In this document: positions 1 through 64,000 of the stretch, piece by piece
Layout of the letters: each line of letters begins with the position of its first letter
How positions within the stretch are numbered: the stretch's first letter is position 1
Assembly (NCBI GenBank): GCA_030431985.1
Contig: JAUIIB010000009.1
Location: 1 to 64,000, forward strand
Source: Gammaproteobacteria bacterium
Lineage (GTDB): Bacteria; Pseudomonadota; Gammaproteobacteria; Burkholderiales; Nitrosomonadaceae
Length of the DNA stretch: 64,000 nt
Reading direction: 5' to 3'
The notes under the pieces: generated by a model
Databases searched by the model: none
Told to the model about the DNA's origin: nothing
Seen by the model: the letters and a program-made list of their open reading frames with translations, nothing else
Program-made: the position numbers and the translations under genes

Positions 1-124
1 CACTAAAATGGACTATGCCAATCCATAACTGGAAACAGGCGCTGAATAGATTTACAATCGAATTCGAAGACCGTTTGAAGGACTACACTTAACTCAGACA
101 GTTACACAGAAAACTTTACACTCT
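1..124 (+). mobile_element. Right end of an IS256-family insertion sequence (left part outside window)
   Basis: The first 92 bases encode the end of an IS256-type transposase. They are followed by TTACACAGAAAACTTTACAC (102-121), which resembles the terminal inverted repeat of IS256-group elements. The element therefore probably ends near 124, in front of the intergenic DNA before the chemoreceptor gene. The left end, the other inverted repeat and any target duplication lie outside the window, so completeness cannot be judged. Confidence 0.7.
3..92 (+). CDS. IS256-family transposase, C-terminal fragment (cut by window edge)
   Basis: Reading from base 3 gives 29 residues ending at TAA 90-92. 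The residues WTMPIHNWKQALNRF followed by a stretch like FEDRL match the characteristic C-terminus of IS256 (Mutator-like, DDE) transposases, which catalyse cut-and-paste or copy-out transposition of their own element. The catalytic DDE residues lie upstream, outside the window. Only the tail is visible, so activity cannot be assessed. Confidence rests on the tail motif together with the inverted-repeat-like sequence right after it. Confidence 0.7.
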   Translation, partial: LKWTMPIHNWKQALNRFTIEFEDRLKDYT

Positions 125-284
125 CCAAAAACCATTAACTCATCATTGAATTGTAACTACAACGACTACTTTTGATTTTTCCTAAGTTATTGCCATGCCC
201 ACTGTCATGAAACTCAAGCGTTTGTTTTCATTGACAAAGGACATGGCACTTAACAAGTAGACAATACTACTTAAGAAAATTAAG

Positions 285-3035
285 CTAAAACTCTGTCCAT
301 TGATCGTCCTCCGTACCTGTTTTGGCCGGCGTTGATACCTTTTGCTGCCGCATCGTATCCTTTCTTTTGCCGGGAGCCGATATTCGCTCAACGTTGGTGG
401 CACGATTTGGACCACGTCGTTCCACACGTTCAGATATCACTTCTGCATCCTCTGCAGCTTGATCCAACCTAAACGTTGCAACTGCACGCATTAAACTTTC
501 AGCCTGTTCCCGCATCGACTCGGACGCAGCTGCAGCCTCTTCGACTAGAGCAGAATTCTGCTGCGTCACTTCGTCCATTTGTGTCACTGCCTCATTTACC
601 TGCTCAATACCTGTCCTTTGTTCACTTGATGCGGACGCAATCTCAGCCATAATATCGGTAACACGTTTCACCGACTGGACAATTTCATCCATGGTTTTAC
701 CGGCCTGATCAACCAGTTCGGTTCCGTCTCTAACTTTATCGACTGAATCACCTATGAGTTCCTTAATCTCTTTGGCAGCAGCCGCTGATCGCTGCGCCAG
801 AGTACGCACCTCTGTCGCTACCACAGCAAAGCCACGCCCCTGCTCACCAGCGCGAGCAGCTTCTACTGCAGCGTTGAGCGCTAATATATTGGTTTGGAAA
901 GCAATACCATCGATAACACTTATAATGTCAACGATTTTATTTGAACTCTCATTAATCGATGACATCATTGTGACAACCTGCCCCACTACGTCACCACCTC
1001 TTACTGCAATATCACTGGCACTACCAGCAAGCTGATTGGCCTGCATCGCATTATCGGCATTCTGCTTAACAGTAGAAGTCAATTCCTCCATACTGGATGC
1101 AGTTTCTTCCAATGAAGATGCCTGTTCTTCTGTACGCTGCGACAAATCATTATTCCCGGCTGCAATTTGTTGTGCCGCAGTATTTATCGACTCGGTACCG
1201 GAGCGAATATCACCTACAATTTTGATCAGATTTTCAACTGTAGCATTGGAATTGTCTTTCATCTGTCCAAAAAGACCGTTGTACTCACCCGAAACTTTTT
1301 GTGTCAAATCGCCATCTGCTAAAGCACCCAGAACACTGCCAACCTCTTTAAGGCTTCTCACGCAATTTTCCAATAAATCATTGACACTGGAGCACAGCGT
1401 GGCAATAGAACCTGATTTTCCTTCCATGGGAATACGATGGGTCAGATCACCATCCTTGGCAACGGAGACAACCTCAAGGGTTTGTTCCACTGCTTTGTCG
1501 AGCATCAGTTGCGCCTGTACCTGTTTAGTAACTTCTGAAGCGTGCTTGACAACTTTATAAGCTTTTCCGTTGGGATCGAGTATAGGGAAGTAACTGGCCA
1601 GCAACCATACTTCCTGGCCGTTTGAACTAATTCGCTTAAACTGTCCTGATGCAAATTCTCCTTTATTCAGTTTTTCCCAAAATGCCTTATATTCAGGACT
1701 CTTACGTTCGTCTGGATCAACAAACATACTATGATGCTTACCCTTAATCTCATGCAATGAATAACCCATTGTACTTAGAAAGTTATCATTGGCTGTAATA
1801 ATGGTGCCGTCCAGATTGAACTGAATGACCGCCTGCACCATATCTACGGCTTTAAGCTGCCCCTCTGTATCAAGGTTATGAAATTTCAACTCGGTAATGT
1901 CTGTACCGTATAATACAACTTTATAAGCCTTACCATTGGCATCAAAAATCGGGTTATAGTTACTCTGCACCCATACCTCGTCACCGCTTTTAGTAATGCG
2001 CTTAAACTGACCAACAAAAAATTCTCCGCGGCTTAATTTATCCCAAAACTGCTGATTCTCGGGTTCCTGGCGCTTGGAAGCCTCAACAAACATATCGTGA
2101 TGTTTGCCTTTAATTTCTTCCAGTGAATAACCTGTCAACTTCAGGAAATTTTCATTTGCCCATGTAATCGTACCGTCCAGCTTGAACTTGGCCATAGCAC
2201 GTGCCTTACTGACAGAAGCATCTTCAGCCTGATAATCAGCCACATCCTTCTCATGCTCAACCAGTTTCTCAGTCATTTTCTTCAGCGCATAAAGCATACG
2301 TCCCGCTTCATTCTTAGAAGTAATTTCAATTTTGGTATTCAGATTTCCTTGTGCGATCGAATTAGCAACAGTGACTGCTTTATTCATTGAGCCCACTATA
2401 TTACGCACCAAAAAATACCCGGCAACTGTGGCCAGAATAATACCCAGTACAATGGCCGTTATTGTAGTCATCGCATTAGTCTGGAAACTTTCCTGGGACG
2501 CTATAAACTCCGTTTCGGCAATTTTTGACTGTAAGCTGATGAGGTCAAACAAGGTTGTATGCATAGCTGCGAATTTAACTCTGGCATCACTCGCTGCATT
2601 GTGTTTTGCCGCTATAAAATCACCGTTAGAGGCAAAAGCCATTGTTCGATCACGTGAATCCCTATAAGCCTGTGATTGCTGGGCAAAAGTATCGGCCAGT
2701 AATTTTTCCTCAGCTGTTTTCGTTGTCTGCATGTACACTGACCAACTTGCATCTGCTTCACGATCCAATGCAGCGGTTTCAACTGTACGTTCTTTGGCAA
2801 CCCCGACATCTTCATAATTTGCAGCGACAACAGCATTAGTTCGGGTACGCTGGAACCTGTCCAAAACTACGGAAAGATCACCTAATGGTTTAGTCCGGTC
2901 CTCAAAAACTGATTTAAAATTATGATTCGAATGATCAAAACTGTATAAACCCCATCCCCCTACACCGACAATTAGCAATGTCAGGAAACTCAGTATCAAT
3001 ACGATCTGCAGCTTAAACGACATATTTTTATACAT
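285..3035 (-). CDS. Methyl-accepting chemotaxis protein with two PAS domains and a C-terminal pentapeptide tether
   Basis: A 916-residue chemoreceptor that would signal to the CheA/CheW array at the inner membrane. Transmembrane helix 1 is at about residues 10-32, a periplasmic four-helix-type segment at 35-185, and helix 2 at about 187-210, followed by HAMP. Two tandem PAS domains (about 280-395 and 400-515) share KHHxMFV motifs and look like an internal duplication. They suggest cytoplasmic redox or ligand sensing. A second HAMP-like stretch leads into the MCP signalling hairpin, with the highly conserved tip motif [20 protein letters not shown]. The C-terminus is DQWTEF, resembling the pentapeptide (NWETF type) that tethers CheR and CheB. 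No che kinase operon is adjacent; cheY and cheZ lie 47 kb away. The ligand cannot be told from sequence. Confidence 0.95.
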
Positions 3036-3637
3036 TACCTACATTCCTCCACCAGATTATTAATCATTTCATTCGAATCAATTACGTTTGTTCTGGGATT
3101 GCCATTAGTACTTTAAGTTAAGTTGTGCCGTCGTATGTCTACACCACTTAACGCCATATTAAGATTTGTCCCAATTGAAGCGTTATCCACATCACTTCTG
3201 TCATATCGCCAAAACTTAATTGATCGTAGCCTATGCGAATATCCAGACTTAATTCCTTATGGCATAACATACTAACAACTCTGTTCGAGCTTTATTCCAT
3301 AGAAAAAAGGTCGATTTCAGGGGTTAATCAGTTTAGACACCATCCCACCCCTTTCGCGCGAAAATCACTACACCGGTTTTATCTCCATTTCAAATAATGT
3401 TGAATTATTTATATTATTTAGAGCGCTTGCGCTTCTGTCGGATTCTTTTACAAACACCTTGTTATACGGGCACATAAAAACACAACAAGATGATAACCAA
3501 TTGATTAATATCAATATATTAGTTTGGGTATTATTCTTGCTTTAGAAGTAAATGAAGTGGGTTACCAGCGATCACCACTTCGAGAAACTTGAAATAGATA
3601 GCTGAAATAATTAGAAAACTCATTAAAGGGGTAAAAG
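3036..3637. other. 602-base gene-free region between divergent genes
   Basis: This stretch separates the leftward chemoreceptor gene from the rightward exported peptide gene. It must hold both promoters. The only strong signal I see is the FNR-type box at 3501-3514. A short palindrome AGCGCTTGCGCT lies near 3422. I found no tRNA, no ORF with a good ribosome binding site and no clear sigma-28 promoter for the chemoreceptor. Confidence 0.5.
3501..3514 (+). promoter_or_regulatory. Perfect FNR/ANR-type binding box upstream of the peptide-exosortase pair
   Basis: TTGATTAATATCAA matches the FNR consensus TTGAT-N4-ATCAA in all ten defined positions. Its centre is 130 bases upstream of the ATG at 3638. 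A possible -10 (TATTAT, 3529-3534) lies 3' of it, but the spacing is shorter than a classical class II FNR promoter, so the mode of action is unclear. The related regulators ANR, DNR and NnrR use similar sites. The inference is oxygen- or nitric-oxide-responsive control of the genes at 3638-6198. Confidence 0.5.
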
Positions 3638-3862
3638 ATGAACATCAGTAAAATATTAATTTTCAGTCTGACGCTACTCACATCAGGAAGCGTAATGGCC
3701 GGTGACGCATTAGGTTTGCCATTGGGGGCTGCGCTAGGAGGCGCATTGGGAGCTGCACTGGGAACTTCTTTACCGATATCAGTTGGCAGTGTATTAGGTA
3801 TAGGTGCTGTCAGCCTGGCTGTTGGCGCTCATTTAATAAAGCGCAAGAAAAAAACCAGTTAA
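3638..3862 (+). CDS. Small exported Gly/Ala-rich peptide with sorting-signal-like tail; candidate exosortase substrate
   Basis: A 74-residue protein with a ribosome binding site (AAAGGGG) before the ATG. Residues 1-21 form a clear signal peptide ending SGSVMA. The centre is a glycine/alanine-rich repeat (LGAALGGALGAALG). The tail has LPIS, a hydrophobic helix of about 19 residues and a basic end KRKKK. Signal peptide, short motif, membrane helix and basic tail is the tripartite layout of PEP-CTERM-like substrates, although the exact PEP motif is absent. The gene sits 38 bases upstream of an exosortase gene on the same strand, so a dedicated substrate or small membrane partner is plausible. 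I do not recognise a named family. Confidence 0.7.
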   Translation: MNISKILIFSLTLLTSGSVMAGDALGLPLGAALGGALGAALGTSLPISVGSVLGIGAVSLAVGAHLIKRKKKTS

Positions 3863-3900
3863 CCTGAACTGTCCAAAACCACCGCCGGAAGCATAGCCCA

Positions 3901-6198
3901 GTGCCGTTTGAGAGCCTCCTTATCGTTGTTTTGTTTTCTCTTGGTGGAGGCTTATTTCTGCTCGAACGAATTCCTTCTTTTCAAAGACAATGGACCTCCC
4001 TTAATGGACGTTTGACAACCAATCTTGGTCTGATGCTTATCGGCGGCATCCTGGTAGGATTATTGTTTCCTACAAGCCCATACACCGCTGCAACACAATC
4101 GTCCGGATGGATACACAGTTTAGATCTGTCGACGGGTATTCAAGCTTTCCTGGTATTCTTTTTTATGGATGTGTGGCGCTACTGGGAACATCGTATTTTC
4201 CATAAAGCTTCTTTTCTGTGGCGATTTCATCTTGTTCACCATAGTGATACTGCTATAGATGTCACTACGGCAGAAAGACATCATCCTGTTGAAACATTGA
4301 TTACCACACCGTTAGTTTTGATGTTGGTGTTGGTTCTGGGTCTTCCGGCAGCAGGTATTGCCGCCTATCTTCTTGCTGCAATGATCAGCGCACTGTGGGT
4401 TCATTCCAATCTGAAATTTCCCGAAGAAATCGATTCAGTACTTAGAATCTTGATTGTCACGCCTGCCGTACATGCTATACACCATTCCAACAAACGGCAA
4501 GAAACTGACAGCAACTATGGCGCTGTTTTCACCCTGTGGGATCGATTATTCGGCACGTACACTGATCCGGTCAATACCCATATTCAACATTTCGGACTTG
4601 AATATTTCCATTATCCCGAGGATTCCACGCTAACCCGGACATTGCTACAACCAGTGCTTTATCGAACAGGTATGTCATATCCTGTGCGCAAAGTACAACC
4701 CGAAAAAACAGCATCACAAACAATCACTACCGCCATCGGAATAGAGTGGCAACAGGCCCTGCTTTACGGAAGTTTGGGAATAGCCATAACCTGCTTGGCC
4801 ATGTGGCCAACTTTTTTAAATCTGACTACAGTGTGGTCAACCTCGGAACCCTATCAATACGCCTGGCTGGTTCTGCCTTTTTTAATTTATGTATTAGGAT
4901 GGCATTATCGAAGTGAAATTTTATCAATGTCACCACGTGCTGATCTGCTCGGATTCGTAATAGTAACTATTGCCGTTGGGCTGTGGCTGGCTGCAACAAT
5001 TGTACAGATTGACCTGGTCATGTACATCGCTTTTATATTAGCGTTGCAGGGCATTTTGATATCAATGTTAGGACGGCATATTTGGTGGCGTTTTTTTCCG
5101 ATTTTCGGAATACTTTTTTTTATGATTCCTTCGGGAGATATACTACAGCTACCGCTAAAATTATTAACAGTAGAGATCATAGACTGGTTTGCCAATACTA
5201 CAAACCTTCCCCACAGCATAGATGGCTTCGTCATTTATATTGGAGCACATCGTTATGTAGTCATTGATGCATGTTCGGGTTTAACATTTGTAACACTATC
5301 CGCCTTTCTATGCTATTGCTGGGGCAGTTTATTGTACCAATCTTTTTCTAAAGTCGCCGGCTTCGCCCTATTGGGCGGCATATTGGGTATTGCTGCAAAT
5401 GCGATACGCGTCAATATGATTGTCTGGCTGGATTGGATTAATGACACCGAAATGAATCTTACAGAGCATGGTGATATACAGTTAATCGCTCTCGTTTTCC
5501 TGCTTGGAGCTTTATTTCTTGTCGTCGGCCAATTGCAGCCCGATTCAAAATCGAATCGACAACAGCTCAGTGAAAAAAAACTGATAACAGCAGCACCCTG
5601 GAAAAAATACATCCCAGTTATTACAGGTTTATTCATTGTCGCTACAGTTGGCCCGATACAGTTCTTGATGACCACATCACAACCAAAGTTATTTTTGGCA
5701 AAAAACGAACAATTACCCGGAAATTTTACTACATCCTCTGTAAACCTATCGCAGACTCGATGGGTCATTAACGAAGAAAGCAGAACAAGTTCGCTAAACC
5801 TAGCTCTCGACCAAACATTAGATGCGCTCATTGTTCAAGCTCTACCCGGAAACAAAAAATTACCGGAATCCTGGCTGATACCTAAAGAAGAAGGTGGCGA
5901 CTGGCGCAAAGCAAATATTCAGAAACAACTTGTTTGTTTCCAAGAAAAGCAGTGTATTAACTTTGTCCACACTACCTGGAATAAACATGGCAGCAATGAT
6001 GTCCGACATGTTTTTTATGTTTATCATGTTGGCGACTTTTTTACCGACTCCAAATTCCTTTACCGTATGGCGGCCGGCTGGAATCGACTCAGAGGCTTTA
6101 ACCAAAAAGCTGGATTCATTAGTTTTTTCTCCACCGAATCGAGAACCTCAAGTCAGCAGCTCGCCGATGCTTACGCACAAATAAAGACAAAAATTTGA
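3901..6198 (+). CDS. Fusion protein: fatty acid hydroxylase/sterol desaturase domain + exosortase + EpsI-like domain
   Basis: A 765-residue membrane protein with a GTG start preceded by GGAAG. Residues about 80-225 carry the histidine boxes of the fatty acid hydroxylase/sterol desaturase superfamily (EHRIFH 96-101, HLVHH 110-114, HH 127-128, HAIHH 191-195), which bind a di-iron centre. From about 285 to 545 follows an exosortase. It has the DACSGL cysteine (Cys458), the NAIR arginine (Arg503) and the TEHGD histidine (His523), the expected catalytic triad for cleaving and transferring sorting-signal proteins. The last 200 residues resemble the EpsI/DUF3485 domain often found with EpsH-type exosortases. 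Many membrane helices are visible. An exosortase with a lipid-modifying domain on the same chain is unusual. The small peptide gene upstream may encode its substrate. The function of the hydroxylase half is unknown. Confidence 0.85.
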   Translation: MPFESLLIVVLFSLGGGLFLLERIPSFQRQWTSLNGRLTTNLGLMLIGGILVGLLFPTSPYTAATQSSGWIHSLDLSTGIQAFLVFFFMDVWRYWEHRIFHKASFLWRFHLVHHSDTAIDVTTAERHHPVETLITTPLVLMLVLVLGLPAAGIAAYLLAAMISALWVHSNLKFPEEIDSVLRILIVTPAVHAIHHSNKRQETDSNYGAVFTLWDRLFGTYTDPVNTHIQHFGLEYFHYPEDSTLTRTLLQPVLYRTGMSYPVRKVQPEKTASQTITTAIGIEWQQALLYGSLGIAITCLAMWPTFLNLTTVWSTSEPYQYAWLVLPFLIYVLGWHYRSEILSMSPRADLLGFVIVTIAVGLWLAATIVQIDLVMYIAFILALQGILISMLGRHIWWRFFPIFGILFFMIPSGDILQLPLKLLTVEIIDWFANTTNLPHSIDGFVIYIGAHRYVVIDACSGLTFVTLSAFLCYCWGSLLYQSFSKVAGFALLGGILGIAANAIRVNMIVWLDWINDTEMNLTEHGDIQLIALVFLLGALFLVVGQLQPDSKSNRQQLSEKKLITAAPWKKYIPVITGLFIVATVGPIQFLMTTSQPKLFLAKNEQLPGNFTTSSVNLSQTRWVINEESRTSSLNLALDQTLDALIVQALPGNKKLPESWLIPKEEGGDWRKANIQKQLVCFQEKQCINFVHTTWNKHGSNDVRHVFYVYHVGDFFTDSKFLYRMAAGWNRLRGFNQKAGFISFFSTESRTSSQQLADAYAQIKTKI

Positions 6199-6248
6199 AT
6201 ACGAAATCGCCGATAAATAGTTAAACCCTAAATCCGTTTGCCGGTAAT

Positions 6249-6974
6249 CTACCACATTTTCCGCACACTATTTTTTTCCTTCTCAATCTCTGAGCCGGTT
6301 AATTTGTCCCAAAGTAATATACCTGCACGCTGTTCAACATACGCGGTTGTCACCCGATAATCAGCTAGGTCACCATTCATATCGGCATTTTCCATTTCAA
6401 ACGCCCACATTTTGAGCTGACCGCTTTTGACTTCCGCTAATAGACATTTAAAAAAATGGCTCGGTACGGGAATACGAATTCCATTCATATCGTTCTCACC
6501 AATCATTCTGATGGGCACAGTAAAATCAAATATAGGCCCTGTAATGACATAGGTTTCCAGCACATTATCTTGCTTGTCGAGTTTACGCACAGCGTGCTCA
6601 AGTTGACGCCACTTTTGCCGGTTAAACTGTGGTGTTTGGGGTGACATGTTGGACAACAAAAACGTTTCACTATTCTGAATAGCCACGTCGCTCATATTCT
6701 CACTGGCAACCAGATGTCCACGATCAAATCCGCTGTGCCGATAATCGCTTAAATCCGCCCGAAATCTTTTCGGCACTCGAAAGTCCGGCCTGAAATTATT
6801 TAAACGTCGCACATCCCCCATGATACTTTTATCCGGATCGACAATCTCTAACGCCCACTTCGCCTGCCTAAAGTAATAGGAATAGCCCGTCACGTAATAC
6901 CGATTCACCAGAATATGATCAGCAGCCGGACAACCATAACGTGTTTCAGGCTTAAATGAAAATATGCCCTGCAT
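6249..6974 (-). CDS. DNA/RNA non-specific endonuclease (NUC1 family)
   Basis: The DRGHLVAS motif is the signature of the beta-beta-alpha-metal nucleases of the Serratia/NUC1 family; its histidine is the general base. Further family motifs are the NMSPQ stretch with the metal-binding asparagine downstream (QFNRQKW) and the YVITGP strand. I chose the internal ATG at 6974 (241 residues) because GAGGG sits 7 bases before it. A GTG 30 bases upstream would add ten residues. No signal peptide is visible in either version, which is odd for a family that is mostly exported. The Slp-like lipoprotein gene ends just upstream on the same strand, so the two are probably co-transcribed. The role could be nutrient nucleic acid degradation or a toxin. 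Confidence 0.85.
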   Translation of the reverse strand: MQGIFSFKPETRYGCPAADHILVNRYYVTGYSYYFRQAKWALEIVDPDKSIMGDVRRLNNFRPDFRVPKRFRADLSDYRHSGFDRGHLVASENMSDVAIQNSETFLLSNMSPQTPQFNRQKWRQLEHAVRKLDKQDNVLETYVITGPIFDFTVPIRMIGENDMNGIRIPVPSHFFKCLLAEVKSGQLKMWAFEMENADMNGDLADYRVTTAYVEQRAGILLWDKLTGSEIEKEKNSVRKMW

Positions 6975-7015
6975 CGCATGTCCCTCAAACCGTCCAATCG
7001 ACACATCCCACCCAT

Positions 7016-7501
7016 CTACCAGAAAAGCTGTTTAAAATAACAGGTCGGACAATTTTGATAATAATTTCCATGGTATGCGTCCGGCCAAGCATGAATCGCA
7101 GTAGCACGAATCAGCGGTATAGCCGTATCACCATGGTTGTCCATAGACTCAGTCTTACCCTCGATAACACCTATCGCCACAATCTCTTTATTCTCATATA
7201 AAGCAGATTGATCAGAACTATCTGGATTTTTGAGTAAAAAATAGCCCTCCGCAGTCTGATCAAGCTGCGGCCGACCATAAAAGTCCAGTGGATAAAACAT
7301 AACCCGCATCAGTTCACCGTTCTTTTCTTGCTTCACATCGACGACGACACCACCCCACTTCACATATTCATTTTGGTATTTTTGCGTCTCGCTTACAGCC
7401 TGCGCATATGAGACTCGCGCCACACGCGCATCATTAAAAGCAGGCGGCAAAGCAGCACAGCCAGCAAGCAATAAATAAATAAGTGTCAAGAAACATTTCA
7501 T
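7016..7501 (-). CDS. Slp/YeaY-family outer membrane lipoprotein
   Basis: About 161 residues. The N-terminal signal MKCFLTLIYLLLAGC ends in a lipobox, so the mature protein would be lipidated on cysteine and anchored to the outer membrane. The body (YVKWGGVVVDV, FYPLDFYGRPQ, IVAIGVIEGK) matches the Slp starvation lipoprotein family of gammaproteobacteria and relatives. An ATG four codons upstream also exists; I favour the inner ATG because it starts a canonical lipoprotein signal. It is followed closely by the nuclease gene. The molecular function of the family is not established. Confidence 0.8.
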   Translation of the reverse strand: MKCFLTLIYLLLAGCAALPPAFNDARVARVSYAQAVSETQKYQNEYVKWGGVVVDVKQEKNGELMRVMFYPLDFYGRPQLDQTAEGYFLLKNPDSSDQSALYENKEIVAIGVIEGKTESMDNHGDTAIPLIRATAIHAWPDAYHGNYYQNCPTCYFKQLFW

Positions 7502-7564
7502 ATCTCGAGCCATAACAGTTAATTAATAAGAATTTATCTGCGCAATTTTGCAGCAAATTATTAA

Positions 7565-8326
7565 CTAGTTTACACGCCTTGCAACAACTTCGATTTCAGA
7601 GACAAACAAACGGGTACGATGTCCGTATATATTTTTATTGGCAAGACGCTCACTGTAATGTACCTTGACCATCGCCGCCGTACGTAGGATTTCAATGGAA
7701 TATTCATAGAGATCATGATCATCGATTACAAAATGACGGAACTTATCTCCACTATCACCGATCTGCATAGACATAAAATAACTTCTGGGTGCATTCTTGT
7801 TCTTAATCACATTAGTTATTCGTCCATATTCAACACCATAAGAAACTTCCGGCCCAAAAGCCCAGATATCACCGATTAGATGTGTCTGTTCCAATGCTGC
7901 ATTATTATCGACTAGGTAGATATCCACTAATTCGTTTAATGCAGAACACGAAAGTAGGGAGTTACTACGCGGCGTCTTATATTCAATCACAACATTATGG
8001 CCGATCAATTCTTCAAGTACTTCATAGAAATCCGCTTTATCGAAGCAAAATAAAAAGGGATTGGTTACCAGGTTCTGCGGCAGGCTACCGAAACTAATAA
8101 AAGAAGCACTCCCGTAACCCAACAGCATCTCACCTGCACGCGTCGAGTTAAAAACATTACCCTGTGTATTTTCACGTACGATACGACTCAGTTGACCCGA
8201 AGCATAGCCTCTTGTATCGATGATCAGCGACCGCGAAAGCGCCGACCCGACTAGCAGACATGTCGTCATGATTATTAAAATCGAGACGCACAATATAATA
8301 TGAATTAAACGATAGTTTTTTTTCAT
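7565..8326 (-). CDS. Hypothetical membrane-anchored exported protein
   Basis: Not recognised. From the chosen ATG (253 residues) it begins MKKNYRLIHI followed by a single hydrophobic helix (about residues 8-28), so it is probably anchored in the inner membrane with a soluble domain outside. A longer reading from 8377 exists, but the hydrophobic segment then starts late, and a TATAAT hexamer on the minus strand (8376-8381) overlaps that start, so the shorter form is preferred. Residues VSYGVEYGRITNVIKN and the C-terminal half suggest a beta-rich fold. It lies in a leftward series of exported proteins (slp, nuclease) and may share their transcript. Confidence 0.6.
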   Translation of the reverse strand: MKKNYRLIHIILCVSILIIMTTCLLVGSALSRSLIIDTRGYASGQLSRIVRENTQGNVFNSTRAGEMLLGYGSASFISFGSLPQNLVTNPFLFCFDKADFYEVLEELIGHNVVIEYKTPRSNSLLSCSALNELVDIYLVDNNAALEQTHLIGDIWAFGPEVSYGVEYGRITNVIKNKNAPRSYFMSMQIGDSGDKFRHFVIDDHDLYEYSIEILRTAAMVKVHYSERLANKNIYGHRTRLFVSEIEVVARRVN

Positions 8327-8631
8327 CCCAAGTCGCCTCAAACAGTTTACAATCATTAGCGATTCAGCAATGATCATTATAGGCTTAATCCCCAGTATTA
8401 TCAGGAGATATAATTAAAGTCAGTTGAGATTTCACTATAAACCTTTAAGATCCCTTGGCGGCAATTGAGTATTCATCCCGGATCAATTTCTTATTGCAAA
8501 AAATGAATCACTATACGAATGAAACGAAAAAACGAGGCGCGACTTCACCCCCTCATATATCTTTAGTAAATAAATCATCTGTCTCGCGCTACATAAAAGA
8601 ACAAAACAGCATGAACTGATACGGACACTAC
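8327..8631. other. 305-base gene-free region
   Basis: Lies between two leftward hypothetical genes. A minus-strand TATAAT at 8376-8381, about 50 bases upstream of the ATG at 8326, is a possible -10 element; no good -35 accompanies it. Nothing else is supported. Confidence 0.4.
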
Positions 8632-9009
8632 TTATCCATTCTCAAATTTTCCGTTATGCTGAACGCAGGTCTCTTCTATCGTCGCGGCATTCCAGTCATG
8701 TTTCTTCTTTGACCCCTGATAAAAATGTTTGTCGAAAACCAACCCGTCGGGATCTTTGTACCGTATGCAACGGCCTATCCTATCGTTATCCGGGCACCGT
8801 TCACCTGTTGTACAATGTTTAGCTATCAGCTGACGATCCAAATCGGACAAGGTACTGAGGCGGTACTCTTCACATATACTCTGTCTTTTAATACGCTCAC
8901 ACACTGCGAAATCAGCAGCTTCATTCGAACCACTATGCGCAGTACACACCACCACAAATGACAACACTACCGCAGCTATCAATGAAAAAAACATCCGTTT
9001 CATTATCAT
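8632..9009 (-). CDS. Hypothetical exported cysteine-containing protein
   Basis: A 125-residue protein not assigned to a family. It starts with a signal peptide (KRMFFSLIAAVVLSFVVVCTAHS). The mature part has six cysteines, including CERIKRQSIC and CTTGERC, which suggests disulfide bonds in the periplasm. Charged residues are frequent. No clear ribosome binding site precedes the start, and an alternative ATG two codons later is equally possible. It stands just after pgsA on the same strand, with about 50 bases between. Confidence 0.6.
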   Translation of the reverse strand: MIMKRMFFSLIAAVVLSFVVVCTAHSGSNEAADFAVCERIKRQSICEEYRLSTLSDLDRQLIAKHCTTGERCPDNDRIGRCIRYKDPDGLVFDKHFYQGSKKKHDWNAATIEETCVQHNGKFENG

Positions 9010-9060
9010 TTATTTAGAATTTCAATATCGAATATTAATTAAAGAAAATCGGACATACCG

Positions 9061-9636
9061 TTATTTGTCCAACTTAACTACTTGAGGAATGGCTGCTTTT
9101 AAATAATAAATCATCGACCATAATGTCAGAACAGCAGCCACATAAATCAACCAGGTGCCAATCTCATGTGCGCTAATATCGCCTATCATGTCCTCATGAT
9201 AGAGCAGTAATGGAATAGCAATCATTTGCGCCGCCGTCTTGACTTTCCCCAGAAATGAAACTGCCACACTTCCTGAATGGCCGATTTGCGCCATCCACTC
9301 CCGTAACGCTGAAACCGCAATTTCACGACCAATAATAATTAGAGCAACGGGCGCGCCCAGTCGTTCCAAATATACAAGCACAATCAGTGCCGCCGCCACC
9401 ATTAATTTATCCGCTACTGGATCGAGAAACGCACCAAATGCAGACATTTGGTTCAATGCACGCGCCAAAAAACCGTCCAGCCAGTCCGTAATAGCCGCAC
9501 CGGTAAATATAATGGTTGCAATCAGATTTTTTTGTTCGACAGTCAACCAATCTGTGGGTAAATAGAAAATACCAACAAAAATCGGGATGGCCAAAATTCT
9601 AAGCCAGGTCAATAAATTAGGCAGATTTAAAGGCAT
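9061..9636 (-). CDS. pgsA: CDP-diacylglycerol--glycerol-3-phosphate 3-phosphatidyltransferase
   Basis: Makes phosphatidylglycerophosphate from CDP-diacylglycerol and glycerol-3-phosphate at the inner membrane, the committed step to phosphatidylglycerol and cardiolipin. The CDP-alcohol phosphotransferase signature DG-x2-AR-x8-G-x3-D-x3-D is intact (DWLDGFLARA ... GAFLDPVADK). Several membrane helices follow. The N-terminus MPLNLPNLLTWLRI is typical of PgsA, which fixes the ATG at 9636 over an upstream TTG. It follows uvrC on the same strand, the usual proteobacterial neighbour. Length (191 residues) is normal. Confidence 0.95.
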   Translation of the reverse strand: MPLNLPNLLTWLRILAIPIFVGIFYLPTDWLTVEQKNLIATIIFTGAAITDWLDGFLARALNQMSAFGAFLDPVADKLMVAAALIVLVYLERLGAPVALIIIGREIAVSALREWMAQIGHSGSVAVSFLGKVKTAAQMIAIPLLLYHEDMIGDISAHEIGTWLIYVAAVLTLWSMIYYLKAAIPQVVKLDK

Positions 9637-9758
9637 AAAACCAGCGCCGCGCAAGGCGGCTCATTAAAAAGCAATAGATAGTTAGATTGTTTAACGGCTG
9701 AACATCAAAAACATATCACTCAAAACAGGATTAAGGATCAACAAACGCCAAATGTTAA

Positions 9759-11585
9759 TTAATGCAATTCTTTATAGATTTTTTCCGCAAGTTTACGACT
9801 AATACCCTCGGTTCTGGCCAGCTCATCTATGCTTGCTGTTTGTACACCCTTCAGTCCACCAAAACGTCCGAGTAAGCCTTGTCGGCGCTTAGCGCCAATG
9901 CCACTGATCTGCTCAAGACTTGAGGTTATGCGCGATTTACTCCGTCGTCCACGATGCCCTTGTATCGCAAAACGGTGCGCTTCATCCCGGACTTGCTGAA
10001 TTAAATGCAGCCCTGGATGGTTATTAGGTAATTGTAACGACTTTTTCTGCGCCGGAAAAATCAATTGCTCCAAACCCGGTTTACGTCCCTCGCCTTTGGC
10101 CACACCGATTAGATTGGCATCACCAATACCCAACTCATCGAGTACCTCCTGAGCAGCATTTACTTGTCCCTTACCCCCATCAATCATAATCAAATCCGGC
10201 AAACGCCCTTCACCCTGCACAATTTTCTGATACCGTCGGGTTAATGCATCGCGTAACGCGGCATAATCATCACCCGGTTTAATTCCTTTAATATTAAACA
10301 ATCGGTATTCCTGGTTACGCATCGTAAAATTATCGTAAACCACACATGATGCTACCGTAGCCTCACCCATTGTATGACTGATGTCAAAACATTCAATACG
10401 ATTCAAACCGTTTAAATCCAGCGCTTGTTGTAACGCGACTAAACGATCCTCCTGGCTGGCTTTGCGATTTATCATTTGCTTAAGTGCGAGCTGCGCGTTC
10501 TCAGACGCCATGTTCAACCAAACACGCCGCTCCCCAATCGGATTCTGATTAATCGTCACTTTATGACCGGATTGCTCAGTCAGCAACGCTTCCAGTATTC
10601 CACGCTGAATTTTCCGATCGACAATAATCAGATTTGGCACACTGCGATTCAGATAATGCTGTGCCAGAAACGCTTCAATCACCATAGCCGGCTGGTAATC
10701 ACCAGCATTTTGCGGAAAAAAACTTTTATCGCCCAGGTGACGCCCTCCCCTGACCATAGCCAAAGTAACGCAAACCCGGCTGCTATCCTCTTTACTTGAC
10801 GCACATGCGATGATATCGGCATCGACAGCCTTACCGCTGTCGACAAATTGTTTTTCCCTGATTTTATGCAATGCCTGCATTTGATCGCGCAACACGGCCG
10901 CCTGCTCGTACGCCATTTCGTCCGAAGCCTGCTGCATTTTTTTAGCAATGCCACCGATGACTTCTGATTGTTTACCCTGTAGAAACAAGGTAGCACGCTG
11001 CACATCCTCAGTATATTCCGATGGTGGAATCTTATTGACACACGGTCCGCTACAGCGTTGGATTTGATACAACAGGCAAGGACGCGTACGATTATTAAAA
11101 ACACTGTCCTCACACGTACGCAAACGGAATACTTTTTGCAATAACTGAATACTTTCTCGCACAACACCCGCATTTGGAAACGGCCCAAAAAATTGATGCG
11201 ATTTGTCGAGCGCCCCCCGGTAAAACCCAAGCCGGGGAAAATCATGGTTACTTAAAATGATATAAGGATAGGACTTATCATCCCTGAACAAAATATTGTA
11301 TCGCGGCTTCAGGCTTTTGATTAAATTGTTCTCAAGCAACAACGCTTCAGCTTCTGAATGTGTTACTGTCGTTTCAATGGACGCAATCTGTGAAACCATT
11401 AACAGCGTTCTGGGCGCAAGACCCGTCTTCTGAAAATAGGACGAAACACGTTTTTTAAGATCCACTGCCTTGCCAACATAAATTACCTCGCCATCTATAT
11501 TCAACATGCGATACACACCGGGTTGCGCAGGTAAATCCTGGCAAAAACGCTTTGCATCGAATTGTTTACTGGCTGCTTGATCCAT
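9759..11585 (-). CDS. uvrC: Excinuclease ABC subunit C
   Basis: The nuclease subunit of UvrABC nucleotide excision repair; it cuts on both sides of the lesion. The N-terminal GIY-YIG nuclease shows PGVYRML and VIYVGKA. The central CEDSVFNNRTRPCLLYQIQR cysteine region and the UVR (UvrB-binding) domain follow. The C-terminal RNase-H-like nuclease has IECFDISH and LIMIDGGKGQ with its catalytic aspartates, and a helix-hairpin-helix ends the protein (ISGIGAKRRQGLL). I start at the ATG at 11585 (608 residues, standard length), with GGAAC upstream, instead of the in-frame codon ten residues earlier. Confidence 0.97.
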   Translation of the reverse strand: MDQAASKQFDAKRFCQDLPAQPGVYRMLNIDGEVIYVGKAVDLKKRVSSYFQKTGLAPRTLLMVSQIASIETTVTHSEAEALLLENNLIKSLKPRYNILFRDDKSYPYIILSNHDFPRLGFYRGALDKSHQFFGPFPNAGVVRESIQLLQKVFRLRTCEDSVFNNRTRPCLLYQIQRCSGPCVNKIPPSEYTEDVQRATLFLQGKQSEVIGGIAKKMQQASDEMAYEQAAVLRDQMQALHKIREKQFVDSGKAVDADIIACASSKEDSSRVCVTLAMVRGGRHLGDKSFFPQNAGDYQPAMVIEAFLAQHYLNRSVPNLIIVDRKIQRGILEALLTEQSGHKVTINQNPIGERRVWLNMASENAQLALKQMINRKASQEDRLVALQQALDLNGLNRIECFDISHTMGEATVASCVVYDNFTMRNQEYRLFNIKGIKPGDDYAALRDALTRRYQKIVQGEGRLPDLIMIDGGKGQVNAAQEVLDELGIGDANLIGVAKGEGRKPGLEQLIFPAQKKSLQLPNNHPGLHLIQQVRDEAHRFAIQGHRGRRSKSRITSSLEQISGIGAKRRQGLLGRFGGLKGVQTASIDELARTEGISRKLAEKIYKELH

Positions 11586-11656
11586 GCTTGTTCCGTCAGA
11601 ACTGTATCCGACCAAGAAAATAAAGTGTTTTAATGAATCGGAACCTTACAGTATGG

Positions 11657-11845
11657 CTAATCTTTTTTACCCAATAAAGCGCCTCCTATTGCCCAGTTTT
11701 CATGAGGAATTTCTTCAAATGTGATGTAAGTGTACGATTTCGATTTATTCGCAACGCGTGAAAGCGTATCCGTAATTTCCTCGGCAATTTGCGTTTTTTG
11801 ATCGTGGTTCAGCGTTCCCGCAACACGTAAATGTACATAAGGCAT
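11657..11845 (-). CDS. 4-oxalocrotonate tautomerase-family protein
   Basis: A 62-residue protein beginning MPYVHLRVAG. After removal of Met it exposes Pro1, the catalytic base of the tautomerase superfamily. The beta-alpha-beta layout and the later YTYITFEEIPHENWAIGG segment fit small hexameric 4-OT-like enzymes, which interconvert keto and enol forms. The true substrate is not predictable from sequence, since many family members have unknown roles. It sits between uvrC and the uracil-DNA glycosylase on the same strand with short gaps. Confidence 0.85.
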   Translation of the reverse strand: MPYVHLRVAGTLNHDQKTQIAEEITDTLSRVANKSKSYTYITFEEIPHENWAIGGALLGKKD

Positions 11846-11886
11846 ATTTTTTCTCCATTGTTATTCATTCAATATTTTTAGACTAA

Positions 11887-12570
11887 TTATAATAAGGACA
11901 AATCAGCCGAGATATTGGCAAATACCTGCTCGAACATTTCCGCCGTCAATCGCTTTGTCTGGGTATTGTAGCGGCTGCAGTGATAACTGTCATAGAGTTT
12001 GATTCCTCCCGCCTTCGCTTCCGGCAAAGAATATGCTGCGCCATGAGCAAACGGAAAGTCTCGCTGCCTCAGTCTCAAGCAGTGTAATACAGCCCGATGC
12101 GCTATCGCACCGAGTGCCAGTACAATCCGGCCATGCCGCTTTTTGAATGCAGCCAATTCTGTGTTCAAATAGTAGCTACAACACCGTATTTCATCTGGAA
12201 TTGGCTTATTTTGCGGAGGCAAACACTTAACGGCGTTGGTAATGCGGCAACCATGCAACTGTAAACCATCCTGCTGCGATATTGATTCATAATGGCTAGC
12301 AAAACCAAATTGATATAATGTTTGGTAGAGTAAAATGCCGGCGTAATCTCCAGTAAATGGACGGCCGGTCCGATTGGCGCCATGCATACCCGGCGCCAAT
12401 CCCACAATCAACAATTTTGCCTGCTCGTCGCCAAATGCGCTGACAGGCCGCGCATAATAATCAGGGTATTGTTCCTTTACTGAATCCAAAAAAATTGCGA
12501 GCCTGCCGCACTTTCGGCAATCTTTAGGTTCTAAAGGGTAATCCGCATTTATAGTAGAATGAGCAACCAT
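11887..12570 (-). CDS. Uracil-DNA glycosylase family 5 (UDGb type)
   Basis: Removes uracil (and in this family often hypoxanthine or other deaminated bases) from DNA to start base excision repair. Four cysteines (Cys17, Cys20 and a later pair near CRITNAVKCLPP) fit the iron-sulfur cluster seen in family 4/5 enzymes. The motif GLAPGMHGANRTGRPFTGD is diagnostic of family 5 (UDGb), with alanine where other families carry a polar catalytic residue. A C-terminal histidine motif (DSYHCSRYNTQT) corresponds to motif 2. Length 227 residues. Divergent from tamA, with a 96-base shared promoter region. Confidence 0.9.
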   Translation of the reverse strand: MVAHSTINADYPLEPKDCRKCGRLAIFLDSVKEQYPDYYARPVSAFGDEQAKLLIVGLAPGMHGANRTGRPFTGDYAGILLYQTLYQFGFASHYESISQQDGLQLHGCRITNAVKCLPPQNKPIPDEIRCCSYYLNTELAAFKKRHGRIVLALGAIAHRAVLHCLRLRQRDFPFAHGAAYSLPEAKAGGIKLYDSYHCSRYNTQTKRLTAEMFEQVFANISADLSLL

Positions 12571-12666
12571 AATATTTTTAACAAAACTTTAATCGTTTAA
12601 TCATCATGATTTTTGACATAGACCGCACTGTAATTCATGTTTTAAGCCGATTCTGTATGCCGTAAC

Positions 12667-14463
12667 ATGCAGAATATCCGTTTGATTTTCAATCAACAGC
12701 TTATCACGTTCATTTACATTATCTTCTTTTTGAGTTTGCTCACGTTAGGCAGCAATTCGTTATTAGCGGAATCCTCTATTCTGCCTAGCACCTCGGAGCC
12801 AACAAAATTCGTATTACTTTCGGCGCCGAAATCCATAAATGACTTTCTGGAAAAGCATATCGAGCTTCCAGAAGAACCCTTTACCAGCGATATGGCACAA
12901 AAAACATTTTTGCGTCGCACAACAATAGAAATTAATGAATTGCTGGCTACACGTGGCTATTTTTCACCCGTCGTTACCATAGCCAAAAAGACCGAGAAGA
13001 ATACTGAAATCCCGGAGATTATAGTTGATCCCGGAGAACGAACACGAGTTGAATCCGTTCAAATCGAATTTCTGGGCGATATCGTTTCTGATAAAGAATT
13101 TCAAAAAAGTATTACTCAATGGCGCAAAACCTGGCCGCTTAAAGCAGGTAAGTCTTTTCGTTCCGCCAAATGGGAAGAAGCCAAAGCAGCTTTGCTATCA
13201 AAAGTAACATACGAAAAATACGCTGCCGCTCGTATTGTCAAAAGTGAAGCGATTGTTGACAAAGAAAATGCGAAAGCAACATTATATGTCTTGATTGATT
13301 CAGGTCCGGCATTTTATTTTGGTGAACTTAAAATCACCGGATTGGAACGTTATGACACTGAAATGATCGAGAATTATAAACCGTTTCGTACGGGCGAGCC
13401 ATATAGCAAAGATCACATTCATCAATTCCAAATTGCGTTACAAAATATCCCTCATTTTGGCAATGTGTCGGTAAACATCGACTCCGACGTTGATCAACAC
13501 GCCGCAATCCCGGTGCATGTCACCGTCACCGAGACAGAATCGCAGAGTATCGCTATCGGCGGTGGATACAGTTCCAATAATGGTGCACGCGCCGAAATTA
13601 ATTACAGCAATCACGACTTTCTCAATCGCACCTTGAATTTCAACACATTGCTACGCCTGGAACAAAAACGCCAGACTTTCTTTACCGGCGTCAATACATT
13701 ACCTAACGAGAACAACATTTACTACGCTTTAGGCGCCAGTCTTCAAAGAACCGACATTGAAGACCTGAAAACCGTCAGAGAACGTGTTGACGCCGCACGT
13801 GTCTATCAAACACACAATATGCAATGGCAATATTCCCTGAACTGGCAGAGAGAGAAAAAACGCCCTAAAGGCGCTGTTAATCAGACTGTTAAAGCGTTGG
13901 CGCTCGACTGGCACTTTCGCTATCATGACGTAGACGATCCCGTTAACATTCGGCGCGGCCATGTTTCAGAATTCAAAATGGGAGGTGGCCTTGAATCGAT
14001 ACTCTCAGATCAAGATTTTCTCCGTTTGTACGGACAACAACAGAACTGGTGGCCGATTGGCAAACGCGACGTAATTTATCTACGTGGAGAAGCCGGGTAC
14101 ACATTCGCATCTTCGCGCTTCGGTATCCCACAGGAATATCTATTTCGTGCCGGTGGTCTGCGTTCGGTTAGAGGCTATGATTTTTTAAGTATCGGTGTTA
14201 ACGAGGGTGATGCAATTGTCGGTGGACGTGTCATGGCTACGGGTACCGCGGAATATACGCATTGGTTCATGCAAAACTGGGGCGCTGCAGCTTTTGTTGA
14301 TGCGGGCAGTGCAGCAGACACGATTAAAGATATGGATTTATTTCTCGGCTACGGTGCGGGTATTCGCTGGCGTAGCCCGGCGGGGCCGCTCGGACTCGAC
14401 GTGGCCAGAGGCCATAAAACCGGAACAATTCGAGTACATTTTTCAATGATTGTCAATTTTTGA
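12667..14463 (+). CDS. tamA: Outer membrane translocation and assembly factor TamA
   Basis: An Omp85-family protein of 598 residues. After a signal segment (residues about 1-33) come POTRA-like periplasmic domains (about 50-280) and then a 16-strand barrel. The barrel shows the family motif in FRAGGLRSVRGY and ends VNF with the C-terminal phenylalanine that BAM recognises. With TamB it forms a bridge between the membranes for insertion of some outer membrane proteins and probably phospholipid transport. The stop codon overlaps the start of tamB by one base (TGATG), so the two are translationally coupled. Confidence 0.93.
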   Translation: MQNIRLIFNQQLITFIYIIFFLSLLTLGSNSLLAESSILPSTSEPTKFVLLSAPKSINDFLEKHIELPEEPFTSDMAQKTFLRRTTIEINELLATRGYFSPVVTIAKKTEKNTEIPEIIVDPGERTRVESVQIEFLGDIVSDKEFQKSITQWRKTWPLKAGKSFRSAKWEEAKAALLSKVTYEKYAAARIVKSEAIVDKENAKATLYVLIDSGPAFYFGELKITGLERYDTEMIENYKPFRTGEPYSKDHIHQFQIALQNIPHFGNVSVNIDSDVDQHAAIPVHVTVTETESQSIAIGGGYSSNNGARAEINYSNHDFLNRTLNFNTLLRLEQKRQTFFTGVNTLPNENNIYYALGASLQRTDIEDLKTVRERVDAARVYQTHNMQWQYSLNWQREKKRPKGAVNQTVKALALDWHFRYHDVDDPVNIRRGHVSEFKMGGGLESILSDQDFLRLYGQQQNWWPIGKRDVIYLRGEAGYTFASSRFGIPQEYLFRAGGLRSVRGYDFLSIGVNEGDAIVGGRVMATGTAEYTHWFMQNWGAAAFVDAGSAADTIKDMDLFLGYGAGIRWRSPAGPLGLDVARGHKTGTIRVHFSMIVNF

Positions 14464-17400
14464 TGAATAATCACGACGGTAACACAAGCCATACCGAAAA
14501 AAATAATGCACGGATTCGCAACATGCCGGACCCAGACATGCCGCTTAATAAACACTCTGGGCGAAAACGGAGAGGTATACGTTTCAAATGGCCAATCATT
14601 GTTTTTTTCAGCATCGTCATAGCACTGGCTGGTAGCGGCTATTGGACTTTAAATACAACTTCGGGCTTTCATTGGCTATTAACCAGTGCAGCGCGTCTGA
14701 GTAAGGGCGCTCTGAATATCGACGAGATAAACGGCACCATCAGTAATATGCAAATAAAAAAATTGCAATATATTGATGAAACCGTACAACTCACTGTTCA
14801 TCAATTCACGTTTAACTGGTCACCGAGTCAACTACTGGCCATGAAACTGTTGATTGAAAGAATCAGCGCCCAACGTATTGATATATATACCGCACCTTCC
14901 GCAGAAGAAGACACCGAACCGGCTGCACTGCCTGAAGACTTAACGTCACCCATTGATATTTCGCTGCTAGCACTTTCAATTGACGAAATAAATCTATACA
15001 CGATTGAAGACAGCCCATCTGAACAACAGCCAGAATTTACAGCAACCGATTTTTCGATCGGTTTGGAAAGCAATGCGCAACAGCACCAGATAACCCGGTT
15101 CTCGTTTGCTTCGGAACTGGGTCTTTTCAATGCATCGGGGCATATCCAAACAGCACGTCCATTTAAACTGAGATCGGAAATTCAACTCAACAACGCCGCG
15201 CAATGGGGTATTACACAGGCGCATGCTTCCGGTTCTCTCGAACAACTGGATATCAAACTGACACATCATAAAAACCCAATGCAGGGTGTGGCTGTAATTA
15301 GTCTGAGTCCATTCGCCGAAAGCCCGTTAGCAATGTTGTCAACATTGCATGCACGCATTACAGGATTTAATCCCGCTGCTTTTATTCCCGATTCACCTGA
15401 AATGCCCAATGCCGACATGGTATTGCACACTGTCGTCAAACAAAGCGGCGGCAATCAACTCATCGGTCAGCTTAGACTGAATAACAACGCCGCAGCCCCG
15501 CTGAATCATGACGGTCTGCCACTCGCCAGCGCCACCACTGACATACAACTAACGGAAGAAACATTTAAGCTGAACAATCTGCGGATACTGTTTACCGAAA
15601 AGGGGTTGATTTCCGGAAAGATCATATGGCAAATCGATCCGTCAATTGGCCAGGCAACACTCAACATCGATCATTTGAATCCGGCTGCAATTGATTCACA
15701 GCTACAACCTGCCAAGGTTAACGGAATAGTCCAATTTACCGGAGACGCTGATCGGCAGCAGGTCACGGTCAATTTAAGCGACCAGGCATTAAAGCTGAAC
15801 GCCGCCGCTTCACACGACTCCAACCATGTAAAACTGGAACAGCTCGAACTCAGTCACGGTCGATCCAGTCTCACCGGCAAAGGTGAATTATCACTTGGCG
15901 ACGATACAAAAGCGGACAACACTCAACCATTTCATTTTACCGGTCAACTCAGGCGATTTAACATTGCCGATTTTGTCCAAGGACCTGAATCCGACCTTAA
16001 TACACGACTAAACCTCACAGGCCATTTATCACCTGAACTGTCGGCCAAACTCGATTATCGATTTGAAAAAAGTCATCTGAACCGTCATCCGGTAACGGGC
16101 AATGGAGATATTGCATTGAGCATGCCATTGTCTTTCAATGGAAAAGCCGGCCTTCAAATCGGTTCGAATCAACTTGATATCAATGGGCAATTTGGCAACA
16201 TCGGCGATACGCTAACACTTGATCTTACAGCGCCGTCATTAACGCAAGCCGGGTTTGGAGTATCGGGATTTCTTAAAGCCAAGCTCGATATTAAGGGCAC
16301 GCCGGATTCACCGAGTATTGATTTTGACATTAACGCCCAAAAACTTGCCCTGCCTGATTATCAAGCTGTTGAAGATTTATCGGCTCAGGGTAAAGTTGAT
16401 TCAACAGCGCTTTCATTAACACTCTCGGCAAATGACCTACAATCGGATGGAAAAACCCAGGTCAAAGCAGTCAACTTTCAAGTGACCGGAAAACATTCGG
16501 CTCACACGCTCGAAGCCCACGTGAATTTAGATGATGAGATTACAGCTGAAGTATTTGCTGAAGGCGGGCTTATCAAATCAGATAAAGAAAGCACACCTTC
16601 CGGTTGGCAGGGACAACTAACCAGCCTGGCGATAACGGGGCCGGTACCGGTCAAATTACAAAAACCGGCGTCCATCAAACTTAGCGACGAAAAAATCTCC
16701 ATTGGTCATACCAAAATGTCCATTGCAGGAGGTGAAGCTGAAATAAATACTGTATTCTGGTCGCCTGATAGCTGGCAAAGCGACGGTCACTTCTCGGGTA
16801 TTAAGCTAAACCCGGGTACTGACATACCAAACAAAGAAAACATGCTGCATTTAGGCGGTAGATGGCATATGAAATCACCGGCTTCTCTAACCCGACTCAA
16901 TGGCAGTATAGAAATCACACGCGAACAAGGTGACTGGTATCTCCCTGGACCTACGCCTGCAGGTATACAAACGTTAAAACTGCTGGCGGAAGCACGCAAC
17001 GGCACAATAACCGGAAAATTTGATCTAATCAGCCAATCCGCAGGTGAGATTAATGCACAACTCGCACTTTCAGACCTTCATCAGGACAAAGATGGCAACT
17101 TGGCCCAAAATACCCCAATTAATGGAAGACTTAATTTAAATCTTCCTGACTTATCCTTACTGAATCAATTTACCGACAGCCCTATACAAACAGAAGGTAA
17201 AGTTAAGCTGCAAGCTGATATTGCCGGAACAATCGACAATCCGGTACTGGAAGGAAATATTCTTGGAGATCAGCTTGCCATAGCGGCACTTGACTTTGGA
17301 CTAGACCTGCAACAAGGACAGTTGAAGGCAAAATTCGATCAATCCGCGCTGCACATCGATCAACTGAAATTTGTATCACCTCATCAACCTCCACCCAAGG

Positions 17401-18509
17401 ATCGCTTATTACGCGATCTGACACTAAAAGATCAGCCCGGTTCCCTGACAATCGACGGATCTCTCGGTTTCACTGATAATAGACACAATTTAACAGTTGC
17501 GCTCGATCATCTGTATCTTGCTTACCCATCGCATTACTGGATTGTTGTTTCCGGCAAAAATACCGCACAACTCATCGATAACACGCTTGATTTCAAGGGT
17601 GAAATTACCGCCAATGCCGGTCTTATCATGCAACCACCCGAATCGCGCCCACAGCTGGCTGACGATGTCGTTGTGATCGATGACAGTGTAACCAGGCAAG
17701 ACGAACAAGACACTGAAAAAGAGGATATGATTGTCAACCTGCTTGCAACGCTCGATCTCGGCGAGCAGTTTTACTTACGTGTTGCAGGACTGCATGGCCG
17801 TCTTGACGGTAATTTGCAATTAATGAATGACGAAAAGAATGTATTGAACGCTGTCGGATCGATTGCCACACGTGATGCAGCCTATAAGGCTTATGGACAG
17901 GATCTCACCGTAACACGCGGCATTGTCAATTTTAATGGTTCTTTAGATGATCCCGGACTGAATATTCAAGCTGTACGTCAGGGCCTGGAGGTCGAAGCTG
18001 GTGTTGAAGTCGCCGGTTCGGTCCGGTATCCGAAAGTCACGCTAATTTCAACCCCGCAAGTCCCCGATACCGAGAAACTGTCGTGGATCGTATTGGGACG
18101 CGCCCCGGATACAAGCGGTCTAGATACGTCCATGCTAATCACTGCCGCCACTGCAATACTGGGTTCTGAATCCGGAGGGATCACAGGTCAACTCAGTGAC
18201 ATGCTAGGTGTCGATGAAATTTCATTCAGGCAAGGCAGCACCACTGGAAGTAAGCCCAAAACCACACCAGGTATCCGCAACCCACTAACCAATCCTACAG
18301 GTGCAGCAAACAGCGCATTAAGCAATCAGGTCGGCATGGTTGGCAAGCGCATTTCCTCACGCGCATATCTGAGTTATGAGCGGGGTATTACGGCCACATC
18401 TGCCGGCATCACCAAACTCTCGTATAGCCTGACGCCTAAAATTAAAGTCGTCACGCAGGCGGGTGACGATAGCGCGATAGATTTATTTTATACCTTTAAG
18501 TTCGATTGA
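14463..18509 (+). CDS. tamB: Inner-membrane-anchored AsmA-like translocation component TamB
   Basis: A 1348-residue protein with one N-terminal membrane helix (about residues 32-52, IVFFSIVIALAGSGYWTL), a very long repetitive beta-rich body typical of AsmA-like bridge proteins, and the C-terminal DUF490 domain (ending in DLFYTFKFD). It works with TamA. A TTG one codon upstream is in frame, but the ATG overlapping the tamA stop is the sensible start. Near residues 1080-1100 the DUF490 region shows the expected PETEKLSWI-like stretch (VPDTEKLSWIVLG further on). No frameshift was seen. Confidence 0.93.
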   Translation: MNNHDGNTSHTEKNNARIRNMPDPDMPLNKHSGRKRRGIRFKWPIIVFFSIVIALAGSGYWTLNTTSGFHWLLTSAARLSKGALNIDEINGTISNMQIKKLQYIDETVQLTVHQFTFNWSPSQLLAMKLLIERISAQRIDIYTAPSAEEDTEPAALPEDLTSPIDISLLALSIDEINLYTIEDSPSEQQPEFTATDFSIGLESNAQQHQITRFSFASELGLFNASGHIQTARPFKLRSEIQLNNAAQWGITQAHASGSLEQLDIKLTHHKNPMQGVAVISLSPFAESPLAMLSTLHARITGFNPAAFIPDSPEMPNADMVLHTVVKQSGGNQLIGQLRLNNNAAAPLNHDGLPLASATTDIQLTEETFKLNNLRILFTEKGLISGKIIWQIDPSIGQATLNIDHLNPAAIDSQLQPAKVNGIVQFTGDADRQQVTVNLSDQALKLNAAASHDSNHVKLEQLELSHGRSSLTGKGELSLGDDTKADNTQPFHFTGQLRRFNIADFVQGPESDLNTRLNLTGHLSPELSAKLDYRFEKSHLNRHPVTGNGDIALSMPLSFNGKAGLQIGSNQLDINGQFGNIGDTLTLDLTAPSLTQAGFGVSGFLKAKLDIKGTPDSPSIDFDINAQKLALPDYQAVEDLSAQGKVDSTALSLTLSANDLQSDGKTQVKAVNFQVTGKHSAHTLEAHVNLDDEITAEVFAEGGLIKSDKESTPSGWQGQLTSLAITGPVPVKLQKPASIKLSDEKISIGHTKMSIAGGEAEINTVFWSPDSWQSDGHFSGIKLNPGTDIPNKENMLHLGGRWHMKSPASLTRLNGSIEITREQGDWYLPGPTPAGIQTLKLLAEARNGTITGKFDLISQSAGEINAQLALSDLHQDKDGNLAQNTPINGRLNLNLPDLSLLNQFTDSPIQTEGKVKLQADIAGTIDNPVLEGNILGDQLAIAALDFGLDLQQGQLKAKFDQSALHIDQLKFVSPHQPPPKDRLLRDLTLKDQPGSLTIDGSLGFTDNRHNLTVALDHLYLAYPSHYWIVVSGKNTAQLIDNTLDFKGEITANAGLIMQPPESRPQLADDVVVIDDSVTRQDEQDTEKEDMIVNLLATLDLGEQFYLRVAGLHGRLDGNLQLMNDEKNVLNAVGSIATRDAAYKAYGQDLTVTRGIVNFNGSLDDPGLNIQAVRQGLEVEAGVEVAGSVRYPKVTLISTPQVPDTEKLSWIVLGRAPDTSGLDTSMLITAATAILGSESGGITGQLSDMLGVDEISFRQGSTTGSKPKTTPGIRNPLTNPTGAANSALSNQVGMVGKRISSRAYLSYERGITATSAGITKLSYSLTPKIKVVTQAGDDSAIDLFYTFKFD

Positions 18510-18532
18510 CGTCCCCCCTTTTACAGACTGAT

Positions 18533-18547
18533 CTAGGGTCAAAACTC
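18533..18547 (+). repeat. Single copy of a REP-like motif
   Basis: CTAGGGTCAAAACTC occurs here, overlapping the last codons and stop of the AAA ATPase gene. The same 15 bases occur again at 20242-20256, and the first 14 occur as the inverse complement at 20301-20314. The three copies flank and bound the AAA ATPase gene. Confidence 0.7.
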
Positions 18548-20111
18548 AATCATGCAAATCATCTGCTAGTACTGCACGATCGCGTGCCCATGCACGCAAC
18601 TGGCCAATACGTTCGGCCATGACCACAGACAAAGGACGCGTGCGCTCGAGTTCATGCAAAATATCCGATGAACTCAATGGCGGTTCATTATCACGGGCTG
18701 TTGTTTCAAAAATAGCTGCAATCACTGCTTGCTCGATTTCTGCACCTGAAAAACTGCTGGCACTTGCCGCCAGCTCAGCTACATTGAAGGTCTTCGGATC
18801 AAACCCGCGCTTATCCAAATGAATACTAAAAATCTGCTCGCGCGCTACGGCATTCGGAAAATCAACGAAAAAAATCTCATCAAAACGCCCTTTACGGATA
18901 AGTTCGGGTGGTAACGTCGAAATATCGTTGGCTGTCGCCACGATAAATACCGGTTTTGCCGCATTACTGCGTTCCGACAACCAGGTCAGGAAAGTGCCCA
19001 GTATACGCCGCGACACACCGCTATCCTGTTCACCTGAACCACCACCCAACCCCTTTTCCAGTTCATCGATCCATAGCACGCAAGGCGCCATACCCTCAGC
19101 CGCAGATAGCGCTGCACGCATGTTACGCTCGCTTTCACCATAAAACTTATTATATATAGCACCGAAATCCAGTCGCATCAGTGGAATGTTCCATTCTCCC
19201 GCAATCGCACGAGCGGCAAGGCTTTTACCGCCCCCCATTACACCAAGGAGCAATATACCCTTAGGCCGGTCAAGCGCTGCAGTTTTTGGATCAAGAAATG
19301 GTTTCTGGCGCAATGTAACCCAGTGCTTCATACGCGCCAGACCACCTATGGCATCGAACTTGAACGTCGATTCTTCAAAGCCCAGCACACCGGCGCCACC
19401 CAGCGCCTGATGTTTAATATCGAGAATACGGCGAATATCATTCTGATTAATTGCCCCATCGGTACGTAATGCCTGACGCACCAGCCTACGCACATCTTCA
19501 AACTCAAGACCGAGTAAATGCATGATCAACAAATCCACGATACGGCGGTCACCACGAACTTTATCGCCATTTTCAGTCAGGTAACGCTGCGCTTCATCGA
19601 CAACAATAGACCGGATATCGTCCCGGGTCGGCAATTTCGGTTTGAAATGCGCAGCCAAACGCAGTAGTTCTGAAGGCACGTCCTCCAGCGTTGGGCTGAC
19701 AAACACCAAAGTTCGTGCACACTTATAATGATCCATACCTATCTCACGGATCAATCTCACCGCAACAGGCTCCTTAAAACCGGGATGCGCATCGCACAAT
19801 ACATAAACACCGTTCTGCGCCGATTTATCAATATGCCGCAGGCAGTCAATGAGCTCATTGGTCTGATAAATGCCCTTGCCATGATTATCGTCCGACGATG
19901 CAACATGCATCTCACCGATCCCTCCACCTGTACCCATAACCCGGCCAAGACCGTCGACAATACTCCAGCGCATCATCAGCTGATTTTCCAAATTGACAGC
20001 TTGTGTCAGCAGTTTCAGAATTCGCGGCTCTTCATGGGTTTCAATCAATATCAGCGGTACTTTTGCACGTAGTAAAGCAGACAGTTCATTTATTTCGGCA
20101 AGTTCGTTCAT
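18546..20111 (-). CDS. AAA family ATPase, Ycf46-like
   Basis: A 521-residue soluble ATPase. The first 230 residues form an N-terminal domain typical of the Ycf46-type AAA proteins of cyanobacteria, plastids and many proteobacteria. The AAA core follows: Walker A GVMGGGKS (290-297), Walker B CVLWIDE (344-350), a pore-like KFYGESERN segment and the arginine finger region LIRKGRFDE. Start ATG is preceded by GGAAGG. The family's role is poorly known; in cyanobacteria it is linked to inorganic carbon and light regulation, which may not apply here. REP-like repeats lie at both ends of the gene, suggesting the gene or its flanks have been exposed to mobile palindromes. Confidence 0.85.
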   Translation of the reverse strand: MNELAEINELSALLRAKVPLILIETHEEPRILKLLTQAVNLENQLMMRWSIVDGLGRVMGTGGGIGEMHVASSDDNHGKGIYQTNELIDCLRHIDKSAQNGVYVLCDAHPGFKEPVAVRLIREIGMDHYKCARTLVFVSPTLEDVPSELLRLAAHFKPKLPTRDDIRSIVVDEAQRYLTENGDKVRGDRRIVDLLIMHLLGLEFEDVRRLVRQALRTDGAINQNDIRRILDIKHQALGGAGVLGFEESTFKFDAIGGLARMKHWVTLRQKPFLDPKTAALDRPKGILLLGVMGGGKSLAARAIAGEWNIPLMRLDFGAIYNKFYGESERNMRAALSAAEGMAPCVLWIDELEKGLGGGSGEQDSGVSRRILGTFLTWLSERSNAAKPVFIVATANDISTLPPELIRKGRFDEIFFVDFPNAVAREQIFSIHLDKRGFDPKTFNVAELAASASSFSGAEIEQAVIAAIFETTARDNEPPLSSSDILHELERTRPLSVVMAERIGQLRAWARDRAVLADDLHD

Positions 20112-20241
20112 AACCTTCCATCGTAAAGTGAGCCATACTCATGCAACGACTTCGCCTAAAAGAATCTTGAATGATTAAGCCATTCGGCTGAACTAAAATC
20201 GTTTTAATCTTTCACAAAAATGGAAGATTAACTTTCAGTCA

Positions 20242-20314
20242 CTAGGGTCAAAACTCATTGCTTTTATACAATTCTGTTCAAAAATAACGCAAAAAGAGCA
20301 AGTTTTGACCCTAG
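20242..20314. repeat. REPIN-like pair: two inverted copies of CTAGGGTCAAAACT
   Basis: The 14-base arm CTAGGGTCAAAACT (20242-20255) is matched exactly by its inverse complement AGTTTTGACCCTAG (20301-20314), with 45 bases between. Two REP units facing each other with a short spacer is the layout of a REPIN or small MITE. It lies between two divergent genes (AAA ATPase and lipocalin), so it is not at the 3' end of either and a terminator role is unlikely. Such elements are usually moved by a RAYT (Y1 transposase) elsewhere in the genome; none is in this window. Confidence 0.75.
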
Positions 20315-20351
20315 ATACTGATAGCCATCTATACAATTCAGGTATACACTT

Positions 20352-20867
20352 ATGCATAACTTTCCATTATTTTCCTTATTTATCCTGCTGATAGGTTGCA
20401 CAGGTATTCCCAATGGTGTTACCCCCGTCAAGAATTTTGACGAAAGCCGGTATCTGGGTAAATGGTATGAAATTGCCCGACTCGATCATGCCTTTGAACG
20501 CGGCTTAAGTCATGTAACCGCAGAATACGCATTACGCAAAGACGGTGGAATCAACGTCGTCAATCGTGGATTCTCAGTTGCCAGCAATACGTGGGAAGAA
20601 GCGACAGGAAAAGCCTATTTTGTCGGTAAACGTGATGAAGGCCATTTAAAGGTTTCATTCTTTGGTCCTTTTTACGGGTCTTACGTTGTATTTGAGCTGG
20701 ATGAGGTAAATTATCAATACGCTTTTGTATCGGGCTACGACACATCTTATTTATGGCTACTCTCAAGAACCCCGACTATTGGCGAACATATCAAAATGCG
20801 ATTCATTGAGCAATCAAAAGCGCTTGGTTTTGATACTGATGCACTCATCTTCACTAAGCATCACTAA
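20352..20867 (+). CDS. blc: Bacterial lipocalin (Blc-like outer membrane lipoprotein)
   Basis: A 171-residue protein with a lipoprotein signal (FILLIGC lipobox, cysteine near residue 17). The lipocalin signature is YLGKWYEIARLDHAFERG, with further conserved blocks YGSYVVFELD and YAFVSGYDTSYLWLLSRTP. Lipocalins of this type bind fatty acids or lysophospholipids and sit in the outer membrane. The DNA-repair gene downstream begins 20 bases after the stop, so the two are probably in one operon. Confidence 0.93.
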   Translation: MHNFPLFSLFILLIGCTGIPNGVTPVKNFDESRYLGKWYEIARLDHAFERGLSHVTAEYALRKDGGINVVNRGFSVASNTWEEATGKAYFVGKRDEGHLKVSFFGPFYGSYVVFELDEVNYQYAFVSGYDTSYLWLLSRTPTIGEHIKMRFIEQSKALGFDTDALIFTKHH

Positions 20868-20887
20868 CATCACAATGGAAAGCTAAC

Positions 20888-21316
20888 ATGCGACTTTGGT
20901 CGATACATCCCAGATATCTGGATTCAAAAGGTTTGGTGGCGCTTTGGCGGGAGAGTCTGCTCGCCCAAAATGTATTGCTCGGAAAAACCAAGGGCTACAG
21001 AAATCACCCGCAGCTCGTACGATTTAAAAACACAACAGATCAAGTTGCGGCGATTGGCGAGTATTTAAAGGCGGTCGTCGAAGAAGCGGATCGCCGGGAC
21101 TTTCATTTCAACAAAACCAAGATTATTGGCAGAAATTTTAAAAATCGGATACCCGTTACGGATGGGCAGATTCAATATGAATACAAACACCTGCTAAGCA
21201 AATTAATAGCCAGAGACAACGCATTATTTCAGAAATTCAAAGACGCGACTGAAATCGAACCGCATCCGATGTTTTATAACGTTCCCGGTGACGTTGAAGA
21301 CTGGGAAACCGTATAA
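20888..21316 (+). CDS. Pyrimidine dimer DNA glycosylase family protein (Pyr_excise, T4 endonuclease V-like)
   Basis: A 142-residue protein starting MRLWSIHPRYLDSKGLVALW, the standard N-terminus of bacterial members of the family named after T4 endonuclease V (DenV). The T4 enzyme cuts the glycosylic bond of UV-induced cyclobutane dimers and then the phosphodiester backbone. Other conserved parts are KGYRNHPQLVRF and EIEPHPMFYNVPGDVEDWE near the C-terminus. The bacterial branch is less studied and its substrate in this organism is inferred. GGAAAG precedes the ATG. It lies 20 bases after the lipocalin gene. Confidence 0.85.
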   Translation: MRLWSIHPRYLDSKGLVALWRESLLAQNVLLGKTKGYRNHPQLVRFKNTTDQVAAIGEYLKAVVEEADRRDFHFNKTKIIGRNFKNRIPVTDGQIQYEYKHLLSKLIARDNALFQKFKDATEIEPHPMFYNVPGDVEDWETV

Positions 21317-21563
21317 ACTAGTGTAACGTTTGTCCCTGTGAGTCATTTCTACAAGATCTATCAGATACTTAATCTACACACAACGTAATATATCTGTAAT
21401 AATAACTTTACGTGAATTTGGTTCTGCCAGTCTCCCATAACTATCATATATTATTTTCAAGATACAAAGAAGGTCATAAGATGTTTTGGCTTAACCGTGT
21501 CACATCAAACACTCTGGTGTGTGTTCACCTATAGTTACCTCAAACAAGACGAGGAATAATCAA

Positions 21564-22190
21564 ATGAGAATATTGATAAAACTAGCGTTCATGATTGGTT
21601 TATTGGCAAGTTATCATCTTGTATGGGCCGATCGTGTAGGCGGTTCCGCACGCGCAGACTTTGGCACAGATGAACTGTCAGTCCCATGTGTACAAATCGC
21701 AAATTTTGAAGATGACGCTTTTAATGATCTGTTTTTCGATATTATTCTGGAAAGAAGAGGCAATTCTTTTAATTATGAATTAACATTCGCCGAATCGGAA
21801 GATCAGGCGCATTGCCAAAGGGTCGCAGACTTCGCCGCCTTTGACGATGACGATTTCGACGATGGCGAATCTGGCGCTAACAATATTCTGGTCAGTTGTG
21901 AGTTACGTTCCGACCGCTCAAAAATATCTGTCGATGGCAAGAATCTGGCAGTCGGCGACTATTCGTCAACGGTCACATCGGGGAGCGTGTCAGTTTCCAG
22001 TCCGGTGAAATCAAGCGTCGGTGACGAAGTAGAATTTGATTACGATAGCTCACCCGATGATATTGCAGCAGGCGCAACAGAAATCGGCGCCGATTTTATT
22101 CAAAACGGTGCCGTCGATGCTGATATCATAGACGCCAGCGATAATGTTGTCGCATCGGTCAGCAATGTAATGTGTTCCATCCGGGATTAA
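21564..22190 (+). CDS. Hypothetical exported acidic protein
   Basis: A 208-residue protein of no family I recognise. The ATG at 21564 follows GAGGAAT; an upstream in-frame codon at 21519 has no such site. Residues 1-22 (MRILIKLAFMIGLLASYHLVWA) are a signal peptide. The mature part is rich in Asp (for example FDDDDFDDGES), predicted beta-rich, with four cysteines. The acidic run could bind calcium or another cation. A strong hairpin follows directly after the stop, so the gene is probably a single transcription unit. Confidence 0.7.
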   Translation: MRILIKLAFMIGLLASYHLVWADRVGGSARADFGTDELSVPCVQIANFEDDAFNDLFFDIILERRGNSFNYELTFAESEDQAHCQRVADFAAFDDDDFDDGESGANNILVSCELRSDRSKISVDGKNLAVGDYSSTVTSGSVSVSSPVKSSVGDEVEFDYDSSPDDIAAGATEIGADFIQNGAVDADIIDASDNVVASVSNVMCSIRD

Positions 22191-22200
22191 ACGTTATTTT

Positions 22201-22233
22201 GAGTTTGGTATTCATAACACGCATACCAAACTC
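22201..22233 (+). terminator. Perfect 11-bp hairpin after the acidic exported protein gene
   Basis: GAGTTTGGTAT (22201-22211) and ATACCAAACTC (22223-22233) pair perfectly around an 11-base loop, ten bases after the stop codon at 22190. There is no long T-run after it, so it is either a weak intrinsic terminator or a 3' stabilising hairpin. Confidence 0.6.
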
Positions 22234-22691
22234 ATTACCATTTATGTCTTAGCAACCAGATCTTTAACGATTTAATTGCGTAGCGAGGAACTCGCTCGGA
22301 AATTATGGGGAAAGACGTGGATGTCCACATTATCTAAGCATTCAGCCGATGATTTTGAGCAGTAAAGATTGCAACTGTACATCTGGACTTTTAGTAAGAT
22401 CCATTGCCTTCGAGCCTGATGGCATGCGCCGGTTGAAGCCCTATCGCAAAAACGTACCCAAAGTGCTTGTCCCCAGAACTGCAGAACTTCGGATTTGAAC
22501 TATTACATATCAACACTGTCACAGCAATTTGCTAAAGCCCTTCTGATGTTACTCGTTATTATAAGGGACACGATTATGTGAATCGTGCCACCATTTTTTG
22601 TTAATATCGCATCGGCAAAAGTTAGGCTCTAAAGACAACAATTATTGAGCTCGTTTTACAAATTAATTAATTCACTATCAAGGAGATAACA
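22234..22691. other. 458-base gene-free stretch with several hairpins
   Basis: No ORF with codon or start-site support on either strand. Small perfect inverted repeats are AGCGAG-GAA-CTCGCT (around 22282-22296), GTGGA-TG-TCCAC (around 22318-22329) and CACGATT-ATGTG-AATCGTG (22569-22587), the last followed by a run of six T. I see no tRNA or known riboswitch. It could be decayed mobile DNA or an uncharacterised RNA leader for the histidine-rich gene. Confidence 0.4.
22569..22599 (+). terminator. Terminator-like hairpin upstream of the histidine-rich gene
   Basis: CACGATT (22569-22575) pairs with AATCGTG (22581-22587) around a 5-base loop; ATTTTTT begins a few bases later. It ends about 90 bases before the ATG at 22692. 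It may terminate an upstream transcript or act as an attenuator in a leader; sequence alone does not decide. Confidence 0.4.
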
Positions 22692-22949
22692 ATGGGTGAC
22701 CATAAACATACACATGACCACGATCATGAGCATACTCACAATCACGACCAAGAGCACAAACATTCAGACGGCACAACACATTCGCATGATCATTCTCATA
22801 CCCACAGCCATGATCACCATCATGCACACGCTCACTCCCACGATCACGATAGCGACACTAACAATCACAACCACAGCCATAGTAACAATGATCATGATGG
22901 TCACGAGCATGACCATGATGAGCATAAGCATGATGATCATTCACACTAA
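22692..22949 (+). CDS. Histidine-rich (40% His) putative metal-binding protein
   Basis: An 85-residue protein with 34 histidines, almost all in His-x dipeptides (HDHDHEHTHNHD style), with Asp, Glu, Ser and Thr filling the rest and almost no hydrophobic residues. AAGGAG stands 6 bases before the ATG, an ideal ribosome binding site, which argues for real translation. There is no signal peptide, so it should be cytoplasmic. Such composition implies binding of many Ni, Zn, Cu or Co ions, as in histidine-rich storage proteins like Hpn or the tails of metal chaperones; that role is inferred. No transporter, hydrogenase or urease gene is next to it. The low-complexity DNA could also expand or contract by slippage. 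Confidence 0.75.
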   Translation: MGDHKHTHDHDHEHTHNHDQEHKHSDGTTHSHDHSHTHSHDHHHAHAHSHDHDSDTNNHNHSHSNNDHDGHEHDHDEHKHDDHSH

Positions 22950-22965
22950 CATTTAAAACACAAAA

Positions 22966-22992
22966 TCAGGGACAGATTTTTTCTGTTCCTGG
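22966..22992. repeat. Imperfect palindrome after the histidine-rich gene
   Basis: AGGGACAG (22968-22975) pairs, with one wobble, with CTGTTCCT (22983-22990) around the loop ATTTTTT. It starts soon after the stop at 22949. No T-run follows, so it resembles a dispersed palindromic repeat more than a terminator, though it may stabilise the 3' end. Confidence 0.5.
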
Positions 22993-23070
22993 CTCCCTTA
23001 GAACGTTTTCCCACTCATTCTTCACATAACGATACAAATCAGCCGCGCGACAAAAGAACGTAGGCTAGAT

Positions 23071-23120
23071 TTGACTTGTCAGAGGTTTTTCCTATTTTGT
23101 ACGGTATCACCGTACAAAAT
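23071..23120 (+). promoter_or_regulatory. Promoter and operator of the YefM/YoeB-type module
   Basis: A sigma-70 promoter is visible: TTGACT (23071-23076), 16 bases, TATTTT (23093-23098). Overlapping the -10 is a perfect palindrome: ATTTTGTACGGT (23094-23105), 3 bases, ACCGTACAAAAT (23109-23120). A TGTAC core is also found in the E. coli yefM operator. Antitoxin and toxin-antitoxin complex would bind here and repress the operon. The ATG follows 13 bases after the palindrome. Confidence 0.75.
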
Positions 23121-23133
23121 CGAATACCTACCG

Positions 23134-23412
23134 ATGGATAGCACTACTGTAAATAAATTTCGAGATAGCCTGAAATCATTTGTAGAGCAAGTAGTTAACC
23201 AGCATGCGCCATTGCGCGTGACCCGCCGGAACGGCGCGGATTTCGTGGTTTTAAGCGCAGAGGACTGGGAACGCGACCAGGAAACCTTATACGTGCTTCA
23301 GAATAACAGCCTCATGCGCCAAATCGCAGAATCAAGTGCCACTCACAAAACCCATACAGGATACACCCCGACCAAAGTGCAACTTGATGAGATCTCTGGT
23401 GTTCGAAGGTAA
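23134..23412 (+). CDS. yefM: Antitoxin of the Phd/YefM family
   Basis: A 92-residue antitoxin. I start at MDSTTVNKF because this matches the family and places the start just after the operator. The N-terminal half (VNKFRDSLKSFVEQVV, PLRVTRRNGADFVVLSAEDW) is the Phd/YefM DNA-binding and dimerisation fold with its VVLS-x-EDW motif. The C-terminal half would wrap the toxin. The gene overlaps the toxin start by 26 bases, which is typical of translationally coupled modules. Confidence 0.88.
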   Translation: MDSTTVNKFRDSLKSFVEQVVNQHAPLRVTRRNGADFVVLSAEDWERDQETLYVLQNNSLMRQIAESSATHKTHTGYTPTKVQLDEISGVRR

Positions 23413-23668
23413 GTCATGGCTAGTGTACGAGAACCTGCGGCAACGCGACAAACAACTGCATAAAAACCTATGCTCGATTCTCAAAGAAATGCTCCGCGGC
23501 GATCCGACAATCGGATTGGGTAGGCCGGAAGCCTTGCACCATAATTTGGCTGGATTCTGGTCGCGACGACTCAGCCAAAAAGACAAACTCATCTATAAAT
23601 TCGACGAGACGCATATCTATGTCTTTGCTATCGGTGGCCATAACGATAGTTTGAGTCTTAACGTTTAA
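23387..23668 (+). CDS. yoeB: mRNA interferase toxin, YoeB/Txe family
   Basis: A 93-residue ribosome-dependent RNase of the RelE superfamily. From MRSLVFEGKSWLVYENL it aligns well with YoeB; GRPEALHHNLAGFWSRR contains the expected catalytic glutamate (Glu48) and arginine (Arg60/Arg61), and His85 sits near the C-terminus. The C-terminus (GGHNDSLSLNV) is longer than the E. coli RYHY end. It should cleave mRNA at the ribosomal A site when the antitoxin is degraded. Downstream in the same frame another 24 codons stay open after the stop, probably by chance. Confidence 0.88.
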   Translation: MRSLVFEGKSWLVYENLRQRDKQLHKNLCSILKEMLRGDPTIGLGRPEALHHNLAGFWSRRLSQKDKLIYKFDETHIYVFAIGGHNDSLSLNV

Positions 23669-23824
23669 GCTGTAGGACGCGATTTCAGAAGCGACGACGA
23701 TTACCTCGTTGAACAATATGATGGGGATATCTCGGTAAAATGACTCTTGCTAGTCTCGCCATTAACGCGTAGTACGTATAATACCTTAATTAAATATCAT
23801 GTCGGCAGAACTCTTTAACAGCTT

Positions 23825-24034
23825 TTACTCCCACTTTATCTTCAAATCCTTGTGAGACTGCGCACAATCGCGAAGATAAAGATTGATGAGACTTTGATAA
23901 GGCATATCCTTGTCTTCAGCCAAGGCTTTGAAATAATCTATCGTATCTTCGTCGATCCTGATAGTGACTTGTTTTTTTAATTTCTTCGCATAAGGATTCT
24001 TAACGGATTTTGAAAAATCGTAATGATCACGCAT
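23825..24034 (-). CDS. brnA: BrnA-type antitoxin
   Basis: A 69-residue protein starting MRDHYDFSKSVKNPYAKKL, with a ribbon-helix-helix-like part KKQVTIRIDEDTIDYFKALA followed by PYQSLINLYLRDC. This is the layout of BrnA antitoxins, which bind BrnT and repress the operon. The start at 24034 overlaps the end of the toxin gene (ATG-x2-TGA) and has GAAGG 7 bases upstream. Longer in-frame starts exist but lie deep inside the toxin gene. The toxin-first order is normal for brnTA. Confidence 0.85.
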   Translation of the reverse strand: MRDHYDFSKSVKNPYAKKLKKQVTIRIDEDTIDYFKALAEDKDMPYQSLINLYLRDCAQSHKDLKIKWE

Positions 24035-24320
24035 GTCGATAACCTTCATAAATTTTGCGCTCTTGTTTATTCGCCTTGCGAGTCGAAATAATTCGTATAG
24101 ACGCCTTATTTCTGATGCAATGACATACCACAAGTAAACGCGATTGAATACTTGTACCTAGTAATATGAATCTGTCTTCACCCTCAGAATGGTCAGGATC
24201 AGCAATAAGGCGGGCAAACTCATCCGTAAAAACTGTCTTGGCCTCATCAAAAGAGATGCCGTGCTTCTTTTGATTCGATGCATCCTTTATAGGGTTCCAC
24301 TCGAAGGTTAAATGATCCAT
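24027..24320 (-). CDS. brnT: BrnT-type toxin (RelE-like ribonuclease)
   Basis: A 97-residue protein with the BrnT signature: FEWNPIKDASNQKKHGISFDEA at the N-terminus, then FTDEFARLIADPDHSEGEDRFILLG, and a C-terminal RIISTRKANKQERKIYE. The family has a RelE-like fold and blocks translation by cleaving RNA. It is the first gene of a leftward operon with brnA and faces the YoeB module, so two toxin systems converge within about 1.2 kb. Confidence 0.9.
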   Translation of the reverse strand: MDHLTFEWNPIKDASNQKKHGISFDEAKTVFTDEFARLIADPDHSEGEDRFILLGTSIQSRLLVVCHCIRNKASIRIISTRKANKQERKIYEGYRHA

Positions 24321-24327
24321 TTCGTTG

Positions 24328-24355
24328 ATTGTAACTACAATATAATTACAGTCAA
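24328..24355 (-). promoter_or_regulatory. Promoter and operator of the BrnT/BrnA module
   Basis: On the minus strand a sigma-70 promoter reads TTGACT (24355-24350), 16 bases, TACAAT (24333-24328). An inverted repeat ATTGTA-2-TACAAT (24328-24341) covers the -10, a good place for BrnA autorepression. The toxin ATG is 7 bases downstream of the repeat, so the transcript has an almost absent leader. Confidence 0.65.
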
Positions 24356-24416
24356 GCGCTAAGTATTGAGGATAGGTAATCCATACAAAACCGTTAACAC
24401 TACCCTTAATGGAGTA

Positions 24417-24782
24417 TTAAGCATCTGATGCCCCAGAGGATATCAAGCGATAAACAAATTTGCTATCTTCTAATGGAAGACCAAGATCTTTTCGGACTAC
24501 CTTCAAGAGTTCTGTAAGAACTTCATCGTGATTTAAACCGCTTCTCGACGCCTCCTGCATTTGTTGCGCAGCTTGAATTACCTCAACGGAGGCAACCAGC
24601 CCAATTGTGTTACACGATTTGGCAAATCTCCGTTGTGCCACGGGCGTGGAATCTTCCTTGACAACACTGGACATGGCTTCAAATAACTCTTGGTACATTT
24701 CCAACTTCTTTCGTCGCCAATCCGCTTCACGTTCTTTGTGTTTTGCAAAGAGGTAGCCGAGAACTGCCACAATAACTGACAC
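24417..24782 (-). CDS. Hypothetical small membrane-anchored protein
   Basis: Not recognised. 121 residues from a GTG. The N-terminus is a single hydrophobic helix (VIVAVLGYLFA), then a charged coiled-coil-like region (KHKEREADWRRKKLEMYQELFEAMSS), and a soluble alpha-helical part. The frame stays open for about 17 codons upstream (which would read KEKIAIALIAAL before the GTG, completing the membrane helix), but no ATG, GTG or TTG is found there. Either a rare start codon is used or the 5' end has been damaged. The start is uncertain. It lies in the toxin-antitoxin accessory stretch. Confidence 0.5.
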   Translation of the reverse strand: MSVIVAVLGYLFAKHKEREADWRRKKLEMYQELFEAMSSVVKEDSTPVAQRRFAKSCNTIGLVASVEVIQAAQQMQEASRSGLNHDEVLTELLKVVRKDLGLPLEDSKFVYRLISSGASDA

Positions 24783-24968
24783 TAGCGCAGCGATTAAGGC
24801 TATTGCGATCTTTTCTTTTCCATTCTTTCCTACCTAACAGTATGTTTATGATAAATTAATCTTCATAATATATTGGTATGAAGACTCTCTATCTTTTATT
24901 AATAACTATTATAAAACAATCGTAATCTACTGATAATAAAATATTTCAGACTATTTCATTTAGAAAAA

Positions 24969-26276
24969 TCAGGATGATAACTGTTTAACCCACTTTTGTA
25001 ACAAACGGCGATAATGCCAGTGTTCGACTTCGAGATAATGCCGGGTTGATGTTTTATAACGGATACCACTATCCAGGTCTTGGCCCGGATTTGCTTTTGT
25101 CTGCTGCAGTTTTTTAACAAGAGTATCGTTTCCGTCCCGAATCGCTGCGGCATAACGAGCTGCGGCCGACATTTGCCAGTGAATCAGTCCAAACTGACCG
25201 CCATCTGCTTGAATAAGACCGGAAACAAAAAAGGAGTCGTAAACCGGGTGAAACACGTGCAAATACAGGTGTGGCCTGCCATCCTGCCAGTTCAAATGAC
25301 GTTCATCGATAAACGGAAACCGGATCAGATACCCTGTGGCCATCACGATGACATCGACGTCAATGTCAGTACCGTCCACAAAATAGACCGTGTTGCCCTC
25401 AAACCGCTCAATATCAGGTTTGGGTAAGATGTCACCCTGGGCGACATAATACGGCAGTAAGGTATTGATGATCGGGTGCGTTTCAAAAAAACGATGATCG
25501 GGGCGTGGCAATCCGATTTTTTCGGGATTTCCAACCAATAGCCGATGCATGGCGGTAGCCGTCAACCGGCGCAGCCAAAGCGGCGCGCCAAACGCCAGCA
25601 ACTGATCGCCGACCTGATCGGCAGGACGGCCCAGCAGGTATTTGGGAATATACCAATATCCCCTGCGCGTGCTGTGCCAGACCTGCGTTGCCGTATGCAC
25701 GGCTTCGACTGCAATGTCGCAGCCGCTGTTACCGCCACCGACAACCAGGACACGCCGGTCGGTGAATCGATCCGGTTTGCGGTAGTCTGCCGAATGCAGT
25801 ATTTCCCCTGAAAATGTACCCGGATACTGCGGCCATTTGGGATGCCAGTTGTGTCCATTGGCGATAATCACAATGTCGACATCGTTTTGATCGCCATTCT
25901 CCAAGGTTATTGTCCACCGGGTGCGTGCATCGTTTTCAGTGACGGGTTCTATCCGGCTGACACCGGCTGAGAATCGAATATGTTTCAGCAGACCGAATGC
26001 TTCCGCGTATTTACGCAGGTAATCCAGAATCTGCGTATGATGCGGATAGTCGGGAAATTCATCCGGCATCGGAAAATCCGGAAACTCCGTTCCGGGTTTT
26101 GATGAAATGGTATGCGTCGAGCGGTAAATGCGCGCACTGGGTTTGCCATAATTCCAGTTTCCGCCTAGATCATCCTCTTGCTCGAAAATTTGAACGTCAA
26201 AATCATGCGCTAAAAAATGCCGTGCTGCGGCAAGTCCGGAGCTGCCTGCACCGATAATTGCGACAGTCTGTTTCAT
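24969..26276 (-). CDS. Flavin-containing monooxygenase (class B, FMO-like)
   Basis: A 435-residue FAD- and NADPH-dependent monooxygenase. The FAD-binding GAGSSG (residues 9-14), the NADPH-binding GGGNSG (180-185) and the FMO fingerprint FSGEILHSADYR (155-166, F-x-G-x3-H-x3-Y-R) are all present, as is the later ATGY motif. Class B enzymes oxygenate nitrogen, sulfur or ketone substrates; the substrate here is unknown. It stands alone between the accessory stretch and cobQ, divergent from cobQ. Confidence 0.9.
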   Translation of the reverse strand: MKQTVAIIGAGSSGLAAARHFLAHDFDVQIFEQEDDLGGNWNYGKPSARIYRSTHTISSKPGTEFPDFPMPDEFPDYPHHTQILDYLRKYAEAFGLLKHIRFSAGVSRIEPVTENDARTRWTITLENGDQNDVDIVIIANGHNWHPKWPQYPGTFSGEILHSADYRKPDRFTDRRVLVVGGGNSGCDIAVEAVHTATQVWHSTRRGYWYIPKYLLGRPADQVGDQLLAFGAPLWLRRLTATAMHRLLVGNPEKIGLPRPDHRFFETHPIINTLLPYYVAQGDILPKPDIERFEGNTVYFVDGTDIDVDVIVMATGYLIRFPFIDERHLNWQDGRPHLYLHVFHPVYDSFFVSGLIQADGGQFGLIHWQMSAAARYAAAIRDGNDTLVKKLQQTKANPGQDLDSGIRYKTSTRHYLEVEHWHYRRLLQKWVKQLSS

Positions 26277-26505
26277 TCGGGTGGCATAGCGGTAATTGCG
26301 GCAATTGCGGTATGATTGTTTTTTTGTCGGTTCATCACTATCAAGCCGGGTATAAGAACAACTCTAACAAAGAACAGAAATGAGCGCAAAAGCGTTATTA
26401 CTTTTCTATACTGACACTCCTGCTCTACGCCTCATGACGCGCTCAGTATGCTACCGTTCAACCAAACCATAAATACCGCCATTTAATCATCGCTTTAAAA
26501 CGACC

Positions 26506-27987
26506 ATGAATACGCACACACTAATGATTCAGGGAACCACGTCTGACGCGGGAAAAAGCATGTTGGTCACCGCGTTGTGCCGCTGGTTATCTCGTCAAAA
26601 TATTAGTGTTGCACCTTTCAAGCCGCAAAATATGGCACTAAACAGTGTCGTCAGCGCAAACGGCGGTGAAATCAGCCGGGCACAGGCAGTACAGGCATTT
26701 GCCGCCGGACTTGCACCGCATACCGATATGAATCCGGTTTTACTGAAACCCAATACCGACAAGAACGCACAGGTGATTATCCACGGCCGCGCCGTCGAAA
26801 ACATGAACGCGCACGGATACCATCACTATAAATCAATTGCAATGAAAGCGGTGCTTGAATCCTATTCACGATTGAGCACGCAATATGCCCGAATCGTCGT
26901 CGAAGGCGCCGGTTCTCCAGCGGAAATTAATCTGCGTGACAATGATATTGCCAATATGGGTTTCGCCGAAGCAGTGGATTGTCCGGTCATTCTGATTGCC
27001 GACATTGACCGTGGCGGTATTTTTGCACATCTGGTCGGTACGCTGGCATTACTAAGTAAAAGCGAGCAGGCCAGGATTAAAGGATTTGTCATTAACCGGT
27101 TTCGCGGCGATATTGCATTACTGAAATCCGGCCTTGATTGGCTGGAAGCGCACACCGGAAAACCGGTGCTGGGCGTTCTCCCCTACTTGCAGGGTTTGCA
27201 CCTGGAAGCTGAGGACGCTTTACCGAACCCATCTGATTTTGCTGCGCCGACCGGACATGACTGCTTGCAAGTGATCGTACCGGCGTTACCACGCATTAGC
27301 AATCATACCGATTTTGATCCGTTACGCCTGCATCCACAGGTCGATTTTCGATTTATCGGACCTGATGAAACCATACCATCTGCTGATTTGATTATTCTGC
27401 CGGGGTCCAAAAGTGTACGCGCCGATCTTGACTGGCTGCGCCAACAAGGATGGGAAACTGCCATACGGCGTCATCTGCGTTATAGTGGCAAACTAATCGC
27501 AATCTGTGGCGGCTTTCAGATGCTGGGTAAAGCGATTCACGATCCGGAAGGATTGGAGGGAAAACCCGGCAGTGCTGAGGGCATGGCTTTTTTCGATATG
27601 CAAACTACCCTGCAGCCGGAAAAGTTATTGCGCAACGTTAGTGGAACTCTCGCCAATGCTGAAGCCACCGTAACGGGTTACGAAATTCACAACGGCGTCA
27701 CCACTTTCGACAAACAATACCAGCCTATGGCGAATTTACCAAACGGTGCTGATGGCGCAATCAGTGACGACAACCAGATTATGGGCGGCTATCTGCACGG
27801 TTTGTTTGAATCGATAGAAGCCTGTTCGGCTTTGCTAACATGGGCCGGACTGGATTGTGTCGCCCAGGCCTCTGATTACAACACCGTTCGTGACACAGCG
27901 ATTAATCGATTGGCCGACAACGTCGATCAACATCTGGATACAAGCCGGCTATCTCAATTACTGCACTTAAACGATCTGCCCACTTAG
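26506..27987 (+). CDS. cobQ: Cobyric acid synthase
   Basis: Uses ATP and glutamine to amidate four carboxylates of adenosylcobyrinic acid a,c-diamide in the cobalamin pathway. The N-terminal P-loop-like motif GTTSDAGKS and the synthetase domain (about residues 1-240) precede a class I glutamine amidotransferase domain. The nucleophilic cysteine lies in AICGGFQML and the catalytic histidine in GGYLHGLFE. 493 residues is normal. No other cobalamin gene is next to it, and I see no B12 riboswitch in the 229 bases before it. Confidence 0.95.
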
Positions 27988-28036
27988 TCATTTCTCCGAT
28001 CAGCGCAACACGAATAAACTTGATCGAAGCAACCAT

Positions 28037-28930
28037 CTAAAGCACATCCGCCAGTGCACTCTCCAATGTTGCATGTCTGAATTTGAAGTTTGAATCCATA
28101 AGCCGTTTAGGAATCACGCGCTGGCTTCCCAATAACAGTTCTGCCATTTCACCGAGTATTAACTTCAAAAACCAGCTCGGTATACTTAAAAATGCCGGCC
28201 TGTTCAATTGCTTTGCCAGTGTACGGGTAAATTCACGATTGGTCACCGGATGAGGCGCTGTCAGATTAAAAATGCCCTCTAACGCACTGTTATTCAGCAA
28301 ATACTGACAAATGGCAACATAATCATCGATATGAATCCAGGGCATCCATTGGGAACCGGTGCCGAGCTTACCACCCAAACCCAGTTTATACGGTAAGATC
28401 ATGGGCTTTAAAAAACCGCCATTCTTCCCAATGACGAGACCGGTACGTAGTAGACAAACACGCACACCATGCATTTCCGCCGCTCCAGCTTCATCTTCCC
28501 AGGCCGCACACAACCGATGGCCAAAATCATCTTTGCCCACTGCAGATTCGTCAAGCACGGTATCGCCCTGGTCCCCATAGAATCCAATGGCCGATCCGCT
28601 AAGCAAAACCGAGGGTTTTGTTTTTGCACGAATAATGTATTCCAATAACTGTTGCGTCGTACCAATACGGCTTTCCATCAGTACGCGTTTACGCTCATTC
28701 GTCCATTTACGATCAAATATTGGTGCGCCGGCAAAATTAATAATGGCATCGAAATGATCATCAGCAGACAAATCGCTGAGCGCATCCAGTGGCCTGACCT
28801 CATTACCGAGAATCGAAGTCACTTTGTCGCGGCAACGGCTATAAACCGTAACCGAATGTCCAGCAGAAAGCAGTGCCGGACATAAAGTCCGGCCAATAAA
28901 TCCGGTTCCGCCTGTGATTAGGATATTCAC
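28037..28930 (-). CDS. TIGR01777-family NAD-dependent epimerase-like protein (YfcH type)
   Basis: A 297-residue short-chain dehydrogenase/epimerase-like protein. The N-terminal Rossmann motif TGGTGFIG, the INFAGAPIFDRKWT block, and the C-terminal DUF1731 region (SQRVIPKRLMDSNFKFRHATLESALADVL) are characteristic of this family, annotated in other genomes as SulA-like or YfcH. The catalytic tyrosine stands in GFYGDQG. The physiological reaction is unknown. Convergent with cobQ. Confidence 0.9.
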   Translation of the reverse strand: MNILITGGTGFIGRTLCPALLSAGHSVTVYSRCRDKVTSILGNEVRPLDALSDLSADDHFDAIINFAGAPIFDRKWTNERKRVLMESRIGTTQQLLEYIIRAKTKPSVLLSGSAIGFYGDQGDTVLDESAVGKDDFGHRLCAAWEDEAGAAEMHGVRVCLLRTGLVIGKNGGFLKPMILPYKLGLGGKLGTGSQWMPWIHIDDYVAICQYLLNNSALEGIFNLTAPHPVTNREFTRTLAKQLNRPAFLSIPSWFLKLILGEMAELLLGSQRVIPKRLMDSNFKFRHATLESALADVL

Positions 28931-28983
28931 CAGAATCGCTCTTCTATAATTTATTTTGCTGCAAAGACAGCAACTGAAATTTG

Positions 28984-30006
28984 TTAACTGCCATTATAAA
29001 CATACAACACATAAGTATTAAATAAATAAGCAGCCAAGAGACTCAAACTAATCCAGTTAAGATTCAAAAATATATTGGATTTGGGTCGATTAACCAGCCC
29101 AACGATGACAAGACCCGTCATAACGACAGCGGTAAAAGCAGAGATCGCATGCGCAGACGTAATATAAGAAAGCAACGCACCCCGCAAAAAAACCAAATCA
29201 TTCAGCGCCAATATAGCCACATTAAACAAATTACTGCCCAAAACATTGGCAAATGCCATATCCAAAGCACCCATGCGCAATGCGGCAATCGTTACCGCCA
29301 GTTCCGGCAATGATGTTGTCAACGCAATAAACAATGTGCCGACAAATGTCTTGTTCCACCCCATGATATCCGCCAATTCCGTACCGACGAAAGGTAAATA
29401 AATACCGACGATGACAACAACCAGCGCACTCAACAAATAGCCGGCAAAAGCACGGGTCAATGTGATCTCTGGATAACGGCTTGTCACCTCCTGAACGGAT
29501 TGCGCCACCTGTTCCTGTTCGTGAATAAATAACACCCGCATGGCAACCAAATAACACACAACGATGATGGGGGTGTACACACCAACAACATTAAAATCCA
29601 GTATCGATGACATATTGGACACTATTATGCTCAGCCCGGCAAAAGCAATCAAAATCATGCCAAATCCTGCGGACAGAACGTGGTTCAAACCCGCACTGCG
29701 GTATATCGACTGACCGCGTAACATGAAATCCAATATCACCAGGATAACCAAATTAAAGACACAACTGCCCATCACGCTACCGACAGCTATATCGGGGACG
29801 TCTGCCAGTATCAGTGCGCTAACACCCGTAATAAGTTCGGGTAAGGATGTTACTGTGGCCAGTAAGATCAAGCCGATCCAACTGCCCGACAGACTGGTTT
29901 TGTCCGCAATGACATCGGCATAATGTGTGAGTTTTGTTCCAGCCAACCCAATGAATACAGCGCATAAAAGAAATTTAGCCCAGATGATCAGTTGAGTTGT
30001 CAGCAT
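28984..30006 (-). CDS. CaCA-family cation/calcium exchanger
   Basis: An inner membrane antiporter of about 340 residues with ten or so helices. The two inverted alpha repeats are clear: LLATVTSLPELITG with GSCVFNL, and IALTTSLPELAVT with GSNLFN, each with the ion-coordinating glutamate and the asparagine or serine partner. This is the fold of Na+/Ca2+ and Ca2+/H+ exchangers (YrbG/NCX_Mj type). The ATG at 30006 gives a first helix directly; an upstream TTG would add 12 unlikely residues. The exact ion is not predictable. Confidence 0.9.
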   Translation of the reverse strand: MLTTQLIIWAKFLLCAVFIGLAGTKLTHYADVIADKTSLSGSWIGLILLATVTSLPELITGVSALILADVPDIAVGSVMGSCVFNLVILVILDFMLRGQSIYRSAGLNHVLSAGFGMILIAFAGLSIIVSNMSSILDFNVVGVYTPIIVVCYLVAMRVLFIHEQEQVAQSVQEVTSRYPEITLTRAFAGYLLSALVVVIVGIYLPFVGTELADIMGWNKTFVGTLFIALTTSLPELAVTIAALRMGALDMAFANVLGSNLFNVAILALNDLVFLRGALLSYITSAHAISAFTAVVMTGLVIVGLVNRPKSNIFLNLNWISLSLLAAYLFNTYVLYVYNGS

Positions 30007-30107
30007 ATAGAAATAAAAATCGTTGGCAGCGGTATTTAACAAAATACTGGCTGCTGATAATTAATTGTCAGCAAGTTTTAGCTATTTTTGTGATGGGGAT
30101 CATGCGA

Positions 30108-30833
30108 TCAGCGACGCCCATCATACCAGATCGGTAACTTATTTTTGTTTTGCAACGCCTTTCGCGGACTCAGTAATACTTGAAACAATTGACTGGCAAT
30201 TTCACGGCCGGAATACAATTTAAGTTTGCGTGCAGATGTAATCAGTGGATACTGTCTTAAAATGGTGAATTTTAGGTTGCGTTGACGGCCCCATTTTTTT
30301 AACAAACGGCTCAAATCAATTTCGTCGGCAGCATAAAGGTCCTGATTGAAACCACCCACAGCTCTAAACGCATCGGCCCGGCAAACCACTAAGGCACCTG
30401 AGGCCCAACGGCAGGTAATCGATACGCACGTCCAGACCTTTAAAATTACTTTTCCCCACCAGGGCGATTCGGGCATTTGCATCACACTGCCACAGCCGAC
30501 ATATTCATTCGACTCGATCATGGTTAGAATAGCGGCGATCATGCCTGGGTTTAACAAACTGTCCGCATCGACAAATAGTAACCAGTCACCCTGGGCAGCG
30601 GAGGCCCCGGCATTACGTGCACGCCCGATCTGATTGACAGGTTCAAAAACGACCTTTGCACCGGACTGGCGCGCCAGCCCGGCCGTATTGTCTGTAGAGT
30701 TGTTATCAACGACAATAACTTCCGCACTGAATGCGGATTGTTGATTAGCTGTCAGTGATTCAGAGATTGAATCAAGACATCGCGTAATTAAACTTGCCTC
30801 ATTAAAGGCCGGAATAATAATAGAAAGTAGCAT
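30108..30833 (-). CDS. Family 2 glycosyltransferase
   Basis: A 241-residue GT-A type enzyme. It starts LLSIIIPAFNEA, has the VVDNNSTDNTA nucleotide-binding segment, the DxD motif DADS with the preceding LLFVDAD, and the ED-like motif AADEIDLSRLLKKWG. These fit a GT2 enzyme using a nucleotide sugar. One hydrophobic patch may associate it with the membrane, but no clear transmembrane helix is seen. Acceptor and sugar are unknown. It stands between the exchanger and the divergent dusB operon. Confidence 0.88.
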   Translation of the reverse strand: MLLSIIIPAFNEASLITRCLDSISESLTANQQSAFSAEVIVVDNNSTDNTAGLARQSGAKVVFEPVNQIGRARNAGASAAQGDWLLFVDADSLLNPGMIAAILTMIESNEYVGCGSVMQMPESPWWGKVILKVWTCVSITCRWASGALVVCRADAFRAVGGFNQDLYAADEIDLSRLLKKWGRQRNLKFTILRQYPLITSARKLKLYSGREIASQLFQVLLSPRKALQNKNKLPIWYDGRR

Positions 30834-31158
30834 TTTATTATTGTTGATCCGGAATCATGCGCCTTCTTTCCAAAATAGATTAAAATATGAATAACTTAGG
30901 ACGCTCATCGAATCTATAAAATTAAAAGATTCTACCAAACCACAGCAACAGCAATAAAAATTCGCACATCAAAAAAATATTTTGTTTTTTCAAAGCACTT
31001 TTATTGCCTAGATAAAAATTATCTTTATATAATAATAAGTAGTAACACGCTTGCAAGACAAATCATTTCCAACACTTCATTATACGAGCACTCAGTTTTC
31101 ATTTCAGATTCAGTCATTGACTGTTAATCTATATTTAACATTATTCTATACAGCGCGC
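30834..31158. other. 325-base gene-free region holding the dusB operon promoter
   Basis: AT-rich divergent region between the glycosyltransferase gene and dusB. It carries the promoter described at 31004-31033. The frame is open from 31051 to the dusB ATG, but residues coded there have no family resemblance, so I treat it as leader. Nothing else was found. Confidence 0.5.
31004..31033 (+). promoter_or_regulatory. Sigma-70 promoter of dusB-fis-purH-purD
   Basis: TTGCCT (31004-31009), 18 bases, then a perfect TATAAT (31028-31033). A/T tracts upstream (near 30975-30990) could act as an UP element. The dusB ATG lies about 125 bases after the -10. In E. coli the equivalent dusB-fis promoter is growth-rate controlled; that is not shown here. 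Confidence 0.6.
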
Positions 31159-32184
31159 ATGCAGATCGGCCCATATTCACTTAAAAATAAGCTCATTGTT
31201 GCACCAATGGCAGGCGTTACCGACCGTCCTTTTCGTCAATTGTGTAAAAAAATGGGAGCGGGAATGGCAGTCTCGGAAATGGTTTCGAGCAACTCACTAC
31301 TTTGGGGTTCCAAAAAAACGCAACGCCGCGCCAACCATGATGGCGAAGTATCCCCGATCTCAGTGCAAATTGCCGGTGCAGACCCCGAAATGCTGGCAGC
31401 TGCGGCGCAATATAATGCAGATAAGGGCGCTCAGATTATTGACATTAATATGGGCTGTCCGGCTAAGAAAATCTGTAATGTTATGGCAGGGTCAGCATTA
31501 TTGAAAGACGAAAAACTTGTTGAAAGAATTTTATTTTCGGTTGTTAAAGCAGTCAATATTCCCGTAACACTAAAAATCAGGACTGGTTGGGATGAACACA
31601 ACAAAAATGCCATCCGTGTCTCTAAAATAGCTGAAGATGCAGGCATTCAGGCACTGGCTATCCATGGCCGGACGCGGGCATGCGCATTCAAGGGTAATGC
31701 AGAGTACGATACTATTGGCGCTGTAAAAGCAGCCGTTAGTATTCCGGTTATTGCGAATGGCGATATCTCGACACCCGAAAAAGCCAGTCACGTGCTCGAA
31801 TATACGCATGCCGACGCTATCATGATCGGACGTGCCGCGCAGGGAAAACCCTGGATTTTCAGAGAAATCAATCATTTTTTGGAAACCGGTAAGCATTTAC
31901 CTCCCCCTGAAGTCCGCGAAATTCATCATGTGCTCATTCAGCACCTCAATGATCTCTATAATTTTTACGGTGAATATTCAGGCGTGCGAATCGCACGCAA
32001 ACACATTTCATGGTACACAAAGGGTTTAGTTGGTTCAGCCAATTTTCGTCATCAAATGAATCAGCTGCAAACATGTGAAGAACAACTTTTTGAAACAAAC
32101 GCATTCTTCACACAACTATCGGATCACCATCGACATTTGCATTATATTGAGGAAAAAAGGCGACCGCTGTATGAACACAATTAA
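31159..32184 (+). CDS. dusB: tRNA-dihydrouridine synthase B
   Basis: An FMN enzyme that reduces uridine to dihydrouridine in the D-loop of tRNAs. The ATG at 31159 gives MQIGPYSLKNKLIVAPMAGVTD, the canonical DusB N-terminus, and 341 residues. The GCPAKK active-site loop (cysteine in MGCPAKKICN), HGRTRACAFKG and IMIGRAAQGKPWIF are conserved. It overlaps fis by 14 bases, the classic dusB-fis arrangement. Confidence 0.95.
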   Translation: MQIGPYSLKNKLIVAPMAGVTDRPFRQLCKKMGAGMAVSEMVSSNSLLWGSKKTQRRANHDGEVSPISVQIAGADPEMLAAAAQYNADKGAQIIDINMGCPAKKICNVMAGSALLKDEKLVERILFSVVKAVNIPVTLKIRTGWDEHNKNAIRVSKIAEDAGIQALAIHGRTRACAFKGNAEYDTIGAVKAAVSIPVIANGDISTPEKASHVLEYTHADAIMIGRAAQGKPWIFREINHFLETGKHLPPPEVREIHHVLIQHLNDLYNFYGEYSGVRIARKHISWYTKGLVGSANFRHQMNQLQTCEEQLFETNAFFTQLSDHHRHLHYIEEKRRPLYEHN

Positions 32185-32413
32185 TGAAAATGAAATTGCT
32201 TGCTGTGTACGTAAATCCATTGATCAGTATCTTAACGATCTGGACGGCGAAAAACCCTGCTGTATCCACGACATGGTTATTCTAAGCGTCGAAAAACCAC
32301 TGATCGAAGTCATTCTGCAACATACTCACGGAAACCAGACTCAGGCTGCCGAACTGCTCGGAATCAATCGCAACACGTTGCGACAGAAAATAAAACGATA
32401 TCAAATAAAATAA
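32171..32413 (+). CDS. fis: Fis-family nucleoid DNA-binding protein
   Basis: An 80-residue protein starting [13 protein letters not shown]. The C-terminal helix-turn-helix [20 protein letters not shown] is the Fis DNA-binding domain, here in the short betaproteobacterial form. The E. coli protein has 98 residues and an Hin-activating N-terminal hairpin; this one lacks most of that arm. It would bend DNA and regulate growth-related genes. Translated from within the 3' end of dusB and followed 11 bases later by purH. Confidence 0.93.
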
Positions 32414-32424
32414 TAAGGCAAAAC

Positions 32425-33984
32425 ATGTCAATTAAACAGGCACTGATCAGCGTCTCGGATAAAACAGGCGTTGTTGATCTGGCGCGCTCACTCCATCAAT
32501 CCGGCATCACAATTCTTTCAACTGGCGGTACGTCCCGTTTATTGCAAAATGAACAGATACCGGTCATAGAAATCGGTGAATATACAGGATTTCCAGAAAT
32601 GCTCGATGGACGCGTCAAAACATTACACCCTAAAGTTCATGCAGGCATACTCGCCCGCAATGATCTGCCGGAACATCAATCCGCCATGAAAAATATGGAC
32701 TTCGCAGATATCGAACTCGTTGTTGTTAATCTCTATCCATTTGAGCAAACAATAGCAAAAACAGACTGCAGCCTTGAAGACGCTATCGAAAACATAGACA
32801 TCGGCGGACCTACCATGGTCCGTGCAGCGGCTAAAAACTACCAAAAAGTAACGGTTATTACCGACCCTGCAGATTATCCCTTGTTGCTGAATGAAATCTC
32901 TGCAAATCAGGGTGCCGTCAATTCAGCTAGCCGGTTTAAATTTGCACAAAAAGCATTTTCCCATACAGCGGCTTACGATAGTGCTATCAGCAATTATCTG
33001 ACCGCAATGAATGATGATGGAGACAGCAGTGATTTCCCTGCAACGCTGAATCTTAACTTCACCCGTGTAGAACATTTACGCTATGGTGAAAATCCACACC
33101 AAAAAGCAGCTTTTTACCGGGATTCCCAACCGGTATCCGGTGGGCTCGCCGGATACCACCAGGTTCAGGGTAAAGCACTATCCTATAACAATATCGCCGA
33201 TACCGATGCCGCTTGGGAGTGTGTTAAATCCTTTGAAAATCCATCCTGTGTCATTATCAAACATGCTAACCCTTGCGGTGTCGCTTCGGCTGATAAAATT
33301 CTAACCGCTTATCAACACGCCTTCGCTACAGATCCGACATCTGCATTCGGTGGCATCATCGCCTTTAATCAACCACTTGACGAAGAAACCGCCTCAGCGG
33401 TATTAAAACAGTTTGTCGAAGTCATTATTGCCCCTCAAATCACCGATAAAGCGAAAACGGTACTGGCACAGAAAAGTAATATTCGCGTATTAACGGTACC
33501 GCTGGAACATACCAGTCACACATACGACTTAAAACGAATCGGAGGCGGCCTACTCGTACAAACCCCCGATGCCTACCGTTTATCTTTGGATGAGCTCAAT
33601 GTGGTCACCCGAAAGAAACCGACCGAACGGCAAATGGCTGACCTGCTTTTTGCGTGGCGCGTTGCAAAATATGTCAAATCCAATACCATCGTGTTTTGCC
33701 GGGATAATCGAACATTGGGCATCGGAGCGGGCCAAATGAGTCGTGTCGACAGTGCCAAAATCGCAACAATCAAAGCACAGCAAGCTGGACTTGATTTAGC
33801 CGGCTCTGTCGTCGCATCAGATGCCTTTTTTCCGTTCCGAGATGGTCTTGATGTCGTGATTGAAGCTGGAGCCCATGCTGTTATTCAACCGGGCGGCAGT
33901 ATTCGTGACGATGAAGTTATCGCCGCTGCTGACGAGCAAGAGGCTACAATGGTGTTTACCGGCGTCAGGCATTTCAGACATTAA
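32425..33984 (+). CDS. purH: Bifunctional AICAR transformylase/IMP cyclohydrolase
   Basis: Catalyses the last two steps of IMP synthesis. The N-terminal MGS-like cyclohydrolase domain (about residues 1-195) has STGGTSRLL and [16 protein letters not shown]. The C-terminal transformylase domain has [14 protein letters not shown], with the KHANPCG active site and the final [11 protein letters not shown] and [11 protein letters not shown] motifs. 519 residues is normal. It is co-oriented with purD, so two purine enzymes follow fis. Confidence 0.97.
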
Positions 33985-34008
33985 AAATGCTAAATTTATA
34001 CATAAATT

Positions 34009-35319
34009 ATGAAAATATTGGTTATTGGCAACGGCGGTAGAGAACATGCACTCGCATGGAAGCTCATTCAATCGCCGCGTGTAGAAAAAGTGTATGTTGC
34101 CCCTGGAAATGCAGGTACAGCATATGAACATGGGCTTGAGAATATTCCCATCACAGCTATTTCTGAATTGATAGATTTTGCCCGGAAAGAAAATGTCGCC
34201 TATACCGTTGTCGGTCCCGAAGCACCGCTCGCAGATGGTGTTGTTGATGCTTTTCATTCGGCAGGCTTAAAAATTTTTGGCCCCACACGCAACGCCGCTC
34301 AATTGGAAATTTCTAAACGTTTTGCCAAAGACTTTATGCGGCGGCATAACATACCCACGGCCTCATACTCGACTTTTACAGATGCAGAAGCCGCCCATCA
34401 ATATATCGAACAACATGGCACGCCTATTGTCATCAAAGCTAGCGGACTTGCAGCCGGCAAGGGTGTTTTCGTAGCATACACACCGGAGGAAGCACACTCT
34501 GCCGTTGACCAAATACTGATCACGAAACACTTTGGCGAAGCAGGTTCTGAAGTCATTATTGAAGCGTTTGTGCAAGGCACAGAGGTCAGCTTTATTGTAA
34601 TGTGTGATGGACAACATGTTTTACCGCTAGCCACAAGCCAGGACCATAAACGCCTGAACGATGGTGATTCAGGCCCCAATACCGGTGGCATGGGTGCTTA
34701 TTCGCCAACACCGTTTATTACCCCGGGTCTGCATGCACAGATCATGCGTGAAATCATTTACCCAACGGTGCAAGGCATGGCCAAAGAAGGCGTCCAATAT
34801 TGCGGATTTCTATACGCCGGCTTGATAATCTCGCCCGAAAATCAAATCAATGTATTGGAGTTCAATTGCCGTATGGGCGATCCAGAAACACAGCCTATCC
34901 TAATGCGCCTGAAAAGTGATTTTTCTATGCTGATCGAACATGCGCTCGATAGCACGCTTGATCAGACGGAAACGGAGTGGGACAGGCGGACGGCATTGTG
35001 CGTCGTTCTCGCTGCTGATGGCTATCCCGACAATCCTCGAAAGGGAGATATCATAGAAGGATTGCCAGAATTGATGGCGAAACAACACAATACCGATGAC
35101 TTTCACATTTTCCACTCTGGAACAGCCTTAAATGGAAACAATGACCAACAAGAGTTGATTACCGCCGGTGGACGTATCCTCTGCGTAACGGCTCTCGGTG
35201 ACAGCCTGAAACTGGCTCAACAACATGCCTACGAACATGCAGAGCAAATCCATTTTAACAACGCGCACATGCGCCATGATATTGGCTATCATGGCATAGA
35301 TTTTATTCATAAAGTATAG
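34009..35319 (+). CDS. purD: Phosphoribosylamine--glycine ligase
   Basis: An ATP-grasp enzyme making glycinamide ribonucleotide, step two of purine synthesis. N-terminal MKILVIGNGGREHALAW, ATP-grasp stretches IVIKASGLAAGKGV and the HKRLNDGDSGPNTGGMGAY motif, and the metal-binding LEFNCRMGDPETQ are all present. 436 residues. It starts 24 bases after purH. Confidence 0.97.
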   Translation: MKILVIGNGGREHALAWKLIQSPRVEKVYVAPGNAGTAYEHGLENIPITAISELIDFARKENVAYTVVGPEAPLADGVVDAFHSAGLKIFGPTRNAAQLEISKRFAKDFMRRHNIPTASYSTFTDAEAAHQYIEQHGTPIVIKASGLAAGKGVFVAYTPEEAHSAVDQILITKHFGEAGSEVIIEAFVQGTEVSFIVMCDGQHVLPLATSQDHKRLNDGDSGPNTGGMGAYSPTPFITPGLHAQIMREIIYPTVQGMAKEGVQYCGFLYAGLIISPENQINVLEFNCRMGDPETQPILMRLKSDFSMLIEHALDSTLDQTETEWDRRTALCVVLAADGYPDNPRKGDIIEGLPELMAKQHNTDDFHIFHSGTALNGNNDQQELITAGGRILCVTALGDSLKLAQQHAYEHAEQIHFNNAHMRHDIGYHGIDFIHKV

Positions 35320-35580
35320 ACATTATTTAGCGTTGGCCTCATTTTTCATATGACTGTATTCGATCAATCCAGTCTGTTTTTCACTTCACTCTCGTTTACA
35401 ACCAGAGTGTCATAATAAGCTATTGCTTTCTGACAGACGCTATCCCGAAAATCCAAAGGCCGATTGGCATCCAGCGAGTACTGTATTCACGATCAAAATT
35501 GTTCGCTCAAAGCTTTTTTTATGGTATTTTGGAACTATTGATCGCACACATGACACATAAAGAATATAGGATTTGAAAAA

Positions 35581-36102
35581 ATGAAGCACATTACACTCAG
35601 TACCTTATACAATTCTTGTAGACAAATTGGGTTATGTTCTTTTGTAGTATTGTGTCTGTTATCGACATCATCAGCTATGGCCAAAGAACAATTGGACATT
35701 CGTCCTTACGAAGCACCAGACCCATGCGATGCTGATATCGCGCAGATCAGGGTTACAGTAAATGGCGTCGGTTCCGGCGGGATCCTGAGCGTTGAAATTT
35801 ATCACGACCCAGATCATTTTCTGTATAAAAAAGGACGCACGAAGCGCATTCGTATTCCTGCGACCGAAGACCAACACAAGGTTTGCTTCAATCTTGAAAA
35901 GCAGGGCACTTACGCGGTAGCCTCCTATCATGATAAAGACGGCAACCGTAAACTGAATAAAAAATGGAATATGATGCCCGAAGAGCCTTTTGGGCTGTCG
36001 AATAATCCCGAACCCCAGTTTGGGTTTCCAAAATTTAGTGATTCAGCATTCACTACTGAAGATAAAGGAGCCGATATCACTATCGATCTTCAACAGCCCT
36101 GA
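35581..36102 (+). CDS. Exported DUF2141 family protein
   Basis: A 173-residue protein with a signal peptide (residues about 1-34, ending SSAMA). The mature part has VRVTV-like strands and the DUF2141 signature YAVASYHDKDGNRKLNKKWNMMPEEPFGLSNN. The family is periplasmic and of unknown function, with a beta-sandwich predicted. It ends 47 bases before the SIR2-like/TIR gene. A weak hairpin (CGGTAA 36109-36114 with TTACCG 36126-36131) lies between, with no T-run, so read-through into the downstream cassette is possible. Confidence 0.85.
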   Translation: MKHITLSTLYNSCRQIGLCSFVVLCLLSTSSAMAKEQLDIRPYEAPDPCDADIAQIRVTVNGVGSGGILSVEIYHDPDHFLYKKGRTKRIRIPATEDQHKVCFNLEKQGTYAVASYHDKDGNRKLNKKWNMMPEEPFGLSNNPEPQFGFPKFSDSAFTTEDKGADITIDLQQP

Positions 36103-36149
36103 TATTCCCGGTAATTCAACACAGTTTACCGCTTTGTCAAGGCAGACCG

Positions 36150-37538
36150 ATGGACGATAAAAATTGGGACCGGTTGTTGCGGCGGATTGAAGATGGTCTT
36201 GTTGTACCCGTACTTGGCCAGCAAGTCCTCACCACAGAAAATAAAGACACCGTATTACAAACGTCAATCGCCCACCATCTGCTGGAACTTTACGATATTG
36301 AGCCCAGCACCGTTTCATTGACGCCTTTCAATGAACTTAATGACGCCGTCGTTCAAATCAAAAAGGAGCAAGCATACGATCTACAGGATTTATATGCTGA
36401 TATTCACGATGCGATTAAACATTTCACAACAAGCTCCGATTCCGTACCCCCGGAACCTATACGACAAATTGCCGCTATCAAATCGTTCCAACTGTATATA
36501 ACCCTTACGTCCGATGACCAACTTGCCCGTTGCCTACGAGAACACTGTGCAGTAAACGAAATTGTTTATTCACCTTATTTACCAACCAGCGAAGGCTCTG
36601 ATTTACCATCGGACTGGCAATCCCGCCATGGAGAAGCACAGTTGCTCTATTTATTCGGCAAGTCCAGAGCCGGCCCGTTATTTGCAATCCACGATGAAGA
36701 TTTGTTGGAGTACATCCATAATATTATTTCCCGCGGAAGTCATGTTCCGGTTAAATTTCTGGACGAACTTCAACAACGCAGCCTGTTACTGATTGGATGC
36801 AACTTCCCCGAGTGGCTCACCCGTTTTTTTTTAAGACTGACTAAACAGGGTCGGTTTCTTGATACACAACGTAAATGGGAATGGCTTATTGAGGATCGTG
36901 CGCTGGATAAAACACTGGTATATTTTCTGGAAAGCTACAGCACCGGAACCAAGATTGTATCAGACATTGCACCTGTCTCATTTATCGCTGAATTGCACCA
37001 ACGCTGGCTTGCGCGTAACAATAACAGTATCGATACTTCAAAAAATGAAACACTTCAAATCGATCAAATACCACACGGCGCGTTGTTTTTCATCAGTTAC
37101 TGCCGCGGCACTGATAGCGCCTCTGCAATAAACTTAATCGAATGGTTGCAATCCCAGGGTGTAGCGTCTCACGAAATTTGGTTTGACAGACAATCAATTG
37201 AACCGGGTAATGATCTACGCACCCGTATTCTTGATGGTATCCAAACCTGCCGATATTTTATCCCTTTGATCTCCAAGCAAGCTGATGCAATTGACGAGAA
37301 ATACTTTCGGCGCGAGTGGCATGAAGCAATCGACAGAAGTAAAGGAATTCAAGGAAGAACGTTTATTTTTCCCATTGTCGTCGACCAAGACTTTGAGTTT
37401 GAGCAGTATCAATGCATTCCACATGCCTTTAAACAACTTCTCATTGGTCATGCCCCCGCAGGTCAGCCGAACCAACAAACCTTTACCGCTCTCAAAAAAT
37501 TGGTCCGCAGCGAACGATTAAAACAAGAACATGCTTAG
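36150..37538 (+). CDS. SIR2-like/TIR fusion protein, putative NADase effector
   Basis: A 462-residue soluble protein. Residues about 10-265 look like a SIR2-type Rossmann domain: LVVPVLGQQVL (17-27) where GAG-x-S is usual, YITLTSDDQLARCL (116-129) where TNYD is usual, YLFGK (167-171) where LHG is usual, and SLLLIGCNFPEWLTRF (211-226) for the late strand-helix. The signature Asn and His therefore appear replaced and the domain may be inactive. Residues 309-455 form a TIR domain: ALFFISYCRG (311-320), the BB-loop region EIWFDRQSIEPGND, and FRREW with Glu389 in the position of the catalytic glutamate of NAD-cleaving TIRs. It is followed 14 bases later by a STAND-WD40 gene. I infer an effector that depletes NAD or makes a cyclic ADP-ribose-like signal when triggered by the partner. 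The SIR2 assignment is less certain than the TIR. Confidence 0.8.
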   Translation: MDDKNWDRLLRRIEDGLVVPVLGQQVLTTENKDTVLQTSIAHHLLELYDIEPSTVSLTPFNELNDAVVQIKKEQAYDLQDLYADIHDAIKHFTTSSDSVPPEPIRQIAAIKSFQLYITLTSDDQLARCLREHCAVNEIVYSPYLPTSEGSDLPSDWQSRHGEAQLLYLFGKSRAGPLFAIHDEDLLEYIHNIISRGSHVPVKFLDELQQRSLLLIGCNFPEWLTRFFLRLTKQGRFLDTQRKWEWLIEDRALDKTLVYFLESYSTGTKIVSDIAPVSFIAELHQRWLARNNNSIDTSKNETLQIDQIPHGALFFISYCRGTDSASAINLIEWLQSQGVASHEIWFDRQSIEPGNDLRTRILDGIQTCRYFIPLISKQADAIDEKYFRREWHEAIDRSKGIQGRTFIFPIVVDQDFEFEQYQCIPHAFKQLLIGHAPAGQPNQQTFTALKKLVRSERLKQEHA

Positions 37539-37552
37539 CGCAATATCTATCA

Positions 37553-40500
37553 ATGATTAAGGTGCCGTCTAATAAAGACTTCGAGACACAATATGTCGAT
37601 ATCCGTGAACAGGAATCGAGTCAGCTTGACGCACAGCACCCATGGCCCGGACTTGCACCATATGACGAATCCTCAAGTCAATTTTTCTTTGGCCGGACTG
37701 AAGAAGCCAGAGAATTGCTTCGTATGGTACGCCTCGCACCATTAACTATACTCTATGGTAAATCCGGTTTAGGAAAGACTTCCTTACTGCAGGCGGGATT
37801 CTTTCCATTACTGCGCGCAGCGCACTATTTACCTATTCGCTTAAGGCTCGATTATAGTCCATCGGCAGCGCTACCCCCCATGCAACTGGCGGCTAAAAAA
37901 TTCCAGGCAGCTTTAACAACCGCACAAGCCGATTTTACTGAATGGCAGGATAACGAAGGTTTATGGCGGTACCTACATCGGCGCGACCTGGAAATCTGGA
38001 GTGACGATAATTATCCATTGACACCCGTTCTCGTTTTCGATCAATTTGAGGAAGTTTTTTCGCAGGGTGCAAATAATCCTGCGCATATTCAGGAAAATCT
38101 AAACAAACTGGCTGACTTGATCGAAAATCGTATTCCAGATAAATTGACGAAAAGCCTGGAAAACAGAGAACAACTCCCCCCTCTGGATTTAATGTCGCAG
38201 AAATACCGCATCATACTATCATTTCGAGAAGACTTTCTTCCTGAAATTGAAAGCTGGAAGGAACAAGCACCGTCGCTCTTACGCAACCGGCTGAGGTTGC
38301 TACCCATGGACCGAAAACGGGCAATTGAGGCAGTAACCGGTGCAGGCGGCGCTGTTCTCGCCCCGGATACTGCTGAGCCACTGGTTAATTTCGTGGGCAA
38401 TCTGGATACCGAATCATCAGGTGCAACAACGGTTATCGAACCTGTCTTACTAAGCCTGTGCTGCTATCAGCTTAATCAGCGCCGATTATCTCAAGAAAAA
38501 ATTGATGTATCGCTGCTGCAACGCGCCGGGCAGGATATCTTGCAGGATTTTTACGATGAAGCCCTTCGCGACATGCCCGAACAAGTTGCGAAATTTATCG
38601 AAACCTATCTGATTCAGGGTGACCAATATCGCGGCAGTTATCCGGTCGATCAAGCTATCCAAGATGGATTTATAACTCCAGAACAATTATCCATTCTGGC
38701 TGATAAATACCGCTTATTACGTATTGATCAACAATTGGGCGCTAATCGGGTAGAACTCATCCATGACCGACTGGTAAGTGTAGTTCGCAAAGCTCGGGAC
38801 GCACGTTTGAGGCAAATCGAACAAGACAAACTCAGGGCAAAAGAACAAGCAACTCAGCGCCAGCTGGCATTTGACAAGTTAACCCGGCTGACACGTAAAT
38901 TGCGTATTGCATTGCTACTAGCCATATCTCTAACTGCCATCGCCATCTACGGCTGGCACGCAGCAAATGTGGAGCGGGAAAAAACTTTTCTGGCACAAAG
39001 CAGTCTACGTGTGGTATCGGAAAGCCTGGATATGGCGAACGGCATGCGCATCGGCGGTGATGAGCGCGCGATTTTACAATTGCTCGCAATTGATCAAATC
39101 ACACCAAGTGAAACAGTTGATTTGGCATTGCTGACGGTATTGTCAAAAAAGAATGCAACGCAGAAATTATGGAATACCGGCAATAGAATTTCATCGTTAG
39201 CGGTCAATCATCAGGGCACGCAAATTGCTACCGTGGGCATCAGCAATACGCTTAAAATATGGAATTTGGAAGGTCAGCTAATTAATAAGCGAACCGAAGT
39301 CCACCAATGCAAGCCAAAGCGTATGATTAGACAAGACTGCGGCATTCTAAGCGTAACATTTAGTCCCGACGATACCTATATTGTTACCAGTGGAGAGGAC
39401 ACGACATTACGGTTATGGGATGCCAACACGCTGAAACTCGTTAGTATCCTGCAAGGTCATACAGATAACGTCACCAGCACCGCATTCAATCCGAAAGGTA
39501 CCCACATCGTTTCAGGCAGCGAAGATAAAACATTACGTATCTGGGAGATCAAAACCCGCCGGTCTATTGCCCGGTTAGAAGGTCATCAGGGCGGCATCAC
39601 CAGCGTAGCCTTTAGTCCAGGCGGCTCACGTATCATTTCAGGGAGCCGCGACAACACACTACGGCTATGGGATGCCGAGAAATTTAAATCTATCGGAACG
39701 CCCTTGCAAGGTCACAAAGACAGCATCACTAGCGTTACCTACAACACAGACGGCTCGATGATTGCTTCTACCAGTCAGGATAAGACGTTACGGTTATGGA
39801 ATACAAAAACTTTAAAAATGATCGGCGAACCATTACAAGGCCACGATGAAGTGGTCTGGCAGGTGGTTTTCAATCCTAGCAGCACGCTTCTTGCTACAGC
39901 GAGCCACGACAGAACGTTACGTTTATGGAATCCCCAAAATGGCCAAACAATTGGAAAACCACTGGAGGGACATGAGGAATCCGTGATGGCAGTTAAATTC
40001 AGCCCCAATGGTCAATATCTGATCTCTGGCGGTCGTGATGCAACACTTCGGATCTGGGACGCACATGATCACCAACCAATTAACTTGCAATTAAAAGGCG
40101 GGCACAAGAATTATGTGGCCAGTGTAGCCTACAGTCCCGATGGCCGATATATTGTTTCAGGCAGTGATGATGCAACTGTTCAACTCTGGGATACTGAAAA
40201 TGGTAATACAGTCGGTGATCCAATGAAAGCACATATGGGTTCGCTCAACGGTGTGGATTTCAGTCCGGATGGCCAATGGATTGTTTCCGGCGCCAGTGAT
40301 TGGATGCTATGTTTATGGGATGTTCAAAAACAAACACTCATTAATAAAATACAAGGCCATAAAGATGGCATAGAAAGCGTCGCTTTCAGTCCAGATGGCA
40401 ATATGATCGCTTCAGGAAGCAAGGACAACACGGTACGATTGTGGAACAGACAAAACGGCCAGCCTATTGGTGAGCCGTTCACGGGACACGATGGCATGGT

Positions 40501-41092
40501 GCGCGGTGTTACTTTTAGTCCGGACGGTAAAATGATTGCCTCAGCAAGCTATGATAGTACAGTACGCTTATGGCAAGTCCCTACGGGCCTGTTGATCAGA
40601 GAACTATCCTCACATCATGATGCGGTAACCAGTGTCGCTTTCAGTCCGGATAATCAATATCTGATTTCAGCAAGTAAAGATCATACTTTAATTCTCTGGG
40701 ATGTTAATACCTATCAACCCATTGGAGAACCTTTCATCGGACATGAAGACCGTGTAAATAGTGTCGCCTTCAGTCCTGACGGCAAGTACATTGTTTCGGG
40801 CAGTAGTGACAAGACGGTAAGATTGTGGCAACGAGAAACCGGACAGGCAATTGGCGAACCTATGCGCGGCCATGAGCAACGCGTCAACAGTGTTTCTTTT
40901 AATCCAGAGGGTACGCGTATTGTATCGGGCAGTGATGATATGACGTTGCGTATCTGGCCGGCCAACAATAATTGGAAGCAACAATTATGCAGCAAACTAA
41001 CACGCAACATGAGCCGGAAGGAATGGCATGAATGGATTTCTTCGGATATTAAATATCAAAAACAGTGTCCTGATTTACCTATTTCACCTTGA
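37553..41092 (+). CDS. STAND NTPase with membrane helix and 14 WD40 repeats
   Basis: A 1179-residue protein. Residues 29-49 (HPWPGLAPYDESSSQFFFGR) are the entry motif of the nSTAND1 type. Walker A is GKSGLGKTS (69-77) and Walker B VLVFDQFEE (159-167); a SFREDFL arginine motif and an ELIHDRL helical-domain motif (401-407) follow. A charged coiled coil (410-448) leads to one hydrophobic helix (about 450-468), then a linker and 14 WD40 units (about 544-1138), enough for two seven-bladed propellers. The last 35 residues end with a cysteine-containing tail (LTRNMSRKEWHEW, CPDLP) that recurs in such proteins as I remember them. STAND ATPases are switch-like sensors; WD40 propellers would bind the trigger and open the oligomerising ATPase. 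The partner upstream supplies the likely effector. No strong ribosome binding site is seen, so translation is probably coupled. Confidence 0.88.
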   Translation: MIKVPSNKDFETQYVDIREQESSQLDAQHPWPGLAPYDESSSQFFFGRTEEARELLRMVRLAPLTILYGKSGLGKTSLLQAGFFPLLRAAHYLPIRLRLDYSPSAALPPMQLAAKKFQAALTTAQADFTEWQDNEGLWRYLHRRDLEIWSDDNYPLTPVLVFDQFEEVFSQGANNPAHIQENLNKLADLIENRIPDKLTKSLENREQLPPLDLMSQKYRIILSFREDFLPEIESWKEQAPSLLRNRLRLLPMDRKRAIEAVTGAGGAVLAPDTAEPLVNFVGNLDTESSGATTVIEPVLLSLCCYQLNQRRLSQEKIDVSLLQRAGQDILQDFYDEALRDMPEQVAKFIETYLIQGDQYRGSYPVDQAIQDGFITPEQLSILADKYRLLRIDQQLGANRVELIHDRLVSVVRKARDARLRQIEQDKLRAKEQATQRQLAFDKLTRLTRKLRIALLLAISLTAIAIYGWHAANVEREKTFLAQSSLRVVSESLDMANGMRIGGDERAILQLLAIDQITPSETVDLALLTVLSKKNATQKLWNTGNRISSLAVNHQGTQIATVGISNTLKIWNLEGQLINKRTEVHQCKPKRMIRQDCGILSVTFSPDDTYIVTSGEDTTLRLWDANTLKLVSILQGHTDNVTSTAFNPKGTHIVSGSEDKTLRIWEIKTRRSIARLEGHQGGITSVAFSPGGSRIISGSRDNTLRLWDAEKFKSIGTPLQGHKDSITSVTYNTDGSMIASTSQDKTLRLWNTKTLKMIGEPLQGHDEVVWQVVFNPSSTLLATASHDRTLRLWNPQNGQTIGKPLEGHEESVMAVKFSPNGQYLISGGRDATLRIWDAHDHQPINLQLKGGHKNYVASVAYSPDGRYIVSGSDDATVQLWDTENGNTVGDPMKAHMGSLNGVDFSPDGQWIVSGASDWMLCLWDVQKQTLINKIQGHKDGIESVAFSPDGNMIASGSKDNTVRLWNRQNGQPIGEPFTGHDGMVRGVTFSPDGKMIASASYDSTVRLWQVPTGLLIRELSSHHDAVTSVAFSPDNQYLISASKDHTLILWDVNTYQPIGEPFIGHEDRVNSVAFSPDGKYIVSGSSDKTVRLWQRETGQAIGEPMRGHEQRVNSVSFNPEGTRIVSGSDDMTLRIWPANNNWKQQLCSKLTRNMSRKEWHEWISSDIKYQKQCPDLPISP
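39182..40966 (+). repeat. Tandem WD40-coding repeats (14 units of about 126-132 bases)
   Basis: Each unit encodes about 42-44 residues of the pattern SVAFSPDG-x6-SGSxDxTLRLWD...GH. DNA between units is partly conserved (for example repeated AGTGTCGCTTTCAGTCC-like stretches near 40633 and 40762), so unequal recombination could add or remove blades. The first unit and the ninth (with DWMLCLWD) are the most degenerate. Confidence 0.9.
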
Positions 41093-41120
41093 GAAATCGC
41101 CTAAGCCCACTTACCGAAAA

Positions 41121-42881
41121 TCAATCCTGATGCACGACAATCTGACTAAATGGAATCGTCCATTGCTGTTGGTTACAAATATCAACTGCAAATCGCTGCA
41201 AATCACGCCTGATTGCATAGTAATCACTGGCAGCACTACCATTAAATGACGCAATAATCTTGTAATCCAATGATGAAGTATTCGCCTGTTCGAAAAATAC
41301 GGAAAGACCCACTAAAGCCTTTCCATAGCTTTCCTGTTGTAATTTCTCTTGTATGCCTTCCTGGAAAATTTTGGGAATATCAGAAGTCGATTGGGGCTGA
41401 TACTGATAATCAATTCCCATTACACTCACCACAATGAATCCCAACGACAGATTCTTCGGACAGGCATTGATAAAATCCTGTATCGGGTACATATGTGGCA
41501 TCGTATCATTACCCAATGTGAGCTGAACATATTCAAGCGATATGTATTTCACCTTCAGGCACGACCCATCCGGAAACAAAACAAAATCACCGACCTCACA
41601 AGGGAACCATGGTTCACCGTAATTAAAGGTACGAGATGTATAATCGTTTAACTCTGATAGCGGCAGCCTGACCTTCAAACCAGGTATTGCAGGATTGATC
41701 AATCTGCTAAAAAAATTAAGGCGCTCGATTTTCATGGGCACACCATGATATAGAATACGCTCCCCTTCCCGCACCGGCCCCGCGTCAAGTAAAGTCTGCA
41801 GTTCATTAATGTAGCGTGGCGCAGAATTTTTTAAGGCCCAGATTGTTATCACCAATACCAGCACCGCTATGGCAATCAACATATCATCATTGCGTAGATT
41901 TAGTACATAAAAAATAACAGCTATCGAGAACAATACAATGATTGCGCGAATAATAAGATCGGCCAAACGCTGAGGATATGACAATTTTCCACCCTGTTTC
42001 CGCGCACTGACTGACAATATTTTTTTCCATATAAACAACATGCTAAAAAACACAAATAGGGAAGCAATTAACGCCATAAGAATGGTCGCGCCACGGCCAA
42101 ATACAAACTGCCGGATATGGTCGCCGAATGACAACGCTTCATTATTTTTAGCAGCAAGTAAACCTTCCAATTGAATTTTCGCAATATCTAAATTATGTAG
42201 ACTGTCAGTCAGTAAGTTCTCCCATTTTCTTTTAATTTGTAAAAATTTGTTGAGCGCTGCATCATCCAACCCCTGTTGATTGACACGAGACATCTTCTCC
42301 AGCGCATTATTGCTATCTTCTATCTGAGCCTCATAAAAAATAATTTTATTGCGAAGTTGAACCAACTTTCGTTGATCCTCTGTATATTCATGCAGTTCAT
42401 TCATGATCGGTTGCAGAATCTCAAGTAAATTCTTCTGCCAGTCATAAGCTTTATCCTGTGAATCCTCAAATTTATTCAAACCAAACCCGCCTGTTTGAAT
42501 CAATGCAAAAGCATTTTCTTGATCCCTGATTAACCGATCAATTTCATCAATTTCATCTAAAATAGCCTTTTTCTCATTCTCAGTTTCGGCTTTGCCCAAT
42601 AATTTTGATTTGCTCTCGCGCTCTGCTTGAAGCGCTTCGATATTATCGATGATCATATTTAGCTTATCAACGACCACCCCGTTTTGTAATGACTGCTTCC
42701 TATCATAAATTTGACTGGTGGCAGGCTTGTCTCTCGGTGTTGGAGTTGACAAATTGATATCTTGAGCTATCGAATTGGTTTTGAATTGAGATTTATCAGC
42801 CATTTCGGCCTGGGTGGAACCGACAAACAAAGCTATTGTGAGCAAGCATATTGATAACAAAATTTTCCCCAACCTGAACAT
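41121..42881 (-). CDS. Divergent mechanosensitive-channel-like (MscS-type) membrane protein
   Basis: 586 residues from the inner ATG, chosen because GGAG stands 8 bases before it; an ATG five codons earlier has no site. Signal peptide (FRLGKILLSICLLTIALFVGSTQA), a long periplasmic coiled-coil region (about 60-270), three membrane helices (about 285-365), then a cytoplasmic domain with VGDFVLFPDGSCLKVKYISL and TMPHMYPIQDFINA, resembling the beta domain of MscS channels, and a mixed alpha-beta C-terminus (WTIPFSQIVVHQD). The helix three pore motif of MscS is not obvious. It follows dinG by 26 bases on the same strand and converges on the STAND gene. The assignment is tentative. Confidence 0.6.
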   Translation of the reverse strand: MFRLGKILLSICLLTIALFVGSTQAEMADKSQFKTNSIAQDINLSTPTPRDKPATSQIYDRKQSLQNGVVVDKLNMIIDNIEALQAERESKSKLLGKAETENEKKAILDEIDEIDRLIRDQENAFALIQTGGFGLNKFEDSQDKAYDWQKNLLEILQPIMNELHEYTEDQRKLVQLRNKIIFYEAQIEDSNNALEKMSRVNQQGLDDAALNKFLQIKRKWENLLTDSLHNLDIAKIQLEGLLAAKNNEALSFGDHIRQFVFGRGATILMALIASLFVFFSMLFIWKKILSVSARKQGGKLSYPQRLADLIIRAIIVLFSIAVIFYVLNLRNDDMLIAIAVLVLVITIWALKNSAPRYINELQTLLDAGPVREGERILYHGVPMKIERLNFFSRLINPAIPGLKVRLPLSELNDYTSRTFNYGEPWFPCEVGDFVLFPDGSCLKVKYISLEYVQLTLGNDTMPHMYPIQDFINACPKNLSLGFIVVSVMGIDYQYQPQSTSDIPKIFQEGIQEKLQQESYGKALVGLSVFFEQANTSSLDYKIIASFNGSAASDYYAIRRDLQRFAVDICNQQQWTIPFSQIVVHQD

Positions 42882-42907
42882 CAAATTATTCTCCATTTTT
42901 TAGCATA

Positions 42908-44887
42908 TTAGTCTTCATTCTTTTCACATAACGCTACTTTACTACTGGATGCGACAGGCGTTGAAAAAAATAATTCTACATCTGCCAACTGTCGTGTTCG
43001 CTTCATGGGTGGTAAGCTCTTCCATATTTTTTGGCCATACGATTTTGCAGTTAATCGTGGATCACAAATCATCAGCACACCGCGATCCGTTTCATCTCGT
43101 ATTAAACGACCAGCACCCTGTTTCAGATTTATAACAGCATGCGGTAATTGATAAGCCATAAACGCATTTCCACCCTCACGGTTTATTTTATCAATGCGTG
43201 CGGACAATACCGGATCATCCGGCGGCGCAAAAGGCAGTTTGTCAATGATCACCAATGATAACTTTTCACCACGCACATCAACACCTTCCCAAAACGACTG
43301 ACTGCCAATCAGAACAGCATGATCCATATCACGAAAACGTTTTAACAGGTGTGAACGCGATCCATCCCCCTGCAACAAAAGCGGAAAATCAATGTGCTCT
43401 GATTCAAAAATGGCTACAAGTTGTTCATGAATCTGTTGCATAGCACGCAGGCTGGTACACAGAATAAAAGCACGTCCTCGACTGCTTTTCAGGACAGGAA
43501 TCACAGCATTAACAACATGATCGATATAATTCTTGTGGTGCGGTTCAGGCATACCGGGAGGTACATAGAGTAGTGCCTGCTCGGAAAAGTTGAACGGACT
43601 GTCACAACTTACTGCATTCGCCCCATTCAAACCCATTTCACTCATATAATGATCAAAATTTTTATCTACCGACAATGTTGCTGAAGTAAAAATCCAGGCC
43701 CGGGATGTTGCATTCAACTGACGACCGAAAATCTCCGCAATTGACAAAGGTGTTGCATTTAACTGCAGTACTTTACTGTACACTTCAACCCAACGAACAC
43801 AATCATCAGAATCAAGATCACCTTGCCAGCGCTTGATCAAATCAAGATAATCATTAGCTCGTCGCCAACAATGCTCCAGTCCTTCTGAACGTGCAGCCTG
43901 ATCTTCAAGTACTATCTCCAGATCTGAAAGCTTTTCAATCAGCACCTTCAATGCCGCATTAAACATACTATCTTTCACTATTGCCAACATTGAAAAACGT
44001 ACATGCTCCTGTTTAATCGTCAAGCGTAAATCCTTTGCTGCTTTCTCCATTGCTGCAACCGCATCAGGCAAGGCTATGCAATCCCCAGCTAACAAAATAC
44101 TCTCGGCCCGAATATCATGCGCCAGATCGAGCAATTGCCCAGTGCTCACCGACTCCCCAAAAAAAAGACTCGCAGTCTCGGGCAATTGATGCGCTTCATC
44201 AAAAATCACTGTATTACAAGCCGGTAACAGCTCAGTTAGCCCTTCATCGCGCAACATAACATCAGCAAAAAACAAATGATGGTTAACTACCAAAATATCA
44301 GATGCCATTGCAGCTTTACGCGCTTCTATCAAAAAACAGTTTTTGTAATTTGGACATTCTGAGCCGAGGCAACTCTCACGTGTTGCCGTTACATGCTGCC
44401 AGACAGCTGCCTGTTCCGGTACTGTATTCAAGCCATTTTTATCGCCAGACTTACTCTGCGTCGCATAACGCTCAATCAAATGCAGATACTTGATATCCTG
44501 GCGATCGGCAAAAAGCATACGGTCATCTTTTAAAGTTCTTTCAAGATGATAGCGACAAATATAGTTTGCACGTCCCTTTAGCAGTGCCACACTCACAGGA
44601 AGATTCAATGCGGCACGTACATTTGGAATATCACGACTGAAAAGCTGATCCTGCAGGGTTTTAGTTCCTGTAGAAATAATCACTTTACCGCCTGCCAATA
44701 AAGCAGGCACCAGGTAAGCAAATGTTTTTCCGGTGCCGGTTCCAGCCTCAGCTACGACAACACGATTATTCTCAATAGTTTCCGCAATTAACTCCGCCAT
44801 TTCCAACTGCTGCGAACGCACCCGATAACCCGATATATATCTGGATAACTGACCATCTGACGCAAAAACTGACTTTAAATCAAACAT
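42908..44887 (-). CDS. DinG-family iron-sulfur DNA helicase (YoaA-like)
   Basis: A 659-residue superfamily 2, XPD-like 5'-3' helicase. Walker A EAGTGTGKT (47-55), four iron-sulfur cysteines (Cys111, Cys173, Cys178, Cys184, in CLGSECPNYKNC), DEAH box (230-233), and the C-terminal motifs SFWEGVDVRGEKLSLVII and QGAGRLIRDETDRG. These proteins unwind R-loops and stalled-fork structures and act in DNA damage tolerance. The short form without a nuclease domain fits YoaA/DinG of proteobacteria; which of the two is orthologous I cannot say. Confidence 0.92.
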   Translation of the reverse strand: MFDLKSVFASDGQLSRYISGYRVRSQQLEMAELIAETIENNRVVVAEAGTGTGKTFAYLVPALLAGGKVIISTGTKTLQDQLFSRDIPNVRAALNLPVSVALLKGRANYICRYHLERTLKDDRMLFADRQDIKYLHLIERYATQSKSGDKNGLNTVPEQAAVWQHVTATRESCLGSECPNYKNCFLIEARKAAMASDILVVNHHLFFADVMLRDEGLTELLPACNTVIFDEAHQLPETASLFFGESVSTGQLLDLAHDIRAESILLAGDCIALPDAVAAMEKAAKDLRLTIKQEHVRFSMLAIVKDSMFNAALKVLIEKLSDLEIVLEDQAARSEGLEHCWRRANDYLDLIKRWQGDLDSDDCVRWVEVYSKVLQLNATPLSIAEIFGRQLNATSRAWIFTSATLSVDKNFDHYMSEMGLNGANAVSCDSPFNFSEQALLYVPPGMPEPHHKNYIDHVVNAVIPVLKSSRGRAFILCTSLRAMQQIHEQLVAIFESEHIDFPLLLQGDGSRSHLLKRFRDMDHAVLIGSQSFWEGVDVRGEKLSLVIIDKLPFAPPDDPVLSARIDKINREGGNAFMAYQLPHAVINLKQGAGRLIRDETDRGVLMICDPRLTAKSYGQKIWKSLPPMKRTRQLADVELFFSTPVASSSKVALCEKNED

Positions 44888-45112
44888 GAGTAAGAGTGAA
44901 ATAACTGATTTTAATTATTGTGCGCATCACATAAATCCTGGTGAAACTAACTAACTCTGTGAAATTTATATCGTAGTGTCCTACTAGTTAACATTGTGAA
45001 AAATGACGCCCCGGCATTGTTGGCCAGATACTTTACTTGTATGATATTAACCAGTTCCTGGGGTTTTTATACCCGCGCTCAATGGTAAATTTAAGCATTA
45101 TTTTCAAATCAG

Positions 45113-46513
45113 ATGCTAAGAAAAATCAGTAACAATGGCTACATCATTGTTCCAATCATAATCTTTTGTATTATTTTCTGGTGTTGCGCCCACTTAATAC
45201 AGTATTACAATAAAATGTGGCATGATCAACATCTCGTTGGTTTGAATAAAATCGGATTGATGCAATCACTGTACTTTGAGCGTCATCTCAAAAAAACTTT
45301 ATCGGCTGCCTATATTTTAGGCAGCATCGTTAAACACCAGCACGGCCGATTAGATCAGTTTGATACTTACGCAGAAGATCTTTACAAATCAATCGGAGGA
45401 ATATCCAGTCTGGAGCTGTCGCCCAATGGCATCATAGAAAAGATTTACCCGTTGAAAGGCCATGAAAAAGCCATCGGGCATAATATTATTCAAAATGATG
45501 CACGAAAAAAAGAAGCCAAACTCGCCATAGATTCTAAGCAGCTAACATTGGCAGGACCATTCCAGCTGATCGAAGGCGGCATTGCTGTCGTTGGTCGTTA
45601 TCCCATTTTCTTAAAAACCGAAAATAATTCAAACTCTTTCTGGGGTTTTTCCACCGTATTAATATATCTGAATGAGTTGCTGAGAACTGCCGGTATTCAG
45701 GAAAACAACAAATTCGAGTACCGATTGGCAAGAATACATCCTGACACTGGAAAAACCGAGGTTATTTACGGTCATCAATCATTGACAGGGCTTGTTTCAT
45801 CACAATTCAAAATCAACGTCCCCAACGGCGAGTGGCTCTTACAACTCAGGGACAAAACATTATCCAGTCAGACACCGCTATACTACTTCGGCATCTTCAT
45901 TGCTCTGGTACTCGCTTTGACTTGTTCCATTTCTTTGTTCACACTCATGAAGCAACCCAGGTTGTTAACCAAACTTGTCGAAAACAAGACTGCGCAACTC
46001 GAAAGAATGGCATTGTTCGATTCCTTAACAGGGCTGGCTAACCGATATGAATTCGAACGTCAGGCGGAAAGATTGCTGTTATCGGCAAAACACGAAAACC
46101 AGGAACATGTCTTATGTTACATGGATCTCGATCAGTTTAAGGTAATTAATGACACTTGCGGCCATGTCGCAGGCGATGAATTATTGCGCCAGCTCTGCCA
46201 AGTATTAAAAAATAATGTAAGAAAAAGTGATACATTATGTCGAATGGGAGGAGACGAGTTCGGGCTACTGATCGAGAATTGCGCTTTGGAGGATGCCAAG
46301 CATATCGTAGAGTTTATTCACGTTGCTGTGCAAGGGTTTAGATTCATCTGGAAAGATAAAACATTCCAGATAGGTATTAGCATCGGTATGGCAAACATTG
46401 ACAAAAATGTGCAAGAATTAACTGATTTGATCAGCAGAGCTGATGCTGCTTGTTACAAAGCTAAAGGTTCAGGTCGCAATCGAATACATACATTTTTCTC
46501 CGATAGCGCATAG
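45113..46513 (+). CDS. Diguanylate cyclase with CHASE-type sensor
   Basis: A 466-residue inner membrane signalling enzyme. N-terminal helix (about 9-30), a periplasmic CHASE-like domain (about 45-230; GGISSLELSPNGIIEKIYP is typical), a second helix (about 257-280) and a GGDEF domain (about 300-460). The active-site motif is GGDEF (379-383). The inhibitory I-site RKSD (370-373) lies exactly five residues before it, so c-di-GMP feedback inhibition is expected. It probably makes c-di-GMP in response to an extracellular ligand. No phosphodiesterase domain and no partner gene nearby. Confidence 0.93.
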   Translation: MLRKISNNGYIIVPIIIFCIIFWCCAHLIQYYNKMWHDQHLVGLNKIGLMQSLYFERHLKKTLSAAYILGSIVKHQHGRLDQFDTYAEDLYKSIGGISSLELSPNGIIEKIYPLKGHEKAIGHNIIQNDARKKEAKLAIDSKQLTLAGPFQLIEGGIAVVGRYPIFLKTENNSNSFWGFSTVLIYLNELLRTAGIQENNKFEYRLARIHPDTGKTEVIYGHQSLTGLVSSQFKINVPNGEWLLQLRDKTLSSQTPLYYFGIFIALVLALTCSISLFTLMKQPRLLTKLVENKTAQLERMALFDSLTGLANRYEFERQAERLLLSAKHENQEHVLCYMDLDQFKVINDTCGHVAGDELLRQLCQVLKNNVRKSDTLCRMGGDEFGLLIENCALEDAKHIVEFIHVAVQGFRFIWKDKTFQIGISIGMANIDKNVQELTDLISRADAACYKAKGSGRNRIHTFFSDSA

Positions 46514-46756
46514 ACCATGCAGCAACCTAATACAATAAAAAGGTAGAAAAAACACATCCTACGCTTTTAAAGAGCCGCGGTCTTTACGTTTAATATGTAC
46601 AACCCACCGCTTCTCCAAACGGTAATACTGGCATAAGCTACGCACTACTAACATCCTGCACAATTCAATTTTCCGGTTCTTTCACACTCGTACAGCAAAA
46701 GAATGACATTCAATCCCTAATAAGGTAACCGGCCAAATAACTTAACAACTATAAAC

Positions 46757-47227
46757 ATGAAACTTCATATTTTAGCTGTGGGCAACAAAATGCCTAGTTG
46801 GATTAATCTTGCTTTTTCTGAATATGCAAAGCGTCTTTGCCAGGAAATCACTATCCATTTGTCCGAAATTAAACCCGAAAAAAGAAATAATGGTAAAAAT
46901 AAAGAGCAAATCTTATTAGCCGAATACAAGCGTATTAAGGCCGTAATACCCACAGGCTCCCGTCTTATTATACTGGATGAAAATGGCGAACACTGGACGA
47001 CTAAACAACTGGCCTCCACAATTGAGCGCTGGCTGCAAGAAGGTAAAGACACGGCGTTTATTATTGGCGGTCCAGATGGCTTGCACGACGAAATCAAATC
47101 TTCTGCACAATGTATTTGGTCGCTCTCGAAACTTACATTTCCTCATGGGCTTGTTCGGGTGATGCTGGCTGAACAATTGTATCGCGCTCAATCATTGATC
47201 GAGAATCATCCTTATCATCGCATATAA
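46757..47227 (+). CDS. rlmH: 23S rRNA pseudouridine-1915 N3-methyltransferase
   Basis: A 156-residue SPOUT methyltransferase. FIIGGPDGLHDEI forms the SAM-binding knot and the C-terminal EQLYRAQSLIENHPYHR is diagnostic. It methylates pseudouridine 1915 in helix 69 of 23S rRNA on the assembled ribosome. The usual upstream partner rsfS is not in the window; maf follows 43 bases later. Confidence 0.95.
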   Translation: MKLHILAVGNKMPSWINLAFSEYAKRLCQEITIHLSEIKPEKRNNGKNKEQILLAEYKRIKAVIPTGSRLIILDENGEHWTTKQLASTIERWLQEGKDTAFIIGGPDGLHDEIKSSAQCIWSLSKLTFPHGLVRVMLAEQLYRAQSLIENHPYHRI

Positions 47228-47270
47228 TGTTAGCATCTAAAATATCAATTTTTTTGAGATGACTTAAGTT

Positions 47271-47894
47271 ATGGCTTTCCCCGAAAACCAAATCTACCTA
47301 GCATCGCGAAGCCTAAGAAGGCGGGAATTATTGAAGCAAATCGGCGTCAAGTACAAAATACTGTTAATGCGTGAAACACTAAGCCGACCATACGATATTG
47401 ATGAGACACCTATGCAGGGTGAATCTCCAGATGAGTATGTCTACCGCATCACCAAAGTAAAAGCCGAGGCGGGTTGGTTACGTTTGACACAACGACAATT
47501 GCCTCTATTACCTGTTCTCGTTGCAGACACTATAGTCTCTCAGGATAGCTGTATTCTTGGAAAACCTAAAAATCAGGCACATGCTGAAGAAATTCTTTCA
47601 TCTCTATCTGGACGTTCGCATCAGGTTCTAACAGCAGTTGGTGTTGTATTTAAGAATGAAATTCAAATTAGATTATCGACAACTACCGTTCGTTTCCGAG
47701 ACGTTACACCTCAAGAAATCCGTCACTGTATTAATTTTGATAAAGTATATGATAAAGCTGGCGCTTACGCGATTCAGGGCTTAGCAGCAACTTTTATTGT
47801 CGAAATCCACGGTAGCTATAGTGGCGTCATGGGACTTCCATTATTCGAAACGTCACAGCTGTTAGAAGAAACAGGTATAAGAATCTTTAAATAA
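47271..47894 (+). CDS. maf: Maf-family nucleoside triphosphate pyrophosphatase (YhdE type)
   Basis: A 207-residue house-cleaning enzyme that hydrolyses dTTP, UTP or modified pyrimidine nucleotides. The N-terminal phosphate-binding motif is ASRSLRRRELL (usual SxSxRR). VADTIV corresponds to the catalytic aspartate block, and ADT instead of SDQ suggests the YhdE branch. LGKPKNQAHAEEIL and KAGAYAIQG are further conserved stretches. It stands in an rlmH-maf-rng order common in betaproteobacteria. Confidence 0.92.
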   Translation: MAFPENQIYLASRSLRRRELLKQIGVKYKILLMRETLSRPYDIDETPMQGESPDEYVYRITKVKAEAGWLRLTQRQLPLLPVLVADTIVSQDSCILGKPKNQAHAEEILSSLSGRSHQVLTAVGVVFKNEIQIRLSTTTVRFRDVTPQEIRHCINFDKVYDKAGAYAIQGLAATFIVEIHGSYSGVMGLPLFETSQLLEETGIRIFK

Positions 47895-47957
47895 AGATCA
47901 ACTATTTTGTAATTTATCCTCGAAAAAGATACTACAAATTATTAGACAAACGTATCA

Positions 47958-49415
47958 ATGGACAATGAAATTCTTATAAATATTACCCCGCAAGAAACCC
48001 GTGTCGCTATACAAGAGCAGGGCGTTACACAAGAACTGCATATTGAACGTGCTAGCCACTGCGGTATTGTCGGTAATATTTATAATGGTCGAGTAAGTCG
48101 CGTCCTACCCGGTATGCAATCCGCATTTATCGATATTGGCCTCGAACGCGCCGCTTTCCTCCATATAGCAGACATATGGGAATCCAATCACAACAATAGA
48201 TTAGTCAAACCAATAGAGAAACTACTTTTCGAAGGTAATAACATCCTTGTACAGGTTATTAAAGATGCAATTGGCATGAAAGGTGCGCGTCTATCCACTC
48301 AAATTAGTTTGGCTGGAAGGATGCTGGTTTATCTTCCCCAAGAATCGCATATTGGCATTTCGCAACGAATCGATGATGACGAAGAAAGAGAAGCGCTACG
48401 CCAGAAACTAATACATGCACTGCCTAGCGAAGAATCAGGCGGTTATATTATTAGGACAATGGCGGAGGCAGCCAGCGAAGATGATTTACGTGCAGACATC
48501 GAATATTTACACAAACTTTGGCTAAACATACAGGAAACAGCTTCAAAAGCCGTATCCCCCATACTACTATATCAGGACTTGGATTTAAGCCACAGAATTT
48601 TAAGAGATTTTGTTAATGACAAGACAACTCGCATACAAATTGATTCGCGAGAAAACTATCAGCGCTTGATAGAGTTTGCATGTAATTACATTCCAAATAT
48701 ATCTGACCGCATCACCTTATACTCTGGTGAACGCCCCTTATTCGACCTCTACGGTGCAGAAGATGAGATCCAGAAGTCACTGGGTAAACGTGTCAACTTA
48801 AAATCTGGTGGATATCTTATTATAGATCAAACAGAAGCATTGACCACAATGGATGTCAATACGGGCGGATTTATCGGTGTACGCAATTTTGACGATACAA
48901 TTTTTAAAACCAATCTTGAAGCCGCTCACGCAATTGCCAGACAATTACGTTTACGAAATATTGGTGGAATTATTGTCATTGATTTTATCGATATGGACTC
49001 CACTGAACACAGGTCCTCAGTATTAACCGAGTTTAAAAAAGCGTTATCTAAAGATCGATCTCGCATTACGGTCAGTGACTTTAGCGCGCTTGGACTAGTT
49101 GAGATGACACGCAAACGCATGCGGGAGAGTCTTTCTCATATTTTGTGTGAACCCTGCCCAACTTGTGGAGGAAGAGGTGAAATCAGGACAGCACAAACTA
49201 TCTGCTACGAAATTCTACGCGAACTATTACGCGAATCACGTCAATTTAATGCTAATGAATTTCGTATTCTTGCATCTCAACAGGTCATTGATTTATTTCT
49301 AGACGAAGAATCGCAAAGTCTGGCACAACTCGGAGATTTTATTGCCAAGCCTATTAGCCTTCAAGTGGAAGAAACCTATACCCAAGAGCAATATGATGTC
49401 ATCATCTGTAAATGA
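47958..49415 (+). CDS. rng: Ribonuclease G
   Basis: A 485-residue endoribonuclease of the RNase E/G family for 16S rRNA 5' end maturation and mRNA decay. The N-terminal S1 domain (GNIYNGRVSRVLPGMQSAFIDIG) is followed by the catalytic part with DMDSTEHR and TTMDVNTGG magnesium-binding aspartates, and the zinc-link CEPCPTCGGRG. There is no long RNase E type C-terminal scaffold, so this is RNase G. Confidence 0.96.
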   Translation: MDNEILINITPQETRVAIQEQGVTQELHIERASHCGIVGNIYNGRVSRVLPGMQSAFIDIGLERAAFLHIADIWESNHNNRLVKPIEKLLFEGNNILVQVIKDAIGMKGARLSTQISLAGRMLVYLPQESHIGISQRIDDDEEREALRQKLIHALPSEESGGYIIRTMAEAASEDDLRADIEYLHKLWLNIQETASKAVSPILLYQDLDLSHRILRDFVNDKTTRIQIDSRENYQRLIEFACNYIPNISDRITLYSGERPLFDLYGAEDEIQKSLGKRVNLKSGGYLIIDQTEALTTMDVNTGGFIGVRNFDDTIFKTNLEAAHAIARQLRLRNIGGIIVIDFIDMDSTEHRSSVLTEFKKALSKDRSRITVSDFSALGLVEMTRKRMRESLSHILCEPCPTCGGRGEIRTAQTICYEILRELLRESRQFNANEFRILASQQVIDLFLDEESQSLAQLGDFIAKPISLQVEETYTQEQYDVIICK

Positions 49416-49447
49416 CATTAGTGGCCAATTAGTGCTACATAATTACA

Positions 49448-50227
49448 TTAAAATCCCAAACTAGCCAACAGATCATCAACTTGATCCTGACTACTGACAG
49501 TATCCGGGGCTTTCTCCGGGTTGGTAACGGGACCATTCATAAGTCCGCTATCAGCCGATTTCTGTTTGGTTGAAGAAGGAGCATTGGCAAGCAAGATTTG
49601 CACGAGATCGTTTTCAAGCCTCTGTACCATAGATGTAACTTTCTTGATCACCTGTCCCGTTAAATCCTGGAAATCTTGCGCCATCATTATTTCTATTAAT
49701 TGTGCATTTGTTGCACTCGTCTGTTCAGGTACATTATCAATATAAGTCAGTGTCTCCACCAACAACAACCTAAATTTCTCGGTATCTACTTGTACACTTT
49801 GTTCCTCAAATGCAACTTTCCATTTTTCAGTGAGTTGTGAAGCTTCCGCAGACAATTTCTCCTGAATAGGCATAGCAATTTCAGTTGCATTTAATGCTCG
49901 TTCTGCTGCTTGCTCGGTTTTAGTTGCGACATATGCCAGCTTATTCTGCGCTTCAGGAACTTCAGAAATTAACGATTCAAGCTGTTTATCATAACCGAGT
50001 TCACGTAGACTGTTATGTAAGCTGCGTGTTAGGTGACCAACTTGGTCAAGAATATTTTGATCAAGCAGATTACAATTATTTTCCGAATCAGATTTGATCA
50101 TACCTTCTTCTTGATCATTGATTTCTCGTACAACCACCGAGTTTGAATCAGTTTGATGTTCAGATACATCTGGCATAGTATCATTAGCTGTATCTGCAGT
50201 ATTAGTCTGGCCTTGCAAGGATTGCAT
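49448..50227 (-). CDS. cheZ: Chemotaxis phosphatase CheZ
   Basis: A 259-residue CheY-P phosphatase. The catalytic helix reads MMAQDFQDLTGQVIKK, with the glutamine that attacks CheY-P. The C-terminal CheY-binding peptide is DQVDDLLASLGF. The N-terminal 40 residues are an acidic, low-complexity extension. AAGGGG stands before the ATG. It follows cheY on the same strand, the standard order. Together they set the switching signal for flagella driven by receptors such as the one at 285-3035. Confidence 0.95.
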   Translation of the reverse strand: MQSLQGQTNTADTANDTMPDVSEHQTDSNSVVVREINDQEEGMIKSDSENNCNLLDQNILDQVGHLTRSLHNSLRELGYDKQLESLISEVPEAQNKLAYVATKTEQAAERALNATEIAMPIQEKLSAEASQLTEKWKVAFEEQSVQVDTEKFRLLLVETLTYIDNVPEQTSATNAQLIEIMMAQDFQDLTGQVIKKVTSMVQRLENDLVQILLANAPSSTKQKSADSGLMNGPVTNPEKAPDTVSSQDQVDDLLASLGF

Positions 50228-50306
50228 ATTGATCCCCTTCTAGATTGATAGCCGATGGTCGTATTCAGACCTACTGGCATGTTCTAGCTCCAATAATAAA
50301 TAGATC

Positions 50307-50708
50307 TCAGGCTGATGCTTTGCTTTCCATATTCTGAAAAATTTTGTTTAACTTTTCATCAAGCACAGCAGCGGTAAAAGGCTTAACAATGTAGCCACTT
50401 GCCCCAGCCTGCGCCGCCGCGATGATGTTTTCCTTCTTAGCTTCTGCTGTCACCATTAATACTGGTATTTTTTGCAACCTGTTATCCGCCCGTACTGTTT
50501 GCAGCATGGTGAGTCCATCCATGTTCGGCATATTCCAATCAGACACCACGAAATCATAATCACCATCTTGGAGTTTACGAAGCGCAACCACACCATCTTC
50601 AGCTTCATCAACATTGATAAAACCCAGTTCTTTCAATAGATTACGCACAATTCTGCGCATTGTCGAGAAATCATCCACTACCAAAAATTTTAAATTTTTA
50701 TCTGGCAT
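50307..50708 (-). CDS. cheY: Chemotaxis response regulator CheY
   Basis: 133 residues from the inner ATG, which has GGAG at a proper distance and aligns with E. coli CheY; an ATG four codons upstream overlaps that site. All key residues match: Asp12, Asp13, phosphorylated Asp57, Thr87 and Lys109. The sequence is very close to enteric CheY ([20 protein letters not shown]). Single-domain, so output is through the flagellar switch. Confidence 0.97.
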
Positions 50709-51014
50709 CCTGTACTCCATTTAGACTCGGTTTCAAATAAACAAAGCACACATTGCTGAGAAAATCAGATTAACTCAACGTATACTCATTTACCTGCTTA
50801 ACGGCGAGTGGTTAGAAAACTTAATCAGAATGTCAAATACACAAGCTTGTAATGGTATTATTAAAAAGAACAACCACTTCTCATCCAAGCAACCAGCCAA
50901 GTATTCAGATGATAATCACTGATAGCGAATCAAAGCATAGATTGTTTTATACGTGGCATTACTCGTTGTCACATTCCAGAATCGAGTGTCAATGCACTGA
51001 CCATCAGACTGTAG
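50709..51014. other. 306-base gene-free region upstream of cheY
   Basis: Must carry the cheY-cheZ promoter on the minus strand and the end of nadA. A minus-strand TTGACA occurs near 50830 but without a matching -10 at the usual distance. I do not see a clear sigma-28 promoter. Nothing else supported. Confidence 0.35.
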
Positions 51015-52112
51015 CTATGAAACCTCAAGCATTCGATCAAGCGACAATTTAGCCAGATCTGCAACATCTTGAGGAACTTGGATACGATTTACGACCACAC
51101 CGTTTGCCAAATTCTCAAGTGCCCACGTCAAATGTGGTGGATCAATTCGCGCCATAGTTGAACACATGCAAACCAGAGGAGACATAAATTTTACAATTTT
51201 ATTTTGTGATTTGAATTCTTCAGCAATTCTGCTTACCAGATTGAGTTCTGTACCGACTAACCAGCGCGTACCTTCATCAGCTGCTGCAATAGTTTTTATA
51301 ATATATTCAGTTGACCCAACGTAATCTGATGCATGACAAACTTCAAAACTGCATTCCGGATGAGAAATTACTATGCCGTCGGGATACTGATTGCGGAAGC
51401 GAAGAATATGTTGAGGTTGAAACATTTGATGAACCGAGCAATGACCTTTCCACAACAAAATTTTAGCACGCTTTATTTGCTCCCTTGTCAACCCTCCCAT
51501 AGGCTCATCAAAATCCCATACCACCATATCCTCAAGAGCAATACCGAGCTGATAACCACTCCAACGCCCCAAATGTTGATCAGGAAAAAACAAAACCTTC
51601 TCACGCTGCTGAAAAGACCACTCAAGAATCTTCCCCGCATTGCTCGAGGTACAAACTATACCGCCATGCTCTCCACAAAAAGCCTTTAAATCAGCAGCGG
51701 AATTAATATAGGTTACTGGTGTCACTGATTCGTCAGGCGATAAAACTTCAGCAAGCTCACGCCAGGCACGTTCAACTTTAGCCAGATTAGCCATGTCAGC
51801 CATAGAGCAACCGGCAGCCATATCCGGCAAAATAACTGTTTGTTCACTATCGGATAAAATGTCAGCGACTTCTGCCATAAAATGCACACCACAAAAAACC
51901 AAGTAATCCGCACTCGTTTGCGCCGCCTGATAAGCTAATTTCAATGAATCTCCAGTCAAGTCAGCATGCCTGTAAACATCAGCACGTTGGTAATGATGCG
52001 ACAAAAGTACAACATTTTTGTCTAGGGCACGTTTTGCTACTTCAATACGTTGCGCACATTCATCATCTTGTACTTGATCAAAACTCTCAAAATCAATCGC
52101 CTCTGTTTGCAT
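51015..52112 (-). CDS. nadA: Quinolinate synthase
   Basis: A 365-residue 4Fe-4S enzyme making quinolinate from iminoaspartate and dihydroxyacetone phosphate in NAD synthesis. Conserved blocks: VVLLSHHYQRADV, LVFCGVHFMAE (first cluster cysteine region), PDMAAGCSMADM, GIVCTSSNAGKIL, HPECSFEVC and CMCSTMARIDPP. The three cluster cysteines are present. No nadB or nadC next to it. Confidence 0.97.
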   Translation of the reverse strand: MQTEAIDFESFDQVQDDECAQRIEVAKRALDKNVVLLSHHYQRADVYRHADLTGDSLKLAYQAAQTSADYLVFCGVHFMAEVADILSDSEQTVILPDMAAGCSMADMANLAKVERAWRELAEVLSPDESVTPVTYINSAADLKAFCGEHGGIVCTSSNAGKILEWSFQQREKVLFFPDQHLGRWSGYQLGIALEDMVVWDFDEPMGGLTREQIKRAKILLWKGHCSVHQMFQPQHILRFRNQYPDGIVISHPECSFEVCHASDYVGSTEYIIKTIAAADEGTRWLVGTELNLVSRIAEEFKSQNKIVKFMSPLVCMCSTMARIDPPHLTWALENLANGVVVNRIQVPQDVADLAKLSLDRMLEVS

Positions 52113-52468
52113 TGTTTTTTCTTTCTTCAGCCTGTTTTAATTTGATAAAGACGCACTACCTTAACATAGTAAAAAAATTTCAACTTCAAAAATGTCATAC
52201 CATACTCATACTGTAACGTCATCTATTTTGTTCTCAAGACTCAGACCCAAATCATTAATCAACGACGACCATCAAAATTATCATGTGCTTTAATGACATA
52301 CAATTATGCTGGTAAGTTCTGATATAATTTGCATCAAATGGTTTCGATTTGAGTATATTTAACTCGTTGTAAATAATAGTATTCAAATCTGCATCATTCA
52401 CTCGGATTTTAACCATCACCCGCAGAAACTTTATAATAATAAATCAGTCTGAGTTGATATTTTCATTC
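52113..52468. promoter_or_regulatory. Divergent region with lptC promoter (extended -10 at 52320-52328)
   Basis: A 356-base region between nadA and lptC. On the plus strand an extended -10, TGATATAAT (52320-52328), lies about 140 bases before the lptC ATG; no good -35 is seen, which is typical for extended -10 promoters. The leader is AT-rich with no ORF. It would drive the lptCAB-rpoN-hpf-ptsN-hprK cluster. Confidence 0.45.
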
Positions 52469-53032
52469 ATGTTTCGACGTCATTATTTTAGTTTTTTCTT
52501 TACTGTTGTAATCGGCCTAGCAGTTTTAACGCTATTGCTCGATCATGTTACTAAACCATTGCCACAATCGGTTGATTTGGACCTTCCATACCAGCCGGAT
52601 TATGTTATTGAAAACATTTCAGGTTTACGTGTTGAACACAGTAAAACTACACAACAAATCTTTTACGCCAATACGCTACTCCATTATCTTGATCAAGACC
52701 TCACCCATCTCAAGCGTATTCGTTTTCAGCATTTAAAGCCAGACACCCCTCCTTTCCGCGTTACCGCAAATCATGCGGAAATTCATAATAATGGTAAAGA
52801 TATCTTTCTTACTGATCATGTCACCGTGGTACGCGGAGAAGATGAGGACCATGGGAAAATCACTTTGGAAACAAGCTTGCTCCATCTAATTCCTGACCAA
52901 GAGCGCGCGAAAACTGATCGGCCCATCGTTATTTCAAAACTCAATACAACAGTCACTGCTACCGGTATGCAGCTTAATAATCAAACAGGCGTTATTGAGC
53001 TACTGTCTCATGTACATGTGGTAGACCGATAA
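52469..53032 (+). CDS. lptC: LPS export protein LptC
   Basis: 187 residues from the ATG (an upstream TTG adds five residues). One N-terminal membrane helix (FFFTVVIGLAVLTLLL) anchors a periplasmic beta-jellyroll that receives LPS from LptBFG and hands it to LptA. YVIENISGLRV and ANHAEIHNNGKDIFLTDHV are typical of LptC. The first gene of a conserved cluster; lptA follows 8 bases later. Confidence 0.92.
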   Translation: MFRRHYFSFFFTVVIGLAVLTLLLDHVTKPLPQSVDLDLPYQPDYVIENISGLRVEHSKTTQQIFYANTLLHYLDQDLTHLKRIRFQHLKPDTPPFRVTANHAEIHNNGKDIFLTDHVTVVRGEDEDHGKITLETSLLHLIPDQERAKTDRPIVISKLNTTVTATGMQLNNQTGVIELLSHVHVVDR

Positions 53033-53040
53033 ATTACAGT

Positions 53041-53598
53041 ATGAAACTTTACCTTACTCTTTACTTCTTGCTTTTCTTTTCCTCATTCGAAGCTGTAGCT
53101 GAACGTGCTGATCGAAACAAACCAATACATCTCGAAGCTGATCGCGCTACCGTTGAAGATATTAACCGTAGAGATTCTACACGCGTCAGTGTTTTTACTG
53201 GAAATGTCATTTTGACGCAAGGTACGATGCGGATCAACGCTGACAAAATGATTTTGAAAGAAGACATAAACGGATTCCGCTATGCAACAGCGATTGGCAA
53301 TCTGGTTAAATTTCGCCAGAAACGAGACGGCATCGATGAATATATTGAAGGTTGGAGCAGACGTGTCGAATATGATAGCAAACAGGACAAAATTGAATTG
53401 TTCAAGAATGCGCGTCTGAAACGCGGAGAAGACGAAGTTAATGGCGATTATATTTCTTACAACATGAATACTGAGTTTTTTCAGGTAAATGGCAGAAATG
53501 AACGTAATACAGTAAAAGATGCAGATAGCCGTGTACGTATTATTATTCAACCCAAAAACCAATCTTCGGAATCCAATTCCGGCCCTGCTGGGGAGTAG
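53041..53598 (+). CDS. lptA: LPS transport periplasmic protein LptA
   Basis: 185 residues with a signal peptide ending around residue 20 (SFEAVA). The OstA/LptA jellyroll reads [29 protein letters not shown] and later [19 protein letters not shown]. LptA molecules stack to form the bridge carrying LPS across the periplasm. Between lptC and lptB. Confidence 0.93.
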
Positions 53599-53615
53599 TC
53601 TTATACATACTACTT

Positions 53616-54338
53616 ATGAGCATACTAAAAGCTGAAAATTTAAAAAAACGTTATAAATCACGCACCGTGGTTCATGATGTATCGTTTTCACTCAATAGCG
53701 GCGAAGTAATTGGTTTACTGGGTCCAAATGGCGCTGGAAAAACTACATGTTTTTACATGGTAGTTGGATTAGTACCACTTGATCATGGCGATATCTATCT
53801 CGATGATCGCAACTTAAGCCAACTTCCTATGCATGAAAGAGCACGTTTGGGTTTAAGCTATTTACCCCAGGAAGCATCTATTTTCAGACGACTTTCCGTC
53901 GAAGAAAATATTCTTGCTATTTTGGAGTTAAATCACCTGAAAGAAGAGCAATTGGAGCACAAACTCGATGAATTGCTACATGACCTCCATATCAGCCATA
54001 TACGAAACAACATGGCAGTCAGCTTGTCCGGTGGCGAACGGCGGCGCGTTGAAATCGCTCGTGCACTTGCTTCTAATCCACAGTTTATCCTACTCGACGA
54101 ACCTTTTGCTGGAGTTGACCCTATTGCTGTTATGGATATTCAGAAAGTCATTAAATTCCTGAAGGAACGCGGCATAGGAATTTTGATTACCGATCACAAT
54201 GTTCGTGAAACATTAGGTATTTGTGACCGTGCTTATATCATCAATGATGGAAAAGTATTAGCACAAGGCATGCCAGATGAAATCATTTATAATAAGCATG
54301 TCAGGAAGGTTTATTTAGGGGAACATTTTCAGTTGTAA
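53616..54338 (+). CDS. lptB: LPS export ATPase LptB
   Basis: 240-residue ABC ATPase powering LPS extraction by LptFG. Walker A GPNGAGKT, signature LSGGERRR, Walker [14 protein letters not shown] and the H-loop TDHN are intact. The [18 protein letters not shown] stretch is characteristic of LptB. rpoN follows as in most proteobacteria. Confidence 0.97.
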
Positions 54339-54397
54339 TAAGCAAATAGCTTACTTCTTTAATTCTGTCCCGCATACAATCTTTGTTCCTTGAAATT

Positions 54398-55813
54398 ATG
54401 AAACCTACTCTCCAGTTAAAACTATCACAACAACTTAACCTTACGCCGCAACTACAACAATCAATACGGCTACTTCAATTATCTACAGTTGAGTTAAATC
54501 AGGAGATAGAGCGCCTTATCCAAGAAAACCCGCTGTTGGAATTGAATGAGAATTTAAGTTCAAAATCTTATGACGATCAGACACCAAATCATGACACGCA
54601 ATCTGACACTGATGACGAAAAGATTACATCACAAGCAGATCATGATAATGACATGGAATGGCTTGAAAATTCTAATGTCTCGTACACTACACAAAATGAT
54701 GACTATGAAACGCCGCAAATTGCTGCTGAACCACCAAGTCTCAGAAACTACTTGAACCAGCAAATTTCACTAAGCCAAGCGTCAGAAAAACAAAAAAAGA
54801 TTGTCAGCCTTTTAATCGACAGCTTGGATGAAGATGGCTATTTAATACAAGATTTAGACGAGTTAGTAACGATATTGCCCGTCGAGCTTGGCATTAAAAT
54901 AGACGACCTAGATCAGGCACTTGCTTATCTTCAGCATCTAGACCCGCCAGGAGTTGGTGCAAGAAATTTGCAAGAGTGTCTTTTGCTACAATTAAAAAAC
55001 CTACCGGAAGAAACACCTTATCGAAAGCAAGCTATTCGGATAGTAACGGAATATCTCGACACTCTGGCATCACATGACTACGCCTTAATCAAAAAGCACC
55101 TTAAATGCGATGATCATAGTTTACGCGCGATCCAAAAGTTGATTATGAACCTGAATCCGAAACCCGGTTCAGATTATAGCTTGTCGTGTGCACGCTACAT
55201 TATCCCAGATATTATCGTAAAAAAAGTAAATGGCACCTGGATATCCCAACTCAATCTGGACGCCCTTCCTCGTCTCAGCATCAATCACCTCTATGCCAAT
55301 ATCCTAAAACAAAAGCGAAATGAACCATCTTCGGGATTATCCAGCCAATTGAATGAAGCAAAATGGTTAATTAAAAATCTACAACAACGATCTAGCACTA
55401 TTCTCAAAGTGTCTAACGCCATTGTTGAACGACAACAACAATTTTTTGAACATGGCGAAATTGCCATGAAACCACTCGTATTAAAAGAAATTGCAGAAGC
55501 TGTGGAACTTCACGAATCAACAGTTTCTCGTGTCACTACCCAAAAATTCATGCATACACCACGTGGTATCTTTGAGCTTAAATATTTTTTTGGTAGCCAT
55601 GTTGCCACTGATACCGGCGGAGCCTGCTCAGCAACCGCTATACGGGCACTAATAAAACAACTCATACAAAAAGAAAACTCAAAAAAACCACTGAGTGATA
55701 ACAAGATTGCGGGTATTCTGGAAGAACAGGGTATTGTTGTTGCACGCAGAACAATTGCAAAATATCGAGAATCAATGCAAATTCCTCCCGCAAATCTTCG
55801 TAAGACATTTTAA
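54398..55813 (+). CDS. rpoN: RNA polymerase sigma-54 factor
   Basis: 471 residues from the ATG (an upstream TTG is less likely). Region I (LKLSQQLNLTPQLQQSIRLL) mediates activator response, an acidic region II follows, and the C-terminal DNA-binding part ends with the RpoN box ARRTIAKYRE for the -24 element. Needed for enhancer-dependent genes. Downstream hpf and ptsN are the usual neighbours. Confidence 0.97.
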   Translation: MKPTLQLKLSQQLNLTPQLQQSIRLLQLSTVELNQEIERLIQENPLLELNENLSSKSYDDQTPNHDTQSDTDDEKITSQADHDNDMEWLENSNVSYTTQNDDYETPQIAAEPPSLRNYLNQQISLSQASEKQKKIVSLLIDSLDEDGYLIQDLDELVTILPVELGIKIDDLDQALAYLQHLDPPGVGARNLQECLLLQLKNLPEETPYRKQAIRIVTEYLDTLASHDYALIKKHLKCDDHSLRAIQKLIMNLNPKPGSDYSLSCARYIIPDIIVKKVNGTWISQLNLDALPRLSINHLYANILKQKRNEPSSGLSSQLNEAKWLIKNLQQRSSTILKVSNAIVERQQQFFEHGEIAMKPLVLKEIAEAVELHESTVSRVTTQKFMHTPRGIFELKYFFGSHVATDTGGACSATAIRALIKQLIQKENSKKPLSDNKIAGILEEQGIVVARRTIAKYRESMQIPPANLRKTF

Positions 55814-55831
55814 TTTTTCAAAGGAGACAAT

Positions 55832-56155
55832 ATGAATCTAAAACTTACAGGTAACCATGTAGAAGTGACCCCGGCAATGCGTGACTATGTGAATACAAAA
55901 ATAAGCAAAATCACACGTCATTTTGATCATGTGATTGATGTCAGCGTCATTCTGTCTGTTGAAAAACATAAACAAAAAGCAGAAGCCAATTTACATATTC
56001 GCGGCAAGGATATTTTTGTTGAAGCGGATGGTAAGGATATGTATGCATCAATCGACAGTCTAGTTGACAAGCTAGACCGGCAGGTCCTTAAGCACAAAGA
56101 AAAAAACCTAGAAAAAAGAAATCACCACGCATTGAAAGACCAAGAACTTGATTAA
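55832..56155 (+). CDS. hpf: Ribosome hibernation promoting factor (short HPF)
   Basis: 107 residues, with AAGGAG before the ATG. The YfiA/HPF fold is clear: [40 protein letters not shown]. It binds the 30S subunit in slow growth and promotes 100S dimers together with RMF-like factors. No long C-terminal dimerisation domain is present, so it is the short type. Confidence 0.95.
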
Positions 56156-56206
56156 TTTATATCAAGATTCTAGATAATTGCAGATTTGATATACTTTTAT
56201 ATATTC

Positions 56207-56674
56207 ATGAATTTAATTTCAAAACTTTTACCTGAATCTAACATTAAAGTCGATCTGGATGTAACCAGTAAGAAACGCGTCTTTGAACAAGCAGGCATTT
56301 TATTTGAAAATACTGTCCAGATTGCACGCAACAAAGTTTTTGACAGCTTATTTGCAAGAGAGAAGCTTGGTTCCACAGGATTGGGGCAAGGCGTAGCTAT
56401 TCCACATGGTCGGATTAAAGGCCTTCACAAGGCTGTTGCGGCCCTAGTAACTATGAAGGAAGCTATTCCGTTTGATGCTCCGGACGGACAACCGGTAAAT
56501 ATAGCCTGCATCCTTTTGGTTCCCGATAACGCCACCGATAAGCATCTACAAATTCTAAGTGAATTAGCACAGATGCTTAGTGATAAACATTTTCGTGAAA
56601 AGATTTTGCTAAGCAAGAATGTCGCGGAAATTAGCCAGCTGATTTCAGAATGGAAACCGCATGTCTCAAATTAG
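56207..56674 (+). CDS. ptsN: Nitrogen regulatory PTS protein EIIA-Ntr
   Basis: 155 residues from MNLISKLLPESN, the standard start; an upstream TTG exists. The phosphorylated histidine is in GVAIPHGRI. The PTS-Ntr chain controls potassium transport, nitrogen and other regulation, not sugar uptake. It overlaps hprK by 14 bases. Confidence 0.95.
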   Translation: MNLISKLLPESNIKVDLDVTSKKRVFEQAGILFENTVQIARNKVFDSLFAREKLGSTGLGQGVAIPHGRIKGLHKAVAALVTMKEAIPFDAPDGQPVNIACILLVPDNATDKHLQILSELAQMLSDKHFREKILLSKNVAEISQLISEWKPHVSN

Positions 56675-57620
56675 TATTTCAGAGCTCTATGAAAATAAGC
56701 GAGACAAACTAAATTTGGCATGGGTAGCCGGTCAAAATTTTGGCAGCAAGGTCCTCAGTGATGATAAGATCGCTCAATCTAATCAAGGCATTATTGGCCA
56801 TCTTAATTTCATTCATCCAAACTGGATACAAGTTATCAGTAGTAATGAAATCGACTACATCCTCAATTTGGATGCACACAATCTCAATAAGCAACTTATT
56901 TTGCTCAAGCAAAGCGAGCTTGCTTGTATCATTATCACAGATAATGTCAATGCACCCGAATCTATACGTCAAATTGCAGATGCAACCCAGACCCCGTTAT
57001 TGAGCTCGCCTTTCCCAAGTGTTGAGGTTCTCTGGTCGCTTCGCACATACCTCGGACGCGTACTCGCTCCCTCTTCCTGCTTACATGGTGTTCTCCTTGA
57101 TGTGCTTGGTATGGGTGTAATGATCACCGGAGAGAGCGGGGTTGGGAAAAGCGAACTTGCACTTGAGTTAATCAGTAGGGGGCACGGCCTGGTAGCGGAC
57201 GATGTTGTTGAACTACGCAGAACCGCACCTGAAACACTCGAGGGAAGATGTCCGCCTGTATTACGCGATTATTTAGAAGTTCGCGGTCTCGGTATGCTCA
57301 ACATACGCACTATTTTTGGGGAAACAGCAGTACGACGCAATAAAAACATGAAACTGATTGTTCATTTGCAAAATACAGCAAACACTGATCCATCTCAACT
57401 TGAAAGGCTTCCAATCAGCAATCTGAATGAGACAATCATGAATGTGGATATACCAAAAGTTATTATTCCAGTGGCTGCTGGCCGCAATCTTGCAGTATTG
57501 GTCGAGGCAGCTGTACGCAATTACGTTCTACAGCTAAGAGGCATAGACAGTACTAAAGATTTTATCGAACGTCATGAACAAGAAATGGGCAACCTGCCTG
57601 ACAATTATGATGAGCAATAG
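56661..57620 (+). CDS. hprK: HPr kinase/phosphorylase
   Basis: 319 residues. Catalytic histidine in LHGVLLDV (His142), Walker A GESGVGKS (157-164), and the late signature EVRGLGMLNIRTIFGE. It phosphorylates HPr/NPr on serine. In betaproteobacteria hprK sits with ptsN as here and couples PTS signalling to metabolism although sugar permeases are often missing. Translation overlaps ptsN. Confidence 0.96.
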   Translation: MSQISISELYENKRDKLNLAWVAGQNFGSKVLSDDKIAQSNQGIIGHLNFIHPNWIQVISSNEIDYILNLDAHNLNKQLILLKQSELACIIITDNVNAPESIRQIADATQTPLLSSPFPSVEVLWSLRTYLGRVLAPSSCLHGVLLDVLGMGVMITGESGVGKSELALELISRGHGLVADDVVELRRTAPETLEGRCPPVLRDYLEVRGLGMLNIRTIFGETAVRRNKNMKLIVHLQNTANTDPSQLERLPISNLNETIMNVDIPKVIIPVAAGRNLAVLVEAAVRNYVLQLRGIDSTKDFIERHEQEMGNLPDNYDEQ

Positions 57621-57740
57621 CATTAATCAATAATTTCTCAAAGCTAGTATTCTTTTTTACTTGATAAATTGCTAAATAAAAAGATATTTCCACGCTAAAT
57701 TTATTGTGACAATCAATTAAGTTAATAAGTGAAGGCCAAA

Positions 57741-58355
57741 ATGCATCAACCGCACACTATTACACTGGCATTTACTGGCGCATCCGGCATGCAATATGGC
57801 ATGCGATTGCTAGAAAAGCTGCTGCAAAGTGGACATCATATTTATCTTGTTTATTCGAAAGCCGCGCAAATTGTTGCTCAGCAGGAAATGGATATCGTGC
57901 TCCCATCCCATCCAAAGGAAGCTGAAAAAATTTTCACACAAATGTTTCAATCAACAACGGGACAGCTACAAGTATTTGGGCGAGAAGCCTGGTTTTCTCC
58001 TATCGCATCTGGTACGAATCCGGCGGATGCCATGGTTATCTGCCCATGTACAATGGGTACACTCGCAGCGATTGCAGCCGGTTTGAGTCATAATTTGATT
58101 GAGCGCGCCGCTGACGTCATGTTGAAAGAAAAGCGACAACTTATAATGGTTCCGCGCGAAACTCCGGTCACCTCAATCCATTTGGAAAACATGCTTAGGC
58201 TATCTCAATGTGGTGCGACAATATTACCTGCAACTCCAGGCTTCTATCATCGCCCACAAACAGTACAAGATATTGTCGATTTTGTTGTAGCACGCATACT
58301 GGATCATCTGTCAATCCAGCACCAGCTCACTCCCCGGTGGGGCGAATCAGACTAG
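57741..58355 (+). CDS. ubiX: Flavin prenyltransferase UbiX
   Basis: 204 residues from the ATG at 57741, which has GAAGG 5 bases upstream; a GTG four codons earlier overlaps that site. ITLAFTGASGMQYGMRLLE (FMN binding), MVICPCTMGTLAAIAAGL and KRQLIMVPRETPVTSIHLENM are conserved. It makes prenylated FMN, the cofactor of UbiD in ubiquinone synthesis. Separated from hprK by 120 bases. Confidence 0.95.
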   Translation: MHQPHTITLAFTGASGMQYGMRLLEKLLQSGHHIYLVYSKAAQIVAQQEMDIVLPSHPKEAEKIFTQMFQSTTGQLQVFGREAWFSPIASGTNPADAMVICPCTMGTLAAIAAGLSHNLIERAADVMLKEKRQLIMVPRETPVTSIHLENMLRLSQCGATILPATPGFYHRPQTVQDIVDFVVARILDHLSIQHQLTPRWGESD

Positions 58356-58704
58356 TTCATACCCTCATCCAGTAACAATCTCTCATTCGCTCAGTCGTTT
58401 GTAGTTGAATATATTTTTGGCAATCAAGCAAAAATACCAGAAAGCAAAATGAATCCACCTTACGTACCACACTCTTCATGTTAAAAAGCTATAAATAATA
58501 AGTTCTTAAGCTGGAATTTCATGCTTCCTGTGAACTTTGTTGAGTCCAGTTTTTCAGCAAAATACTCCAACAAGCTATTTCCAGAAATATAGTTGACTAA
58601 TTCAATCAGGAATTGTATAGTTGACAAAAAAGATCAAGTACTCCTGATCTTGACCAATACTTTACTTCTCATCTTTATCCAAAATCACCAGGGAGAAAAT
58701 AGAT
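58356..58704. other. 349-base gene-free region upstream of iscR
   Basis: Holds the promoter and IscR sites at 58589-58641. A further inverted repeat AAGATCA (58630-58636) and TGATCTT (58645-58651) could form a leader hairpin. Nothing else found. Confidence 0.5.
58589..58641 (+). promoter_or_regulatory. iscR promoter overlapped by one strong and one weaker IscR type 1 site
   Basis: Promoter: TTGACT (58593-58598), 17 bases, TATAGT (58616-58621), close to sigma-70 consensus. Site 1 (58589-58613) fits 23 of 25 positions of the E. coli IscR type 1 consensus as I recall it and covers the -35 and spacer. Site 2 (58617-58641) starts 28 bases later, covers the -10 and start region, and fits about 19 of 25. 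Holo-IscR ([2Fe-2S]) would repress here when clusters are plentiful. Confidence 0.75.
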
Positions 58705-59169
58705 ATGAGACTAACTACAAAAGGAAGATTTGCTGTAACAGCACTTTTAGACCTTGCCATGCAGCAAAGCAACAATCCGGTAACATTAGCTGATATTAGT
58801 CAGCGCCAAAAAATCTCGCTGTCATATCTTGAACAGTTATTTGCTAAATTAAGACAATCAGAACTTGTCGACAGTGTTCGCGGCCCCGGTGGAGGCTATT
58901 GTCTTGCTAAAAGCCTCGAACAAGTTTCGGTTGCAGACATTATACTAGCCGTCGACGAACCTATAGATGCCACGCAGTGTGGCGGGAAAGAAAATTGTCA
59001 TAATGATAGTAAATGTATGACGCACGATTTATGGGCTAAACTCAATGACTTGATTTTTGAGTATCTTGGCGCTGTTACTCTCAAAGAGCTTGTTGAGAAT
59101 CAGAAAAATATTCCTGAAGAACAGGGTATTGTTCCAATTCTCGATATGCGCAGCTCCACAGCAGCCTAA
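58705..59169 (+). CDS. iscR: Rrf2-family iron-sulfur cluster regulator IscR
   Basis: 154 residues. The winged helix reads MRLTTKGRFAVTALLDLA. Cys92, Cys98, Cys104 and His107 stand at exactly the E. coli cluster-ligand positions (QCGGKENC, SKCMTHDLW), so a [2Fe-2S] cluster is expected. Here the regulator is followed by suf genes, not an isc operon, so it probably senses cluster supply and controls suf. Good promoter and IscR sites precede it. Confidence 0.95.
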   Translation: MRLTTKGRFAVTALLDLAMQQSNNPVTLADISQRQKISLSYLEQLFAKLRQSELVDSVRGPGGGYCLAKSLEQVSVADIILAVDEPIDATQCGGKENCHNDSKCMTHDLWAKLNDLIFEYLGAVTLKELVENQKNIPEEQGIVPILDMRSSTAA

Positions 59170-59402
59170 GCCATATTGTTGTAAAAAATAGTAACAACGG
59201 TACGTTAGTTAGTGAGCAAAACAATCCTGAATAATAAATTCTAGAACATTTTGATCCTAAGCTAGTCTTAATTATATAAACAGAAATTATGCATTTAATT
59301 CAAAATAATAGAATTAGCGGCCTACCATAAATAAAAACATTGTTTCACCAATCTATGATCTGCAAAAATCTGATTACAGGAAATATATAGCAACGATATT
59401 GT

Positions 59403-59744
59403 ATGACACTTACATTAACTAAAAATGCAGCAAAACATATCCAACACCAGATTACTAAACGTGGTCGCGGCGTTGCACTGCGTATTGGTATAAAAAAATC
59501 CGGTTGTTCAGGTTTCTCATACACTTACGATTTGGCCGATGAAATCTGTGAAAATGACCGACTGTTTACATCTCAAGACACTGGTGTTGTGGTGAATGAA
59601 AAAGACTTTCCATTTCTTAAAGGATCTCAGATTGATTTTATTCAAGAAGGACTCAACAGTTTTTACAAGCTGAGTAACCCGAATATTGACAACACCTGTG
59701 GTTGTGGTGAAAGTTTTAATTTGAAAGAATCAACTGAAGAATAA
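59403..59744 (+). CDS. sufA: A-type iron-sulfur carrier (SufA/IscA family)
   Basis: 113 residues of the HesB family. The three cluster-binding cysteines are Cys35 (SGCSGFSY) and Cys99/Cys101 (TCGCGESF). It carries clusters from the SufBCD scaffold to apo-enzymes. The 233 bases before it contain no clear terminator, so it may be co-transcribed with iscR. SufA versus IscA naming is by neighbourhood. Confidence 0.92.
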   Translation: MTLTLTKNAAKHIQHQITKRGRGVALRIGIKKSGCSGFSYTYDLADEICENDRLFTSQDTGVVVNEKDFPFLKGSQIDFIQEGLNSFYKLSNPNIDNTCGCGESFNLKESTEE

Positions 59745-59860
59745 TTATTATAATAATCAAACAATCATTTAATCGAGTGATTAAGACGACACTGTTCTCA
59801 CAAAGAGAATTATAAAAAGTATCAGATAACCAAAACTAATCAATAAAGGGAATTATTTCA

Positions 59861-61297
59861 ATGAGTGCTGCATTGCAAAATTTGGTTAATCAACCCTATA
59901 AACACGGCTTCGTAACAGATATAGAATCGGAAATTGCCCCCAAAGGACTCAATGAGGATACGATTCGTTTAATATCATCCAAAAAAAACGAGCCCGAGTG
60001 GCTCTTAGACTTTCGTCTGAATGCATACCGGAAATGGCTCACAATGTCAGAACCTGACTGGCAGAACGTCCACTATCCCAAAATTGATTTTCAGGAAATC
60101 AGCTATTATGCAGCTCCTAAGCCAAAAGAAAAGTTGGCCAGCATGGATGAAGTTGACCCCGAGCTACTCCGCACCTTCGAAAAACTCGGTGTACCTATGC
60201 ATGAAAGAGCCGCTCTTGCAGGCGTTGCCGTTGATGTCGTATTCGATAGCGTTTCTGTTGCAACAACCTACAAAGAAAAACTTTCAGAAGTCGGGATTAT
60301 CTTTTGCTCTATTTCAGAAGCCTTACAAGAATATCCCGAGTTAGTCAAACAATACCTCGGCACAGTTGTACCCGTTGGGGATAATTTTTTTGCTGCGCTT
60401 AATTCCGCAGTATTTACCGACGGCTCATTTTGCTTCATTCCGAAAGGCGTTAAATGTCCGATGGATTTGTCCACTTATTTTCGTATTAATACGGAAGGAT
60501 CCGGGCAATTTGAACGCACGCTAGTTATCGCCGAGGAAGGTGCGTCAGTTTCGTATTTGGAGGGTTGCACGGCACCACAATTTGACACCAATCAACTGCA
60601 TGCTGCTGTTGTCGAATTAGTTGCACTAGACAACGCTGACATTAAATATTCAACTGTCCAGAACTGGTATGCCGGAGATGAAAACGGCGTAGGTGGTATA
60701 TTCAACTTTGTCACCAAGCGAGGCCTTGCCAAAGGTGTTAATTCCAGAATTTCGTGGACACAAGTCGAGACCGGTTCGGCAATCACATGGAAATATCCAT
60801 CATGCATTTTGCGAGGAGACAATTCGGTTGGAGAATTTTATTCGGTGGCGCTGACCAATAATCTGCAACAAGCCGACACCGGAACCAAAATGATCCATCT
60901 TGGAAAAAACACCCGCAGTACAATTATCAGTAAAGGTATTTCTGCCGGAAAATCCAATAGCAGTTATCGCGGGCTTGTGCGTGTCGCGCCGGGCGCCCAG
61001 AATGCGCGTAACTTCTCTCAGTGTGATTCTATGCTGGTTGGAGATAAGTGCGGTGCACATACTTTTCCATATATACAAGTCAATAACAACACTGCAAAAG
61101 TGGAGCACGAAGCTTCAACGTCAAAAATTGGTGAAGATCAATTATTTTACTTTGCACAACGCGGTATTGATGCGGAAGAAGCCGTTTCCATGATTGTAAA
61201 TGGCTTCTGCAAAGAAGTTTTTCAACAATTACCCATGGAGTTTGCAGTAGAAGCCACAAAATTACTTAGTTTTAAACTTGAAGGTAGCGTCGGATGA
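59861..61297 (+). CDS. sufB: Fe-S cluster assembly scaffold SufB
   Basis: 478 residues. Conserved: [61 protein letters not shown], and [16 protein letters not shown] with the functional cysteine region. SufB with SufC and SufD forms the scaffold where clusters are built from sulfur supplied by SufS. AAAGGG stands before the ATG. The stop overlaps the sufC start (ATGA). Confidence 0.97.
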
Positions 61298-62088
61298 TTT
61301 CTCAAAACAGTCAAACAATTCTTAATGTACAAAATTTGCATGCTAATACCCAAAACACTGAAATACTTAAAGGCATCAACCTAACTGTCAAGAGTGGTGA
61401 AATACATGCCATTATGGGATTAAATGGTTCCGGGAAAAGTACACTGGCCAAAGTATTGGCCGGACATCCGGACTATGAAATCACGCAGGGCAGCATTCAG
61501 TTCGACCAGCAAGACCTGCTGGCACTTGATTCGGAAGAACGTGCCCAAGCCGGTGTATTTTTAGCGTTTCAATATCCGATTGAAATTCCAGGTGTAGCCA
61601 ACAGTCAGTTTCTTCGTTTAGCGTACAACACAATACAATCAAAACGCGGTAATGATGAGCTTGATCCGCTGGAATTTGATGATTTTGTGAGAGAAAAAAT
61701 GAAATTGCTGGAGATGAATCCTGATTTTCTCGATCGCAGTGTTAACGAAGGATTTTCTGGCGGGGAAAAGAAACGTAACGAAATTCTGCAAATGGCATTG
61801 CTTGAACCCAAGCTTGGCGTCCTTGACGAAACCGATTCAGGTCTCGATATCGATGCGCTTAAAATTGTCGCTAAGGGTGTTAATCATCTCAGTAATGAAC
61901 ATAACGCCATGATATTGATCACTCACTATCAACGTTTACTTGATCATATCGTTCCGGATTACGTGCATGTAATGGAAAGTGGCCGCATTATCAAAACGGG
62001 TGGAAAAGAATTAGCACTTGAACTGGAAAAACACGGATATGATTGGCTGCATGATAATCTGCAAAACAATGCGGGAGCAACTGCATGA
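61294..62088 (+). CDS. sufC: Fe-S cluster assembly ATPase SufC
   Basis: 264-residue ABC-type ATPase. Walker A GLNGSGKS, signature [12 protein letters not shown], Walker [13 protein letters not shown], and H-loop ITHYQR. It drives conformational change of SufBCD. Overlaps both neighbours by four bases, so translation is coupled. Confidence 0.97.
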
Positions 62089-63425
62089 ACGCATTGGCAA
62101 ATATCGATTATCTCTCCAGTCTGTTACAGACGCTATCTACACAGAATCCTGGAGACTTTCCAAAAGATCTACTGCCGGAAAATAATTTTCCCTGGCTGAA
62201 GCAATTGCGCACTCAAGCGATTGATCAAGCCGGGCAGTTCAAATGGCCAACGACAAGAGATGAAGAATGGCGATTTACGGACATCTCACCGTTATCAACA
62301 CTGACATTTAAACCAGCTCAACCCGGTAATTCACCCGCTTTAGCGGATGTTAGCCCTTTTTTTATTGAAGAAGCAAACAACCGTCTGGTTTTTGTAGACG
62401 GCTTTTTTACGCCAGAGCTCTCTAATGTAAACCATAAAAACCAACTCGTGGTAGGCAATCTGGCAGAATTAGCCACATCTCATAGTGATGTCATTGAACA
62501 TCATTTAGGACAGCATTTTAAGTCTCAAAAAAACCTATTCTCAGCATTAAACACCGCATTCTTAAAAGACTGCGCCGTGATTATCGCCCCCCAGAATACG
62601 GTTATCACCCAGCCAGTACATATTCTATACATTGCGACACAAGCGGAAACAACACATTACCCGCGTTGTCTGGTTGTAGGTCAAACCAACAGTCAAGCAA
62701 CCGTAATAGAAGATTACATTGCATTACAAAAGCCTGCAAATAGTTCATATATCACTAACTCAGTTGCAGAATTCAGTCTGGCAGCCAATGCACAAATTCG
62801 ACATTTTCGTATCCAGCGCGAAAATAGTAGCGCTTTCCATCTGGCAAATTGTGCTGTTTCCCTGGACTATGCCAGCAGATACCAAGCTGTCAGTGTAACA
62901 CTCGGTGCAAGTATTTCACGTTACAATCTGGACATTGGACTCAGGGCGGAAGCGGCCGAATGCATTATTGACGGACTGGCGCTTATTTCAAGTGATCAGC
63001 TGGCTGACACACACACCTGCATTGACCACTTGCAACCCAATTGCGTCAGCCATCAGCAGCATAAATGCATTGCTGACGAAGGTGCGCATGCTGTTTTCAA
63101 TGGAAAAATTATCGTAAGGCCTGATGCTCAACGAACAGACTCTTCCCAATCGAGTCGCAACCTGCTACTGAGTAACCAAGCAAAAATTGATGCCAAGCCA
63201 CAGCTTGAAATCTTTGCCGACGACGTAAAATGTGCACATGGAGCCACCGTTGGTCAGCTGGATAATGAAGAAATTTTTTACCTGAAAAGTCGCGGTATAC
63301 CGGAATTAACCGCACGCAATCTTCTCACCTATGCATTCGGTGCTGAAATTTTAAACCGCATCTCTATAGCATCGCTCAAGCACACACTTGAGCAAATTGT
63401 GCTGAATCAAACGCAACATCACTAA
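62085..63425 (+). CDS. sufD: Fe-S cluster assembly protein SufD
   Basis: 446 residues, the SufB paralogue in the scaffold. The N-terminal REEW-like [14 protein letters not shown] and the C-terminal [24 protein letters not shown] are typical. The histidine in the CAHG motif is functionally important in E. coli. Followed three bases later by sufS. Confidence 0.96.
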
Positions 63426-63428
63426 ATC

Positions 63429-64000
63429 ATGGCCAACAATAACGTTACAACAGCGCTTAAATCATGCGATGATTTTGATGTGGAAAGTATCCGAAAAGAT
63501 TTTCCTATCCTGAACATCAAAGTCGGAGACAAGCCACTCACGTACCTTGATAACGCAGCATCCAGTCAGATGCCGCAACAGGTTATTGACCGATGGATCC
63601 ACTATCAAACGGCGCAACATGCGAATATTAATCGTGCTGTACACTATCTTTCGGAAATTGCGACCGATGCCTATGAAGATGCGCGCCGTAAAGTGCAACA
63701 ATTTGTTAATGCACGCGAAGACCGCGAAATTATTTTTACCAGCGGCACCACTGATTCCATCAATCTGGTCATGCACGGTTATGGGCGTCAGTTTATCCAA
63801 GCCGATGATGAGATCATCCTGACTACTCTCGAGCATCATTCAAATATTGTGCCTTGGCAAATGCTAGCGAAAGAAAAAGGCGCTGTTATTCGTGTCGTCC
63901 CAGTCAATGATCACGGGGAACTCGACATTGATGCCTATGAAAAGCTATTCAATGAACGAACCAAATTTGTTGGATTAATTCACGTATCCAATGCACTCGG
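63429..64000 (+). CDS. sufS: Cysteine desulfurase SufS, N-terminal part (cut by window edge)
   Basis: 190 residues are visible from the ATG at 63429; the frame stays open to the window end. FPILNIKVGDKPLTYLDNAASSQMP, HANINRAVHYLSEIATDAYE, IIFTSGTTDSINLV and the EHHSNIVPWQ motif (with the PLP-stacking histidine) identify a class II cysteine desulfurase. The PLP lysine and the active-site cysteine lie beyond the edge. It would supply sulfur to SufBCD. Confidence 0.95.
   Translation, partial: MANNNVTTALKSCDDFDVESIRKDFPILNIKVGDKPLTYLDNAASSQMPQQVIDRWIHYQTAQHANINRAVHYLSEIATDAYEDARRKVQQFVNAREDREIIFTSGTTDSINLVMHGYGRQFIQADDEIILTTLEHHSNIVPWQMLAKEKGAVIRVVPVNDHGELDIDAYEKLFNERTKFVGLIHVSNAL

Follow-up and report, generated by a model that had tools for sequence, protein, structure and literature searches.

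The window, that is, the whole stretch of 64,000 nucleotides that was analysed, comes from a genome of 2.73 Mb in 62 contigs. On its forward strand it carries a small gene (3638..3862, +) followed after 38 bases by a long fusion gene (3901..6198, +), which starts with a GTG codon, has no internal stop and encodes 765 residues. An earlier note on this DNA had placed a hydroxylase and an exosortase on this one chain, and the Pfam profiles bear this out: an FA_hydroxylase domain covers residues 83-219 (4147..4557, +; PF04116, E 3.1e-32) and an exosortase domain (Exosortase_EpsH) residues 295-541 (4783..5523, +; PF09721, E 1.6e-33). A last transmembrane helix is predicted at about residues 567-591 (5599..5673, +) from a low-confidence model of the whole chain, a hydropathy peak at 571-589 and helix 18-37 of a separate model of the C-terminal domain. 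It leads to that domain, which is tentatively called EpsI-like (residues 592-765; 5674..6195, +).

The earlier note had suggested looking for the fusion in other genomes. A scan of genome contigs with a two-row alignment and two strict peptide patterns yielded six relatives outside the window genome (L060-L065), so that 'members' below means these six and the window protein. They come from Nitrosomonas aestuarii (L060, strain Nm36), a Rhodoferax metagenome-assembled genome (MAG), two Gammaproteobacteria MAGs, a Betaproteobacteria MAG and Litorirhabdus singularis. Identity to the window protein by best segment is 62% for N. aestuarii and 41-51% for the other five. Both Pfam families match the whole chains of all seven at E <= 0.01. 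The L063 sequence ends at a contig edge, and the reading frame of L064 is broken close to the His position, away from the fusion joint; both were counted only as far as they can be read. The L064 break (L064:6550-6600) splits the fusion of this MAG at the catalytic-His region and could reflect decay or a sequencing error. A frameshift or assembly artefact, which the earlier note had named as a way in which its reading might fail, is ruled out for the window fusion by its uninterrupted ORF and by intact full-length relatives in N. aestuarii Nm36 and Litorirhabdus IMCC14734.

The small gene encodes 74 residues and is preceded by a likely ribosome-binding site, read from the sequence, six bases before its ATG (AAAGGGG; 3625..3631, +). 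Its product begins with a signal-peptide region, assigned by eye, which ends in VMA (residues 1-21; 3638..3700, +). This is followed by an LGxx tetrad repeat in which every fourth residue is glycine (residues 25-46; 3710..3775, +) and by a C-terminal tail, conserved in alignments, that consists of the hydrophobic stretch VLGIGAVSLAVGAHL and a KRKKK cluster (residues 52-72; 3791..3853, +). Residues 21-74 contain six glycine pairs at a spacing of 4, compared with 1.9 in shuffled sequences (0.15% of shuffles as high). An excess of such pairs occurs in four of the six small proteins (0.15-1.5% of shuffles as high); it is not significant in L062 (15% of shuffles as high) and L065 has no such pair. 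The start of the protein after the signal peptide is conserved and LGTP-like, and the motif before the hydrophobic helix is loose (L065 has no LP). The only invariant residues in the alignment of members are G26, P28, G42, G50, A57, S59, L60 and G63.

Searches of NCBIfam, Pfam and further profiles place the small protein in no family above cut-off. It is absent from the 20 hits of the PEP-CTERM profile (TIGR02595) in its own genome at E <= 10, and none of the six small proteins matches this profile. Its status as a sorting signal is therefore argued from its layout and its gene pairing: it appears to have the layout of a sorting target, but is not a PEP-CTERM protein. A bacteriocin reading was considered and dropped: Bacteriocin_IIc (E 1.6) and E492 microcin (E 0.36) matched one member each, and no neighbour is consistently shared.

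Several other genes in the window can be mentioned. A methyl-accepting chemotaxis protein with two PAS-type stretches (285-3035, -) adjoins the cassette and has no match in L060-L065. Neighbouring Omp85/POTRA and TamB genes (12667-18509) form an outer-membrane assembly pair of the TAM type. Further along (36150-41092), a TIR-domain protein (PF13676, 462 residues) is followed by a WD40-repeat protein of 1179 residues whose start, by eye, is NTPase-like; as a pair the two are candidates for a role in conflict or defence.

Catalytic sites, topology and the C-terminal domain

The hydroxylase part scores 112.2 bits (cut-off 31) and has the histidine boxes of the FA_hydroxylase superfamily. The earlier note had listed these boxes, and the eleven histidines tested, within codons 97-195, are invariant in all seven members (residues 97, 101, 110, 113, 114, 127, 128, 168, 191, 194 and 195).

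The exosortase part reaches 116.6 bits with PF09721 (cut-off 25.7) and passes the broad exosortase signature TIGR04178 (30.1 against 23), which places it in the exosortase superfamily. The best NCBIfam exosortase model, XrtA (TIGR03109), gives 134.5 bits against a cut-off of 208. The general bacterial exosortase model TIGR02602 (8TM_EpsH; cut-off 105.55) gives 87.2-90.8 bits with the window fusion and 81-105 with its six relatives, and the scores for XrtW (71 against 425), XrtD (65 against 400), XrtV (36.5 against 313), XrtN (24 against 200) and XrtQ (22 against 270) are all under their cut-offs. Since only TIGR04178 is passed, with XrtA and TIGR02602 below cut-off, the fusion protein is, on these NCBIfam scores, an exosortase but of no named type.

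The catalytic residues proposed in the earlier note, Cys458 (codon 5272..5274, +), Arg503 (5407..5409, +) and His523 (5467..5469, +), hold up well. When its profile is aligned with that of the other exosortase of the window genome (Prob 99.7, E 1.7e-26), they fall on Cys189, Arg234 and His255 of the latter; a failure to align with exosortases, which the note had said would count against it, is thus not what was found. Cys458 and Arg503 are kept in seven of seven members and His523 in all six that can be read there, L064 having its frame break at this point. Cys458, the proposed nucleophile, is predicted to stand where a membrane helix, taken from a low-confidence model, begins on the periplasmic side.

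Because the model of the whole chain, built from seven sequences, is poor (mean pLDDT 54), the topology was derived from charge and hydropathy, the helix boundaries being those suggested by hydropathy and the low-confidence model. Lysine and arginine counts in the loops of the seven members fit an arrangement in which the histidine boxes and the linkers lie inside, with Cys458 and the Arg503-His523 loop outside. The Cys, Arg and His are thus predicted, by charge counts, at the outer face of the membrane, and the hydroxylase and exosortase sites on opposite faces. Such an arrangement, which any mechanism has to accommodate, would require the lipid either to flip or to receive its hydroxyl group inside the bilayer. 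The C-terminal domain should also lie outside since one more helix comes after the basic linker.

The earlier note had also called the C-terminus EpsI-like. Position speaks for this label, as does the profile alignment of the whole chain, which continues collinearly into the EpsI part of XrtA-EpsI fusions. Some relatives match EpsI profiles: PF11984 finds three of five C-termini at E <= 10 (best 3.3e-5) and one of seven whole chains at E <= 0.01, and TIGR02914 finds two of seven members at E <= 1 (best 0.023). Against it, the window protein stays below both cut-offs (11.9 bits against 42.8 for TIGR02914 and 26.1 for PF11984), and an alignment of the C-terminal profiles alone gives no match (Prob 0.4). 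The EpsI-like assignment is therefore weakly supported.

All six readable members carry a C-x(4-5)-C...HxxW motif in this domain (in the window protein Cys679, Cys685, His690 and Trp693; 5935-5979, codons 679-693), which might serve as a disulfide, a metal site or a redox site. Modelled alone, the domain reaches a mean pLDDT of 74. The counterparts that this model finds among PDB structures are weak (best E 0.046 with Foldseek; best Z 6.6 with VIA-align, for instance SciW, PsbP, DcrB and Mog1) and may represent only a common arrangement.

Pairing with the small gene and distribution

A homologue of the small protein lies directly upstream of the fusion at all six loci for which upstream DNA is available (the window, L060 and L062-L065); in L061 only 38 bases of contig precede the fusion. 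To the 38-base gap of the window correspond gaps of 46, 45, 153, 58 and 40 bases in L060, L062, L063, L064 and L065, that of L063 being measured from a presumed start at 7989. One strong copy of the small gene (E <= 1e-20) was found in each of six of the seven fusion genomes, the genome of L061 being the miss, and weak second hits in these genomes (E 0.05-0.08) were unrelated on inspection. The earlier note had proposed a genome-wide search for further proteins with this tail; the window genome yielded no second one, the next best hit having an E value of 0.198.

Among 125 genomes of the family, one further full-length fusion occurs, that of N. aestuarii, and the fusion and the small gene are found in the same two genomes and in no other. 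In the class sample the small protein has hits at E <= 0.01 in nine of 369 genomes, and the only true match is that of the window genome; the other eight were dropped after inspection as low-complexity repeats, other proteins or a glycine-zipper protein with no such tail. The pairing of fusion and small gene is well supported. It is the small product that proves to be conserved as a partner, and no part of the locus tells more. Of the proteins encoded in window positions 1-16000, only it and the fusion have matches in L060-L065, and no further neighbour is consistently shared among those six. Sensor-kinase-type proteins are common to L061, L063 and L064, at different places and on different strands, and one 30% match links a gene of L060 with L063; both are read as having no connection with the cassette. 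In N. aestuarii a CDP-archaeol-synthase-like lipid gene (L060:6617-7102; PF01864, 74.5 bits, cut-off 22; NCBIfam, 85.6 against 148) precedes the cassette at a distance of about 600 bases; neither L061-L065 nor the proteins encoded in window 1-16000 showed a counterpart.

The fusion itself is rare, as the order and class samples contained only that of the window genome (399 genomes evenly sampled, E <= 1e-45; 369 genomes, full-length matches at E <= 1e-60). A single-protein scan of the same genome contigs found no relative and the two-pattern alignment scan found six, so the true number of fusions is probably higher. A search with two patterns found no fusion in viral contigs, and the PDB sequences gave no match at E <= 0.1. 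Plasmid matches comprise 112 records, none over more than 80% of the query, and each of the 20 matches listed covers only the hydroxylase part.

A recently acquired island has no support from composition, the GC content being 43.4% in both the cassette and the window; in the other six loci the cassette differs from the rest by 0.4 to 4.2 points. In the comparison with N. aestuarii, third codon positions change most, both in the small gene and in each of the three parts of the fusion.

A proposed mechanism and the readings that compete with it

We propose that the genes at 3638-6198 constitute a dedicated exosortase system which cleaves the small protein and couples the resulting peptide to a lipid that the system's own hydroxylase has modified, a reading to which we give a probability of about 45%. 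A cargo ending in a hydrophobic stretch and a basic cluster is the sorting-signal layout described in PMC3237569, where one enzyme with a single target represents a dedicated system. A single small gene is adjacent to the fusion at all six loci, and the small protein is proposed as the dedicated target because of these two resemblances, its tail and its single-target pairing.

Three steps can be envisaged. In the first, Sec would export the 74-residue protein, the signal peptide would be removed after Ala21, and the C-terminal helix with its KRKKK end would hold the protein in the inner membrane. In the second, the exosortase domain would cut near the junction before the C-terminal helix, as the conserved residues and the collinearity with XrtA suggest, through a thioester on Cys458 with Arg503 and His523 assisting, all at the predicted periplasmic face. 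In the third and least certain step, the freed LGxx-repeat peptide of about 25 residues would pass to a membrane lipid that the fused domain has hydroxylated on its cytoplasmic side, perhaps a lipid of the amino-acid type, as with the related enzyme OlsE. What results would be a small glycine-rich peptide held in the envelope by a lipid anchor, and the fusion would unite lipid modification and transfer in one machine. Cleavage of the small protein is suggested by the conserved residues. The lipid step is drawn from the enzyme families and from precedents; the idea of the earlier note that the hydroxylase could modify the acceptor lipid is plausible and stays the favoured mechanism.

This last step is where a somewhat unlikely but substantial alternative arises: the exosortase would still be dedicated to the peptide, and the hydroxylase would act on bulk membrane lipids or another membrane molecule, being fused only for co-regulation or localization. 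The hydroxylase does belong to a large stand-alone family present in many genomes of the family and class (the 20 other matches to the fusion in the 369 genomes of the class sample are all stand-alone hydroxylases), and the predicted location of the two active sites on opposite membrane faces would suit such a division. Moreover, an exosortase ORF is missing from the flanks (about 1.5 kb) of all 41 stand-alone hydroxylase loci, so that the two activities are not generally linked; a separate-gene version of the pair was consequently not seen, and its absence does not help the lipid reading. The history of the fusion points the other way. Genomes from Nitrosomonas to Litorirhabdus retain it, the eleven tested histidines being invariant, and the seven fused hydroxylase domains form a clade of their own, separate from the 41 stand-alone homologues and supported at 98/97 and by 96% of bootstrap trees, in a tree where the neighbouring row L010, a match with an internal stop codon, was flagged as a long branch. 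Pairwise identities of the hydroxylase and exosortase domains also rise and fall together (r 0.90; 21 pairs, which are not independent), and the separate clade and this co-variation together indicate one old, stable fusion.

It is improbable, in our estimate, that the small protein remains uncleaved and serves as a glycine-zipper membrane subunit which binds the fusion enzyme as a partner. The strict gene pairing and the excess of glycine pairs at spacing 4 in four of six members would be compatible with such a role, as would a weak match to the glycine-zipper family PF05433 (E 0.079). However, the basic cluster at the C-terminus after a single hydrophobic stretch is the standard layout of a sorting signal according to PMC3237569, and the number of LGxx units varies, by eye, from about two in L065 to about eight in L060 while the tail stays conserved, as expected for a cargo plus a signal.

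A similarly weak case can be made for the fusion as a second exosortase for ordinary PEP-CTERM proteins, with the small protein as one more target or as a regulator. The fusion could still act on PEP-CTERM proteins, because at least one other exosortase is over cut-off in six of the seven fusion genomes and PEP-CTERM hits at E <= 0.001 occur in all seven. The window genome has a second exosortase on another contig (283 bits), together with 18 PEP-CTERM hits over cut-off at E <= 10 (two of 14 control genomes were also over) and eight at E <= 0.001 (none of the 14 controls). Against this, the PEP-CTERM hits do not include the tail of the small protein, the protein is unique in its genome, and the fusion and small gene are absent from 123 of the 125 family genomes, many of which have a match to an unfused exosortase. 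In the L063 MAG, which may be incomplete, the pair occurs with the fusion as the sole exosortase detected and with one PEP-CTERM hit, and this suggests that the fusion is independent of XrtA. Another exosortase-linked component, the acyltransferase TIGR03694, is over cut-off in five of the seven fusion genomes.

Relation to known systems and significance

The earlier note knew of no characterised example of such a protein, and searches of open-licence papers agree, having turned up no description of a hydroxylase-exosortase fusion. Of the known systems, XrtA, often fused to EpsI and associated with PEP-CTERM proteins, resembles it in its homologous exosortase domain, its collinear Cys, Arg and His residues and its C-terminal extension. 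The window fusion differs in having an N-terminal hydroxylase, in falling below the XrtA cut-off and in having one adjacent proposed target that lacks a PEP-CTERM signal. Its C-terminal domain has a conserved Cys pair, in contrast to seven XrtA-type EpsI regions, which have no invariant Cys column.

An exosortase fused to a CAAX protease is known under the name XrtE. Like the window fusion, it carries an extra membrane enzyme on the exosortase chain, but that enzyme is protease-like and not lipid-hydroxylase-like. PMC1569441 reports four EpsH/CAAX fusions and also describes EpsH-EpsI fusions, both kinds being taken here as precedents for the proposed lipid step.

A link between a sorting enzyme and lipid synthesis has a precedent in archaeosortase A: the lipid enzymes PssA and PssD are involved in the maturation of its targets (PMC7157517). 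That system is archaeal, its genes are separate and it has no hydroxylase on the chain. The best named hydroxylase model for the window fusion is the ornithine lipid hydroxylase OlsE (NF052566), although its 83.5 bits are far under the OlsE cut-off of 475. OlsE acts on ornithine lipid (PMC3972451 and PMC11631085); it hydroxylates an amino-acid lipid (PMC3972451). A further precedent is that N-acyl amino acid synthases occur with PEP-CTERM/exosortase systems (PMC4897644).

The proposed target is small, so that its mature C-terminus and any lipid on it could be directly readable by mass spectrometry; N. aestuarii Nm36 and Litorirhabdus IMCC14734 are among the named strains with the pair. A more daring version of our proposal, which we regard as doubtful, is a self-contained lipopeptide machine: one polypeptide would hydroxylate a membrane amino-lipid and join it to the C-terminus of a ribosomal glycine-repeat peptide of about 25 residues. 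If true, the exosortase would here be making lipidated micro-peptides of a new class instead of an anchored surface protein.

To our knowledge, the acceptor to which Gram-negative exosortases attach their targets is still unsettled. A chain on which an exosortase is joined to an enzyme of the lipid-hydroxylase type, and which has one tiny protein as its proposed target, offers a natural hint at this acceptor, and the fusion may reveal to which lipid exosortases attach proteins.
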